Shown here: positions 1 through 64,000 of the stretch, piece after piece
How the letters are laid out: every line of letters begins with the position of its first letter
How positions within the stretch are numbered: position 1 is the first letter of the stretch
From: Hemileia vastatrix
Lineage: Eukaryota > Basidiomycota > Pucciniomycetes > Pucciniales > Zaghouaniaceae
Length of the DNA: 64,000 nt
Reading direction: 5' to 3'
Assembly: GCA_030280995.1 (NCBI GenBank)
Contig: JASXTE010000017.1
Coordinates: forward strand, 10,006,498-10,070,497
Position numbers and translations under genes: made by a program
The notes under the pieces: model-generated
The model's database searches: none
Told to the model about the DNA's origin: nothing
The model's input: the letters and a program-made list of their open reading frames with translations, nothing else

Positions 1-926
1 AAGGAGGGATGAAGAGTAGGGTGATGGAGCTAACAAAGAAAGTAAAGAGGGAGAGAAAAAAAAGGTTAATTATACCATTGAAATCCAAAATAACCACTTA
101 CAAAAAAAATTTAGATAAAAAAAATAAAATAAACAGAAAAAAACAAAAAAAATTATAATTAGTAATCAAAAAATCAAAAAAAAAGAATAAAGTGACTTAC
201 CTGGAGAGATGAGATGACAAAATGAATGAAACCAAATTGTTTGAGGGATGTTGGAGGAGAATAGGAAAAGGATATGAGGGATGAATGAAAAAAAAATCAC
301 TGACAAAATATGCGATTTCAGAAAATATGCAATTTCATGTTGAGCTGGTGAAAGAAAACCAATGAGCCATCCAAAAAAAAAATTTTCACCATAAATTCCA
401 AAAAAAATGAATATGCAACAAACCAAAATACCAACCCAAGTGAATGAAGTACACAAAGAGGACATTTGGAGAGTACAAAATGGTATAGGAAAGAAAGGGA
501 TGATGTGGCCAACATGTGGTTTTGAAAAAAAAATCACAAAAAAAGTGCTGATTTGAGGTCAGAACTGACACCCATAGAAAAAAGATTAAGAAGTAGAAGA
601 AATAAGTAAAAAAGAATGTAAACATGCCTGGTCAAAATATTGAAAATGTCAGGAATGGGTGTGTGCCAAGGATTGATGGGTAGGTAGCGAGGAAGGTCAG
701 TGTGTCACATGTGACAGGGATGGGGTAAGAAAGGAAGGGATGTTTTGTGGCCAAAATGTGGTTGTGAAAAAAAACGGGAAAAAAGTGCTGATTTGAGGTC
801 ATAACTGACACCCTTTTTTGAAATAAGTGACTTTTTTGCAAAATTTAAGTGCTGATTTGTAAGTGCTGATTTGGTTTGAAATCCGCACTTAAGTTAAGTG
901 CGGATTTGCCAGAACTGACACCCCCT
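1..926 (-). mobile_element. End of a family-1 Harbinger-like TIR element
   Basis: Positions 893-926 are a terminal inverted repeat ending CAGAACTGACACCCCCT, followed by ATT (927-929), the 3-bp duplication used by all elements of this group here. Inside it is a palindrome built from AAATCCGCACTTAA (about 870-900). Positions 632-841 repeat 29146-29355 in inverse orientation, and positions 166-560 repeat 63000-63370 in inverse orientation, so the fragment matches the 5' ends of the elements at 29061 and 62874. The minus strand carries a conserved leader ending CTCTCCAG/GTAAGT (around 196-205), a splice donor shared by these elements. Open frames in the region are pyrimidine-rich shadows. The other end lies outside the window. 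Confidence 0.75.
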
Positions 927-1484
927 ATTATTAGTGCTTTATTTTAATATATTACATGCATATACTCTCTTTTTTGCTTATTATTTATTTTTGATGGATT
1001 ATCCCTATTACTGCAGGATTTTGGCAGGTGATATCATTCTAATTATGTTACTGGTCACTCTTTATGTTGTTGGACACTTCTATTAGTTGGAATGAGGTGT
1101 CATTAACCATGTATAGATCTGGTAAATAAAGGAGCTCATTGGGGAAGTTATTGTGTATAAAAGGAGGGGGTTTTTGGTTTTGTTTTCTACATTCTTTATC
1201 ATTACAATCAAACATATAACCAATAAAATTACAATAAATATCAATAGCACTTATAAATTCTTTGAATAGTATCTGAATTATTACATCTGTTTTTCTACCA
1301 ACTATAAGATTGTATTCCATTTATAATTAGTGAGATTAAAATTACTGAGTTCCCTTATTTTGAGTTAGATTTTTTCTTATTGGATTTGTAGTACAGTATT
1401 CATATAGGACCATTAAAATATTCTAGATAACTGGCCATTCAAGCTAGTTCACTTCTCTTTACTTGATCTCAGCCTGACATCAAT
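927..1484 (-). other. Unassigned spacer with one 90-codon minus ORF
   Basis: The stretch lies between the TIR end at 926 and the gypsy insertion at 1485. A minus-strand ORF (1320-1048) reads like low-complexity AT-rich coding or chance sequence with several Cys residues, and I recognise no domain. Directly next to the LTR, minus-strand bases 1484 to about 1450 continue weakly the Tet-like reading frame interrupted on the other side of the retrotransposon (10094 onward). The block is therefore probably interior sequence of the decayed element at 10094-13844. Confidence 0.3.
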
Positions 1485-2284
1485 TGTCAGAAAGGCTGCT
1501 AGACTTACCCAGGAAAATAATTAATTATTTACTGGATGAAGCCACGCCTTATTATTTTAATTATTTAATTATAAATTAATTACATTTAAATTACCTATAA
1601 TAAATTAACTAATTACAGAATGGTAAAATTAATGAATAATTAAAATTAAATATAAAATTGTCCCTTATATTTTTATTCTCTAACACCATGCTCATTGACA
1701 GGTTGAAAGAAATAAAAATTTATATTAAAGAATAAATTTAAAATTAAAATAAAATTTTTAATATTCAAATAAAAATAAATATATACAAAAAATTCAAATT
1801 TCTTATTTAGAATTGACCTTTACAGTGAATATTAAATAAATTATTGTATTTCTGACATACTCTGAAAATACATCTTTTTGACGCCTTCTTTTTAGAACAA
1901 CTTTATTATTTGAAAATACTCCTTCTGTAATATTCTTTTTTTCTCTCTCTCATACTACTGTTTTTAGAATTTTATGGTTGTGCTCTGTCTCTCCTTTGCC
2001 TATATAAGGCCTCTCTTTTTGTTGTTTTTCATTCATTCCATTACTCACTTATGTTATTATAATTATTTAAGACATTTATTACTATCTATTATTGCTTTAG
2101 TATTTACATTCACGTAATTCTAATCCATTAATTATAATAATAATTTAATTTCTTACCTCTTTATATTGAGTAAGTATTCTATAAGATAAGGGAATACATA
2201 CCCAAGATTGAATTCTATAAATCATGTTGTTACTGCTATTGGAACTCCTTGAAAAACCTTCTAGACTTGAAAGACCCCTTGAAA
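1485..2284 (+). repeat. 5' LTR of gypsy 1
   Basis: 800 bp, matching 9289-10088 along its whole length with scattered substitutions. A TATA-like sequence and 'cctatataaggcc' near 2000 probably mark the promoter. The expected terminal CA has become AA at about 2283-2284. Confidence 0.92.
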
Positions 2285-3222
2285 ATTGAGGCCGTTTCTG
2301 AATAGTCAACGGCGCATCAATATCTTGAATCCGACAACCGAGGGACCATTGACAACGAGGTGCCAATAGGACAAGTATACAACAAAGACAACAAACTTTG
2401 TCAACCACGTGGCTTACTTTTTTTCTGTGACTGGGAATCGAACCGCGCTCCAAAAACTTAGGTTCATATATTGACTATAGTCACATATATTTGTGGGTCA
2501 CTTTGCACTTTTCATACTCTATGTATTTCCTTTTACTCAGCACTCTGTAAGTGGCATTAATTTGCTCATTTTACAGGGGGAGGTGTCTGGTAATTTGGAA
2601 TTTTATATTTTTTCCTAGTTGACAAAGATAGAACTATAGTGTTCTTAGTCCTAGAAGTAATATAAAATGTTTTATAATTTTTTTTTCAGTTGAATTTGTC
2701 CTGATAAATTAAAATAATGTTATTGTTCTGGTTGACAAATTGTCCTGACAATAAAAATATTAAAATTAATAAAACTAAATTATATTAAAATTATTTCAGT
2801 TGAAATCAAGTCCTGGTAATTAAATATTATTTTGGTTGATTTTAATCCTGATAATTATCAAAAATTAATTTATTGGTTAAAAAATAAATTTTGTTTCTTC
2901 AGTTGATTTCTTTTAATCCTGGTTATAAAATTATTTTAAATTAATAAAAATTGTGATTATTATTTCAGTTGATTTTAATCCTGATAATTATCAAAAATTA
3001 AGTTATTGGTTAAAAAATAAATTTTGTTTCTTCAGTTGATTTCTTTTAGTCCTGGTTATAAAATTACTTTTAAATTAATAAAAAATTTTGATTATTATTT
3101 CAGTTGATTTTTTTTTCCTGAAGATTTTTAAAAGTTTTTTTTCTTATTTTTCTTTTAAAAAAGCAAAAATAAAACTAATACATCTTAATATTTCCTTCCC
3201 TCAGGTCAAGATAAATTTAAAA
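2285..3222 (+). other. Gypsy 1 leader with a tRNA-like B-box segment
   Basis: No primer-binding site beginning TGG lies directly after the LTR. About 145 bp downstream, the minus strand contains GGTTCGATTCC, a perfect RNA polymerase III B-box, inside a 60-nt stretch (2426-2485) whose ends TGTGACT and AGTCACA pair over 7 bp. A usual tRNA cloverleaf cannot be drawn: the T stem mismatches and the length is short. The rest (2600-3220) is an AT-rich leader with near-repeats of 'tcagttgatttTAATCCTG' type around 2800-3110. Confidence 0.45.
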
Positions 3223-4782
3223 ATGACTGATCAAGGTGTTTCTGGTACCCGTGAAGAGGAGTCAGATCTGATTGATTATGATGAAGCTACTTCTGTAAGT
3301 TCTCCCTTGACTACAAAATTGGCTCAAATTAATTAATTATTGGACCAATCAGGATGTGGAAATGAAGGAAGTAGAAATACTAGTGGAGACAAATGCTCAG
3401 GAACAAAAGCCTTCCATCAATCCCCTAGAAGGACTTCCCAAAGGCTTCAAAATAAAAAAAATTCCTTTACCACAGCAAGTAAAGAATCTCTCCACCCACA
3501 TAATGGAACTGAGGACAGAGAACTTAAGATTGAGAGAAAGAACAGACTCACTAGAAGAAGAGGTAAGAAAAATAGATGCCTTTCTTTAAGAGAAGAGGAG
3601 ACCTCCTCCCCCCAGGGATCTTCCACAATTGGCTCCCCAGCAAATAGAAAAGGTGGAGTTGTCAAAGTGGCAGTGGGATTGGTTAAACACCCAGTTGGAT
3701 TATCTGTCTCAACAGCAGCAGCCTCAAATGCCTCAGGCAGGTCTGTCAAGACCCAGTAAATTCAACCCAACACATCCTCACCCTTATCAAGGAGGCAGAA
3801 AAAGAAAAAACAATATTCAGATCTTACCCAAGCCTTGATAAGTCCCTCTATTGAATCTCAAGTACCATTTCTTGTTACTGATTCAGTTCCTTCAGGTAAT
3901 TCTGGCAGAGGGGATGACACTATGAGACCAGTAGAGGTTGATAAAAGTAGACAAATCACTCAATTTTCTAATGTATCTAATCCTTTAGTTTTAATTTCTA
4001 ATTCAATGATAAATCCTGATATGGCTATTATTGATGAAACACTTGAGCCTGAGTTTTATGAGAATCTGGAAAGTTACTCTGTTTATTTATTGAGAAACAC
4101 TCCAGATGTAGCAAAATTTAATGAAGAATATTTGAGAGATATTATTTCTAAACAAAATCATATCATGAACAACATGAAATTAACTCAGAAATATAATAGT
4201 TTGTTAACTGAACAGGGTAATCAAGAATTAAGGAGTGAGTTACAGAGTTTCTGATGATTTGTTTCATTACAAAGTAACTCATGAAAAGAAAGTTGCTTTA
4301 TGGCAAAATATCAAAAATTATTTGTCTAAACTACAAGATACTGTGTCTGCCTGTTGCCAGGAGCTAGAGGTAGATAAGTTGAACCTGAAAAGATTAAGTG
4401 ATCATTATTCATCTTTCAAAATAAAACCCAGTTATCTTTTGCAACAGTCAATGAGAGTTTATCTAGTCTTCCAAGGGTGAAAACCAGACTAACAACAATT
4501 GAAGAAGAATTGAATTCATTGTTTAATGATCAAAAATATTCTGATATTTCTTTGAAGGAAAATATGGTACAGGATGCTCCAAGTCTACCTGTTGCTAGTT
4601 CATCTAAAGTAAAATTAGATTCAGACATGCCTGTTGATACCACTGAGTTTCCATCAAAAATTGATGATGCACCAGGATCTTCAACAGAAGAATTAAACAA
4701 TGAGATTACTGCACAATTGGAGAATTTACAGCTGCTTCTTACTAAGAAACAAGCTAATACTAAGGAGACTCCTTTAAATTAA
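3223..4782 (+). pseudogene. Gypsy 1 gag, N-terminal part, broken
   Basis: A chain of overlapping frames (3223-3336, 3356-3838 with one stop, 3835-4254, 4235-4480, 4477-4782) reads as one acidic and Gln-rich Gag N-terminus cut by stops and frameshifts. The segment at 3356-3589 has a heptad-like Leu pattern (MELRTENLRLRERTDSLEEE), probably a coiled coil for Gag multimerisation. No domain is recognisable by name; the assignment rests on its place between leader and capsid and on its continuity with it. Confidence 0.6.
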
Positions 4783-5814
4783 AAGAATTGGCCAAAACTT
4801 GACCAGTATCCAACATTTGATGGTGATTCCTCTTCTGATTGGCAGCAATTCATTTGCAGAATTGTTAACTTACAAAATTCTTACAAACTCCCAGATGAGG
4901 AAATTGTGTCTAAGTTAATTTCTTTGTTTACCAATGTAGCCCTAATGTGGTATGAATCTGTCCTCTTGGATAGGAATGACTACTCATGGGAAGATTGGAA
5001 GAAACTGATTAAGGCACAATTTGGTGGCTCCAAGTTTAGAATGGCTCAACAAAGGCAGTATGAGGAAACTAGATACAGCTCTTCTACTGATAAACCTATT
5101 GAGTTCTTAATGAAACTTGTAAAAATCTTGAGGGCAATGGACCCAAATATGGATTTTGAGTTATGGAAGGACAGGATCTTTTATAAATTACCAATGTCTT
5201 TGAGAGACTTGATAGTGGCTAGGACTGAGTTCTCCAGAGAACCCACTTCTTTCATTAATACTTGTAATGAGATCCTTCTAAACAACAAGTATGATGCCAG
5301 AAGATTCATTCCTAGAACCCCTTTGGAGAAAACCTCCACTTACCATCAGAAACCTCTGGAAAAGGTTGATAAACCTTCTGCCCCTGTTGCACCTAAAAAG
5401 TATGGAACAAACACTTGCTTCAAGTGCAACAAGCCTTGGCAGAAAGGCCATGTTTGTGACAAGAAGATAAATCTTGTTGAAAAAACTGAGGAGCATGCTG
5501 ATGACACAATAGCACTGGATGATACTTCAAGTGATTGTGCCAACAATATTTCATATGAATCTCAACAAGAAATCTTGATGATGGAAGAAGATATTCATTA
5601 TTTAAATACTATTGATATTGATAATAATGATTTATCTACAGTTGAGGATGCTGAGATCATATGGAACATTGAGGATAGCTCAATTGTTATTGCCCCTCTC
5701 AAAGCACCAGTCTTGATCAATGGAACCAGCATTGAAGTTGTTCTGGATTCTGGAGCTGGAGGAAGTGTAGTATCTGAAAAAGCACTTGCTTCAGTGGATC
5801 AAGACTATAAATAA
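4783..5814 (+). pseudogene. Gypsy 1 capsid, nucleocapsid and start of protease
   Basis: After a stop at 4780-4782 the frame reads a retrotransposon Gag capsid (KNWPKLDQYPTFDG..., WYESVLL, WEDWKKLIKAQF), a CCHC zinc knuckle near 5416-5460 (CFKCNKPWQKGHVC, spacing C-x2-C-x4-H-x4-C) and then an acidic linker. From about 5700 it enters the aspartic protease with the catalytic motif LDSGAGGSVV (about 5740-5775). The frame stops at 5812. Comparison with gypsy 2 (34201-35388) shows the protease should continue to the 'GNDILTKYG' segment near 5985. Full-length capsid and knuckle make this the best preserved Gag of the three gypsy elements. Confidence 0.85.
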
Positions 5815-5820
5815 AATCTT

Positions 5821-6950
5821 ATTCCTATCATTTCTGAAAATTGGAGAGGTTATGGCTCTTTTTTGTCCCCCATTGGTAAATGCAAAGCCACAGTGTTTTT
5901 TAAATATAACCATGGTTTTGTAAGAGCTATTTGTGATTTTTTGTCATGAAAAATGATAACTTAAGAAGTTGGTTTATTATAGGAAATGACATTTTAACCA
6001 AATATGGCATAAAATTAGATCCTTCAAACCAATGCTTCACAATGGGGATGAATGGGAAGAGAAAATTTATGATTTCCTCCCCCAAAAAATTGTTAAAACC
6101 AGAATTGAACACATTTAATTCTGTGGTTCAATATAAAGGAAGATCTAAAAAGGAAATGCATGCCCTTATTTCTGAAATTGACAATTCTTCTTTTGGAGAA
6201 CAACTTTCTGGTGAGGATAAAGCTTCCATCATTAAATTGATAAAATCTTTTCCTTTTGCCTTTGCTCATGGGTCACATGAACTAGGATTAGTTAAAGAAG
6301 AGATGAAACTTTCATTAACTTGTCCATTAACTGACATACCACCTAGTTTAAAGTAGAAGCCTTATCCTTCTTCTCCCACAAAGAGAAAAGATATTGAGGA
6401 TAATATCTCTACCCTTTTAAAAATGAATATTATTGAAAAGGTAGTTGAGACACCTAAATATTGTGTTATCTCACCTGTCCTAATTTCTTATGAGAAAGAT
6501 AAAGGTAGGTTATGTGGTGATTATAGAGCATTGAATACTTATACTATTGATGATATCTATCCTTTACCTAAAATTAGCTCTATACATGCTACCTTACAAG
6601 GTGCTAAATATATCAGCTGTCTGGATGGTAACAAGGGATATCACCAGGTACCTGTTGAGAAGAATTCCCAGAAATTTTGATGATTGCTACTCATATGGGT
6701 ATTTATAAGTATGTTAGGATGCCATTTGGCCCTAAAAATGCCCCTTAAGTTTTTCAAAAAGTTATGGATAACACATTCCATCAGGAGATAATTGAAGGAT
6801 GGCTGATGGTTTATATTGATGATATCATTATATTCTCAAAAACATTTGAGGACCATCTTAAACACCTGTGTAAATTGTCCCACAAAATGGATGATATAAA
6901 TATGATACTTGCTTTGAAGAAATGAAAAATTTGGTTTTCATACCTTAAAA
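5821..6950 (+). pseudogene. Gypsy 1 protease C-terminus and reverse transcriptase
   Basis: The protease tail (FIIGNDILTKYGIKLDPS) leads into a reverse transcriptase. Visible RT blocks are LCGDYRALNTYTIDDIYPLP (about 6510-6570), the Asp of SCLDGNKGYHQ (about 6618), VRMPFGPKNAP (about 6715) and the catalytic YIDDIIIFSK (about 6812). Stops or frameshifts occur at 6354, 6678, 6746 and about 6924. Catalytic Asp residues are intact, so decay is by interruption and not by loss of the active site. Confidence 0.88.
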
Positions 6951-8015
6951 GTGCTTGGTCATGTTGTTTCAGGGTTACAGATATGTGTTGACCAAAACAA
7001 AGTGGCAGCCATACAACAGGTGAAGGCTCCTACCACAGTTAGAGAGCTCCAGAGTTTTTTGGGAATGTGTGGATACTATAGACAGTATATTAAAAATTAC
7101 CAGGTCATATCTTTACCCCTTACCCAATTGACTAGAAAGGATGTTGCTTTTTTCTGGAATAGTGAAAGACAGAGAGCTTTTGACATTATGAAACACTGTT
7201 TGATGTCAGCACCAACTCTTGCTTTACCTGACTTTAATCAACCATTTGTTTTGTACACTGACGCCAGTTTTATAGGTCTTGGTGCTGCCCTCCATCAAAA
7301 ACAAGTGATGAACGATAAAGTATCAGAAGTAGTAATTTGTTATATTTCAAGAACCTTGAGAAATAGTGAATTGAAATATGGTGCCACTCAGCTTGAATGT
7401 TTAGCCGTAGTGTGGGATCTAGAAAAGCTACATTATTACCTAGATGACCAGAAATTTGAACTTGTCCCTGACAGCAGTGCAGTTAAATACCTTTTAAACT
7501 TGAAAACACCTAACAGACATATTTTCAGATGGCAGTTAACTTTTCAGGAATACAGAGGGAGAATGACAATTATTCATAGGGCTGGTATTTTTCACTCAAA
7601 TGTGGATATGTTATCAAGGTTAACTTTACCAAATGATGACTCTAATCCTGCTTATGATCCTGAGGATGAAATTATTCATATTCATGGGATATATGTGGTT
7701 GATATGGAGGAAGAGCTATTACAGCTTATTCTGGATTCATATGATAAGGACACTGACTTAAAAAAGTTTTGCACCATATTAATTGATCCAAAGAATGCTT
7801 CAATACAAGCATTAATTAAAACCCTTCCAACAAAGTACCAGAAGGCTTTGGAAAAAGGTAAATTTTCAACTGATGAAGGATATCTATATCATAGAAGAAA
7901 GTTGAGTAATTTCATTGTTATTCCTCCTTCTATGAAAGAAATCATCTTGAAAATTTGTCATGATGACATATTAGCTGGACATTTTGATCTTGAAAAAGCA
8001 ATGATCAGAATTTAA
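6951..8015 (+). pseudogene. Gypsy 1 RT thumb, RNase H and integrase zinc domain
   Basis: A 354-codon open frame. It starts with the RT connection block (LGHVVSGLQICVDQNKV, LQSFLGMCGYYRQYI), then RNase H with FVLYTDASFIGLGAALHQ (about 7245), the Glu of ATQLECLAVVWDLEKLHYY and the final Asp of HSNVDMLSRL (about 7600). The last 100 codons are the linker and integrase HHCC region (DDILAGHFDLEKAMIRI), ended by a stop at 8013. Expected downstream Cys residues occur after the stop (YVDSCDSFQKSKR), where the second Cys has become Phe. Confidence 0.88.
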
Positions 8016-8036
8016 AATACTGCTTGGTGGGTTAAT

Positions 8037-8819
8037 ATGTCTGAAGACACCAAATTATATGTTGATTCTTGTGATTCTTTCCAAAAATCAAAAAGATTGA
8101 CTGGTAAGAGAGCTGGATTAATGCAACATATTGAACCTCCTGATGCACCATGGCAGATAATAAACATGGATTTTGTAAAAGGACTACCCATTTCTGGAAA
8201 AGACAGTTATAACTCTTGTTGGGTAATTGTGGACAGATTCACAAAAATGTGTATATTTATCCCTACTCACAAGAATGTTTCCACTAAAGAATTATCTTTC
8301 TTATGGTGGTCTCATATGTTTAATACTTCTGGTCTTCCTAAAGCCATAATCTCTGACAGAGACCGTAAATTTACTTCTGAATTTTGGATGTCTCTGATGG
8401 ATGTTTGTGGCTGTGATCTGAAACTTTCTACTGCCCATCACCCTCAGACTGATGGATTAATTGAAAGAATGATTCAGACTTTAAAGGGCATGATAAGAAG
8501 GTATTTTTCCTTTGGCCTTGAGTATAAAGACAATGACAGATTCACTCAGTATTGGGTTACCTTACTGCCTGGGTTGGAATTCGCTTATAATAGCACTGTT
8601 CATTCTGTTACTCAAAGAAAGCCTTTTGATCTCTGGCTTGGAAATGTTCCAAATAATCCTGCCCAAATTCTCAATAATAAAATACCTAAATTTGATTTAC
8701 ATCCTGGTGTAAAATCTTTTCTTCAAATGCAACAACTTTGCAGAAGTCATGCTCAAAAATGTATTGAAAAATCCTTTGAATATGAGAAGAAGAGATGGGA
8801 CAAAACCCATAAAGAATAA
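8037..8819 (+). pseudogene. Gypsy 1 integrase catalytic core
   Basis: 260 open codons covering the retroviral-type integrase core. The first catalytic Asp is in IINMDFVKGLP, the second in IISDRDRKFTSEFW and the Glu in HHPQTDGLIERMIQTLKG. Flanking sequence (WVIVDRFTKMCIFIPTH) is typical of Ty3/gypsy integrases. All three DDE residues are present. The frame ends with a stop at 8817 just before the C-terminal domain. Confidence 0.9.
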
Positions 8820-8840
8820 AATTTTAAAAAGGGTGATGAG

Positions 8841-9236
8841 ATGTTGATTTCTACATTCCACTTTAATTTACAAGGTAATAACAAATTGAAAGACCCATTT
8901 GTTGATCCATTTGTTTCCAGAAGAATGGTTGGTGATAATGCAGTTAAAGTTATTTTGTATTCTCCATATGACAGAAAACATCCTGTTTTTCCAATATCTC
9001 TTTTGAAACCTTACACATCCAATAGTGATTTAATTCCAAAAAGGAGGGGAAGACCAAAAAAGACCCCTAAGGAAATCACTGAGACAGCAGAAATTGATAA
9101 GATTCTAAATGACAGAATAGTTACTGCTGAAAAAGGTACAGAATACTTATTGAGATTCAAGAATAAATCTTCTGAATATGATTCTTGGATACCTGGGAAA
9201 GAGATATATAATCTTCCTACTCTGCTAAAGAAATAA
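8841..9236 (+). pseudogene. Gypsy 1 integrase C-terminus with chromodomain
   Basis: The segment carries the integrase C-terminal SH3-like region (HPVFPISLLKPY), a basic linker (PKRRGRPKKTPKE) and a C-terminal chromodomain: EIDKILNDRIVTAEKGTEYLLRFK followed by the aromatic and W positions SEYDSWIPGKEI. Chromodomains on chromovirus integrases bind histone marks and steer integration into heterochromatin (family knowledge). Stop at 9234-9236, 52 bp before the 3' LTR. Confidence 0.82.
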
Positions 9237-9288
9237 AATAAGAAAAAATCATAGCATTGTCTTTTATTGTTTTTTTAGAGTGAGGGAG

Positions 9289-10088
9289 TGTCAGTCAGGC
9301 TGCTAGACTTACCCAGGAAAATAATTAATTATTTACTGGATGAAGCCACACCTTATTATTTTAATTATTTAATTATAAATTAATTACAGTAAAATTACCT
9401 ATAATAAATTAAATAATTACAGAATGGTAAAATTAATGAATAATTAAAATTAAATATAAAATTGTCCCTTATATTTTTATTCTCTAACACTGTGCTCATT
9501 GACAGGTTGAAAGAAATAAAAATTTATATTAAAGAATAAATTTAAAATTAAAATAAAATTTTTAATATTCAAATAAAAATAAATATATACAAAAAATTCA
9601 AATTTCTTATTCAGAATTGACCTTTACAGTGAATATTAAATAAATTAATGTATTTCTGACATACTCTGAAAATACATCTTTTTGACACCTTCTTTTTAGA
9701 ACAACTTTATTATTTGAAAATACTCCTTCTGGAATATTCTTTTTTTCTCTCTCTCATACTACTGTTTTTAGAATTTTATGGTCATGCTCTGTCTCTCCTT
9801 TGCCTATATAAGGCCTCTCTTTTAGTTGTTTTTCATTCATTCCATTACTCAATTATTTTATTATAACTATTTAAGACATTTATTACTATCTATTATTGCT
9901 TTAGTATTTAAATTCATGTAATTATAATCCATTAATTATAATAATAATTTAATTTTTCACCTCTTTATATTGAGTAAGTATTCTATAAGATAAGGAAATA
10001 TGTACCTAAGTTTTAATTCTATAAATCCCATTTTTACTGCTATTGGACCTCTTTGAAAAACCTTCTAGACTTGAAAGACCCCTTGACA
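9289..10088 (+). repeat. 3' LTR of gypsy 1
   Basis: 800 bp starting TGTCAG and ending TTGACA, followed by the target duplication TCAAT (10089-10093). It aligns with 1485-2284 throughout, with about 30 differences. Confidence 0.93.
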
Positions 10089-10099
10089 TCAATCATGAT

Positions 10100-10690
10100 A
10101 CCACCAAAAAAATTCTTATTCCTTATTGGTAAGCAAACCACAGCCATTTGGTATAGTGTGGAGATGAGATTGGATAGTTGATTAAAGGGTTCTTCTTTTA
10201 CTCCATCAAATGAATGATTTTAGTAAATAAATTGAGGTTCAAAATTTTTATTGATTAAAGCCTTATCTTCATCTCCTCCTAATTTGGTTAGATATGGGAT
10301 ATCTTCAGGTGAATTCTTGGAATATTTATTTTTTTATAAACTTTAGTTTCATAATACTTGTTGTTTGATATGTGGTTGAATAAATTATCCAAGTGTATTT
10401 TTTTAATTATTTATTTTGATAGATCAATAATCATTTTTTATGTTTGAAGGTTTTGAAGAATATTGAAAAGAAGTAGAAATTGAAGATGATGATGATGAAG
10501 ATAATGATGAAGATAGATGTGTAAGGCTTCAATCAGAAGAAACAGATATTTTTTTTCTGAATTTCTTTTTAATGATTGGAATGAAGTAGATTTTGAAGAA
10601 GATGATATAGAAGATAAAGATGAAGATAGAGGTGTAAGGCCTGAATCCAAAAAAACAGACTTTTTTTTTCTGAAATTTTTTTTTACTTTT
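10100..10690 (-). pseudogene. Tet-like dioxygenase exon 1 remnant
   Basis: Minus-strand translation begins with a Ser-rich stretch (SLSSISSSSKSTSFQS, about 10620-10570) and continues in shifted frames to PEDIPYLTKLGG, NHSFDGVKEEPFNQLSNLI and LPIRNKNFFGGIMI. These match, in order, the exon 1 segments of the copy at 24783-25344 (LPEDIKYLTEFGDD, HSFDGVKDEAFNQLSDLI, GGIMIGFGW). There are several stops and frameshifts. The LTR of gypsy 1 begins immediately after GGIMI, so the retrotransposon inserted inside the gene. Divergence from the 24783 copy is much higher than between the two family-2 copies, so this is an older or different lineage. Confidence 0.65.
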
Positions 10691-10849
10691 CAAAAAAAAG
10701 GTCAAATAAATTAGTTAAAAATTTTAAAAAAAAAAACTCACATGATTTTAAATAAAAGACCTTAAAAATTTTCTAAAAAAAATTATTAAAAATTATTATT
10801 ACTTTACTTGAATTTGAGGAATTTTTTTTTGGATAATTCTGCACAAAAA

Positions 10850-11640
10850 AAAAAAAAGGAAAAAGGAAAAAGGAAAAAGGAAAAAGGAAAAAATAAAAAA
10901 TAAAAATGTTAAAAGATGTTGTAAAACTCTTCTGTCAAATTTTTAATGGCTGCCTCATTGGCTCTCTTTCACCCCTTGTAAAACCTCTTTAAAGCCCCCT
11001 CCAAACCTGATCCAAACCCCCCCCCAAAAAAAAAAATTTCCCTTTAGACCATCTTCAAACCCCCCAAAATGCCCCTCCAAACCACCACCAACCCCCCCTA
11101 TATCCTTCTCCTCAATTTTTAATGAATGATTATTAATAATTGTTTGGTACTAAATGATGAGAGGGGGTAAGGGAGCTTTGGAGTGGTAAAGGTGGGTTTT
11201 TGAGGGATTTATAGGGGGTTTTGGGGGGATTGAGGTTACCAAAGAGGGAGGAAAGGGGGGTCAGAGGCTCCAAGGAGGGAGGAAAGGGGAGTTATATGCA
11301 GCCTAGGAAGGAGGAAAGAGGGTCAGAGGTAGCCAAGGAGAAGAGAATGAGGCAGCCAAAGAGAAGGGAAAGGGGGAAAAGGGAGATATGTCCATGCCAA
11401 GGAGTGGTGAAAGTGGGGAAAATGGCCAGGCTAAGGAGGATAAAGAGGAGAATGGAGAGAAAAAAAAAGAGAGAAAAGAGGAAGAGAAAAAAAAAGTTAA
11501 TTCTACCTTGAAAATGAAAAACAAAACCACTTACCAGAAAAATGAGATAAAAAAAAAGAAAGAAAAAATAACAATTAGCAAATATAAAAATAAAAAGGAA
11601 AAAAAATGACTTACCTGGAGAGATGAGTTGAGAAAAAAAT
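10850..11640. repeat. C-rich to G-rich inverted repeat and simple repeats
   Basis: After a (GGAAAAA)n run (10857-10890) comes a C-rich half (10990-11100, runs of CCCCCC), an AT core around TTAATGAATGATTATTAATAA (about 11118), then a G-rich half (11160-11460). The same C-rich / AT core / G-rich layout occurs at 23430-24160 and, one-sided, at 31895-32260, each time near a transposase gene. ORFs here are low-complexity artefacts. The stretch ends with the leader donor ACTTACCTGGAGAGATGAG (minus-strand CAGGTAAGT) near 11612. Confidence 0.6.
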
Positions 11641-12150
11641 TACACTTCAAATTCTTTAACAGATGTTTGAGGAGAAGAGGAAAAGGATATGAGGTATGAA
11701 TGAAAAAAGAATGACTGAAAAATTATGCAATAGCTGAAAATATGTGATTTCATGTTGAGGTGGTGAGCAAAAACAAATGAGACAGGGAAAAAGAGACTTT
11801 CACTGAAAATTCAAAATAAAAGTCAATATGTGAAAATAAAATTACAAAAACCAAGAGAATAATACATGAAACTTGATCATTTGAAGAGTATGAAAAAAAA
11901 ATTAAAAGGGTTGTATTGAGAAAAGTTGGAGTATTACTGGCATAATAATGGAGGATATCCCAGTGGGAAGTAAGATTTGTGAATTAAAAGAAGGTATTAA
12001 TATGAGATAAAAATGAAATGAATTTTGTAATAATTTAATATAAAATTACTAAATCCCACAACAGCCTAGTGTGATTTGAAGAATTTTTGCCAATATGCTA
12101 GTTGTTTGAGAAATAGAAGTGTTGGATATATTGGGAGGTGTTTAAACTTC

Positions 12151-13576
12151 TTAATCTTCATACAACTCTAACCATTGATCTTTGAGGTCATCAAGTAGGT
12201 TATGAAGTATAGTGCAACACAGAATCCAGTTGATCACTTCCTCCATTTTGGATATATTTCTAATACAAGTTCTTAATTCCCTTAAACTGGAGAAAAGACC
12301 TTTCAAAATTCCAATAAAATGTTCAATACAGACTCTTGACTTTGCCAAATGATTGTTGAAATTGGCATTTTGACTGTCTTCAGATGCTGCTCCCCAAAAA
12401 TCAGGAAAGATATACTTTTTATTCACATAAGAAGAATCTTCTAGAAGATACTGATTTCCATCAAAGAACTTATCAGGTTCTTTTAAAATTTTCATTCTTT
12501 GAAAAAAATAGGAATCATGATATGATCCGGGATAGCCAGAAAAGAAAGATATAAATATTTTGTTGATGTCACTTATAAGCTGAAAGGAAATTGAATATTT
12601 ATAGAGAAGATATAGTTGCTTGTTTTATTATGAATGAAAAAGAAAGAATGGAATTAAAAATAAGCTACCTCTTTTTTAGTTCAAAGTAATTCACTATGCA
12701 ATATAGGGGGTGGACTTGCTAGCAAGTCCTCAACCTGAACTGAGATGGAACTCAGATGGAACTCAGACTGAACTCATACTGAACCCAAACTGAACTCTAC
12801 TTGAACACCCACCTAAAACTGTTCTGCTGAGTGTTTTTCATCCCTGATTGTATGGTTCCTTTATCAATTGCTCAATGTGTGTTCAATCTGTGGTGAGTTT
12901 GGGTCCAAGGTTGTTGACCTGCTAGCAAGTCCTCCCCCCATATTGTGTGGTGACTTTTTCCACCTTGATCAGGTTTCTGAATCAAAGGAATAGTAGTACC
13001 ATCAACAAAACTAATACATCCTGGGAACCCCTCTGCTTGCATAACCTGAGATAGTTCAAGGTGTTCTTCTTTAGTTTGTCAGAAAAGAAGTTCAGATTCC
13101 AAGTAGTTGATAGCAGTGATGCATTTTTTTGTATAAGTATTAACAAACCCATACCCTAAAGAAAAGACATTTTCCAAAAGTTTTAAGGCAGCTCCATGAC
13201 CATTGGAACCCAAACAACATGGTGTGATGGCCAATTGAATTGAATTATCACATTGAGGTTTTTGAGAGTTATTGTTAAAGACAGGGTGGTCCTGAATAAG
13301 CTCAAGCAATTTAAGGAAAAATCCCTGAGAAGTCCTGAGCAACTGTCTAAAACTGGGTACAAATAGGTTAAGAAGTTTTTGGATGGTGTACTTGGGGTTA
13401 TGAAGTACTTGAGGCTTTCTAGGAAGAAGGTAACATTTCCTTGCCACTTTTGATAAAAAAAGAAAATCTTCTTCAAGATCAAAATCAGAGTCACAATCTG
13501 AGTCCAAGAGGAGATCAAGAGCTATGAAAGTCATTTCTTGATGTAGCTTATCACAATTTGAGAGTTAGGAATGCAT
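12151..13576 (-). pseudogene. Harbinger-like DDE transposase, interrupted by a MITE
   Basis: HARBI1/DDE_Tnp_4-type transposase. The N-terminal part (13534-13079) has the acidic start (LLLDSDCDSDFDLEED), LPRKPQVLHNPKYTIQ and the helical segment SFRQLLRTSQGFFLKL. Then come the first catalytic Asp in FVDGTTIPLIQKPDQ (about 13015-12975), the MITE 12692-12952, FELKKR, a short intron, the second Asp in YPGSYHDSYFF and the Glu in RVCIEHFIGILKG (about 12330). The C-terminus NWILCCTILHNLLDDLKDQW ends at 12151. A stop replaces a codon upstream of 13534, and a stop lies at 13079. It would cut at the TIRs together with the Myb/SANT partner (family knowledge). Not functional as read. Confidence 0.82.
12692..12952 (+). 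mobile_element. CACTA-ended MITE (261 bp) inside the transposase
   Basis: It begins CACTATGCAATATAGGGGG, followed by the internal palindrome GGACTTGCTAGCAAGTCC, and ends with the inverse form CCCCCCATATTGTGTGGTG. The interior has short repeats of GAACTCAGATG type. Flanks are ATT and ACT, a possible 3-bp duplication with one change. Removing the insert and one flank copy rejoins the host transposase in frame across the conserved GK-S-YF segment. Another full copy is at 60164-60413 and end fragments occur at 31861, 34161 and 48351. Confidence 0.8.
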
Positions 13577-13844
13577 GACTCTTATATATTCTAAAAATGT
13601 AAATGATGTACCATGTTTTGAGTTATAGAGTTTTATTCTGCAGAGTGCTGTGTATGAATGGGATGATGCTGAAAAATCAGTGAAATGAGATGCTATGGTG
13701 AAATAAGCACTTTTGGTTGAGAAAGTGAGGATTTGAGTGAAATAAGTGACTTATTTCATTTTTGAAATCCACCAGTGTCGGGGCTAGTTTGTTTCAGAAA
13801 TCTGCACTTAAATAAGTGTGTATTTGCCAGAACTGAAACCCCCG

Positions 13845-15300
13845 AATGTGGGTTATTGTATGTCTGAGAGTTGTTAAAGGGTCTGTGATATGGTGATGAC
13901 TTTTACTAAAGGGGTCAATTCCAGGTGGAGTTGTCTATATAAATGGTGTTAGTTTTGATTTGACATTCCATAGAATTAAATTATAATATTGCTGTGATAG
14001 TAGTTGAATTTATAGTGATATATATTAGGCTATTATTTTTTCCTTTGTTTTCTTAATGATCAATTTGAAATCAATTCTAAATCCCTTAAATCATTTCCCT
14101 TGATTATTAAGCTTACAACCCTTTGAGAGATTTTTTAGAATATTAGTATCACCTTTAAATCTATATTAATATATCATCAAACATATCTCAAAGTAGGATA
14201 AATATCTTCAACATATCTTTGAACCACTTCTTCAAGGTACTCCTCTGTGCCTTGAAGCAGTTTCAAACTTACCTTTCCAATCTCACTTACTGAGGAACAC
14301 CCTTGATCTTGTGTGTAAGTTGTCCAGTGACAGAAGTATCTTTTACTTTTAACTGCATTTAGTTAATATTCAACCCTAAGACTTTGGCAGTCATTAGGTA
14401 AAACTTAACTGCTAATTTTTCATGCATGTCATTCAATTTGCTCAATGAACAACTTGATACAAAAGAGTAAGAGAATATTTATTCCACTGTTCTGTATGTT
14501 TAGAGAGCACTTTTTCTTGCAGTCATTTGGCATATTTTAGTAATTGAGGCTTTGAATGTGCAACCAGTAGTATTAAACAGTGAAAATGGATAAAATTTGG
14601 TGATGAGTAGTGAGTATAGTGGCTTGGAATGAAAATTGAAAAAAATGAGGAGCTGGAAAGGAGGCAAGTAAGTGACCAGCAAGTGGGATGCAAAATCAAT
14701 ATAAAAAAAATTGGCAGGCAGGGGGGGTGACTTAATGACATGAAATAAGTATCAGTAAGTATATATACTTACTTTTACCAAATATTTACAGAAATGAATA
14801 GTTAATGAGGAGGTGATAATTCAACAGTGAATGAATATGCCCTCAATTTATTGGTAAAGTATGCATACTAACCCAACTTTCAGACACAGTGGAAGATGCC
14901 CTTAGAGCTTAAAAATGTCTCAATTAAATGTTAATCAATCACCAAATTAATGTTTCAATCTCATCATCTAGCAATATGATTCCAGTAACTTGAACTAATC
15001 TAGTTAAAGGTACAGTTGAAGCAAGCATGTGCATACAAAGTTGGCTGGAGCATGGTCTTTTGAGCAAGGCATCACTAGTTTTATGAAAGTAAATACAACT
15101 AAGCTTTCATGATATGAATTGATATTATGTCCCTTTTGAAATGTAAAGTAAAGGCAATTTTTTGCGCCATGATTGAAATTTGCCTGCAAGTCATTGAGGA
15201 CAATAGTAAATTGAGTTGTCACAGTGTTTGGTATTCAATATGCTACTTGAAAAAGAATATCTGTGTGGAAATGGGTGTATGAATAATAGATAGCTATTAT
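13845..15300. other. AT-rich intergenic stretch
   Basis: I see no coherent gene or element boundary between the TIR end and the 10-bp duplication at 15291. Minus-strand ORFs of 60 to 72 codons near 14500-14740 and 15004-15222 show no domain or conserved neighbour and are probably chance. Confidence 0.4.
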
Positions 15301-16400
15301 AAGAGCATGTACAATCATGCATTAAAAATTACATTAACAAATGTTGTGCAACATTAAAAAAATTAGGCTAATTGGCCTTTTTCCACAGTCACACAAATTA
15401 GTATTCATTTTGCCTCTGTTAATTGGCACTAAATGTGAAGTTCTGCAGCCATGCAACATTAACTCCTTATGTCTCATGCTCTTTTGCCTACTGTCATTCA
15501 ATATCTACTCTTCATGCATATTGCATCTCATACATAGTCTCCAAAAATGGAGTTTGAATTAAAGCATATTGAATTATATTTCAGTGCACATAATCATGGG
15601 AATCTTTTTCACAATTATGCAAATAGTATTGAATTAATCCTACCTTACATGCAATCAGTCAAATAGCTACTGGAATTTAGCTATTTTTCATGCCAAATCA
15701 CATCAATCCAACTAAATTTAATGGGATACAGGACCTCACATTATCTTTCATGCATTTGGCATCACATATCCATTTTCTTTGATTGAAGATGCTGTGAAAA
15801 TTGAATGTTGAGCTAATCCAATTCAACATTGGCTCGATATTGACTGAGATATGGCTATATCAGTGCCACATGAGCTTTTCTGTCAATAATGACCATATCT
15901 TACTCAATTTTGCTCCAATTTTGAATCTGATTAGCTCTATGAGTTTGAAATAATGAAATGTGTACCCTTCCAAAGTCTTGAGACAACTTCAGTCACATTT
16001 GAAGCAATCTGGTTGCTTAAAAAATCTGAATGAGTCATGAAACAGGTTGAAACTTAATTTTGTGCCTGATGATTATGTTGTAGGCATGGTATTGAAAATA
16101 AAAGAAGTTGAGATTAATTTGAGTTAAAATAAGGGTGAGTCAGAGACATACAGAGAGTAACATAAAGGACATAAATGAAAACCAAAAAGGGATAAAAAAC
16201 AGATAAGAACCTTATGCCCTGTGGTGTTAAGATCATATGGTGCTCAATTATCCTCCATTATCATCATAATGCAATTAGTATTTATAAAGATGATTTTTTG
16301 ATGAACATTAGCACAAGTGATGATTAGAGTGAAAATGGCAAATTAATGCAAAAAAATTGCATAATTGGGCTAAAATGATGGACGATTGTACATGCTCTAA
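15301..16400. mobile_element. 1.1-kb non-coding TIR element with 10-bp TSD
   Basis: The left end AAGAGCATGTACAATC is mirrored by the right end GATTGTACATGCTCTAA, and the 10-bp sequence TAGCTATTAT lies on both sides (15291-15300 and 16401-16410). The element is exactly 1100 bp and has no sizeable ORF with a domain. A 9- to 11-bp duplication is typical of Mutator-like elements, so it is best called a non-autonomous MULE-type element. The neighbourhood is rich in AATAGCTATTAT-like palindromes, which weakens the duplication argument a little. Confidence 0.65.
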
Positions 16401-16410
16401 TAGCTATTAT

Positions 16411-16974
16411 TTCAATAGATCAATTATGCACAATATAATTTCTATTATGCATTTTCAATAATAGCATAATAGATAATTATCTATTGTGCATAATAGAATA
16501 GCTATTATTCAAAATCAATAATATAATAGATAATAGCTATTATCAGCTTCTATTGCAATAGACATGTTATGCTCTGATATAAGGCTTTTTTTTTTAATCA
16601 TTACAACCTACTTCTTCATTCACCATTTCAATTTTCCCATTTAATATAAATTAATCAAAGTAAATAATAACTTATCTAAATTGAAAGAAGTTATAATTCT
16701 TAATCATTCTAAATTGAAAGAGATCAGAATGAATATAATTTTTATTAAGATTGTTTTTTAAGGTAATGGGTTATGATTATAAGAAAGATAGTTGTGGATT
16801 TTTGTAGATGTGTAAGTAAAAGTATATCAAAGGGGGTCGGAATGGGAGAGATAAAAAGATTTTGTATTTGTATAAGTGGTTATATATTTATGTATATAGT
16901 TTCCTTAATATAGTGATAAAAGTGAGATTGTATATGATAAATTGATTATAATGATCCTTACCAAAAAAAAAAAA

Positions 16975-17014
<40 letters not shown>

Positions 17015-17081
17015 AAAGGAAAGACAAAACACTATATATATATATATTTACTAGAAAGCGAAAACAATCTTGTCCATCATT

Positions 17082-17120
<39 letters not shown>

Positions 17121-17152
17121 AAAGAATTAACCCAAAAAACAACAGCACATCA
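16411..17152. repeat. AT palindromes and microsatellites downstream of lyase gene
   Basis: The first 150 bp contain repeated palindromic AATAGCTATTAT and ATAGATAATTATCTAT motifs. A (GAAA)n tract (16977-17016) and a poly-A run (17083-17114) follow directly before the lyase stop codon. No gene seen. Confidence 0.6.
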
Positions 17153-18225
17153 TTAAGAATGAGAATTCAAATTCCAATCCGATAACTTGACGATACTTTT
17201 CGAATTACTCATATCATAATTTTCTGGAGCGAAAATAACAGCCATAGTAGTAGATCCGATAGGAAGATCGATAGCTAAGACGGTGACACCTGGGTTAGGT
17301 AAATCTTTACCACCTTTAGGAAGTGATGGACTAGTTGGTGATCGGGTAGGTGATTCGGTTTTAAATTTTAATGATGGGGTAGATGAAATGAGAGTCGCAA
17401 CGATTTTTTTCCCATTATAAGATAGAACTGTTCACATTATTTTGAAAGATTTAATAACAATAATAATAATAACAAAATAATAAATGAATCAATCATGATA
17501 GATGGAGTATACTATATGCTCAAATTTAACATTTCTAAAGAAACAAAAAAATTTAAAGAGAATTGTGACATACCAGCTGAATGAGCGTCGGAAGAAAGTA
17601 ACACGGTAGCATTTGTATGAATTTTCCATTTCCCAGTGAATTTAGAGTCCACCAACTCATCTTGTAATAAAATCTGTTGTCTATTCTTCAAAAATCTGAT
17701 CCCTCTACTAACTTTTGTACCAAAATACGCATCAGTTAAATCAGTGGTCCAGTAAACTGTGTTAGCATTTGAATTGTAAGATTTAACGGGTGAGACCGAG
17801 GTGGATTTTTGATTAGAAGCATTATTAAGTGAGATGGTATTTTGTCCCTCAGTACGACATCTATAATACAACCATCTTTTACTATCTTGCGCTTCACTAT
17901 CAAAATAACCCGGACTGAGATAATCGTTTTGACAGAGTTGACCGACCCATCTTTCACCAAGCATGTCTAAAGTAAAGTCACCACTATCTAAATGTCCATG
18001 ACTCTGATGATGATTTAGTGAACCAGCTTTGACCGAAGCGAAAATTGCACGATCGATATCTTTCCAATCGGAACGAATGGAAACCCAAGCATCTTGTGGT
18101 GCAAAAAAGTTATGATCTAAAGGCAAACCCACGTACCATCCTCCACTAGTCTGAGGATTGTACCAAAACATACTAAGCGGGTCAGGGGCGTCAAGAGAAT
18201 CTCGTTGGTATAAAGTGTATCTTGG

Positions 18226-18272
<47 letters not shown>

Positions 18273-19924
18273 TATATTGAAAATCATTAAGAGACAAAGC
18301 ATAAAAAGAATTGAAATACTTAAAGCAGTCAAACTAGTTGACAACACTCACTATTATAGCGGTCTCCGTAGAACAGCATACCATTACCTGTAGCGGTATA
18401 TTTGTTTGGGCCACAATCGCCCGTGTTTGCTTTAACTAAAGTGGAAAATGATTTAAATTTATTTAAATAAAGATCTTCTTATGATAATTGCTTGAGAGCA
18501 AGCTGAAAATTGAAATAGCTCTTACACGTTGTGCCATGAACATAAATGTAGTACAGCCCAATAAGCTTGAAATTAGGATTAGCGTTCAAAGTGCCTTGAG
18601 TTGTCCCTGTAGCAGTCAACAAGGCTGATGCTAGTTGCGCATGAGCTTGAGTTCCAAAATACCTATCAAAAGCAATATAAAAAACAACAGAGTAACAAGT
18701 AAGAAAATAGTAATTATAATGGTGTTCGATGATGAAAAAAATTATAAAGATGAACAACGCAACGCATAGTCTGAGGTTTCACTCCAAGTCCCATCGGGAG
18801 AAACGGCATTTACACCATTTTTCTTAATATTATCTAAAGATAATCCCAACAACTTTTGAGCTGTGCCTGTGGGATCATCCCCTAGAATCGCTAAGGAACC
18901 AACAATCATTCCTCCATTAGTTACGCAGTTCCAGTTCCCCTGAGAGTTCAAAAACCAAGCATTTTTCTCATGTGCTTCCAGTCCCTTTTTGAGACCCAGG
19001 TTAATGATGGACCACATGATAGCATTGCCTAAATAAATGGGAAATTACTTGAACATGTTGGCCAGAAAAATTGAAAGCGCGATTGTTTTGAAGGACTGCG
19101 CACTTACGTTGACTAGGAGTCCAACTTTCATACAGCCAATCATACGCAAAGGAAAAAGCAACAAGGAACTCTGCCACATCCAACCAATGACTAAAAATTA
19201 CAGAAAAAAGGAGAAAATAAATTAATTTCTTAGTCTAGATTTCAATAATTGATGTGAAGAAAGCAAGAAACCACACAAACTCGGTATTCCAATTATTGCC
19301 AGACCTACCAAAAGGTTGAGAAGAATTACCAGAAGCCACTAAAATCTCGGACCATGTTCTGTCGACCCATTTTTTATCTTTGGTAATCCGAAAAGCATAC
19401 GCCCAATGTTTAACTCTTAGCTGGAGTTTTCTAGCGACGTCCAAGACACCAGACCCCCCGTATCCGCCGTCAACATCATAAGTGATGGGCTTTTGGGAAT
19501 AGAAAGAATCGGCCTTTTCCAAAATTTTAGAATGCCAGCGTACAAAATAAGGTTCTTTAGCCTCTGAAAGAAAGAAAGAAAGTCTTTTCCACTTGTAAGG
19601 GGGTGCAAAGAGACGAGGACGCTCTGGACGAGGTTTTTGTAAACTGAGTTGATCACCTAAGGGGTCAGAGCCCCATGAAGGCTTAGTCTGGTCAATAGAG
19701 GGAGATTCATAAGCACTGGAGTCACGGGGGCTGGAAGGATATATTGGAACACCATAAGGAGAATAATGATCGAAAAGAACGCTGGTCAAAGGACCAGATC
19801 GCTTATGTAGAGAAGGGAAGGATTTCTGAGAGCAGACAAGCAGCGAATTAAAGGAAGAGAAGGCAAAGAACAAAAGAACGAATAACATCATGGAAGAAAG
19901 ATGGTGGATGACAATGAACGACAA
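17153..19924 (-). CDS. Secreted heparinase II/III / alginate lyase-like protein
   Basis: Seven exons on the minus strand: 19924-19281, 19190-19108, 19028-18764, 18662-18526, 18435-18352, 18227-17574, 17427-17153. All introns are GT-AG and all phases join, giving about 713 residues. The N-terminus (MMLFVLLFFAFSSFNSLL) is a signal peptide, so it should be secreted. Residues about 100-420 read as the alpha-helical toroid of polysaccharide lyases (NNWNTD-HWLDVAEFLVAFSFAYDWLY, NWNCVTNGG, YFGTQAHAQ). The rest is the beta-rich heparinase II/III-like part, with the conserved NHHQSHGHLDSGDF (about 18010-17965), RWLYYRCRTEGQNT and LQDEL. Such proteins cleave uronic-acid-containing polysaccharides by beta-elimination; the substrate is not deducible here. 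The ATG at 19924 was chosen because it starts the frame just before the signal peptide. An (AT)n tract sits at the acceptor of intron 5. A single isolated gene, flanked by transposons. Confidence 0.85.
18229..18271. repeat. (TA)n microsatellite at an intron acceptor
   Basis: About 40 bp of TA dinucleotides end immediately at the AG acceptor of intron 5 of the lyase gene, so they replace the usual pyrimidine tract. Length changes here could affect splicing. Confidence 0.85.
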
Positions 19925-21248
19925 CTATGTAAGCAGGACAGAGTGCTAACACAGCATCCAAGCGGTGTATTGACTCCTGAGGAAGATGTGGATGCTGTAT
20001 TAGGATTTCTGTATTGGATGTTGGCTTATTTCGACTGTCAGCAAATCAGCCATTTCTTTGTTGCCTGTGTTGCCATGGTACTTTTGGTGTAAGAGATTCT
20101 TTCCATGCTGTCTAAATAAATGTAGTGTCCAATGATCATCCTCATTTAATCCTACCCACTACTTTGGCGGTCGTTGTGCACTCAAAAATCCACAGCATTC
20201 TCATCCTTGCATTCGTAGGGAGCATGTAGACTGAAGATCGCCTGATTAGAGTCCAAGCACAGCCACATTCACTGTGAAATTGACAAGTCAATGGTCCAAT
20301 ATCCTCATGAGCAACTTAAATGTTTAAGTTGTTTCGCCATACAAACACTGCTAGGAATGACTAATAGGTCACTAAAGACATGAAAGACACAAAAATGACT
20401 TGGCACAGCCGGATGATCTTTAGCAACCTAATTACATAATAATAATAAAAGACAGAAAAAACGAGGTAAGCACGAGTATGACCGAAGATCATATTATCAT
20501 TAGAAGAAGAAAAAGCTGAATGGATTGTGTAGGTAAGTATGTACATAAGTGACAAAACAGAAAAAATATAAATGAAGTCTCCAAATGTAAGGAAGATCAA
20601 CTTTAACTGATAAACAATCATGTGTAATTTTTAGAATCTCCCCAATTCTTATTGATGAACAGAAGAACTAGATTTGGTACTTGTTGGAATCTTTCAACTT
20701 ATGAAACCATTCCATTTCCAAAACTCTATGTGTTGTAGAACATTTGAGATTTGTATTGAATAGCTTTAAGGTTCAGTTCGTCAAGAAGGAAACAGTGGAT
20801 ACTTTTGGAATATCCGATGATCTCGTGTTGAATGGTTGGGGAACACTTCTGTTTAGGTTGGGGTCGCCTTGGGTTGATAGGTTAAGTATAAAAAAGAGGA
20901 GGGGGAGGTAGGTATTCTTTTTTATTTAATCTGCAAGTTAAATCCAACTCATCCTTAGATAATCTGTTATTTGTGTAGCGATGTGTTAGGTCTCGACTAC
21001 GCCGCAGTATCACATTGTATATAAAGTAACACATGAGTTTATAAATTGATCATCGAAATTGAGAACAATATAAATTAAAACATCCACTTACCCGCCAACA
21101 AGATGTAGCACTTTTATTATTAGACAAAATAAGCTGGATAGCTTATTAATTGGAAATATGACTAAGAGCATCTACCTCTGTGTCGATAAATTAGTTCAGT
21201 ATGTATATTTTACTGCATTTTGATGAGAACCTTAACCCTTGTTTCATT
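19925..21248. promoter_or_regulatory. Upstream region of the lyase gene, otherwise no gene
   Basis: About 1.3 kb between the lyase start and the next TIR element. It is less AT-rich and less repetitive than its surroundings. A plus-strand 63-codon ORF (19901-20092) and a minus 86-codon ORF (20621-20361) have no recognisable domain. The lyase promoter must lie here, but I cannot identify a TATA box with confidence. Confidence 0.4.
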
Positions 21249-21333
21249 AGGGGGTATCAATGTTCAGGGATCCGCAATTAGGGATCAGGAATTTTTTTTC
21301 CCAGGATCAGACATTATTAATTGCGGAAGATTC

Positions 21334-21363
21334 TTATCCACTAGCCCCAGGGCTAGTGGATAA
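21334..21363. repeat. Subterminal palindrome of family 2
   Basis: Arms TTATCCACTAGCCC and GGGCTAGTGGATAA, 14 bp each, around CA. The same palindrome with 16-bp arms is at 39329-39362. Its conserved position 85 bp from the TIR end suggests a transposase or partner binding site. Confidence 0.85.
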
Positions 21364-21577
21364 AAAATCCACGATAATGCATTATCCCGCCTCTTATACC
21401 CCAATTTCCATTCCTAATTCCTGATCCCAAACTCATCTCATCCATGATGGATTTGCAAGAAAGTCACATGACTCATAATTGCTGATGCCATCCTTAAGTC
21501 TTTCCTCACTCTATGCTACTTAATTTTGGTGGTGAACACTTAAGTTTTTTTTCTATCTACACACCCCAACTGCACAT

Positions 21578-22888
21578 TTGGCGGTGAATTCCCACTTCCC
21601 TCATCACTTAACCCTTCCACCGGCAACAATGAAACACCTCTCTACTAGGAAGCTACTTCACTCAACAATGAATGCTATTACTTTTCTTTTAGTTCTTTAC
21701 TATAAATCTGACTCTGATTTGGAAGATGCTTTAGCTTATATGTGTTTTCTTTCCAAAAAGCATTACATCATCACCAGGGGGCCAAATCTTTATCATGATC
21801 CCCGATATGATCTGGCCTCCATCCTCAACATTCCTCATTAAACTTCACACAACTTTTTAGAACTTCTCCCGATTCTTTCTTCAAACTTTATCAACTCATC
21901 TCCAATCATCCTATCTTCCATAACAATTCTCATAAAAAACAGCGTAATCCTGCCATCCAACTTGCTGTTGCTCTATGTCGCTTTGGCTCAAATGGAAATG
22001 GTGCTGCCGTAAGACGTTTGGATAATCTCTTTAACATATGATATGGTACTGTGATATTATACACCAAGCGCTGTATGATTACTATCCTTTCCCTCAAGTC
22101 TCAAACTCTTGCTTGGCCAACTCCAGAACAGCGACTTGAATCCTCTCAAGTAATGCAAGCTGAAGGTTTCCCTGGCTGTATAGGTTTTGTTGATGGCACA
22201 ACCATCCCTTTGAGTCAAAAGCCTGCTCATGATGGCAACCATTATTTTGATTGCAAAAAAAGGTTTCTTCAAAATCTCCTCCAAGTTCTCATCTTTCACA
22301 ATCTAACTTTTTATCTTCTTTCTAGATACTCTATTGCCATTCAACTTGTATGCGATGTCAATAAAAAATTTATTGCATTTTCACAGTGGCTGCCCTGGAT
22401 CATGTCATGACTCTTCCGTCTTCCAAAGAATGAGGATTTCTCAATCCCCTGACTCATACTTTGACGAATCTCAGTACCTCCTTGCAGACTCAGCATATGC
22501 AAGTGGAAAGTACATTATACCTGCTTTCCGTGGTGCAAATTCAGAAAATGACCCCAAAACTAAATTTAATTATCACCTTGCACAATCAAGAGTACGAATT
22601 GAACATGCTATAGGTATTTTAAAGGGACAATTTTCTAGTCTTCGGAAGCTCAGAATCCAATTTCAAAAAAAATTGGAGATCAAAACTGCAAATCATTGGA
22701 TCTTGACTTGCGTAATACTCCACAATATTCTAGCTGATTTAAAGGATGAGTGGAATGATCTTTATGAAGAAGAGGATCCTGAACCACCACTGGCACTCCC
22801 CTCCCTTGATTCACAAATCATTCAATCAACCGGCATACGCCCCATTATAATGCCAATTACTCTCCAACATTTCTCTTCACCCTTTTAA
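21578..22888 (+). pseudogene. Family-2 DDE transposase, copy 1
   Basis: HARBI1/DDE_Tnp_4-type transposase. It has the acidic N-terminal segment (YKSDSDLEDALAYMCFLSKK), DPRYDLASILNIPH, NFTQLFRTSPDSFFKL, the first catalytic Asp in FVDGTTIPLSQKP (about 22190), the second in GCPGSCHDSSVFQ (about 22405) and the Glu in RVRIEHAIGILKGQF (about 22605). The C-terminus LYEEEDPEPPLALPS ends at 22888. Interruptions are a stop at 21839, a TGA at 22039, a probable intron or damage around 22265-22325 and a +1 shift at about 22380. The first stop is also present (as TGA) in copy 2, so it predates their separation or marks an unrecognised intron. All three catalytic residues are still visible. Confidence 0.85.
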
Positions 22889-22899
22889 TTTTTAATTTT

Positions 22900-23200
22900 T
22901 ATGTTTTCATACTTTCCAAATGTCCTCTTTGTGTACTTTAATCACTTGGTTTTGTATTTTGGTTTGTTGCATATTCATTTTTTTTTTGAATTTACGGTGA
23001 ATATCTTTTTTTTGGATGGCTCATTGGTTTTCTTTCACTTCCTCAACATGAAATCGCATATTTTCTTATATCGCATATTTTGTCAGTGATTTTTTTTTTC
23101 ATTCATCACTCATATCCTTTTCATCCTCTCCTCAAACATCCCTCAAATATTTTGGTTGCATTTATTTTCTCAACTCAACTCACCAGGTAGGTCATTTTTT
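22900..23200 (+). promoter_or_regulatory. Conserved leader exon of the Tet-like gene
   Basis: The block from CTTTCCAAATGTCC to the splice donor CACCAG/GTAGGT (about 23190) recurs at 40268-40560 and 63060-63347, and inverted at 196-470. In the other copies it ends CTCTCCAG/GTAA. Strong conservation up to a donor site suggests a non-coding first exon. It sits between the transposase stop and the Tet-like ATG. Confidence 0.5.
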
Positions 23201-23234
23201 TTTTCATGGTTTTTTATTTGCTAATCATGATTTT

Positions 23235-23277
<43 letters not shown>

Positions 23278-23399
23278 GTTTTTTTTTGGTTTTTTTGTTT
23301 TTTTTGTAAGTGCTTCTATTATTTTTGTTCTAGGGTAAACTAATTTTTGTTTTGCTTTTTTCTCTTTTTTATCTTTTTATTTTTTTTGTTTTTTTTTCT

Positions 23400-24165
23400 C
23401 TCCTTCACCTCTCTTTATGATCCTCAAGGCCCCCCTTTTTCCCTCTCTTTACCTGTCTCTGACCCCCTTTTTACCCCCTTTTTAGCTGCCTCAAATCCCC
23501 CCTTTCCCCCCTCTTTAGGTCCCTCATCACCCCCTTTCCCCTCTTTTTAGGTGCTTCAATACACCCCCCTTCCCCTCTCTTTATGTCCCTCAAACCCCCC
23601 CTTCACCTCTCTTTTGGCACCTCAAACCCCCCCCTTCACCTCTCTTTACCCACATCAAACCCCCCCTTTCCCTCTCTTTAGGCGCCTCAAACACCCCCCC
23701 TTCCCCCCCTACCCAATTGTTATATCCTCCTCTACCCCCCCCACTGTTTATTAATGAACAATCGTTACAGATCGTTCGTTAACATGGAGGTGGGGGGGGG
23801 TGGGTGTAGAGAATGGGGAAAGGGTTTGGGAGGGGGTAAGGTGATTGGAAGGGGGGGGGGGGGTTTGAGGTGCCTAAGGAGAGGGGAATGGGGGGGGGTT
23901 TGAGGCACCTAAGGAGAGGGGAATGGGGGGGGGGTTTGAGGCGCCTAAGGTGAGGGGAATGGGGGGGGGGGGGTTGAGGCACCTAAGGTGAGGGGAATGG
24001 GGGGGGGTTTGAGGCAGCTAAAGAGGGGAGAATGGGGGGGGTTTGAGGCAGCTAATGAGGGGGGAAGGAGGGTGATGAGGGACCTAAAGAGGGGGGAAAG
24101 GGGGGTATTTCAGGGGGATTTTGAGGCAGGCAAGGAGAGCATTTGAGGGGGAAAAGGGGACTTTA
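23400..24165. repeat. C-rich to G-rich minisatellite inverted repeat
   Basis: The left half has units like CCCCTCTCTTTAGGTGCCTCAA. The right half has the inverse units (GGTTTGAGGCACCTAAGGAG...), roughly 35 to 40 bp each, with runs of 7 to 13 G. The centre near 23740-23785 is AT-rich with 'aatgaacaatcgttacagatcgttcgttaac'-type palindromes (motif AACGATTGTTC). The array lies in what would be the leader intron of the Tet-like gene. G-runs of this kind can form quadruplexes. Confidence 0.8.
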
Positions 24166-24782
24166 ATGGGAGATAAAGATGGGTTACCAACTTTCAAATA
24201 AAGATACTAACAAATTTTTGTTTGTAATTTTGATTATTTTTTTTATTTTTTTTGCAGTAATATAGAAAAAAAAAAATTCTTTCTGATAAGGACTGTCCCT
24301 CTTATTTACAAAACAAAAAAGGTTTATAATTTTATTTTTATTTTTTCTATAATTAATTTTTGTGATTTTGATTTTAATTAAATAATTTTTTTATTTTTTA
24401 TTTTGATTTTACTGATTATTTTTTTTTTTTCATGATCTTGTGAGAAGGTTTTTAATAACCAATCTTCAGGTTCACTTTTAATTTTTTTTTTAAATTTTTT
24501 TTTTGTGTTTTAATTCTTACTGAAATTTTCTTTTTTGAATGAATTTAATTATTAATTTTTTTTAATAGGATTTTGCTTTGATTGTGTTTTTTAAAATAAA
24601 ACCTCAGGTTTTTTTTTTATAAATTTTTTTTTGGAAAATTTTTTACTTATTTTTTGGTTTTTTTTTCAATTTTATTTTTAAAATAAAAAAACAGCTTTTT
24701 TTATTATTAGGTAGGAATTTTTTTTAAAAAAAATTTGAGTTAAAATTTTATTGACAATTAATTTTTTTTTCAGATCAAAAAA
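24166..24782. other. T-rich intron-like stretch before the Tet-like ATG
   Basis: Extremely T-rich sequence without a gene. It ends TTTTTTTTCAG directly before ATCAAAAAAATG, which fits a 3' splice acceptor for a leader intron. Confidence 0.5.
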
Positions 24783-26032
24783 ATGTCTTCTTCTTCTGAT
24801 TCACCCCTTACTTCTCTCTTATCTTCATCTTTATCTTCTTTATCATCTTCATCTTTATCATCTCTATCATCTTCTTTGAAATCAACTCTATCATCTTCTT
24901 TGAAATCAACTTCCATACAATCATCTTCTAAATCATCAAAAAAAATTAAAGATAATCAGTCTCATCAGAAGAAAAGATATTTAAAAAAAAAGTCTCTCTG
25001 CGAAAGTTATTTTCGTCATATCCCAAACATTTTTTTTTATAAAACTAAAGTAGATAAAAAAAATCAATATCCAAAAAAATTACCAGAAGATATCAAATAT
25101 CTAACAGAATTTGGAGATGATCGAGTTGTTGCAGTTATCAGCAATGCTTTTAAGCCTCAATTCATTTTGGAAGTTCATTCATTCGATGGTGTAAAAGATG
25201 AAGCTTTTAATCAACTATCGGATCTTATCATAACTCTTTATCAAATGGCTTTGGTTTGATTACCTATAAGGAATAAGAATTTGTTGGGTGGTATCATGAT
25301 TGGTTTTGGTTGGAGACCTGGTTTTGTCAAAGGATATTCTCTTGGTATGTCTAATAATTTTTGTTCCATTCTTAATATCATTTCACTTATTTCAATTATA
25401 TAGGTATATATTCATTTCTCAATAATATCACTAAAGCACAAAAAGATGAAGATTTTCGCTTATGGGACACTCTACCCTACTTTAATTCTTTTCTTGCTCT
25501 TCGACTCAAAAAGCTCTGTAATAAGGCATTTGAAAAAAATCATGAACTTGCAACCAAAGTTGGAATACCGAATTGGTGTGACTCCGAATGGGAAGATATC
25601 AGCCACGAATATCTTTTATTTTCTAATGTTATTATCACTCATTCTGGATTTCACAATAAAACTCACACTGATACCAATGACACCAATTTTCTTACTTTTG
25701 GTATATTCTCATATATCAAACCAATTACTGGCCAACCAATACCATCTCCAGCTAAAATCAAATGACATGGTTTATATTTTCCAGACCACCGGTGAATCAT
25801 TGATTTTGGTTTGGGAAACGGTATCATCAAAACTATTTGGAATTCTTCTAAGGATAATCATCAAACGACCAAAGCTCCTCCTGGTTTGAAATCCTGTCAA
25901 GATTTCACTCATTTCGGTTGCTCATTTCAAATCAGTCATAAGTTGATTCAAAGAATCAACAAGGTAAAAAAAGAAGGTAAAGTTAATCGATTTAAAAAAA
26001 CTTTATCTAGATCCAAAAAGTATGGGGATTAG
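24783..26032 (+). pseudogene. Tet-like 2OG-Fe(II) dioxygenase, copy 1
   Basis: Exon 1 (24783-25344) starts with a Ser-rich tail (about 50 residues), then a basic stretch and YFRHIPNIFFYKTK, LPEDIKYLTEFGDD, AFKPQFILEVHSFDGV, GGIMIGFGWRPGFVKGY. The intron is 25345-25403. Exon 2 (25404-26032) has FHNKTHTDTND with the metal-binding H-x-D, HGLYFPDHR, IDFGLGNGIIKTIW, the distal His in SSKDNHQTTK and FGCSFQIS near the C-terminus. This matches the Tet-like 2OG-Fe(II) oxygenases common in rust and other basidiomycete genomes, relatives of TET/JBP enzymes that oxidise 5-methylcytosine. In-frame stops at 25257, about 25762 and about 25794 make this copy inactive. The usual 2OG-binding Arg near FGCSFQ is not evident (His there). 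It lies tandem to the transposase and convergent with the Myb/SANT gene. Assignment is by motif recognition only. Confidence 0.65.
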
Positions 26033-26330
26033 AGTTGTCATAGAAAATTTTATATTTTTTCATAAATTTTTAATAAATTTTTTTTATATATCAATTTTCT
26101 CAAGTAAAGTGATGAGCTAACGACCTTTGGTTGTATAACAGGTAAGCATGATAACATTTATTTGTTTCATGGGGTTCCTCTAGCCTATACCTGTGGAAAG
26201 TCCCAAACTTTTGTTTCTAGATTTGATCTGCATTTTGGCTTGAGGAATTTTCATTACTTTAAACTAGGGAAATTGATATATATTAGATATTTATTTAATA
26301 ATTTATGTAATTATATTAAATTTAGATGAC

Positions 26331-26712
26331 TTCCACCCCTTACTTCAATAAAATGCAGGGGGGGGGTATTGCCAAATTTTCAAATCTGACATGTGAAATT
26401 GACGACTTAGAAAAATTTTGGTGATACCCACCCCTTGCTTCAACAAAATGCAGGGGAGAGTATTGCCAATTTTTTAAAACAGATATAGAATTTTTTTGAC
26501 TTGTAAATATTTTGGTGATACCCGTCCCTTACTTCAATAAAATCCAGGGGGGGTTTTACCAAAATTTCTTATAAGACTTGTGAAACTCTTGACATGTAAG
26601 AATTTTGGGGATACTGGTAAAATGCAGGGGTAGTAAAGCCAAAGTTTCATATAAGACTTTCAAGAATCATGACATGAAAGAATTTTGGTGATACCCACCC
26701 CTTACTTCATGA
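26331..26712. repeat. Hairpin minisatellite between convergent genes, copy 1
   Basis: Four degenerate units of about 95 bp. Each is built around CCCCTTACTTCAATAAAATG followed by CAGGGG, so each can pair CCCCT with AGGGG. They are followed by AT-rich text containing GACATGTGAAATTGA-like segments. It lies exactly between the 3' ends of the Tet-like and Myb/SANT genes. Confidence 0.8.
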
Positions 26713-26863
26713 AAATTTTATTTAAAAAAAGAATATTTAACATTAAAATACAAAAATTCAAGTAATGATTGATAGAGTAATGAAATACAGGAAATTATTG
26801 TAAATTTTATGTAAAAATAAATATGAAAAGTTGAAGTGTGAGAGAAATAAAACAAACTAGTCA

Positions 26864-28189
26864 TCAAAAAATTTCCTCAACAGATTTATTAGCTTTAACA
26901 CATTCTATCAAGAAATCTTTCTTTTTGGAATTTTCTTCATGATCAAACTTATATTTCATCTGCTCTAATAGGTTTTGATGTTTGAGTGTTTTCTCCTCTT
27001 TTTTTGATTTTTCAATACTTAGAGTTAACTTGAACTTCTTTTCTTTCAAATCTTGGGCCCAATCATCCTTCCGTAAAGAGAGCTTGTACTTCCTCTCATC
27101 CAAATCTTGTAACCTATCATCCCTCCTTAAAGAGAGATTGTATTTCTTCTTTTCAAAGCTTAGAGTCTCTTTAGTGATTTCCACTTGTTCTAGAGTGATA
27201 ATAAAAATTAATATAAAGTATAAGAAAAGCAGAGTAAAGTAATAAGAGGTATGATATCACTTACCAGCATCACGTTTCTCTAAAAATTGTTCCATAGACA
27301 AAAAAGGGGTTTGTGATGAAGTATCATATTTTCTTCTTCTTTGGGAGTGGAAATTTAGACTACTTGAAGCCCTACGCTTCTTGTTCAAGGTCATATTTTC
27401 CTCCTCATCATTGTCACTACCTTCAGACTCAGTTGATTGAGGATCCTGGGTTTGTTCGTCAGCCTTTTAAGAAATAAGAAAAAGATAAGTAAATAAAAAA
27501 ATAGAATTGATAAGATAAAAGAAAAAAGAAACAGACCTGAGTTAGATTTGGTTGGGTTAAATCACCAATAGGATCTACAGAAAATCTATCTAGATTTGTC
27601 TCATTCAAATGAGGGGAGGCTTGAGTGGAGGAAGAGGATGGAAAAAGATTTGCTTCAACATCATGTTTGGAGATATGATCTTCTCCATCCAACATGTTTA
27701 CAGGATTAAAATCGGCTTGCTCTCCAAAAATTACATCCATCTCTTTAAAGTAAGGAGATAAAGATTCAAGTTTATCATCTATGGATTTGATACCCTTAGT
27801 TATATCAATGTCGGTAACCCCAGAACCAGTGGAAGATGAAAGAGCCTTTGCCTTCTTGTATTTGGCTCGGTAATTCTTGAAGCATTCAGAAATCTGTTTA
27901 GGCAAAAGATCAATACTTCCCTTGGTCTTATTCCGTAATTCATTTGCCATTAGAAAATAGCAATTAGCTTTTTATGCTGGGGGCCATCCTACTTTAGTTG
28001 CATACTCAATACCAAAACAAGAATCATAGTTAGATTTGGTTTTCAGCTTGTTGATAAGTATGTGATGATCATCTTTTTTAATTGAAAAGTCTTAGATTTC
28101 TTGGCTGAGCGGGGGAAAGAGGGAGTAGTGGGATTTGAAGAACAACTGGGTGATGGCTGCCTTTGAGAAGATCTAGGACCACAAGGCAT
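26864..28189 (-). pseudogene. Myb/SANT-like DNA-binding protein, copy 1
   Basis: Minus-strand homologue of the open gene at 44395-43001. It has the start MPCGPRSSQRQPSPS (28189), a lost base in an A-run near 28080 that shifts the frame, a stop in the GRPP-TSK segment and then MANELRNKTKGSIDLLPKQISE (27950 onward). An intron and exon 2 (about 27475-27265) follow, and the coiled-coil exon ends at 26864 (KKDFLIECVKANKSVEEIF). Fewer repeats of the KKYxLSLRKDD type are present than in copy 2. The helix-rich N-terminal domain resembles Myb/SANT-like partners of Harbinger transposases, which bind TIR-proximal sites and bring in the transposase (family knowledge). Confidence 0.7.
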
Positions 28190-28633
28190 GTTAAAATATA
28201 AATGAAGATGAAAAAGAGCAGAAACAAGCAGATGAGATAGAGAGATGAAAAGGAGCAGAAATAAGCATATGAGATAGCGAGATGAAAAGGAGAAGAAACA
28301 AGCAGATGAGATGGTGAGGGGTTCTGAGCGGATAGAATGAACAGGATGGGATGAGAATGGGAGTGCACAGCAAGGTAGAAGGCATATCCAGAGAGTAGTC
28401 CAAGATGTGGTTATGGAAGAATGTAGGTTAAGATGTGGTTATGACAGAAAGTTGTACAAGATGTGGTTATGAAAAATTGAGTAAAAAATGTCGGATAAGA
28501 GGTGAACATTGACACGTAAAGTGTCTAATAACCCAATTATTAGCAAAAATAATTGCGGAAGATAATTGGGGTATGCAGATTATTTTCTGCAATTAATTTA
28601 ATTGCGGATTGGTCAACATTGATACCCCCTATT

Positions 28634-29060
28634 TTAAACTATTTAAGCAGTTTCTTTGCAATTTTTTAAAAAAAGAACACCAATGTATAGATACGGCAAG
28701 ATACCATCTGACAATATTATATAAGTTTCTTTGGCCAGAAATACATGGAGAAACTACAATTTGAAATATGTCAATTTGTTAATGCAAGGTTATTTTGTGC
28801 ATTTATATTATTTATTGTATTATTTTCAAGAATTGAAAAAATTATATACTTATTTTATGACTAGATAATGTTGAATATTATAAATCATTAAAATATCTAA
28901 AGAAGGTGCAAAAATCTTAAAAATGATGTTACAAAGACTTTACTTAGACATATAATTTCCAAATTCAATTGAAATACTATATTTCACTATTAAATAAAAA
29001 AATTTATAGTAATATTTATTAAAATTTATTTCCCCACTTTTAAAAAGTTTTCAAAATATT
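28634..29060. other. AT-rich spacer between two TIR elements
   Basis: About 430 bp of AT-rich sequence with no gene or repeat that I can identify. It ends in the ATT duplication of the next element. Confidence 0.4.
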
Positions 29061-29079
29061 AGGGGGTGTCAGTTCTGGC

Positions 29080-29108
29080 AAATCCGCACTTAAATTAAGT
29101 GCGGATTT
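29080..29108. repeat. Family-1 subterminal palindrome
   Basis: Arms AAATCCGCACTTAA and TTAAGTGCGGATTT around one A. The same palindrome occurs near 870-900 and 62893-62921, and in reduced form near 32945-33010. It sits just inside the TIR, where Harbinger Myb proteins usually bind. Confidence 0.85.
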
Positions 29109-29431
29109 CAAACCAAATCAGCACTTACAAATCAGCACTTAAATTTTGCAAAAAAGTCACTTATTTCAAAAAAGGGTGTCAGTTATGACCTCAAATCAGC
29201 ACTTTTTTCCCGTTTTTTTTCACAACCACATTTTGGCCACAAAACATCCCTTCCTTTCTTACCCCATCCCTGTCACATGTGACACACTGACCTTCCTCGC
29301 TACCTACCCATCAATCCTCGGCACACACCCCTTCCTGACATTTTCAATATTTTGACCAGGCATGTTTACATTCTTTTTTACTTATTTCTTCTACCTCTTA
29401 ATCTTTTTTCTTGTTATGTGCCAGTTTCATA

Positions 29432-30746
29432 ATGCCTCCCAGACATTCCAAATCTCAAAAGGTAACTCAAAAATCTGCTTCATCACAAAAGTCTCCTCGT
29501 AAAGCAAGCCCTACACCTGAAAAATCAAAGGCAGGTTCAGGTCAGCTTAAAAAGGATGATTATCTCATCATAATCAACTTCCTTAAAATAAAATCAAATT
29601 TTGAAGCATGTTTTGGATGTGAAAAGTCCACTCGTATTGGACGTTCACCTTCTTCAAAGGTTAATGGCTACTTGTTGATGGCCAATGAAGTAAGGAAGAA
29701 AACAAGGGGGAGAATCGATATCAATCCTAAACAAATGAAGGAGAGATTTAAGAGTTACCATTCAAAATATAAAAAGACTCATCATGCTGTAAATGAAACT
29801 GGCTTTGGTATTGACAATGATGATTTGGAGATTGGAATTACTACTGTTTCCGAAAAGCTCAATGTCATGTGTCCTTTCTATGAGGAAATGGATAATCTTT
29901 TTGGCACCCGAGTTGATGTAAACCCTTGGTTTCTACACAATACTACTAAGCATATACCCTCTGGATCCAAACCTTCCTATAATCCTCCCAACACACCTTT
30001 ACTTGAAGAAGATCAATCCCCTCCACCTTCTAACCATAGTTCAGCTGAAGATGATCCCAACTATCAAGCAGAACAATTATATCGCAGAAGATCTGAATCC
30101 TCAGAGGCCCAAAATTTAAATGTATGTTTACTTTTTGTTTTTTCTTCAATTCTTCTCTGAATTTCTCTTTCTTTCTAGTCTCCTCCTACTCAAACTCAAT
30201 CTCCATTAAATAATCTCAATTCTGGAAATGTGAATACCTCTTTAGAAGCTGCTTTAGAAGAACTTCCTGAAGCCTCTTGTTCAAACTCCAAACTAAAGCG
30301 TCGAGCCTCAACTTCAATGAACTTGAACCATCTATTAAAATGTGGTAATACTTCAACAAGCTCATTTGGCTCCCTTGAGGATTATTTTGAAAAAAAAGAT
30401 ATAAGTAAGTTTTGTTTACTATATATCTTAATCATTAACTCATTTATTTATTTATTTCAATTTAATTTTCTCAGCGAAATCAACTATTGCAAATAATGCC
30501 CTTGACTTTGAGAAGATGAAGTTTGATCATATGCTAAGGAAAGATCAGCAAGCCTTAGATTTGGAAGAAAAAAAATTTGAGGTAGAGCAGATGGAAAGAG
30601 TAAATGACCGTCAATTTCAAAGAGAAATGGCTACTTGTGAATTGGAAAAACAAGAGAGTTTTAAAAAAAAAGATTTCATTATGGAATGTGTTAAAAATGG
30701 CCAATCTTGTGAGGACATTAAAAAATTACTTGACCTTTTCAATTGA
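29432..30746 (+). CDS. Myb/SANT-like DNA-binding protein of family-1 element (intact)
   Basis: Three exons, 29432-30121, 30179-30404 and 30475-30746, joined through GT-AG introns in matching phases, give an uninterrupted protein of about 395 residues. The start MPPRHSKSQ is the first ATG and aligns with MPRHPRSSQ of the family-2 protein. Residues about 1-45 are Ser/Lys-rich. Residues 45-165 are a helix-rich Myb/SANT-like domain (KKDDYLIIINFLKIKSNF, KVNGYLLMANEVRKK, NPKQMKERFKSYHSKYKK). An acidic Pro/Ser linker follows. Exon 3 is a coiled coil (LDFEKMKFDHMLRKDQQ, LEEKKFEVEQ) ending FKKKDFIMECVKNGQS. It should bind subterminal sites and recruit the transposase (inference from Harbinger partners). 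It is the only complete three-exon Myb/SANT gene of family 1 here. Confidence 0.75.
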
Positions 30747-30896
30747 TAAATTGTTTTTCTAGTTAATTTAATTTTGGTAATATTTTCTTATATGCTGACT
30801 TATAAAAGGAAAAGAATATAGTACGTTATTTTTGACAAAAATTTGAATGTATAATAAAAATTTTCTATCTTTACTTTCTAGTCAATAAGTTTGCTT

Positions 30897-31205
30897 ATCT
30901 AAATTTTTCTAAGTCATCAATTTCACATGTCAGATTTAAAAAATTGGCAATGCCCTCCCCTGCATTTTATTGAAACAAGGGGTGGGTACCACCAAATTTT
31001 TCTAAGTCATCAATTTCACATGTCAGATTTAAAAAATTGGCAATACCCTCCCCTGCATTTTATTGAAGTAAAGGGTGAAAGTCATCAAAATACAATATAA
31101 TTACATAAATTAATTAATATATAAATAAGATATGTCAAGTATACTACTTTTAAAGTAATGACAATTCCTTAAGCCAAAATGCAGATCAAGTCTAGAAACT
31201 AGGTT
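30897..31205 (-). repeat. Hairpin minisatellite and Tet 3'-tail remnant
   Basis: Two units of the CCCCTGCATTTTATTGAA-type hairpin repeat (30955-31080), inverted relative to family 2. The minus-strand block 31205-31150 (TTGATCTGCATTTTGGCTT) matches the conserved tail downstream of the Tet-like genes at 26220-26260 and 42340-42380. The dioxygenase itself has been replaced by the repeat beginning near 31206. Confidence 0.65.
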
Positions 31206-31206
31206 C

Positions 31207-31860
31207 AATGCAAAGTATTTTTTGAAGCAACTTATTTAAATAATACTTTATTAAATTAAGTTGATCAATAAAGATTGATTGACAATATTGCAATTCTTAA
31301 ATACAATAATTTTATTAAAAAATTTCAGATTACATATAAAAAAAATCAGTGACTTTTTCTATTACTTACAACTGTTTTTACAGAATTGAAAACTATGTTT
31401 CAGCTAATATTTTATGGAAGTGAACTCTGTTCTTCGCCCGAAGAACAGAGTTCATCCTCCTATTTTCACACTCTGTTTAAAAAGAATAAAATGACTTACC
31501 TGGAGAGATGAGTTGAGAAAAAAGAAATATAAGTGAATGGAAGTGAACTCTGTTCTTCGCCCGAAGAACAGAGTTCATCCTCCTATTTTCACACTCTGTT
31601 TAAAAAGAATAAAATGACTTACCTGGAGAGATGAGTTGAGAAAAAAGAAATATAAGTGAATGGAAGTGAACTCTGTTCTTTGCCCAAAGAACAGAGTTCA
31701 TCCTCCTATTTTCACACTCTGTTTGCACCAATCTCCATCCCTTTCAATTCTATCAACACATGCTTGTCTTCCCTCCCCATGCCTTTCGCTATCCTCCCAG
31801 CCCCATTGTATGCCATCCTCTTTTGACCCCCATTTCACCCCTCTCAACCTCTTGGCGGCC
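31207..31860 (+). repeat. Left arm of a split inverted repeat with tandem palindromes
   Basis: Contains three 123-bp tandem units, each with a perfect 32-bp palindrome (31422-31453, 31545-31576, 31668-31699). The arms are GAACTCTGTTCTTCG and its inverse. The sequences outside the palindromes (31207-31430 and 31700-31860) recur inverted at 33600-34002. The ORFs in this block (31660-31926 and its partner at 33568-33820) are translations of the repeat and have no domain. Confidence 0.7.
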
Positions 31861-32260
31861 TTGCTAGCAAGTCCTCCCCCCATATTGCATGGTGTTAATG
31901 AACGATTAGCTGCAATCGTTCAATAACTTAACGATTCGTTAAAGAATTGTTAAGTGAAGGTTAAGGGGGGGTAGGAGGGATATGAGGGAGGATTTGGGGG
32001 AGTTTTGAGGGGGATAGGAGGGGGGTTTGGAGGGGGGGTTTGGAGGGGGGGTTAGAGGCGGGTTTGGTGGGGATTTGGAGGGAGGATTTGGTGGATTTGG
32101 TGGGGGGTGGAGTGGAATGAGGGGAAGATATGAGGAGACCAAGAAGGGGGAGAAAGGGAGAGATGAGACCAAAGAGGGAGAAAAGGGATGTTAGAGTGAG
32201 CCAAGGAGGGGTGAATGAGGCAGCCAAAGGGGGGAAAAGGGGGATGATTCCAAGGAGTTG
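31861..32260. repeat. MITE end fragment and G-rich tract
   Basis: 31861-31894 is the right end of the CACTA-type MITE (GCTAGCAAGTCC, CCCCCCATATTGCATGGTG). It is followed by an AT core with AACGATT palindromes (31895-31960) and a G-rich tract (31964-32245). Core plus G-rich arm resemble 23740-24160 and 11100-11460. Confidence 0.65.
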
Positions 32261-32261
32261 A

Positions 32262-32721
32262 TGGCAGTGATACATCGTTTGGTATAAGTGTTAACTGAAC
32301 CATACCCTAAATCAAAGACATTTTCTAAACGTTTCAAAGCGGCTCCATTACCATTTGAACCCAAACGGCATAGTGTGATGGCCAATTGAATTGAAGGATG
32401 TCGTTGTTCTTTTTGAGAATTATTGTGAAATATGGGATGATCCTGAATAAGCTCAAGCAATTTAAGGAAAAATTCCTGAGAAGTCCTGAACAGCTGTCTA
32501 AAACTGGGTGTAGATAGGTTAAGAAGTGTTTGGATGGTGTACTTGGGGGTATGAAGTACTTGAGGCTTTCTGGGAAGAAGGTAACGTTTCCTGGCCATTT
32601 TTGATAAAACGACAAAATCTTCTTCTAGATCAGAATCGGAATCAGAGTCCAAGAGCAGTTCAAGCACCATGAAAGTCATTGCTTTATGTAATTTATCACG
32701 ATTTGAAAGTGAGGAAGGCAT
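32262..32721 (-). pseudogene. N-terminal half of family-1 transposase
   Basis: From MPSSLSNRDKLHKAMTF (32721) through LLLDSDSDSDLEEDFVVLSK, LPRKPQVLHTPKYTIQTLL and SFRQLFRTSQEFFLKLLELI to TYTKRCITAINSLES (about 32255). This is open and matches the decayed copy at 13534-13079 closely. The frame then runs into the G-rich tract, so all catalytic residues are missing. A truncated N-terminal fragment could act as a DNA-binding repressor if expressed (inference). Confidence 0.8.
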
Positions 32722-33032
32722 GACTCTTATATGATATGATATGAAGATGTAAGTGATGTACAATGTTTTGAGTTATGAAGTGTTATTCTGCGGAGTGCTG
32801 CGTATGAATGGGATGATGCTGACAAATCAGTGAAATGGGACTTGATGGTGAAATCAGCACTTTTGGTTGAGAAAGTGCGGATTTGAGTGAAATAAGTGAC
32901 TTATTTCATTTTGAAATCCACCAGTATTGGGGCTAGTGTGTTTTGGAAATCCGCACTTATTTAAGTGCGGATTTGGTCAAATTTAAGTGCGGATTTGTAA
33001 GTGCGGATTTGCCAGAACTGACACCCCCTATT

Positions 33033-34002
33033 AAAATGTAGATTTTTATTAGATTTAAGTAAATGAAGATAATAACAGTATAGGAGTTATGGATTTTTAG
33101 GATTCAAGGAATTTCTGTGCCCACTCTTTGTAACATATTTTATATATTTTATATTCTTTGTATATTTATTTTGTATTACTATCTTCTTTTATCGTCTTTC
33201 TTTACTCCCTCTCAAGAATACCCACTCTTTTCCCTTTGAAATATTTCTTTATCCTCACCTCATCCTTCTCCCCAACCTTTTCACTCCCTTCGTCATCATT
33301 TTCAACCCCTATCCAAGCCTCTCTAACGCTCTCCTCTCCTCTCCTTCCAGTTTGCTTACCTCCCCATTTCTCCCTAACACTTTATTTTTATATACAGAAA
33401 TAGGGACTGAGTTGAAAGGTAGGAAATTAGGGTTCAAGGATTGTGGAGGCAAGGTAAAGGGGAGGAATGGGGCTAAAAGGGTTGGAAAGGCTGGAGAGAG
33501 GGGTGAGGAAGGGTATATGGGGTAGCGAAAAGGTTGGGAAAGAGTTGGGAGGGAAGATTAAGGGTTCCTAGGGGTTGTGAATGAAGAAAAGGGTCTGGGA
33601 GAGGTTGAGAGGGGTGAAATGGGGATAAAAAGAGGATGGCATACAATGGGGCTGGGAGGATAGCGAAAGGCATGGGGAGGGAAGACAAGCATGTGTTGAT
33701 AAAATTGAAAGGGATGGAGACTGGTGCAAACAGAGTGTGAAAATAGGATGATAAACTCTGTTCTTTGGGCGAAGAACAGAGTTCACTTCCATAAAATATT
33801 AGCTGAAACATAGTTTTCAATTCTATAAAAACAGTTGTAGGTAATAGAAAAAGTCACTGATTTTTTTTATATGTAATCTGAAAGTTTTTAATAAAATTAT
33901 TGTATTTAAGAATTGAGATATTGTCAATCAATTTTTATTGATCAACTTAATTTAATAAAGTATTATTTTAATAAGTTGCTTCAAAAAATACTTTGCAGTG
34001 AG
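33033..34002 (-). repeat. Right arm of the inverted repeat
   Basis: 33600-34002 is the inverse of 31207-31430 and 31700-31860, including one copy of the palindrome (33751-33781) with one mismatch. 33160-33590 is pyrimidine-rich then purine-rich filler without a gene. The arm lies just outside the family-1 element and so was not part of it. Confidence 0.6.
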
Positions 34003-34160
34003 TAGACTCATGGAATGATTTTTTCTGGCTTCCATTCAGTTATCCTCACACTTTCACTATGTTTTCAATATAGATCCATTATTATTTGTGTGATACTTCA
34101 AGTGAAAGTTAAGTATTACTTCAGTCTAAGTTCTATCTGATTTCCATCTGAATTCAAGTT

Positions 34161-34200
34161 GTGGACTTGCTAGCAAGTCCACCCCCCATATTGCGTGGTG
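34161..34200 (+). mobile_element. MITE right-end fragment
   Basis: GTGGACTTGCTAGCAAGTCC followed by CCCCCCATATTGCGTGGTG, ending at 34200, exactly where gypsy 2 gag sequence begins. Degenerate CTGAATTC-like repeats upstream (34110-34160) probably belong to the same MITE. Its left end is not visible. Confidence 0.7.
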
Positions 34201-35390
34201 AGGAGATACAAGACCATTTATCCAGAGTAAATGAGTTATTGAATTTACCTAGGATTAGTGAAACAAAATCCAATCAGAAGAATTGGCCTAAGATAGATCA
34301 GTACCCAACTTATGATGGGGAAGCCAGCTCTGATTGGCAACATTTTATCCAAAGAATTGAAAACTTAAAATTCTCATATAAGTTACCAGATGAAGAAATA
34401 ACATCAAAATTAATTTCTTTATTTAAGGATGTTGCTTTATTATGGTTTGAAGCTGTATTAAGTGAGGGTAAAGATTACTCTTGGGCTGAATGGAAACAAA
34501 TAATTGAAAAACAATTTGAAGGTTCTAAATTCAGGCTCACTCAGAAAAGACTATATGAGAAAACTAGGTACAATCCGTTGAATGGTGACAAACATATGGT
34601 ATTTTTAATGAATTTGAATAAAATATTAAAAGCCATTGAGCCAAACATGGATTTTAACTTATGGAAAGATAAGATAAAATATAAATTACCTATATCTTTC
34701 AGAGACATTGTTGTAGCTAGAACAATTAATGTTACTAAATATTCTGACTTAATTAATATTTGTATTGAAATATTGTTAAACCATAAGTATGAAGCAAGGT
34801 ATACCAATTATAAACAAAATATTGAACCTGCAAAAAATCAGAATTCAAAAACACTTCAGGAGAAGCAGAAAAAACCTACTGCACCTGTAGTACCTAAAAA
34901 GTATGAAACTAATACTTGTTATAAGTGTAATAAGCCTTGGGTTAAAGGTCACAAATTTGAGAAAAACATAAATTTTGTTGAAAATAAACATGAATCTGAA
35001 ATCTAAACAGAAAAAAGTAAAGATTCAAGTGATTATGACAGTAATATCTCATATAGTGATGAAAATGAAGTCTGTATGTTGGAAGATGATTTGTCCATCT
35101 TTGAAAACCCAATATTAAATATGGACTTAAATGAATCTTTAATGAATTTTGAGGATGCTGAAATCATTAAAGATATACAAGCTGATAACTTAAGGATGAA
35201 ACCTATCACAGTTCCAGCTATCATTTCTGGTGAAAATTTTAAAATAGTATTGGACACAGGAACTGCTGGTTCTGTTGTTTGTACTAATACATTACAGAAA
35301 ATTGATAGTGAATATAAGTCAAAGCTTGGACCCCTTCAACGTAAAAATTGGAGAGGTTTTGGATCAGTACTACACCCCATTGGTAGATAA
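34201..35390 (+). pseudogene. Gypsy 2 gag and protease
   Basis: Gag capsid (KNWPKIDQYPTYDG, WFEAVL, WAEWKQIIEKQF) is open to 35006. The zinc knuckle reads CYKCNKPWVKGHKF, so the last Cys is replaced by Phe and zinc binding should be lost. A stop at 35004 and a second frame (35076-35390) follow, with the protease motif LDTGTAGSVV (about 35250). Confidence 0.85.
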
Positions 35391-35453
35391 AAAGTTTCTG
35401 TTTTCTTTAAACATCAACATGGTTATTTAAGAGTAACTTGTGACTTTGTAGTA

Positions 35454-36665
35454 ATGGATAATACTAACTGTAGTAACTGTTTTATCATTGGAAATGATAT
35501 TCTGACTAAGTTTGGTGTGAAATTAGACCCTGCTAATAACAATTTTAAAATTGGCATGAATGGTAAAAGGAAATTTAAAATAAATTCTTTTAACACAGTC
35601 TTACACATTGAGTCAGTGATAAATATTCCATGCAAAGGAAGAGAATCCAATGAGATGGAACTTCTGGAAACAGAAATTTCAAAAGCATCATTTGGCACTC
35701 AGATAAGTGAAGCTGATAAAACAAATATTTTGGACTTAATTAAAGCATTTCCAATGGCTTTTGCACATGGTACAAATGAACTTGGCCTTGTAAAAGATCA
35801 TGAGATGAAAATTAGTTTAACCTGTGATATGGATCATATTCCTGCTATTCTTAAAAATAAACCATGCGCTGCTTCACCAATGAAGAGGAAAGACATAGAG
35901 GATAATATTAAGATGTTATTAAAAATGAACATTCTTGAGAAGGTTGAAACTATTCCAAAATATTGTGTAATATCACCAGTGCTATTTTCTTATGAGCAAG
36001 ATAAAGCAAGACTGTGCGGTGATTATAGAGCATTAAATACATTTACAGTAGATGATATTTATCCCTTGCCAAGGATTGCCTCTATACATGCTACCCTTAA
36101 AGGTGCTAAGTATATAAGTTGCCTAGATGCAAATCAAGGGTACCATCAAATTACTTTAGAAAAGAATTCACAGAACTTTTTTTTGATAACAACACATATG
36201 GGAATATATAAATATGTCAGAATGCCATTTGGACCAAAAAATTCTCCATCAGTATTTCAGAAGTTAATGGATATAACATTCCATAATGAAATGATTGAGG
36301 GATGGTTAATGGTATACATTGATGACATCATAGTGTTCTATAAAACATATGATGAACACTTAATCCATTTAAAGAAGGTATTTCAGAAAATGGATGAAAT
36401 AAAAATGACCCTTGCATTTAAAAAATTTAAATTTGGGTTTGAGTCTTTAAAAGTGCTTGGTCATATTGTATCTGGCTTACAAATATGTGTAGACCAAAAT
36501 AAGGTGGCTGAAATCAAGAATATTGGCATTCCTCAAAATGTAAAGGATGTACAATCTTTTCTTGGTATGTGTGGTTATTATAGACAATATATAAAAAAAC
36601 TACCAATTAATTGCTGCAACATTGACCACACTGATAAAGAAATCAGAAGCTTTCATTTGGAATAA
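35454..36665 (+). pseudogene. Gypsy 2 reverse transcriptase
   Basis: A 403-codon open frame with GNDILTKFGVKLDPA, LCGDYRALNTFTVDDIYPLP, SCLDANQGYHQ, VRMPFGPKNSP and the catalytic YIDDIIVFYK. It ends after FLGMCGYYRQYIK with a frameshift near 36600. The RT domain itself is uninterrupted, unlike in gypsy 1. Confidence 0.88.
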
Positions 36666-37065
36666 TGAAAGACAACAGGATTTTGATAAGTTGAAAGAAT
36701 GTTTGATGACAGCTCCTATCTTGGGATTACCAGATTTTCAATTACCTTTTGTATTATATACAGATGCAAGTTTTATTGGACTGGGTGCTGCTTTACATCA
36801 AAAACAAATTATTGAAGGTAAAATGTCAGAAGTAGTAATTTGCTATACTTCACGTACTCTGAGAAGTAGTGAAATGAAATATAATGCTACTCAACTTGAA
36901 TGTTTGGCAGTAGTATGGGCTCTTTAAAAGCTACATTATTACCTTGAAGACCAAAAATTTGAGTTAATAACTGACTGTAGTGCAGTTAAGTCACTCTTAA
37001 ACATGAAAACTCCTAATAGACACATGTTTAGATGGAAGTTAGATGTACAAGAATACAGAGGATGA
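36622..37065 (+). pseudogene. Gypsy 2 RNase H
   Basis: FVLYTDASFIGLGAALHQ (first Asp), ATQLECLAVVWA (Glu), a stop at 36925, then [11 protein letters not shown] with another catalytic Asp, and a stop at 37063 (TGA after EYRG). Confidence 0.82.
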
Positions 37066-38048
37066 ATGACTATTACACATAGAGCAGGAACCTTACACTT
37101 TAATGTAGATTTTTTATCTAGAGTACCTCTGCCTAATAATGATGATAATCCTGCTTATGTTCCTGAGTCAGAGATTATTAACATTTATGGCATTTATATT
37201 GTAGATCTTGAGGATGAATTTATGCAATCAATTCTTGATAATTATGATTCAGATCCTGACTTGAGTAAACTTATTACAATATTAAATGATAAATCTAATG
37301 CTTCAATGAATGTTTTAATAAAAACATTACCAAATAAGTTTAAGGAAGCATTAGAAAAAGGAAAATTTTCAATTGATGATGGTTTTATATATTACAGGAA
37401 AAAATTAAGTAATGTAATTGTAATTCCCCCTTCAATGAAGGAGTTAATGTTAAGTATATTTAATGATGATATATTAGCAGGTCATTTTAACTTCCATAAA
37501 ACATTAACCAGAGTAAAAAACACAGCTAGGTGGATTAACATGTCAGATGATGTTCAAAAATATGTTGAGACGTGTGATTATTGTCAAAAATCTAAAAGAT
37601 TAACAGGCAAAAGAGCTGGTTTATTACAACAAATTGAGCAACCAAAAGCTCCATGGGAAATAATTAACATATACTTTGTAACAGGTTCACCAATAGCAGG
37701 GAATAAGAGTCATAACTCTTGCTGGGCAATCGTAGATAGATTTACAAAAATGTGTAAATTCATTCCTACCCACAAAGAGGTTTCTGCAAAGGACTTAGCT
37801 TTTTTATGATGGACAAAAATGTTAAATATAGCAGATTTTCCCAAAGCAATAGTTTCAGACAGAGATCCTAAATTTACTTCTGAGTTCTGGACATCACTTA
37901 TGGATGTTTCAAGGTGTCAATTAAAACTTTCTACAGCACACCATCCCCAAACTGATGGGCTAGCAGAAAGAATAGTATAAACTTTAGAAGATATTGTGCT
38001 TTTGGTCTTAACTTTAAAGACAATGACAAATTCACACATGGTTGGGTA
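37066..38048 (+). pseudogene. Gypsy 2 integrase
   Basis: Contains HHCC elements (AGHFNFHKTL, CDYCQKSKR) and the core. The first catalytic Asp is replaced by Tyr (IINIYFVTGSP, against IINMDF in gypsy 1), so the integrase is dead. The second Asp (VSDRDPKFTSEFW) and the Glu (HHPQTDGLAERIV) remain, after a stop at 37807. The sequence breaks off at GWVTLM (38048). Confidence 0.87.
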
Positions 38049-38054
38049 ACCCTT

Positions 38055-38239
38055 ATGACCAAAGCCACTTTTAGTGGCTTTGGTCATTTTGTTTTTTCAT
38101 TTTTATTAAATGCTGCCAGCTTAAAGCTGGCAGCAATTTTTTTTTTATTTTTTTATTTTTCAATCCCAAGCCACTTCCTGTGGCTTGGGGTTTTTTGTTT
38201 TGTTTTTTTAAATTATTACCAGCCAGGCTCCCCCTGGCT
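38055..38239. repeat. Cluster of four consecutive perfect hairpins
   Basis: Hairpins at 38055-38087 (15-bp arms, loop TTT), 38111-38135 (12-bp arms, one-base loop), 38165-38189 (10-bp arms, loop TTCCT) and 38221-38239 (7-bp arms). All have GCCA in the left arm and TGGC in the right, and the first three are followed by T-rich tracts. The sequences of the arms differ, so these are not simple copies. No ORF here is convincing. Confidence 0.9.
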
Positions 38240-38440
38240 CGTAGTGTTATCTGAAATTTGAAATCTTGTAAAAAAGTTTAGAGGAAATATAAAATGCATA
38301 TTCTTTGATACATTATGAATTATGAGGTAGAGGATTGATGAAGGGATCAATAGCTTAAAAATAAAATGGGCCATTGCTGATAAGGAGAGTTCTAAAACAA
38401 TAGATATTTTATATGAAAATGAGATGGGATGGAGTAAATT
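38240..38440. other. Spacer before family-3 element
   Basis: AT-rich, no gene seen. It ends in the ATT duplication at 38438-38440. Confidence 0.4.
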
Positions 38441-38513
38441 AGGGGGTCTCAAAATTGATCAAATATTCCACATAAAAACGCCATAAAAAATTACCAAACA
38501 CCCCATCAGAAAA

Positions 38514-38570
38514 TGAAATACACCTGCCCTAGACAGGTGTATTTCACTAATGTGTTTGACCTCAAACACA
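38514..38570. repeat. Two adjacent subterminal hairpins of family 3
   Basis: 38514-38546 has 13-bp arms TGAAATACACCTG and the inverse. 38551-38570 has 9-bp arms TGTGTTTGA and the inverse around CC. Both are perfect. They lie 75 to 130 bp inside the TIR, like the palindromes of families 1 and 2. Confidence 0.85.
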
Positions 38571-38824
38571 CCTTCTTTTGGGAAGAAAAAGCCATAAAAA
38601 CACTTCTCTCCTTCATCTTGATTAGTCAGCACTAGGTACAGACAAGCCATCTCCTTAGATTCTTTTTCACCTAATTCTTAAGGGCTTATTATTCAACATG
38701 TGAAAAACGTGACTTCCCACCACTTAAGCAGCCACTTCATCATACACTCACCCTTAGTCTTCATCACCATTCACTAAAATTCCTCTTTCAGTCCATTGTA
38801 AACTAGAAATAACTGCTACCACTC

Positions 38825-39242
38825 TAGCCCTGGATCTATTGGTTAACTCAGATACCAACTCCAATGCTGAAATTAACTTGACTTACATGTGTGACATGCT
38901 GAATAATCACTATTTATATTCCAGAACACTTTCCATACAACACCAACCACAATTTAACCTTAATTTTCTTTAAAGCATTCCTGATATTAGCTTTAAACAG
39001 ATATTTGGCACAACCCTTCCTGGATTTCTCAGTTGCTTGAACTGATAAAAGATCACTCAATTTTCAGAAATGATTCTTGTTGTCCATAAAGAGATCCTCC
39101 TATTCAAATCTGTGTTTCACTTTGTCATTTTAGTTCAAATTTAAAAGGTGGCACATTTACCCATCTTGAAGACCTCTTCCATATCAGAAATGGAAATAAA
39201 TATTTTGATTGTAAAAAAATGCTTTGAATCTCTCTTATATAC
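38825..39242 (+). pseudogene. Family-3 transposase N-terminal remnant
   Basis: The plus-strand translation LALDLLVNSDTNSNAEINL, ISFKQIFGTTLPGFLS, DPPIQICVSLC and HLEDLFHIRNGNKYFDCKK follows, segment by segment, the N-terminal half of the family-1 transposase (LELLLDSDSDSDLEED, SFRQLFRTSQEFFLKL, HPSIQLAITLC, RLENVFDLGYGSVNTYTKR). At least four stops or shifts. The family-2 element interrupts it three bases after the last recognisable codon. Confidence 0.6.
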
Positions 39243-39328
39243 ATTAGGGGGTATCAATGTTCAGGGATCCGCAATTAGGGATCAGGAATTTTTTTTCCCG
39301 GGATCAGACATTATTAATTGCGGAAGAT

Positions 39329-39362
39329 TCTTATCCACTAGCCCCAGGGCTAGTGGATAAGA
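39329..39362. repeat. Subterminal palindrome of family 2, copy 2
   Basis: Perfect 16-bp arms TCTTATCCACTAGCCC and the inverse around CA, the same place as 21334-21363 in copy 1. Confidence 0.88.
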
Positions 39363-39574
39363 AATCCACGATAATGCATTATCCCGCCTCTTATACCCCA
39401 ATTTCCATTCCTAATTCCTGATCCCAAACTCATCTCATCCATGATGGATTTTTAAGAAAGTCACATGACTTATAATTGCTGATGCCATCCTTAAGTATTT
39501 CCTCACTCTATGCTACTTAATTTTGGTGGTGAACACTTAAGTTTTTTTTCTATCTACACACCCCAACTGCACAT

Positions 39575-40257
39575 TTGGCGGTGAATTCCCACTTCCCTCA
39601 TCACATAACCCTTCCACCAGCAACAATGAAACACCTCTCTACTAGGAAGCTACTTCACTCAACAATGAATGCTATTACTTTTCTTTTAGTTCTTTACTAT
39701 AAATCTGACTCTGATTTGGAAGATGCTTTAGCTTATATGTGTTTTCTTTCCAAAAAGCGTTACATCATCACCAGGGGGCCAAATATTTATCATGATCCTC
39801 GATATGATCTGGCCTCCATTCTCAACATTCCTCATTGAAACTTCACACAACTTTTTAGAACTTCTCCCGATTCTTTCTTCAAACTTTATCAACTCATCTC
39901 CGATCATCCTATCTTCCATAACAATTCTCATAACAAACAGTGTAATCCTGCCATCCAACTTGCTGTTGCTCTATGTCGCTTTGGCTCAAATGGAAATGGT
40001 GCTGCCGTAAGACGTTTGGATAATCTCTTTAACATAGGATATGGTACCGTGATATTATACACCAAGCGCTGTATGATTGCTATCCTTTCCCTCAAATCTC
40101 AAACTCTTGCTTGGCCAACTCCAGAACAGCGACTTGAATCCTCTCAAGTAATGCAAGCTGAAGGTTTTCCTGGCTGTGTAGGTTTTGTTGATGGCACAAC
40201 CATCCCTTTGAGTCAAAAGCCTGCAATTACTCTCCAACATTTCTCTTCACCCTTTTA
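39575..40257 (+). pseudogene. Family-2 transposase with internal deletion, copy 2
   Basis: Nearly identical to 21578-22220 up to FVDGTTIPLSQKP, then joined directly to ITLQHFSSPF, the extreme C-terminus. The deletion removes about 630 bp holding the second catalytic Asp and the Glu. A stop follows NIPH as in copy 1. The second stop of copy 1 (22039) is a Gly codon here. Confidence 0.88.
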
Positions 40258-40267
40258 ATTTTTAATT

Positions 40268-41523
40268 TTTATGTTTTCATACTTTCCAAATGTCCTCTTT
40301 GTGTACTTTAATCACTTGGTTTTGTATTTTGGTTTGTTGCATATTCATTTTTTTTTTTTGAATTTACGGTGAATATCTCTTTTTTGGATGGCTCATTGGT
40401 TTTCTTTCACCAGCTCAACATGAAATCGCATATTTTCTGAAATTGCATATTTTGTCAGTGATTTTTTTTTTTCATTCATCCCTCATATCCTTTTCCTATT
40501 CTCCTCCAACATCCCTCAAACAATTTGGTTTCATTCATTTTGTCATCTCATCTCTCCAGGTAAGTCATTTTATTCTTTTTTTTTGATTTTTTGATTACTA
40601 ATTATAATTTTTTTTGTTTTTTTCTGTTTATTTTATTTTTTTTATCTAAATTTTTTTTGTAAGTGGTTATTTTGGATTTCAATGGTATAATTAACCTTTT
40701 TTTTCTCTCCCTCTTTACTTTCTTTTTTAGCTCCATCACCCTACTCTTCATCCCTCTTTGGCATTGTCATTATCCCCCCTTTCCCTTATTTCACTTTTTT
40801 TTGGCTCCATTTCATTGAAACACATACATTGCACATTCTTTATGCATTTCACTTACTCCATATTCAATTTCCCCACAATTCCAACATCAATCTTTCTCAC
40901 TCTATTTTTCCTACTTTTCAATCAAGGTAAGTTTCATCTCCTTTTTTTCATGCCTATATGATATCTCATTCCTTTTATGAAAACTTCATACTTAAATATA
41001 TGTATGACTCTTATCTGGATAACAGTGAACTTATAAAACTCCTTTTGATCTCATCTTCATTACCACTTTTCAAGTTTTTGTAAAATTTTGAAAATCAGAC
41101 TCGGAATTAGGGTTAGGTTTATTCAAATCTAATTTTCTTTTTACTGAAGATTCTCCTGAAGGCTACCTTTCATTTCCTGCAAACAGATTTGAATTTGATT
41201 CAGTGGTTGCTGAGATATTGACCATTAAAGTTGAGCCTTTTTTTTCCCAATTTAAATTTTTATTTCATTTTTTTATGTAACAAATTAGGGTTAGGTTTAT
41301 TTAAATCGCATGTCCTTTAACTGAAGATTCTACTAAAGCATATCTTTCATTTTCCACAAACAGGTTTGAATTAGGTTCGGTGGTTGCTGAGATTTTGACC
41401 TTTGAAGTTGAGCCTTTTTTCCAAATTTCACTTGTCTTATTTCACATTTTTATATTGCATATTTAGAGGATAAGGATTCTGAAACTCTTATATGATTATT
41501 ATCTAGGCATTTCAATTATATAG
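40268..41523 (+). promoter_or_regulatory. Leader exons of Tet-like gene, copy 2
   Basis: The block up to CTCTCCAG/GTAAGT (40560) and a second block ending CAATCAAG/GTAAGT (about 40927) are each conserved with 63060-63347 and 63720-63755. Both look like non-coding exons with consensus donors. The stretch to 41523 ends TTATATAG, the acceptor of Tet exon 2. Exon 1 coding sequence known from 24783 is missing here, so either transcription starts within this leader or the copy is 5'-truncated. Confidence 0.5.
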
Positions 41524-42152
41524 GCATATATTCGTTGGTCAAGAATATCACTAAAGCTCAAAAAGATGAAGATTTTCCCTTATGGGACACTCTACCTTCC
41601 TTTGACTCTTTTCTTGCTTTTCAACTCAACAAGCTCTGTAATAAAGCATTTGAAAAAAATCATGAACTTGCAACCAAAGTTGGAATACCGAATTGGTGTG
41701 ACTCCGAATTGGAAGATATCAGCCACGAATATCTTTTATTTTCTAATTTTATTATCACTCATTCTGGATTCCACAATAGGATTCATATCGATAGGAATGA
41801 TGCCAATTTTCTTACTTTTGGAATATTCTCATATATCAATCTGATAACTGGCCACCCAATACCATCTCCAGCTAAAATCAAAGGACATGGTTTATATTTT
41901 CCAGACCACCGGTGCATCATTGATTTTGGTTTGGGAAATGGTATCATCGAAACTATTTGGAATTCTTCTAAGGATAATCATCAAACGACCAAAGCTCCTC
42001 CTGGTTTGAAATCCTGTCAAGATTTCACTCATTTCGGTTGCTCATTTCAAATCAGTAATAAGTTGATACAAAGAATCAATAAGGTAAAGAAAGAAGGTAA
42101 AGTTATTCGATTTAAAAAAACTTTATCTAGATCCAAAAAGTATGGGGATTAG
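41524..42152 (+). CDS. Tet-like 2OG-Fe(II) dioxygenase, catalytic exon, copy 2
   Basis: About 209 uninterrupted codons matching exon 2 of the copy at 25404-26032, without its stops. Features are NKLCNKAFEKNHELATK, ISHEYLLFSNFIITHSGFHN, the iron-binding HxD in RIHIDRND (about 41782), HGLYFPDHRCIIDFGLGNG, IIETIWNSSKDNHQTT with the distal His (about 41985), and FGCSFQISNKLIQRI. The basic tail SRSKKYGD ends at 42152. The fold suits a double-stranded beta-helix dioxygenase of the Tet-like group seen in rusts; TET/JBP enzymes oxidise 5-methylcytosine or thymine in DNA. The 2OG-binding Arg is not obvious. An in-frame ATG exists near the exon start (41535 region is TTG/GTG-like), so the true start depends on upstream exons. 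Convergent with the Myb/SANT gene. Confidence 0.62.
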
Positions 42153-42239
42153 AGTTGTCATCGAAAATTTTATATTTTTCCATAAATTTTTAATAAATAT
42201 TTTTTATATATCAATTTTCTCAAATAATGTGATGAGCCA

Positions 42240-42446
42240 TTGACCTTGTGTTGTATAAGAGGTAATCATGATAACATTTATTTGTTTCATGGGGTTCCTC
42301 TTTCCTATACCTGTAGAAAGTCCCAAACTTATGTTTCTCGACTTGGTCTGCATTTTGGCTTGAGGGATTGTCATTACTTTAAACTAGGGAAATTGATATA
42401 TATTAGATATTTATTTAATAATTTAGGTAATTATATTAAATTTAGA
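42240..42446 (+). other. Conserved tail downstream of Tet-like gene
   Basis: A block (GATAACATTTATTTGTTTCA ... CTGCATTTTGGCTTGAGG) shared with 26130-26330 and, in part and inverted, with 31150-31205. It lies between the Tet stop and the hairpin repeats. An ORF of 69 codons covers it in this copy, but the frame is not kept in copy 1, so it is more likely a 3' UTR or structural segment. Confidence 0.45.
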
Positions 42447-42862
42447 TGACTTCCACCCCTTACTTCAATAAAATGCAGGGGGGGGTATTGCCAAATTTTC
42501 AAATCTGACATGTGAAATTGATGACTTAGAAAAATTTTGGTGATACCCACCCCTTGCTTCAATAAAATGCAGGGGAGAGTATTGCCAATTTTTTTAAAAA
42601 GATATAGAATTTTTTTGACTTGTAAATATTTTTGTGATACCCGTCCCTTACTTCAATAAAATCCATGGGGGGTTGTGCCAAAATTTTTTATAAGACTTGT
42701 GAAATTCTTGACATGTAAGAATTTTTAGGATACCGGTAAAATGCAGGGGGTAGTAAAGCCAAATTTTCATATAAAACTTTCAAGATTCATGACATGAAAG
42801 AATTTTTGTGATACCCACCCCTTACTTCAAAAAAATCCAGGGGTGGGGGACTGTCAAATTTT
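42447..42862. repeat. Hairpin minisatellite between convergent genes, copy 2
   Basis: Five degenerate units of about 95 bp with the CCCCTTACTTCAATAAAATG-CAGGGG core, against four in copy 1. Confidence 0.82.
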
Positions 42863-43000
42863 CAAAGGAGACTTGAAAATTATATTTAAAAAAAGAATAT
42901 TTAACATTAAAATACGATATTTCAAGAAATACAGAAAATAATTGTAAAATTTATGTACAAATAAATATGAACACATGAAGTGTGAAAGAAATAAAAGAAA

Positions 43001-44395
43001 CTAGTCAACAAAAAATTTCATTAAACGTTCTATTTCTTCAACAGATTTGTTTGCTTTAATGCATTCGATCAAGAAATCTTTCTTTTTAGAACTTTCTTGG
43101 AGATCATGCTTATACTTCATCTGTTCCATTAAGTTTTGATGCTCGAGTGTTTTTTCCTTATTTTTGGAATTTTCAATACTAAGAGTTAACTCAAACTTCT
43201 TCTCCTCCAAATCTTGGGCCCTACCATCCTTCTGTAAAGAGAGCTCAAACTTCTTCTCCTCCAAATCTTGGATCCGATCATCCTTCCGTAAGGAGAGCTC
43301 ATACTTCCTCTCTTCCAAATCTTGTACTCTGTCATCCCTCCTTAAAGAGAGCTTGTATTTCTTCTTTTCAAAGCTCAGTGTCTCTTTAGCAATTTCCACT
43401 TGTTCTAGAGTGAGAATAAAAATTAACATAAAGTAGAAGAAAAGCAGAGTAAAGTAATAAGAGGTATGATATCACTTACCAGCATCACGTTTCTCTAAAA
43501 ACTGTTCCATCGAAGAAAAAGGTGTTTGTGATGAAGTATCACTTTTTCTTCTTCTTTGGGAGAGGAAATTTAGACTAGTTGAAGCCCTTCTCTTTTTGTT
43601 CAAAGTAGCATTTTCCTCCTCATTGTCACTAGCTTCAGACTCAGTTGATTGAGGATCCTGGGTTTGTTCATCAGCCTTTTAAGAAATAAGAAAAAGATAA
43701 GTAAATAAAAAAATAGAATTGATAAGATAAAAGAAACAGACCAGAGTTAGATTGGGTTGGGTTAAATCGCCAATAGGATCAATAGCAAAGCTATCTAGAT
43801 TCTTAGAATTTAGAAGAGGGGAGGCTTGAGTGGAGGAAGAGGATGGGAAAAGATTTGCTTCGACATCATGTTCGGAGATAGGATCTTCTCCATCCAACAT
43901 GTTTACAGGATTAACATTGGCTTGCTCTCCAAAAATTGCATCCATCTCTTTAAAGTAAGGACATAAAGAATCAAGTTTATTGTCTATGGATTTTATACCC
44001 TTAGTTATATCAATGTCAGTAACCCCAAAACCAGTGGAAGATGAAAGAGCCTTTGCCTTCTTGTATTTTGCTCGATAATGCTTGAAGCGTTCAGACATCT
44101 GTTTAGGCAAAAGATCAATCCTTCCCTTGGTCTTATTGCGTAATTCATTTGCCATTAGAAGATAGCCATTAACTTTTGATGTGGGGGGCCGTCCTACTTT
44201 AGTGGCATACTCAGTACCAAAACAAGAATCATAGTTAGATTTGGTTTTCAGCCAGTTGATAAGAATGAGATGTTCATCTTTTTTTAATTGAACAGTCTTT
44301 GATTTCTTGGCTGAGCGGGGGAAAGAGGAAGTAGTGGGAATTGAAGAACAACTGGGTGATGGCTGCCTTTGAGAAGATCTAGGATGACGAGGCAT
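43001..44395 (-). CDS. Myb/SANT-like DNA-binding protein of family-2 element (open)
   Basis: Exons 44395-43742, 43675-43480 and 43404-43001 with GT-AG introns and matching phases give about 417 residues. The start MPRHPRSSQ aligns with the family-1 protein. Residues about 50-150 are the Myb/SANT-like domain (KKDEHLILINWLKTKSNYDS, KVNGYLLMANELRNKTKG, PKQMSERFKHYRAKYKK), followed by FGVTDIDITKGIKSIDNKL and an acidic Ser-rich linker. Exon 2 has KKRRASTSLNF, a likely nuclear signal. Exon 3 is a long coiled coil of near-identical 14-residue repeats (RKYELSLRKDDRIQDLEEKK) ending KKDFLIECIKANKSVEEIERL. It is probably the DNA-binding partner of the transposase. Convergent with the Tet-like gene, with the hairpin repeats between them. 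Confidence 0.75.
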
Positions 44396-44749
44396 GTTAT
44401 TATAAATGAAGATGAAAAGGAGCAGAAACAAGCAGATGAGATAGCGAGATGAAAAGGAGAAGAATCAAATAGATGAAATGGTGAGAAATTCTGAGCGGAT
44501 AGAATGAACAGGATGGGATGAGAATGGAAGTGCGCAGCAAGGTAGAAGGCTGGGATATCCAGAAAGTTGTCCAAGATGTGGTTATCAAATATTGAGGATA
44601 AAAATGTCAGATAAGAGGTGAACATTGACACGTAAAGTGTCTAATAACCCAATTATTAGCAAAAATAATTGCGGAAGATAATTGGGGTATGCAGATTATT
44701 TTCCGCAATTAATTTAATTGCGAATCGGTCAACATTGATACCCCCTATT

Positions 44750-44977
44750 GCATGTGTCTACTCTTGCTATTTTTTAGGATTCCAGTTGATTAAATGTTTT
44801 GTATTTAAATTATAAGTAATTTTTTCTCCATATCTACATGACTAAAATTCATTCTGGATTTTTATTAATAATTTGGTTAAATATGGTTTTTCAACAGCTT
44901 CATTAACCAGCCCTTATCCACAAGATACATAAACTAACAAATTTTATTTTTCTAAATCTAGAAATTTAGCGATACCC
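44750..44977. other. Family-3 interior, no gene seen
   Basis: AT-rich continuation of the family-3 element after the nested insertion. No reading frame continues the transposase. Confidence 0.4.
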
Positions 44978-45210
44978 TCCCCTGCATTTCACTATATTAG
45001 GGGGTGGTGATTGCCATTTTTTTCATGTCAAAAAAATTTTTTTTTGTCTGAAAAAAAAAATGGCAATACTTCATCCTGAATTTTACTGTGGGAGGGGGTG
45101 GAGATTGCCATTTTTTTCATGTCAAAAAAAATATTTATGTAAGAAAAAAAAATCACAATACCTTCCCCTGCAATTTACTGTGGGAGCGGGTAAAGATTAC
45201 CAAATTTTCA
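44978..45210. repeat. Hairpin-type repeat units of family 3
   Basis: Three units with CCCTCCCCTGCATTTCACTA and following GGGGGTGGTGATTGCC-like text, the family-3 counterpart of the central minisatellites in families 1 and 2, although the sequence is diverged. Confidence 0.6.
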
Positions 45211-47456
45211 TTTTAATTTCATAAATTCTTAAATAAATCAATAAAAAAATATAATCAGCCAAGTAAAAGTAATGTGATTCACAATTCCACCTGCTAATGA
45301 TTTCAGATGTGACCAAAGCCAAATAAATCATATGACAAGCAGTGTATTGACAATTCATCCATTCAATACAAATAAATAATTAAATGAACAAATTTATACA
45401 GCAGAAAGGCTCAATTGCACAAAAGATTTATTTGATTGATTATATTTAATAATTGATAATTTAAAAATTTATGAAATAAAAATAAAAAAAATTGAAAATC
45501 TTCTAATTACCATATTCGGAACCCCTCCCTAAATATTTAATATAAATAGGGCCCTTCCCCCTTGCTTTACTTACCTGGTTTATCAGACTTTGGTTGATCT
45601 GGAATGAAAAACCAAAATGAGTAAGTGTTTCACAAGATTCCAAAAAAATGAAAACTCTTTTTACAAGATATCAAACAAGGAGTTTCCTTGGTAGTTTGAT
45701 GATTATCTCTTGGATTTTTGATTGATGATTATTCTGAGAAGAGTTCCAAATAGATTTTATGATGCCATCTCCTGAAAAAAATCCAAAACATCAACAAATC
45801 AGGGGAAAAAAAGATTTATAAAGAAGAAAAATTGAGGAAACAAATGATAAAAAACAGTTGAGGAATTGACATGCCTTGGGAGTGGTACAATGAAAAGTAT
45901 CAGAAAAAACATGCATATTACAGAATATCAAAATTCAAAAATGTAAATTAGTTTACATAAAAAGACTCAACTTTAAAAGTAGATATCTCAGAAATTTCTG
46001 AGCCAAAATTGATTATGCTTTCTGGAAATGAAATTAATGCCTATAGAGAACCTATAATCAAAATAATGTGAGATTTGAATGATCCAAAATCTAGCAAATG
46101 TTAATATTCATCCTCATAAAATAAAATTACAAAATTGGAAGGACTCATCCAAAACTGATATTTAGCTGATCAAATCAGAGCCAAAAGCCTGAAGTATTAT
46201 TTGAAATAGATTGTATAAGCCCTATATGCATATTCTGCAACATTGAACTTAAAAAATGTAAATTAGTCCATGAAACAAGATTCAACTTTGGAAGCAGTTA
46301 TCTCAGAAACCACTGGACCAAATTCAACACCATTTTCTGGATATTCTTCCAACAAAAGGATATGTCATTTAAAAAACCCTAACCCTCTTTCTGACCTTTT
46401 ATTTTTGACTTAAAAGAAAATTAAAAAAGGGTTATAAAAATTAAAGCCAGGTATTATCAATGGTCTAAAAAGATTTATTTTAGCTACCTATGTTATTTAT
46501 AAGTATTATATTTGTTCCAGAGTAAGACCTACTTGAGTAGATTAAAATAAAGTTGATGGAAGTTTGAGCCAAGTGGATGATAAATATCTCAAAAACCAGT
46601 GAGCCAAATCAGATGTTGTGTGGTGGATATGAGAGCTAGGCTTCTGTAGAACCTTCTTAAAAGTGGAAATGTGATTTGAGAAAACAAAAAAAGAAATAGG
46701 AACAATAAAAAAAACAAATTCAGAAAAAGAACATCAGTTAAAATTGAAAAAAAGATGGTGGGAGGATGACTTACCTGATGAGATGTCTTCAAAGATGTAA
46801 AAGGACCAGATAGAAGTTCAGGAAGTGATGGATAAAAGAAATAGAAGAAGAGTTAAGGAAGTGAGAGAAGATGAATAAAAGTATATGAGGGATCATTGAA
46901 AAACAGAAAGAATGAAAAATTATGTAATTTCTGAAATATCCAACTTCATGTTGAGATGATTAACCAAAATTAATCAGGAAGGGAAAAATTATGCTTTCAG
47001 TGAAAATTCAAAATATTAGTCAATATGCAAAAATAAAACAAACCCAAGTGGAAAGTACATGCAACTTGATCATTTTGAGAGCATGAAAAAAGGATTTAAA
47101 AGGGTTGTGTTGACAATTTTGTAGTGTTCTTGGCATGATGACTAAGTTTTGAGGATATAAATTTGTTCAGTAATTGTTGTTAAAGAAAGTAATGAAAAGC
47201 TCAAAATTTACTGGGGCACCATGTGTAAAAATTTGTATCAAAAAAGTGGGAGGGGAAAGATGTGATGTGTGGTGAATTGGGAGGATCTGTAGATTGGTTG
47301 GCTGTGCTGTGGTTGGAAAATTTTCACTAAAGTAGGACATATTTGACCCCATGTTTAAGATCTCATGTACCAAATTAGCCATGTTTCATGGTGTGTTTAT
47401 GTGGTGGTTTTCAAATGAAATCCACCAGGCATATTTGTTCAAGTTTGAGACCCCCT
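45211..47456. other. Family-3 non-coding interior and right end
   Basis: No coherent coding sequence. It contains a leader-like block with the donor ACTTACCTGATGAGATG (minus strand) at about 46770 and ends in the right TIR (about 47370-47456). Minus-strand ORFs (46792-46589, 47382-47167) have no domain. Confidence 0.4.
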
Positions 47457-47459
47457 ATT

Positions 47460-48350
47460 AAAAATTAGATGGGTAGAGGAGGAGGAAGAGATCCTTAAGA
47501 AGATGAATAAAATATTACTTTCAAAATTTTTTACAGATAAATATTAAATTGAAATAAATTTTGTAAATATTTTTGTCATTATATTGGTTTCCACTTTTAA
47601 ATGCAGTTACTATTTCACATGTACTCATGCCAAAACTTGGTAAAGTGATTTATATAAGCATTAAATATTTAAATAGGAAAACTTGCATATTAATTTTTAT
47701 AAAAACCATTCAAGTTATACACTTTAAGGACTATTTTATTTTTATTGAAATATAAATATTTTTTTAATTGAGTAACTGAAGATTTTATTTTCAATAGCCT
47801 GTAGGTCTTATATTTTAGGTAAAATAAAAAAAAATTATACAAAATTTAGTTTCACAAAGTCTTAATAGATTTGAATTGAGAAGTGACTATATTCTTTTTA
47901 AAAATTGAAAATAGGAATGGCATTAGTTATTTAAATCCCTATAGTTATTAATATTTGTGGTCAAAAAATTTGCTAAATTTTTATATTGTTGTTATTATAT
48001 AGTAAAAGATATCATTATTGTAAATTAAATTTGCTTTCATAATTATATGGTTTATCTTTTGGATTCAAAGTAATTCTTAGGTATGTTAAGGAATAATTTT
48101 CATCCTCTAAATTGATAATCATATTGGATATTCAAAAGCTTAGGTTGGATCAATATGTGCTCAATGTGTGCTCAATGAAGGATAAAATCATGGTTATAGT
48201 TGATCAACTTATGCATAACTTGAGATCAATTGAGGTTCATTTTTGGACCAATCTGAGTATAAATGTAAATCTAACTCTAATTTACTTATGTTTATAAAGT
48301 ATTCATAAACCTGAAATAATGAAGGGACACTCTAAAGTTCAGGAGAGGGG
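47460..48350. other. AT-rich DNA, partly MITE interior
   Basis: No gene seen. From about 48110 the text (TCAATGTGTGCTCAATGAAG and similar) resembles the interior of the CACTA-type MITE (TCAATGTGTGTTCAATCTG at 12872), so the MITE probably begins near 48100 with a lost left end. Confidence 0.35.
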
Positions 48351-48385
48351 ATTGCTAGCAGTTCACCCCCAGATTTCCCATGGTG
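48351..48385 (+). mobile_element. MITE right end, diverged
   Basis: ATTGCTAGCAGTTCACCCCC followed by AGATTTCCCATGGTG is a mutated right end of the CACTA-type MITE. It cuts off the Myb/SANT remnant that begins at 48386. Confidence 0.55.
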
Positions 48386-48753
48386 ATAAAGTTGAGTTTT
48401 TCAGAAACAGATGTGATTCCATGCTTTTCATCATCTTTGGTACCTCCAAACCCAGTTGAAGAAGAAGCCATCTTTGCTTTCTTGTATTTTGTTTGATAGT
48501 TTTTGAATCTTTCCTTCATTTGCTTTGTTGTCAAATCCATCTTACCTTCAGTTTTTGATTTCAACTCCACTTCCATTTGATTAAAGCCACTTAATTTTGA
48601 TGCAGGTGGACAACCAACTTGAGTGGACTTTTTTGCACAGCCAAAACAGGCATCAAAATTAGATTTAATTTTCAGACAGTTAATTACAATCTGAAGGTCA
48701 GACAGTTTTAATTGAGTAAATTTTTGAGAAATAGATTATGGGAAAGGCATCAT
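48386..48753 (-). pseudogene. Family-3 Myb/SANT-like gene, truncated
   Basis: From MMPFP (48753), interrupted by an early stop, through SDLQIVINCLKIKSNFDACF, GCPPASKLSG and VELKSKTEGKMDLTTKQMKE to RFKNYQTKYKKAKMASSSTG and GITSVSEKLNFI. It aligns with the N-terminal domains of the proteins at 29432 and 44395 (KIKSNFEACFG, KMTKG/TKG, QMKERFKSY). The linker and coiled-coil exons are missing. Confidence 0.72.
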
Positions 48754-49218
48754 AAATTAACACTAAACAAAGAAATTAGTGAAAAAAGAAAATTTTGTTG
48801 AAAAAAAAAAAGGAGAAACTAACAAAGATTCTAGATATTTATGATACCTTGTATAAAAATAAGAAGTTGTGAGTATAGACATTTGAGCAGGAAAATTTTC
48901 TAAAAAAAAAACAGAATCAAATGTAATAGATTTACTGTGGTGTGAAAGAGAAAATTTTGATTTGGGAATGGACTGAGGGAGAATAGTTGTGACGTGGAGT
49001 ATATGGGTGAGGATGGAAGGAAGGTGATGTGCAGCTGATTGGGAGGATGTGGGTACTTGTGGGCTGAGTTTTGGTTCAGAAAATTGTACAAAAGTAGGAC
49101 GTATTTGACCCCATGTTTGAGATTCCAAGTACCAAATCAGCCATGTTTCATGGTGTGTTTGTGTGGCGATTTTCAAATGAAACATGCTAGGCATGTTTGG
49201 TAATGTTTGAGACCCCCT
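48386..49218 (-). mobile_element. Family-3 element fragment with Myb/SANT remnant
   Basis: The right end is TTTGAGACCCCCT (49218), with subterminal sequence (GTTTCATGGTGTGTTTGTGTGG) like that before 47456. The left part is truncated by a MITE. It carries the family-3 Myb/SANT gene, showing that this family had the same gene set. Confidence 0.7.
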
Positions 49219-50027
49219 AATTCTATTTCGTTAAGTATTATATTGTGTGTAAAGAATATTAACTATATTACAATGAATGTTATAGTTTTTAACGTTGTTT
49301 TTAATTATGCAAACATTTTTATTTTTATTTATTTAAATTTCATTTCATTTTTATAAAAAATTAATTAGATCAATAAAAACATAAAAATAAATCAAATAAA
49401 CCTACAGCAAAGTTGTAGATCTAAGTCCATTTAATTACTGGGACTCAGACCTTGCTTGAAGTTGGCTAGAGAGAGAGGGGGGGGGTGCCAGGGAGAGGAA
49501 GGAAAGAGGCTTTGGTATTTCCTTTGAACTTTAAGGGATAATTTAACTGTGTTGTTTATTAAACTTATAAACTTGAAATATCTTATTGTATTAAATTCTA
49601 ATTATTTTATTAACCTTAATTCAATCTTTCAATTTATCTTTTCATGTCAGTCTTCAATTAATTTGATATTAAATCTTAAATTTACTTATCAATGGTTTTG
49701 TTGACTTCAAAACAAAATTCACATTGTATCACATTTTTCCATAAAAGGTGTTTTTTTATTTTATTTTATTGTTTTAGGATAATCTTTTTTTACTCATTTA
49801 AATGTATTAAATTATATACAATAGCTTTAAATCAATAATACAAATAATTTATTTATAATTAAATCCTTTATCTGAAATTATAACTGTTCAATGTGAAGAA
49901 ATAAAAGACCAACTCTATTATAAATTTACTACTCTATTCTTCTAAATCAGACCATTCTACCTTGTCTTCATTTTATTATTCTTAAAACTACTAGAATTTA
50001 TATACTCACCAACCATACAAGCCGACA
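49219..50027 (-). repeat. Solo LTR, minus orientation, end interrupted
   Basis: Reading on the minus strand it starts TGTCGGCTTGTATGG (50027) and follows the solo LTR 54817-55696 almost to its end, including a GC-richer block (49390-49560 against 55290-55430). The last 100 bp are missing because the family-3 element ends at 49218, which suggests insertion into the LTR. Confidence 0.7.
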
Positions 50028-50205
50028 AAATCAATTTGGAGGGCTCTTAAATGACTCTGCATTAAAATACACATGAGGGGAAGGGGGTGAGGTCAGTTAA
50101 CTGGGTGAATTTCAGATGCTTGTAACAGGTTCAGCCCCTCATTCTGATTCCATATTGAATTCCATGCAGAGGATGGATGGGTCACGCTAGGATAGTCATC
50201 ATAAT

Positions 50206-50405
50206 AGGGGGTATCAAAGTTAGAAATTTGTAATTACTTAAATGGGATTTCACAACACAAAAAGAAAGACACAAACGTGACATTAATTCTCAGTAAAAAG
50301 GCGTTTTGGGGGCACATTATGGCATATTTGAAAAAATAATCATGGTTGATTTGGTGGAAAAAAGAGGTATTTTGAAATGGAAGATTTCTAACTTTGATAC
50401 CCCCT
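50206..50405. mobile_element. 200-bp MITE with AGGGGGT TIRs
   Basis: Starts AGGGGGTATCAAAGTTAGAA and ends with the inverse TTCTAACTTTGATACCCCCT. Exactly 200 bp, non-coding. Flanks AAT and AGT differ at one base from a perfect 3-bp duplication. The termini resemble family 2 (AGGGGGTATCAAtGTT), so this looks like a deletion derivative mobilised by the same type of transposase. Confidence 0.85.
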
Positions 50406-50642
50406 AGTTAAAGTAATAATACTCATTTAGTATGTTCATCACAAATAGTTTAAACACATTATATTCTTTTGATGGCTATATTTATTATCCTGTTTTTATC
50501 ATTGACAGGTTTATGATTAAAGCAAAAGCTTTTTTAAGGAGTCCTTCTTTCATTATTTTATTTTTTGAATATTATTTTTATTATGATTATTATTATTATT
50601 GGGATCTCCTATGAATAATAGAAAGATCAAAAAAAAAAAAGA

Positions 50643-51057
50643 TCAATTAATTGAAGCCTTAAACAAAGCCTCATTCAATTCTTTCGAGAACTGATCAATA
50701 GAGCGACCTTTTTTTTTCAAGAGACATACCATCAATATACATTTCATTAAAAAACAATCAATCATAATGAACTCTTACCTTGAGATAACTCGATTAAATC
50801 GATTGGTAAATTAGTTCGATCTCCTAGTTTACCGTTAATGGAGATTTGTTCAGATTGATGATTGACGACTTTTAATTTTATGGATGGATTGGAGGTGTAA
50901 GATATGAGTTCTTCGTAAGTGAAAAGTAAGGGGTCGGTAAAGGTAGTTAAAGGGTTAAAGTCAATAATCGTAGGTAGACTCTGCGATTTCGTATCTGCCA
51001 CATTTGGCAGATAGAGATCAAGTGCAACTGAAAATGAAAAACAAACACAAGCGCACG

Positions 51058-51107
<50 letters not shown>

Positions 51108-52249
51108 CAAATTCATCAATAAAAAAAAAACCCCTAAAAAGGAAAAAAAAAAAAAAAAACTTCATAAAAACTATACAATTTAGAATCGACATTTTCGGTA
51201 AGATAACTTCTTTGAGGAATTTAACAATCCGATTGATGATAGAAGTCTGAACTTGATGAGCTTGAATAAACTCATGAAAGTTGGGGGACCTAGAACTAAT
51301 CCCTAGCAAAAACAAAAAAAATAATAAGTAGAAAAGAGCAAATCAAATTAAATCATGTATGAAAGAAATATTGAAATAGATATTAATGATAAATTAATTT
51401 TGAAAGTGGAAGGGAGAGAAAAGTAAGATATATAAATGAACCAACCAACCTAATAGGATCTTATTTCTAACAAAAACACGAAATTCAGAAGACTGTTCGA
51501 ATTCGGACCATTTTTTTAAAACCAATCGAGGAGGAATGTTGAATTGATTACATAATTGAATATCGTGAGTGACAAAATCGCTAGCTTTCAGGGTATAATA
51601 AACATCTTCGACCGATTTACAGCATAGAGGGCCATGACCAGATGGGAGTAAGAAAGTAGAATCCTAGGTTAGGTTAAAGAAAAGATGAGGACCATTAGGA
51701 AAATCCAATCCGAGGAATCACTCAACTTGAGGGCAGGACCAATTAAGTTTAGGAAAAACTGAACCACCCAAAGAAGACATGGCATCTTGGATAGAGACAT
51801 CAAGATGAGTAAAGTCAAATTGATGGCCAAGAGGAAGAAGTGAGGAAGAAGGAGCATTGTGGGCACTGTGAGATTTGGGATGTTGATGATTGTCATTCTC
51901 ATTCTCATTTTCCTCATTCTCATTCTCATTCTCATTTTCCTCATTCTCATTCTCCTCATCAGATAATTGGGAGACAGGTCTTCAGAAGAACAGAATGGAA
52001 AACATCAACCACGTGAGCGGAATATATTCAAGGTTGAGATGAATGAAAAAAAAAAAAAAAGAAGAAGCCCTACCCATCACGTGACTGGAGAGAGGCCGGA
52101 AGGAAGAGAGAATCCTGGGAGAGATAATCAGAGAAAGAAGGGGGCAACGTCAAGGAGACGGAAGGAATCGAGAAAGGAGCCAAGACGGAATACCAGGCAT
52201 CAAATGCGCAAAGTTTGAGTTCCTCCGAGTCAAGCGCAAGATGAACCAT
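50643..52249 (-). CDS. CDC123: Cell division cycle protein 123 homologue
   Basis: Six exons on the minus strand, 52249-52074, 51979-51727, 51663-51450, 51302-51177, 51027-50779 and 50707-50643, all GT-AG with matching phases, give about 360 residues. CDC123 is the ATP-grasp chaperone that joins eIF2 gamma to the other eIF2 subunits in the cytosol. Visible family blocks are CAFDAWYSVL near the N-terminus, GGSVFPKLNWSCPQDSTFLL (spanning intron 2), VYYTLKASDFVTHD, PPRLVLKKWSEF, EFRVFVRNKILLGISSR, FALDLYLPNV and IIDFNPLTTFTDPLLFTYEE. An acidic Asn/Glu repeat of about 20 residues lies before the KLNW block. The start was chosen from the first ATG in frame with CAFDAW. Without intron 2, an apparent stop after SCPQVE would have to be called a mutation. 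It diverges from AP3M over about 230 bp. Confidence 0.93.
51058..51155. repeat. (AC)n(AT)n and poly-A tracts in CDC123 intron 4
   Basis: A compound dinucleotide microsatellite (51058-51105) and A-runs (51121-51160) make this 149-bp intron about twice as long as the others. Confidence 0.85.
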
Positions 52250-52476
52250 GTTGATTTGATTGAATTTTAAGTTGAAGTGGGAGAGAGGAGATGGATGGAT
52301 GCATACTGGATGCATACTGGATGCATACGAAGATCTCTCTGCTTCTCAGGCTGCTTGATGGGCCAAAAGGGGTTTGGATTACATATATGTTGGAGTGAGT
52401 CACCAAGACCATGGACCGAGTAGACATCAGTGAGATTGATGGGTGAGAGACGCTGCTGAGACTCAATCACTCTTGA
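52250..52476. promoter_or_regulatory. Shared divergent promoter of CDC123 and AP3M
   Basis: About 230 bp separate the CDC123 ATG (52249, minus) from the first clear AP3M codons (52477, plus). It contains a tandem GATGCATACTG repeat (52291-52330, three units) that could be a regulatory motif. ORFs in this stretch do not match either protein convincingly. Confidence 0.5.
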
Positions 52477-54149
52477 GAGCGCCTGTTGAGCGCACATTTC
52501 CATCCAGAGTGCCCATCCTTTCTTCCCTCTCACCATCCCTTCCCTCCCTTCTCTCCACCCTCCCTTCTCGCCAGTCTGTCGCCATCCAGGCTGGTGACCT
52601 CCTCCTCAGTGCAGTCTTTGTCGAGAATAGTTAGTCTCTTCTTTTCTTTAGTCGCCCATCCCTCTGACCTCCCGCTCCCTAAAGCTCTCCCTGCCCTCCC
52701 ACTCGCCTATCTCAACCATCTTCAAGCTATCATCTCTCTCTATCTCCCCGCACTCTCAACCCACTATCTCCGCATTCACTTCGATCTCATCTTGCAAATC
52801 CTGCACATCTCCCGCTCTGCTTGGCCATCCTTTCTTCATCCCTCTCTCTATCTTCATCTCTTTCCTCCTCCCTCAAACCTTCCTTCTATCATTTCCGCTG
52901 CTGCTCAGTCTTGGTATCTGCTGCGTCCCTTTATCCTCTTCTCATTCATTCACTCACTCACTCTCTCTTCTCCCTATCTTTAGGATCTCTCCCTCCTCTC
53001 ATCCTTCTTCCCTCCCTCTTTCTTCTTCAATCCCTTGGCGTCCTACCCACATTCGTCATTCGTAAGTTTTTTTAAACGCTCCTCAAACAACTCCATTTAA
53101 TTACTTATCTCTCCCCTTCTTTCTTATTTTCCCTCTTTCTTGCTAGTCAAAATGAGTTTTTTATCGATATTGTTGAGAGGTGCTCGGCTATACTAAATTC
53201 AGACTCTTCTCCAATTACCTACCAGTTGTTGGGCACCATTGAAGCTACTTCGAAACTCACTGGTGAGGTTTGCCAACATCTGTCTTGCACTGATCTATTG
53301 TGCTCTTAAAAGGTTGTTTACCTTTTTTTTTTTTTTTTTTTTTTTTTTAATCCGATCTTTTGGGTGGATTTTAGGAATGCCTGATCTCCTTCTCACTTTT
53401 GCCGACTCCAAGTTGATTGAACCTACTTCTTTTCATCCTTGCGTAAGAATCAAAAGATGGCTCAACGATTCCTGCATCTCATTTGTACCGCCAGACCACA
53501 AGTTTACCTTGCTGGCTTATCAAGCTAATTTACCTTCTCACACTCAACCGTTACCTTTTATTCCCAAAGTGAATGTTACATCAGGTCTCAAGGGTGGTAG
53601 CTTTGCTCTAGAAATCAATCGGGGTGATTCACCAGGTGCTGTGGTTAAGTGGAAATGGTACTTGGGCGAAAGTACAACTGAAGTGGTTCCCGGTAGCATT
53701 AAGCTATCTGGTATCCAAGCAGGATCTTGGGATTGGGATGTAGCAACAAGGTTTTTGACTTGGAATATTGAGCCTGGACCCAACCATACAAAGGTTCAAT
53801 TAACTGGATTGTGGTCTCATTCGTTAGTACCCCCTATCCTTTGTATTTTTATGTTATTATTATTATTATTATTGTGGTTGCAAACTGAAGTGATAAAATT
53901 ATTGGCTTTTATCTCTACAAACAAATAAACAGTCAGTTTGGTAAAAAGCCTTCACCTAGCATGTCCCTTGAATTTGATTGTCCACCACCTTATTCACTAT
54001 CAAATATTCAAGTCAACAGATTAACCATTAGTTATCCTCCTTCTCTTCAAGGTCATCATATGGATCCCAAGCTTACTGAACCTAAAAAGGTTGCTAAAGG
54101 TGTTAGGAGTTTAGTGAAATCTGGACAAATTGAAATAAGATGGTGCTAA
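52477..54149 (+). CDS. AP3M: AP-3 complex subunit mu
   Basis: Exons 52477(?)-52913, 52984-53061, 53147-53262, 53375-53822 and 53933-54149 join in phase through GT-AG introns, giving about 431 residues. The AP-3 adaptor sorts cargo from endosomes or Golgi to the vacuole. The first exon is the longin domain (ERLLSAHFHPECPSF, VSLFFSLVAHPSDLPLP, THYLRIHFDLILQIL). The linker has the typical IPWRPTHIRHSQNEFFIDI. The mu-homology domain follows with TGMPDLLLTFADSKLIEPTS, FHPCVRIKRW, ISFVPPDHKFTLLAYQA, WDWDVATRFLTWNIEPG and the end GVRSLVKSGQIEIRW. The 5' end is unresolved: codons upstream (LLRLNHS) look like the first longin strand, but a TGA (52474-52476) separates them from ERLLSA, so a start, a tiny exon or a nonsense change remains open. 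Confidence 0.9.
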
Positions 54150-54615
54150 CTTAATCTTATTGGGAGATGGCTTTTGAATAAATGGGGAGTGTGTTGGAGT
54201 TATGAATGATATTATTGTTTAATATAAATGTACTTTATTATTATCTTTACTAAAATCATCCCTATCAATAGAATCTAAATGAAATGACATGGCATTTTTT
54301 TTCAGTTGCTAGTTGAGTTTCAAATCATTTAACTTTCATTTAACTCTGTGTTTAATCAGCTTCAAGTCAAAATCAGGGATCAGGGAAGAATATGACAGTG
54401 GATAGAAAGTGGGGTTTGGAATCACTGGTGGTGGATAGGAAGGAATGAGCAGTAGATAGGGTGGGTAAGTTTTTATTTTTTATTTTTATTTCTTACAATC
54501 TCACCCAACTAGGGACATGAAGACATGACAAACTAATAGGCTAGGTAGAAGTGGGAAGTAATGAATGTAATGGGTTAGGTGACTGTCCAATTAACAGGGT
54601 AACAGGGGGGGGGGA
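54150..54615. other. AP3M downstream region
   Basis: No gene. From about 54520 the sequence (GACAAACTAATAGGCTAGGT) is duplicated at 62288, so the flank of gypsy 3 was copied along with its LTR. A G-run (54605-54614) abuts the LTR. Confidence 0.5.
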
Positions 54616-55787
54616 TGTTAGGATTTGGGTTGAAAGAGGAGGAGGAGGGGTGTTATGGGCACTATGCATTGTAAGAGGCAGATAGGGGTTTTATTGGGCA
54701 AGCACCTTTGGGGCACTCCTCATCAGACAAGTTATGTAGTAAATTTAGTTATTTCTTGGTCTCCCAAAGTTGTAACCCTCACTGTTGGTAGCCCCAACAT
54801 AGTCAGTCTGAGTTAGTGTTGGCTTGTATGGTAAGTGAGGCTGATTTATACAGTAGATTTTAAGACAATAACCTGAAGATGGAATAGAATTGTTTGGTTT
54901 ATGACAATAGAATAGTAATTTAATAATAGTTTTATTTCTTCTGTTCATGTTGAACAGTTTTATGTCAAATAAATGATTTTAAGTAGATAAAAAATAATTT
55001 ATTTGTATATGATTTTATTTTTATTGTATATAATATATATAAAGTGAATGTAGATACCATAGATGATCTAAAACAACAAAAGGAAACACCTTTTATAAGA
55101 CAAATGGAATACAATGTGAATTTTGTTGAAGTCAACCAAATCATTGATAAGTCAGTTAAAATTTTAATATAAAATTAATTTAAAATGAAATGAGAAGATA
55201 AATGAAAGGATCAAATTAATTTTTAATCAAAAATAATTAGAGTTTTAATAAAATGAAATAATTTAATTTTTAAGCTTAATTAATTACAAAGTTAAAATAT
55301 CTAATCCCTCAAAGTTCCAAGGAAATGCTAAAGGCTCTTTCCTTTCTCTCCCTGGACCCCCTCTAGCCAACTTCAAGCAAGGTTTCTGTGTCCCAGTAAT
55401 CACATGGGCATAGATCTACATCCTTGCCCTAAGTTTTATATTTTTAATTCAATTAATTTTATAAAAATTAAATTAAATTTTAATTAAATAAAACTGTTTG
55501 AGCAAATAAAAATAAACAACTTAAAGAATACAACATAAAATTGTAATATAGTTATTAAATATAGTTACACAGTATAGTACTTAAAGATTCTGAAATATTA
55601 GTTTTATAATATTAAAAAATATTTAAGTAATTAAGTAATTGAGTAAAACATTTAATCAGGCCAGTTTTACTATGTTAAATAAGTTACTGGCTGACAGTTA
55701 GTCTCACTGCTGTTTTCAGCATTTTCAGTCCCATCTTAAGCTAGTGTGAGTGCTAGTAGTAGTTGTCTTCCCTCTTAGGTCTTTACA
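54616..55787 (+). repeat. 5' LTR of gypsy 3, split by a solo LTR
   Basis: 54616-54816 and 55702-55787 together align with the 287-bp 3' LTR (60876-61162). The break falls after AGTCTGAGTTAG. Ends are TGTTAGG and TCTTTACA (TCTTAACA in the 3' LTR). Confidence 0.85.
54817..55696 (+). repeat. Solo LTR nested in gypsy 3 LTR
   Basis: 880 bp from TGTTGGCTTG to GGCTGACA, flanked by the perfect 5-bp duplication GTTAG (54812-54816 and 55697-55701). No coding sequence. An inverted copy is at 49219-50027 and a truncated copy at about 62580-62873. Confidence 0.85.
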
Positions 55788-55931
55788 TTTTAAACAATCT
55801 TTAACACTGGTGCACTACAGGAGCATCATGAACCCCATCAAGTCAAATTGATGCAGAACTCCTTACTGAAATGAAACAGAATGTAACATTCTTTCAAGAG
55901 CAGATTTCTTGAATCTTGGAATGTCTAGAAG

Positions 55932-56800
55932 ATGAAAGGCTCATCATATATCAGCCCTAAAGAAGCAAAATTAGATGCTTCTAAAGCTGAAGCACAGGTG
56001 TACCTCCCTGAAACATTAGCTCTACTCATCAAAGACTCAAAGATTTCAGTCCCAGAAACAATCTTTGATGGAAAACAAAACCCCTGGGAAGATCAGTATG
56101 AATGCATCACAGGTAGACCTCTATGTCCTTCTCAACCATCATCAGTTCCCAGATGAGAAATTGAAAATTTGATGGATTTTCAATATCTCTTCTTCACAGA
56201 GAAAAGGAAGAATTCTGTGCAAGACCAGATGCTAAAAGAGATCCTTGATGAAAACACAAAATTAGAAACACCTTTCTCACCAATTCATGGCTGCATTAAA
56301 ACAAGTGTTTGAAAATACTGATGTAGAAACAACCTTGGAGCATGTGCTAAATTAGCTATGAAAGAAACACTCAGTCACTGAGTATGTGTCAGAATTCCAG
56401 GGCCATGCCAGTCACATTACATCATTGGGGAGAAGGAGAACTCATGTTTCATATCAAGAATGGGCTCTCACCAAGAATCAGGAATTCCCTAATCTGTAAT
56501 CCTTGTCCAACCTCCCTCCAAGTGCTCATGGAGCTGGCCATTCAAATTGATAACAAGTTTACACATCAGCATATGGATAGTGAGAGTGGTACTTGTCACT
56601 GGCACAGCCATGCCTCATCAAGTGGGTCCATTACTCAAGACCCAAACACCATGGATATTGACACAGCAAATGCACAAGACCCTGGTGGGAGGAAAAGGCT
56701 TTCAGATGAAGAGAACCAAATGCGCACAAGCAAAGCTTTGTGTCTTAAGTGTGGATGAAGTGGTCATTTAGCAAGGGAGTTTAAAGATAAAATAAGGATT
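55932..56800 (+). pseudogene. Gypsy 3 gag
   Basis: Fragments in several frames: ETIFDGKQNPWEDQYE, then LMFHIKNGLSPRIRNSL and LQVLMELAIQIDNKF, typical of the end of a gypsy Gag, followed by the knuckle CLKCG-stop-SGHLAREF, where the last Cys is Phe and a TGA interrupts. Confidence 0.75.
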
Positions 56801-56980
56801 AGTGAAGCAGAAAATAGTTCAGGAAAGGCACAGGTAGGTAAAAGACAGTGCTTGGGAGTGAAAGTAGTGCCCTACTTGAGTGGATTAGAGTGAGAGGATA
56901 AGGTAGATTAAGTAGAAGAATTTTCAGCATGTAAACCCCTTGAAGTAAATGATAATCATATTATACTGAAAAACCCTTCA

Positions 56981-57181
56981 ATGAACCTTCATGCCATAAC
57001 AAATGTACAATCCCTGCTGGACTGTGGAACCACAGACTGTTTTATTTCAAACACGTTTTTACTGAGTAATAAAAAGAAAAAAGAAAAAAATTGGACCACC
57101 CCCGATGTCAAATTATGTTTGATGGATTACCAGGTGAGGGAGGAGAAGGAAGAGAAAAGATTTTTAAATATTCTGGTTTGA
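56981..57181 (+). pseudogene. Gypsy 3 protease remnant
   Basis: NVQSLLDCGTTDCFISNTFL resembles the aspartic protease active site of this lineage, usually LIDSGATxxF, with Cys in place of Ser. The frame is soon lost. Confidence 0.55.
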
Positions 57182-57840
57182 TGGAGAGGAGACTTAATCT
57201 AAGGGATATGGGACAAACCTGAAAGACAAGTATGACAAGGTACTGGAGATGACATGGTTGAACCAATATAACCCACAAGTCTACTGGAAGGAAAAAAGAG
57301 TTTGAATGTGAAGAAAAAAGGACACTGGCGCTAAAGTATCAGCTCCCTGGCTCTTACAGGGGTCAGGGGCCCATCCCAGAAAGTCTTCAAATTTTTTTTT
57401 ATCATAAGTTGACTTTCCACCAGAACTGATGCTTTTTCTTAATTCCAAGCAGTAGGCTATGGATGGTGTGCCAATGGGGAGCACCAGGGAGGACCAAAAA
57501 GAGGAAACCGTGCACCAAGAGGAGGAGAATGAGAAAGAAAGAAAGGGAGAGGCAGAAGATAGAAAGGTGAAAAGTGCAGACTAACCATTGGCTCCCTTAG
57601 ACCCTTCAGGAGTTAGGTGCACCTCCCTCAGAGAGTTTCCTGGTGTTTTATTATCATCAGTAGACTTTCTGCAAAAACCAAAACTTTCTCTTGTTTCTAA
57701 GTTTCAGGAATTTCATGGGGTTTTAGAGGAAGAGGAAGAAATTCAATGCAACATCAAAGCATGGAACATATCCAACAAGATTTGAGTCAAGGTCCAGCCC
57801 TCAAATCCAGAAAAAAGCCTCAAGGAAATGGTCCCTGAAG
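57182..57840 (+). other. Gypsy 3 interior between protease and RT
   Basis: Decayed sequence, with short stretches (LPLVSKFQEFHGVLEEEEE near 57690-57730) that suit the linker before RT. No independent gene. Confidence 0.4.
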
Positions 57841-58440
57841 CCTATTGTGAATTTTTACTGCTTTTTTAGGATGGAGGATTGATGAAAATTTAAAGAATGG
57901 TTTTATTAGGGAATCAAAATCCTCCTGGGAAGCTCCTGTGATCTTTTTCATGAAAAAATAAGGGTGGGTCATTGAGACCTTTCATGGATTTTAGAAGGTT
58001 AAAAGCACTGAGAGTAAAGAACAGATATACCCTTACATTGACTAGTTAGCTAATTGATAGTCTTCAAGGTGAAGAGATTTTTCAAATCACTAGATCTTAG
58101 AGCAGGTTACTACAACATAAATGTGAAGGATGAAGGCAAACACAAAATAACATTCTGCACTAAATTTGGTCATTTTGAATGGCTGGCACTACATATTTGG
58201 TCCATGTTATGTGCCTGCCACTTCTCAAAAATTCACTAATAGCATCTTCAGAGATAGAATAGAGATATATGTAGCAGTGTATCTGGACAACTACTTAATT
58301 TACTCCAAATCAATAAAGGAACACAAGATACAAGTAAAGGATTCTTTTCAGTGCTTGAGAGAGGTGCAAGTATGTTTAAACCAAGAAAAATGTGTCTTAT
58401 CATTAAGTGAAATCTTTTATCTGGATATGATTATTTAAAA
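57841..58440 (+). pseudogene. Gypsy 3 reverse transcriptase
   Basis: GFIRESKSSWEAPVIFFMKK (fingers), RFFKSLDLRAGYYNINVKDE (palm, first catalytic Asp), KFGHFEW and, after a frameshift near 58190, VYLDNYLIYSKS, where the catalytic YxDD is YLDN. Loss of the second Asp means inactive polymerase. Confidence 0.82.
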
Positions 58441-59100
58441 AAATAGGGTAAAGATAGACCAAGAAAAAGTAAAACCAGTAACAGAATGGCCAACACCAGA
58501 ATCAGTAAAAGAGCTCAAGTCATTTTTAGGCTTTGAAAATTTTTACCACTTCTTTATTGAAAATTATTCTCACATCTTCCAACTGCTGAATGACCCCCCC
58601 AAAAAAAACTAAATTTATATGAAAAAGTAGCTACCAAAATGCTTTTGACTACCTGAAAAGGAAATGTGTGAAAGCCTCTATTCTTGTGATCCCAGAATTA
58701 CTAAACCCATTTTTTCTGGAATGTGACTGCTCAGACTTTGAACTAGGTGCAGTGTTATCTCAATATGATGCTGAAAATGTCTTACATCCAGTAGAATATT
58801 TTTCACATACACTATTAGGTGTTGAATTGAGATATAAAATATATGATAAAGAGCTACTGGAATTAGTAGAAGCTGTAATCACCTGAAACCACTACTTGGA
58901 ATGAGGACCACACTGTTTAAAAGTTTTCATCTATAAAGATCACAAAAACTTGGAGATATTCCTGATCACAAAAAATCTGAAAAAAAGGCAAGGGTACTGG
59001 TCAGAGATTTTTAGTAGTATCAACTTTTTTGTTCAATTCTGACCAGGAAAGAAAATTGGAAAACCTGATGTGCTATCACAACACCCTGACTTGTGCCCAG
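58441..59100 (+). pseudogene. Gypsy 3 RT connection and RNase H
   Basis: [22 protein letters not shown] (58480-58550), then FFLECDCSDFELGAVLSQ, VEYFSHTLLGVELRYKIYDKELLELVEA (58700-58880) and GKPDVLSQHPDL (59050-59090). The arrangement is that of a gypsy RNase H, with several stops. Confidence 0.78.
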
Positions 59101-60163
59101 AACCAAACCAGCTGAATACTGTTGCTGTAGCTTAACTGAAGGGGAATCTTGAAGAGGGGGTAATCCTAGATGAGGTGGAGTTGGTGAATTCAGATTTGAT
59201 GGAATTGGTAAAGAGGGGACAGTAAAAGTATGAGTGAGTGCAGGAGTGGGTGAAGGAGCTTTTATCTAGGGAGATATTGGTAAGAAAGGGATAAAAGGAG
59301 TTTTAATTGGAAGGGGAAGAATTGTATTTGAATGGTAGGATAGTGGTTCCAATTGATGAAGAGCTCAAGAGGCAGGTTGTAAAATCCATGTGTAACTCTC
59401 CAATAGAAGGATACACACAACAACTGAAGACATTAGAGATGGTAAATTGTAACTTTTATTAGAAGTCAATGAAGGCATATTTCCAGCACTATGTTTCAGC
59501 ATACAACTCTTGAAAGAGGAACAAAGTGATCCCAACAGTCACACCACTAACCCCTTTAAACATACCCAAGCTTCCATGGAAGGAATTCTCTTATGATCTC
59601 ATAGTTGATTCACCCAAGTTGTAAAAAAATAGTTCTATCCTCACAGAATTTTCCTTCAGCACCAAGATGGCACATTTTGTCCCCACCAGTACCAAAGTCA
59701 CATCATAGGGTATCACAGATTTTATGGTAGCTCATGCCAGGAAATTAAATGGATTACCTAACAGTATAGTATGAAATAAGAGAAGTACCTTTTACTCTAA
59801 TTCATTAAAGGAAGTGTGTGATCAACTTAATATTAAGCTCCTTTTCTCAAAATAATGGCATACCCAGACTGACAGACAATGTAAAATAGTGAATAAATAG
59901 ATTGAAAAATAATTTCTCCACTTGATTAAGTAGAAGGAGGATGATTGGGTGCAGCTACATCCATTGTCTGAATTCCTATACAATAACTAGACACATTCTT
60001 CAACAGGCATGTCACCTTTTTATGCAAATTATGGACAATTCCCAACATTCTCAATTGGTACCTCATCAACATTTCAAGTTCAAGAAGCTGAAGAATAGAT
60101 TCATAAAATACTGAGTATATTTCAGGAATAAGAAGAAGTACTCAAGCTATCCCAAATGTCAAT
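59101..60163 (+). pseudogene. Gypsy 3 integrase remnant
   Basis: IVPIDEELKRQVVKSMCNSP (about 59345) is the zinc domain start and PKLPWKEFSYDLIVDSP (about 59570) the core start with its Asp. WHTQTDRQCKIVNK (about 59850) stands at the site of HPQTDGQTERVN, where the catalytic Glu is replaced by Lys. Many stops. Cut at 60164 by a MITE. Confidence 0.7.
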
Positions 60164-60413
60164 CACTATGCAATATAGGGGGTGGACTTGCTAGCAAGTC
60201 CCCAACCTGAACTCAGATGGAAATCAGACTGAAGTCATACTAAACCCATACTAAAATATACTTTAACACCCATCTAAAACTGTTCTTTTTAGAGGTGTTC
60301 ATCCCTGATTTTATGGCTACTTTTTCAATACATCAATATGTGTTTGATCTGTGATGAGTTTGAACCCAAGGTTACAGACTTACTAGCAAGTCTTCCCCCC
60401 ATATTGTGTGGTG
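60164..60413 (+). mobile_element. CACTA-ended MITE (250 bp) in gypsy 3 integrase
   Basis: Starts CACTATGCAATATAGGGGG and ends CCCCCCATATTGTGTGGTG with the internal GGACTTGCTAGCAAGTCC palindrome. AAT lies on both sides (60161-60163 and 60414-60416), a perfect 3-bp duplication. Closely related to 12692-12952. Confidence 0.88.
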
Positions 60414-60453
60414 AATAAAGCACCACCATGATCAAGGGAAGACTCAGCATCAG

Positions 60454-60845
60454 ATGCTACAGGTAGGTGAAAAGATTTGGCTAAGCTCAAAATTCCTTTC
60501 TACATTTAGTAAAAGCTCCAAACTAGATCACAGGAAAATAGTCCCATTTAGAATCAAGTGCAAGATATCTGACTCAGCATACAAATTGGAACTAATGATT
60601 ATCTCATTACTCACAAAAACCAAGAAAATACAATACTGGGACACCCGGAAGAGCCATTGGTACCAGTATATGTGGGAAATTAAAAGGAGCTTGAGGTAGA
60701 GAAGTTCATTTCTAAAATGATGTACAGGAGAAAGGTTCAGTGTTTGGTGCACTGGAAAGGCTATGGAGTAGGAGATAGGTCTAGGGAGCCAGTAGGGAAT
60801 TTATATAATCCTAAGGGGAAGGTAAAAGAGTTTGAGAAGGAGTGA
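60454..60845 (+). pseudogene. Gypsy 3 integrase C-terminus and chromodomain
   Basis: LQVGEKIWLSSKFL, SSKLDHRKIVPFRI and SDSAYKLEL are the integrase C-terminal domain. In a second frame, EVEKFISKMMYRRKVQCLVH-WKGYG and REPVGNLYN form a chromodomain with its core aromatic positions partly kept. Confidence 0.75.
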
Positions 60846-60875
60846 AGGGGGCAGGAGGTGTAAAAGAAGGGGTAA

Positions 60876-61162
60876 TGTTAGGATTTGGGTTGAGGGGCAA
60901 GGAGGGGGAGCACTATGGGCACTATGCATGGTAAGAGGTGGAGGAAGGAATATTTCATAAGGGGGTTATATTGGGTAAGTGCTGTGGAGTGCTCCTCATC
61001 GTACATCTTATATAGTAATCCAGTTACTTCTTAGTCTCCCATAGTTGAAACCCTCACTGTTGGAAGATCCAACATAGTCAGTCTAGCTAGTATCACTTCT
61101 GTTCTCAGCATGGTTAATCCAGTGTTACTGCTAGATTTAGTCTTCCCCCTTAAGTCTTAACA
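60876..61162 (+). repeat. 3' LTR of gypsy 3
   Basis: 287 bp, TGTTAGGATT to CTTAACA, preceded by a purine-rich tract (60850-60872). Confidence 0.88.
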
Positions 61163-61419
61163 CAGGGGGGAGGCTAATCCTTGAGGAATCATGGTTTTGA
61201 TGGACAGGGTTTCTCAAGAATATAAGGAGAGTGGAATTTGGCAGCTAACCCATGATGAATGATGACCAAGAACACATTGATTTACCAGACTAAGGGGTAG
61301 GGGTAGGGTGGGGTTTTCAAGCCTTCAGATCTATATATTTATATATATATATATGTGTGTGTGAGTGTGTGTTTTATGTGTGCCTTTTCATCCATCTATT
61401 GCAGGTTTGTTGAGGGAGA

Positions 61420-61469
<50 letters not shown>

Positions 61470-61740
61470 GATAGAATGAGATATTAGAGCCTAGCATGAA
61501 AGCAAGAAAACAAGCATGCTACACCATGAACAAAAGAAAAGGTTGGGTTTGGGGGAAAAAAAGGAAGACAGAAGGGATTTAAAACTAATGACACACACAC
61601 ACATGTCTAGTCAAGTCAAAGTGAATAACTAAAATGGTCCATTCAAGTGATGATCTACTTATATAACTAAAGATAGATAGATAGATAGATAGATGATCTT
61701 ATCCCTTAAGGTGTTGATTCAGTTCTTTGGTGTGTGTGTG
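61163..61740. repeat. Microsatellite-rich spacer
   Basis: (TA)n(TG)n at 61332-61370, (GA)n at 61422-61463 and (AGAT)n at 61670-61695, with short anonymous sequence between. No gene. Confidence 0.75.
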
Positions 61741-62287
61741 AATAAAAATAAAAATAAAAATAAAAATAAAAATAAAAATAAAAATAATAATAATAATATT
61801 AATAAAAATAAAAATAAAAATAAAAATAAAAATAAAAATAAAAATAAAAATAAAAATAAAAATAAAAATAAAAATAAAAATAAAAATAAAAATAAAAATA
61901 AAAATAAAAATAAAAATAAAAATAAAAATAAAAATAAAAATAAAAATAAAAATAAAAATAAAAATAAAAATAAAAATAAAAATAAAAATAAAAATAAAAA
62001 TAAAAATAAAAATAAAAATAAAAATAAAAATAAAAATAAAAATAAAAATAAAAATAAAAATAAAAATAAAAATAAAAATAAAAATAAAAATAAAAATAAA
62101 AATAAAAATAAAAATAAAAATAAAAATAAAAATAAAAATAAAAATAAAAATAAAAATAAAAATAAAAATAAAAATAAAAATAAAAATAAAAATAAAAATA
62201 AAAATAAAAATAAAAATAAAAATAAAAATAAAAATAAAAATAAAAATAAAAATAAAAATAAAAATATAAATAAAAATAAAAATAAAA
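61741..62287. repeat. (AAAAAT)n array of about 545 bp
   Basis: About 90 hexanucleotide units, with only two irregular spots (61785-61803 and 62262-62272). Apparent KNKN and FIFI/FYFY proteins are translations of the repeat. Its end abuts the duplicated LTR flank at 62288 and resembles a strongly expanded A-rich junction. Confidence 0.95.
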
Positions 62288-62873
62288 TGACAAACTAATA
62301 GGCTAGGTAGAAGTGGGAAGTAATGAATGTAATGGGTTAGATGGCTGTGCAATTAATAGGGTAACAGGGGGGGGTGTTAGGATTTGGGTTGAAAGAGGAG
62401 GAGGAGGGGTGTTATGGGCACTATGCTTTGTAAGAGGCAGATAGGGGTTTATTGGGCAAGCACCTTTGGGGCACTCCGCCTCAGACAAGTTATGTAGTAA
62501 ATTTAGTTATTTCTTGGTCTCCCAAAGTTGTAACCCTCACTGTTGGTAGCCCCAACATAGTCAGTCTGAGTTAGTGTTGGCTTGTATGGTAAGTGAGGCT
62601 AATTTATACAGTAGATTTTAAGACAATAACCTGAAGATGGAATAGAATTGTTTGGTTTATGACAATAGAATAGTAATTTAATAATAGTTTTATTTCTTCT
62701 CTTCATATTGAACAGTTTTATGTCAAATAAATGATTTTAAAAAGATAAAAAATAATTTATTTGTATATGATTTTATTTTTATTGTATATAATATATATAA
62801 AGTGAATGTAGATACCATAGATGATCTAAAAAAACAAAAGGAAACACCTTTTATAAGACAAATGGAATACAAT
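62288..62873 (+). repeat. Duplicate of gypsy 3 LTR start and solo LTR
   Basis: Matches 54525-55118 with few differences, across flank, LTR start and the nested solo LTR start, so it was copied after the solo LTR had inserted. It ends at the TIR element at 62874. Confidence 0.85.
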
Positions 62874-64000
62874 AGGGGGTGTCAGTTCTGGCAAATCCGC
62901 ACTTAAGTTAAGTGCGGATTTCAAACCAAATCAGCACTTAAATTTTGCGAAAAGTCACTTATTTCAAAAATGGGTGTCAGTTCTGACCTCAAATCAGCAC
63001 TTTTTTCGTGATTTTTTTTTCAAAACCACATGTTGGCCACATCATCCCTTTCTTTCCCATACCATTTTGTACTCTCCAAATATCCTCTTTGTGTACTTCA
63101 TTCCTTTGGGTTGGTATTTTGGTTTGTTGCATATTCATTTTTTTTGGAATTTGCAGTGAAAATCTTTTTTTTGGATGGCTCATTGGTTTTCTTTCACCAG
63201 CTCAACATGAAATTGCATATTTTCTGAAATCGCATATTTTGTCAGTGATTTTTTTTTCATTCATCCCTCATATCCTTTTCCTATTCTCCTCCAACGTCCC
63301 TCAAACAATTTGGTTTCATTCATTTTGTCATCTCATCTCTCCAGGTAACTCATTTTATTCTTTTTTTTGATTTTTTGATTACTAATTATAATTTTTTTTG
63401 TTTTTTTCTGTTTATTTAATTTTTTTTATCTAAATTTTTTTTTTTTTTTTCTGTTTATTTAATTTTTTTTATCTAAATTTTTTTTGTAAGTGGTTATTTT
63501 GGATTTCAATGGTATAATTAACCTTTTTTTTCTCTCCCCCTTTACTTTCTTTTTTAGCTCCATCACCCTACTCTTCATCCCTCCTTGGCATGGTCATTAT
63601 CCCCCCTTTCCCTTATTTCACTTTTTTTTGGCTCCATTTCATTGAAACATATACATTGCACATTCTTTATGCATTTCACTTACTCCATATTCAATTTCCC
63701 CACAATTCCAACATCAATCTTTCTCACCCTATTTTTCCTACTTTTCAATCAAGGTAAGTTTCATCTCCTTTTTTCATGCCTATATGATATCTCATTCCTT
63801 TTATGAAAAGTTCATACTTAAATATATGTATGACTCTTATCTGGATAACAGTGAACTTATAAAACTCCTTTTGATCTCATCTTCATTAACACTTTTCAAG
63901 TTTTTGTAAAATTTTGAAAATCAGACTCGGAATTAGGGTTAGGTTTATTCAAATCTAATGTTATTTATACTGAAGATTCTCCTAAAGGCTACCTTTCATT
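62874..64000 (+). mobile_element. Family-1 TIR element end, mosaic with family-2 leader
   Basis: TIR AGGGGGTGTCAGTTCTGGC (62874) after AAT (62871-62873), with the family-1 palindrome at 62893-62921. From about 63060 to the window end it matches 40268-41170 of the family-2 copy, including the leader donor (CTCTCCAG/GTAA at 63345) and the second donor (CAATCAAG/GTAAGT at about 63752). The Tet-like gene would be expected beyond the window. Confidence 0.82.

What the first reader, a model, noticed from the sequence alone, without database searches (positions are those of the whole stretch)
21249..28630. Harbinger-like DNA transposon carrying a Tet-like dioxygenase and a Myb/SANT partner
Clear TIRs and ATT duplications enclose a DDE transposase, a 2OG-Fe(II) dioxygenase with HxD and distal His, and a Myb/SANT-like gene. 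TET/JBP genes in basidiomycetes are known mainly from KDZ-type transposons; a Harbinger-like carrier would be a different association. A transposon-encoded 5-methylcytosine oxidase could counter host methylation of the element. Seen: gene order and motifs. Inferred: enzymatic role.
Basis: partly seen in the sequence, partly recalled or inferred. Interest (0 to 1): 0.93.

Follow-up and report, generated by a model that had tools for sequence, protein, structure and literature searches.

The report
Rust-fungus jumping gene carrying TET-like dioxygenase
This is a real cut-and-paste DNA transposon of a rust fungus that carries its own TET-like enzyme gene, a kind of enzyme that in animals helps remove DNA methylation marks; the pairing was published in 2025, but this family differs in its insertion footprint and comes with natural enzyme-less siblings.

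Summary
21249-28630 is a PIF/Harbinger-superfamily transposon with TIRs AGGGGGTATCAATGTT, ATT duplications, a DDE_Tnp_4 transposase, a Tet-like 2OG-Fe(II) oxygenase (PF20515) and, on the other strand, a Myb/SANT-like gene (below the curated cut-off). This copy is dead. Elsewhere in the same 748-Mb genome one fetched copy (L034) has all three genes open; its spliced dioxygenase is 427 aa (PF20515, 2.6e-37). The novelty claim is overtaken: Kojima 2025 (PMC12730594) reports TET in 15 rust Harbinger families (PHISTA). Two differences remain: duplications are AAT or ATT, identical on both sides in 28 of 30 elements, where PHISTA is defined by TA; and the third gene is Myb/SANT-like (weak), where PHISTA third proteins are said to lack that domain. 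Between dioxygenase subfamilies dN/dS is about 0.1. A derived 5.5-kb form lacks dioxygenase exon 1 and half the transposase, yet multiplied recently (21 copies, 0.3-0.9% from consensus). CpG-to-TpG changes run 16 times the other C-to-T rate, pointing to methylation, but exon-1-bearing copies show no detectable sparing. Likely role: counter-silencing, acting in trans if at all; enzyme activity is inferred.

The parts
21246..21248 (.). left target-site duplication ATT
21249..21279 (+). left TIR of copy A (first 16 bases AGGGGGTATCAATGTT shared with the other end, imperfect beyond)
21524..22888 (+). transposase remains of copy A (DDE_Tnp_4), frame broken
23497..24105 (.). G/C-run inverted-repeat spacer between transposase and dioxygenase genes
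   Evidence: 105-nt arms, 85% complementary
24783..25344 (+). dioxygenase exon 1 of copy A, with one in-frame stop
25345..25403 (+). 59-nt intron (GTATGT...ATAG), predicted
   Evidence: same intron in L034
25404..26032 (+). dioxygenase exon 2 of copy A (PF20515; HxD and distal His present), with two in-frame stops
26864..28190 (-). Myb/SANT-like gene of copy A, interrupted
28600..28630 (-). right TIR of copy A
28631..28633 (.). right target-site duplication ATT
39246..44746 (+). copy B: 5.5-kb derivative, ATT duplications; transposase cut after residue 241, no dioxygenase exon 1 found, Myb-like frames present
41523..42152 (+). dioxygenase exon 2 of copy B, open frame (PF20515 1.4e-29)
43001..44395 (-). 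Myb/SANT-like gene of copy B (matches in 43682-44404, 43475-43678 and 43145-43471)
29061..33029 (+). element D: related family, TIR AGGGGGTGTCAG, ATT duplications; Myb-like gene and 5' transposase; no dioxygenase match at the thresholds used
10091..13480 (-). relic C: diverged transposase (45-51% identity) with dioxygenase exon 1 remains (67% identity over 81 aa, one stop) in the same order
38441..47456 (.). older element with TIR AGGGGGTCTCAA and ATT duplications, holding nested copy B, a transposase fragment and a dioxygenase fragment at 45506-45820 (-)

Best explanation
A rust-fungus PIF/Harbinger-superfamily DNA transposon whose complete form carries three genes: a DDE transposase, a Tet-like 2OG-Fe(II) dioxygenase with one predicted intron, and on the opposite strand a Myb/SANT-like protein with a charged, repetitive tail (coiled coil by eye, not tested). 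The transposase, helped by the Myb-like protein as in other Harbingers, cuts and pastes the element into AWT sites (gene content and duplications shown; roles inferred from the family). The dioxygenase most likely oxidises 5-methylcytosine and eases silencing of the family. Because copies without dioxygenase exon 1 have multiplied recently, and exon-1-bearing copies are not visibly spared CpG decay, I think it acts in trans on the family, or on chromatin state rather than on mutation (inferred).
For: L034 with all genes open, AAT on both sides; PF13359 2.5e-26; spliced dioxygenase PF20515 2.6e-37 over profile 11-211 of 211; H, D, H triad in 45 of 47 exon-2 rows, 37 of 39 after dropping 8 rows that repeat a place. 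Constraint: dN/dS 0.06-0.14 in six comparisons of L034 exon 2 with other dioxygenase subfamilies, dS above 1. Among 11 exon-1-bearing copies 9 silent and 13 changing or stop events, p 0.04 against a neutral silent share of 22%. Methylation signature: CpG-to-TpG 0.031 against 0.0019 for other C-to-T per site and copy, 21 copies, changes seen in at most 2 copies. Myb_DNA-bind_4 in 6 of 7 relatives, best E 0.0016. Transposase in a rust-only clade of 12 among 41 chosen rows, 98/99.
Against: No activity, methylation or expression data. Both structure models failed (pLDDT 43.6 for the Myb-like protein, 34.6 for dioxygenase L038); no PDB sequence match for the dioxygenase. The Myb match is below the curated cut-off and absent for the spliced 418-aa protein at E up to 1. 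One young pair runs against constraint (L034-L041, 2 silent, 7 changing). 24 examined elements lack exon 1, 21 of them young 5.5-kb copies, so a complete enzyme is not needed in cis. CpG changes make up 13 of 42 changes in exon-1-bearing copies and 222 of 610 in the 5.5-kb form, Fisher p 0.51. Whether the host has a cytosine methyltransferase was not learned: that search did not complete.
Confidence: 0.55

Rival explanations
1. The dioxygenase is kept for another use: it modifies other DNA bases or RNA, or serves another step of transposition, not removal of methylation.
For: No activity shown. Exon-1-bearing copies are not spared CpG decay. PMC12730594 section 3.4 (read) itself keeps other activities open and names CMD1 as a relative with another reaction.
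Against: The only Pfam family matched by the spliced protein at E up to 1 is the Tet-like one; the host shows a strong CpG mutation signature typical of 5mC.
Confidence: 0.25
2. The gene is a dying passenger: captured, still open in young copies, but no longer needed.
For: The copy in the window is broken; 36 of the 150 scored exon-2 hits carry a stop (my count); the 5.5-kb form multiplied without exon 1.
Against: Strong constraint between subfamilies, dN/dS about 0.1; a diverged relic keeps the same gene order (relic C); exon 1 occurs at 13 places with one and the same score, 99% identical to the query.
Confidence: 0.15
3. It is simply a PHISTA element: the published TA duplication is the inner part of the AWTA...TAWT arrangement seen here, and the Myb-like protein is the published third protein.
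For: Ends read ..AWTA|GGGGG and CCCCC|TAWT.., so a cut one base inward reads as TA; the transposase is sister to Puccinia ones at about 50% identity; same three-gene content.
Against: The base beyond the TA agrees on both sides in 28 of 30 elements, which a true TA duplication would give only by chance; published third proteins are stated to lack Myb/SANT.
Confidence: 0.45

Closest known systems
PHISTA, TET+ Harbinger families of Puccinia and Austropuccinia (Kojima 2025, PMC12730594; abstract, sections 3.1, 3.4 and part 1 of 4 read, passages elsewhere)
   Same: rust host, Harbinger-superfamily transposase, TET/JBP gene inside the TIRs, a third gene
   Different: published TSD TA against AWT here; published third proteins without Myb/SANT against a Myb/SANT-like one here (weak)
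Pangu group of PHIS transposons (Han 2015, PMC4482050; abstract and passages seen)
   Same: ANT duplications and TIRs starting AG or GG
   Different: no dioxygenase mentioned in the passages seen; second ORF without known motif; average about 3.5 kb against 7.5 kb here; clade membership not tested
PIF/Harbinger and Nuwa groups (same paper, passages seen)
   Same: transposase plus Myb/SANT protein
   Different: duplications TWA, CWG or TNA, not AWT; two ORFs, no dioxygenase described
KDZ transposons with TET/JBP (as described in PMC12730594)
   Same: transposon-borne TET-like dioxygenase
   Different: unrelated transposase; 8-bp duplications stated for Zisupton and the rust Dileera family

Membership tests
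PHIS (PIF/Harbinger) superfamily | DDE_Tnp_4-type transposase | tested here: met
   PF13359 2.5e-26 over the full profile
PIF/Harbinger group proper | 3-bp TWA duplication | tested here: not met
   AAT or ATT, identical on both sides in 28 of 30 elements
PIF/Harbinger and Nuwa groups | second gene with Myb/SANT domain | tested here: inconclusive
   PF13837 in 6 of 7 relatives, best 0.0016, cut-off not reached; no match for the spliced protein
Pangu | ANT duplication, TIR starting AG or GG | tested here: met
Pangu | transposase in the Pangu clade | not tested
   no Pangu reference sequences at hand
PHISTA | TA dinucleotide duplication | tested here: not met
   duplication is AWT; an inward reading as TA is possible
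PHISTA | transposase clusters with rust Harbingers | tested here: inconclusive
   rust-only clade, sister to P. striiformis and P. coronata rows, 100/99; which rows are PHISTA is not known to me
PHISTA | third protein without Myb/SANT | tested here: inconclusive
TET/JBP dioxygenases | Tet-like 2OG-Fe(II) domain | tested here: met
   PF20515 2.6e-37, profile 11-211 of 211
TET/JBP dioxygenases | HxD...H iron-binding triad | tested here: met
   45 of 47 exon-2 rows (37 of 39 distinct places); L031 and L032 have HxN
TET/JBP dioxygenases | basic residue binding 2-oxoglutarate | tested here: inconclusive
   no basic residue after the distal His is the same in all rows printed
TET/JBP dioxygenases | double-stranded beta-helix fold | tested here: inconclusive
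   model pLDDT 34.6, fold not searched
TET/JBP dioxygenases | oxidation of 5-methylcytosine | not testable with these tools
   needs an assay
KDZ transposons | KDZ transposase | tested here: not met
   the element's transposase is DDE_Tnp_4

The most novel reading that the evidence does not exclude
The dioxygenase is a shared, trans-acting anti-silencing factor: complete elements pay for it, while exon-1-less elements that keep the transposase (L030, L032) and transposase-less 5.5-kb elements ride on it, with the Myb-like protein steering transposase and dioxygenase to the common TIRs. One genome would then hold makers, natural enzyme knock-outs and parasites of the same element, in a lineage with AWT duplications that is distinct from PHISTA.
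Probability: 0.27. Interest if true: 0.68.

Novelty: new variant of a known kind. Interest (0 to 1): 0.45.

Why it matters
PMC12730594 states that the function of transposon-borne fungal TET genes is not experimentally validated; whether they lift silencing, and in cis or in trans, is open. This genome offers complete, exon-1-less autonomous-looking and exon-1-less non-autonomous forms of one young family side by side, so methylation and expression can be compared between them without any manipulation. It also shows that the TA-duplication definition of the published lineage deserves checking against matched flanks.

Tried and rejected
Reading the duplication as TA: rejected, the next base agrees on both sides in 28 of 30 elements. 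The two misses: a 200-bp MITE (AAT/AGT), and L029, where my script took the wrong register because one end lacks a G; read by eye it is ATT/ATT.

Cis protection from CpG decay: no difference. Small sample, 42 changes in 11 copies; changes were tallied per copy, so a shared change counts more than once; the 11 copies cover only the dioxygenase region, the 21 copies the whole element.

Selection within the 5.5-kb form (silent, changing, stop; expected from its noncoding changes in brackets): transposase relic 7, 37, 2 (10.1, 35.5, 2.3), p 0.37; Myb-like exon 1 17, 37, 4 (11.5, 38.8, 2.7), p 0.15; dioxygenase exon 2 10, 14, 1 (11.4, 33.8, 2.0), p 0.10. The last is biased: these copies were picked for protein similarity in that very exon. 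Myb-like exons 2 and 3 were not counted, because my script joined them out of frame.

Structure: both models too poor, so no fold search was run. Protein search with exon 2 scored none of 65 candidates; the tool's length limits may have hidden full-length relatives, so published PU-type enzymes were not compared. The PDB sequence search gave no dioxygenase match and one match at E 1.5 for the Myb-like profile. First-look numbers (15063, 13998, 8402, 10849 candidates) are not copy numbers. Of the 150 rows, 20 were fetched whole as the best hits besides copy B; L029, L030 and L032 came from places further down that list. PMC12210899 was seen in passages and not used.
Full report
What is there. 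The window is part of a 747.6-Mb genome in 791 contigs. By E-value the best database relatives of the transposase are rust-fungus proteins, 52% (Puccinia coronata), 51% (P. striiformis) and up to 47% (Austropuccinia psidii) identical, so the host is a rust, apparently not one of those species (inference). Copy B (39246-44746) is a 5.5-kb relative nested in an older element (38441-47456) with the same kind of ends.

Complete form. L034 (C42:32130100-32138000) has every gene open: transposase frame of 454 aa (PF13359 2.5e-26), dioxygenase exons giving 427 aa (PF20515 2.6e-37, profile positions 11-211 of 211), and a three-exon 418-aa Myb-like protein. L033 is similar, 0.68% different over 7,452 aligned bases, but has a stop in the third Myb-like exon. 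The iron-binding residues H, D and H are kept in 45 of 47 exon-2 rows; 8 rows repeat a place, so 37 of 39 places.

Duplications. In 28 of 30 elements with both ends in hand the three bases outside AGGGGG...CCCCCT are the same on both sides, 18 ATT and 10 AAT. The 30 are 27 members of this family, elements D and 38441-47456, and one MITE. AWT fits the ANT rule given for Pangu and differs from TWA of PIF/Harbinger and TA of PHISTA.

Derived forms. Twenty copies chosen as ranks 2-21 of the 150 rows, that is for likeness to copy B's exon 2, gave no match to dioxygenase exon 1 nor to the transposase beyond residue 241. L030 and L032 also lack exon 1 but keep an open transposase; L029 lacks exon 1 and keeps the transposase in two frames. 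On the exon-2 tree the 32 exon-1-less rows (24 distinct elements, 8 rows repeating a place) form one clade, 98/98. So loss of exon 1 probably came before the transposase deletion (inference). The 21 aligned 5.5-kb-type copies (some with insertions, up to 6.4 kb) lie 0.33-0.85% from their majority sequence: a recent burst.

Selection. Against other dioxygenase subfamilies in the genome (L035-L040) exon 2 of L034 gives dN/dS 0.06-0.14, with dS of 1.1-2.3 and so rough. Within the family single pairs vary: L034 against L042, L043 and L044 together 8 silent and 0 changing, against L041 2 and 7. Among 11 exon-1-bearing copies (13 aligned, copies A and L031 left out) there are 9 silent and 13 changing or stop events where neutrality predicts 22% silent, p 0.04; with the two included, exon 2 has 19 silent and 29 changing or stop events, p 0.009, and exon 1 3 and 7, p 0.45. 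These copies were picked partly by exon-1 similarity, so exon 1 is biased; one of them, L051, has two stops in exon 2. In the 5.5-kb form the transposase relic shows no departure from neutrality (p 0.37).

Age of the association. Relic C (10091-13480) has a transposase 45-51% identical and dioxygenase exon 1 remains 67% identical in the same order. The pairing is therefore older than these families, or was made twice.

Mechanism. CpG-to-TpG changes are 16 times as frequent per site as other C-to-T changes, with no marked preference for TCG. This points to CpG methylation of these elements, the substrate a TET enzyme would need. But CpG changes make up 13 of 42 changes among exon-1-bearing copies and 222 of 610 in the 5.5-kb form, p 0.51: no sign that carrying the gene spares a copy. 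Together with the recent multiplication of exon-1-less copies this argues against a strictly cis-acting shield. Removal of methylation in trans, or a change of mark without repair, remains possible. Enzyme activity, methylation state and expression are not shown.

What is known. Kojima 2025 (PMC12730594; abstract, sections 3.1, 3.4 and part 1 of 4 read, passages elsewhere) describes TET genes in seven transposon lineages of rusts, including 15 Harbinger families from six species with TA duplications, and states that none of their third proteins contains Myb/SANT. My literature searches listed no other paper on a TET-bearing Harbinger; they cover open-licence papers only and the listed papers besides this one were not read for it. 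The Myb/SANT assignment here is itself weak (PF13837, 6 of 7 relatives, best E 0.0016; none for the spliced protein), so this second difference may be one of detection.

Verdict. A true TET-bearing Harbinger with at least one fully open copy in the genome, a variant of a published kind. The distinctive points are the AWT duplications and the natural series of complete, exon-1-less and non-autonomous forms.

Noticed in passing
window 50206-50405: 200-bp MITE with the same first 12 TIR bases (AGGGGGTATCAA) and flanks AAT/AGT.
   Followed up: partly
L035-L038, L040: A second dioxygenase subfamily (exon 2 about 80% identical to this one) in which the intron seems to stay in frame; the genome table shows single frames of 393 aa and more.
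   Followed up: partly
G000 genome: All 150 scored PF20515 places are above the family cut-off, from 10849 first-look candidates: a very large set of Tet-like sequences in one fungus.
   Followed up: partly
dioxygenase exon 1 across the genome: Open frames of 246, 277, 308 and 339 aa, in steps of 31 aa: probably a serine-rich N-terminal repeat that varies in copy number.
   Followed up: no
window 3337-9236 and 34152-37809: Two retroelement-like regions (RNase H and reverse transcriptase matches), frames interrupted; Gypsy type by my reading.
   Followed up: partly
window 17515-18333 (-) and 53197-53925 (+): Host-like genes: heparinase II/III-like C-terminal domain and an adaptor-complex medium subunit.
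   Followed up: partly
window 61699-62352: Long low-complexity repeat open in several frames (Lys-Asn repeat in one), not evidence of a gene.
   Followed up: no
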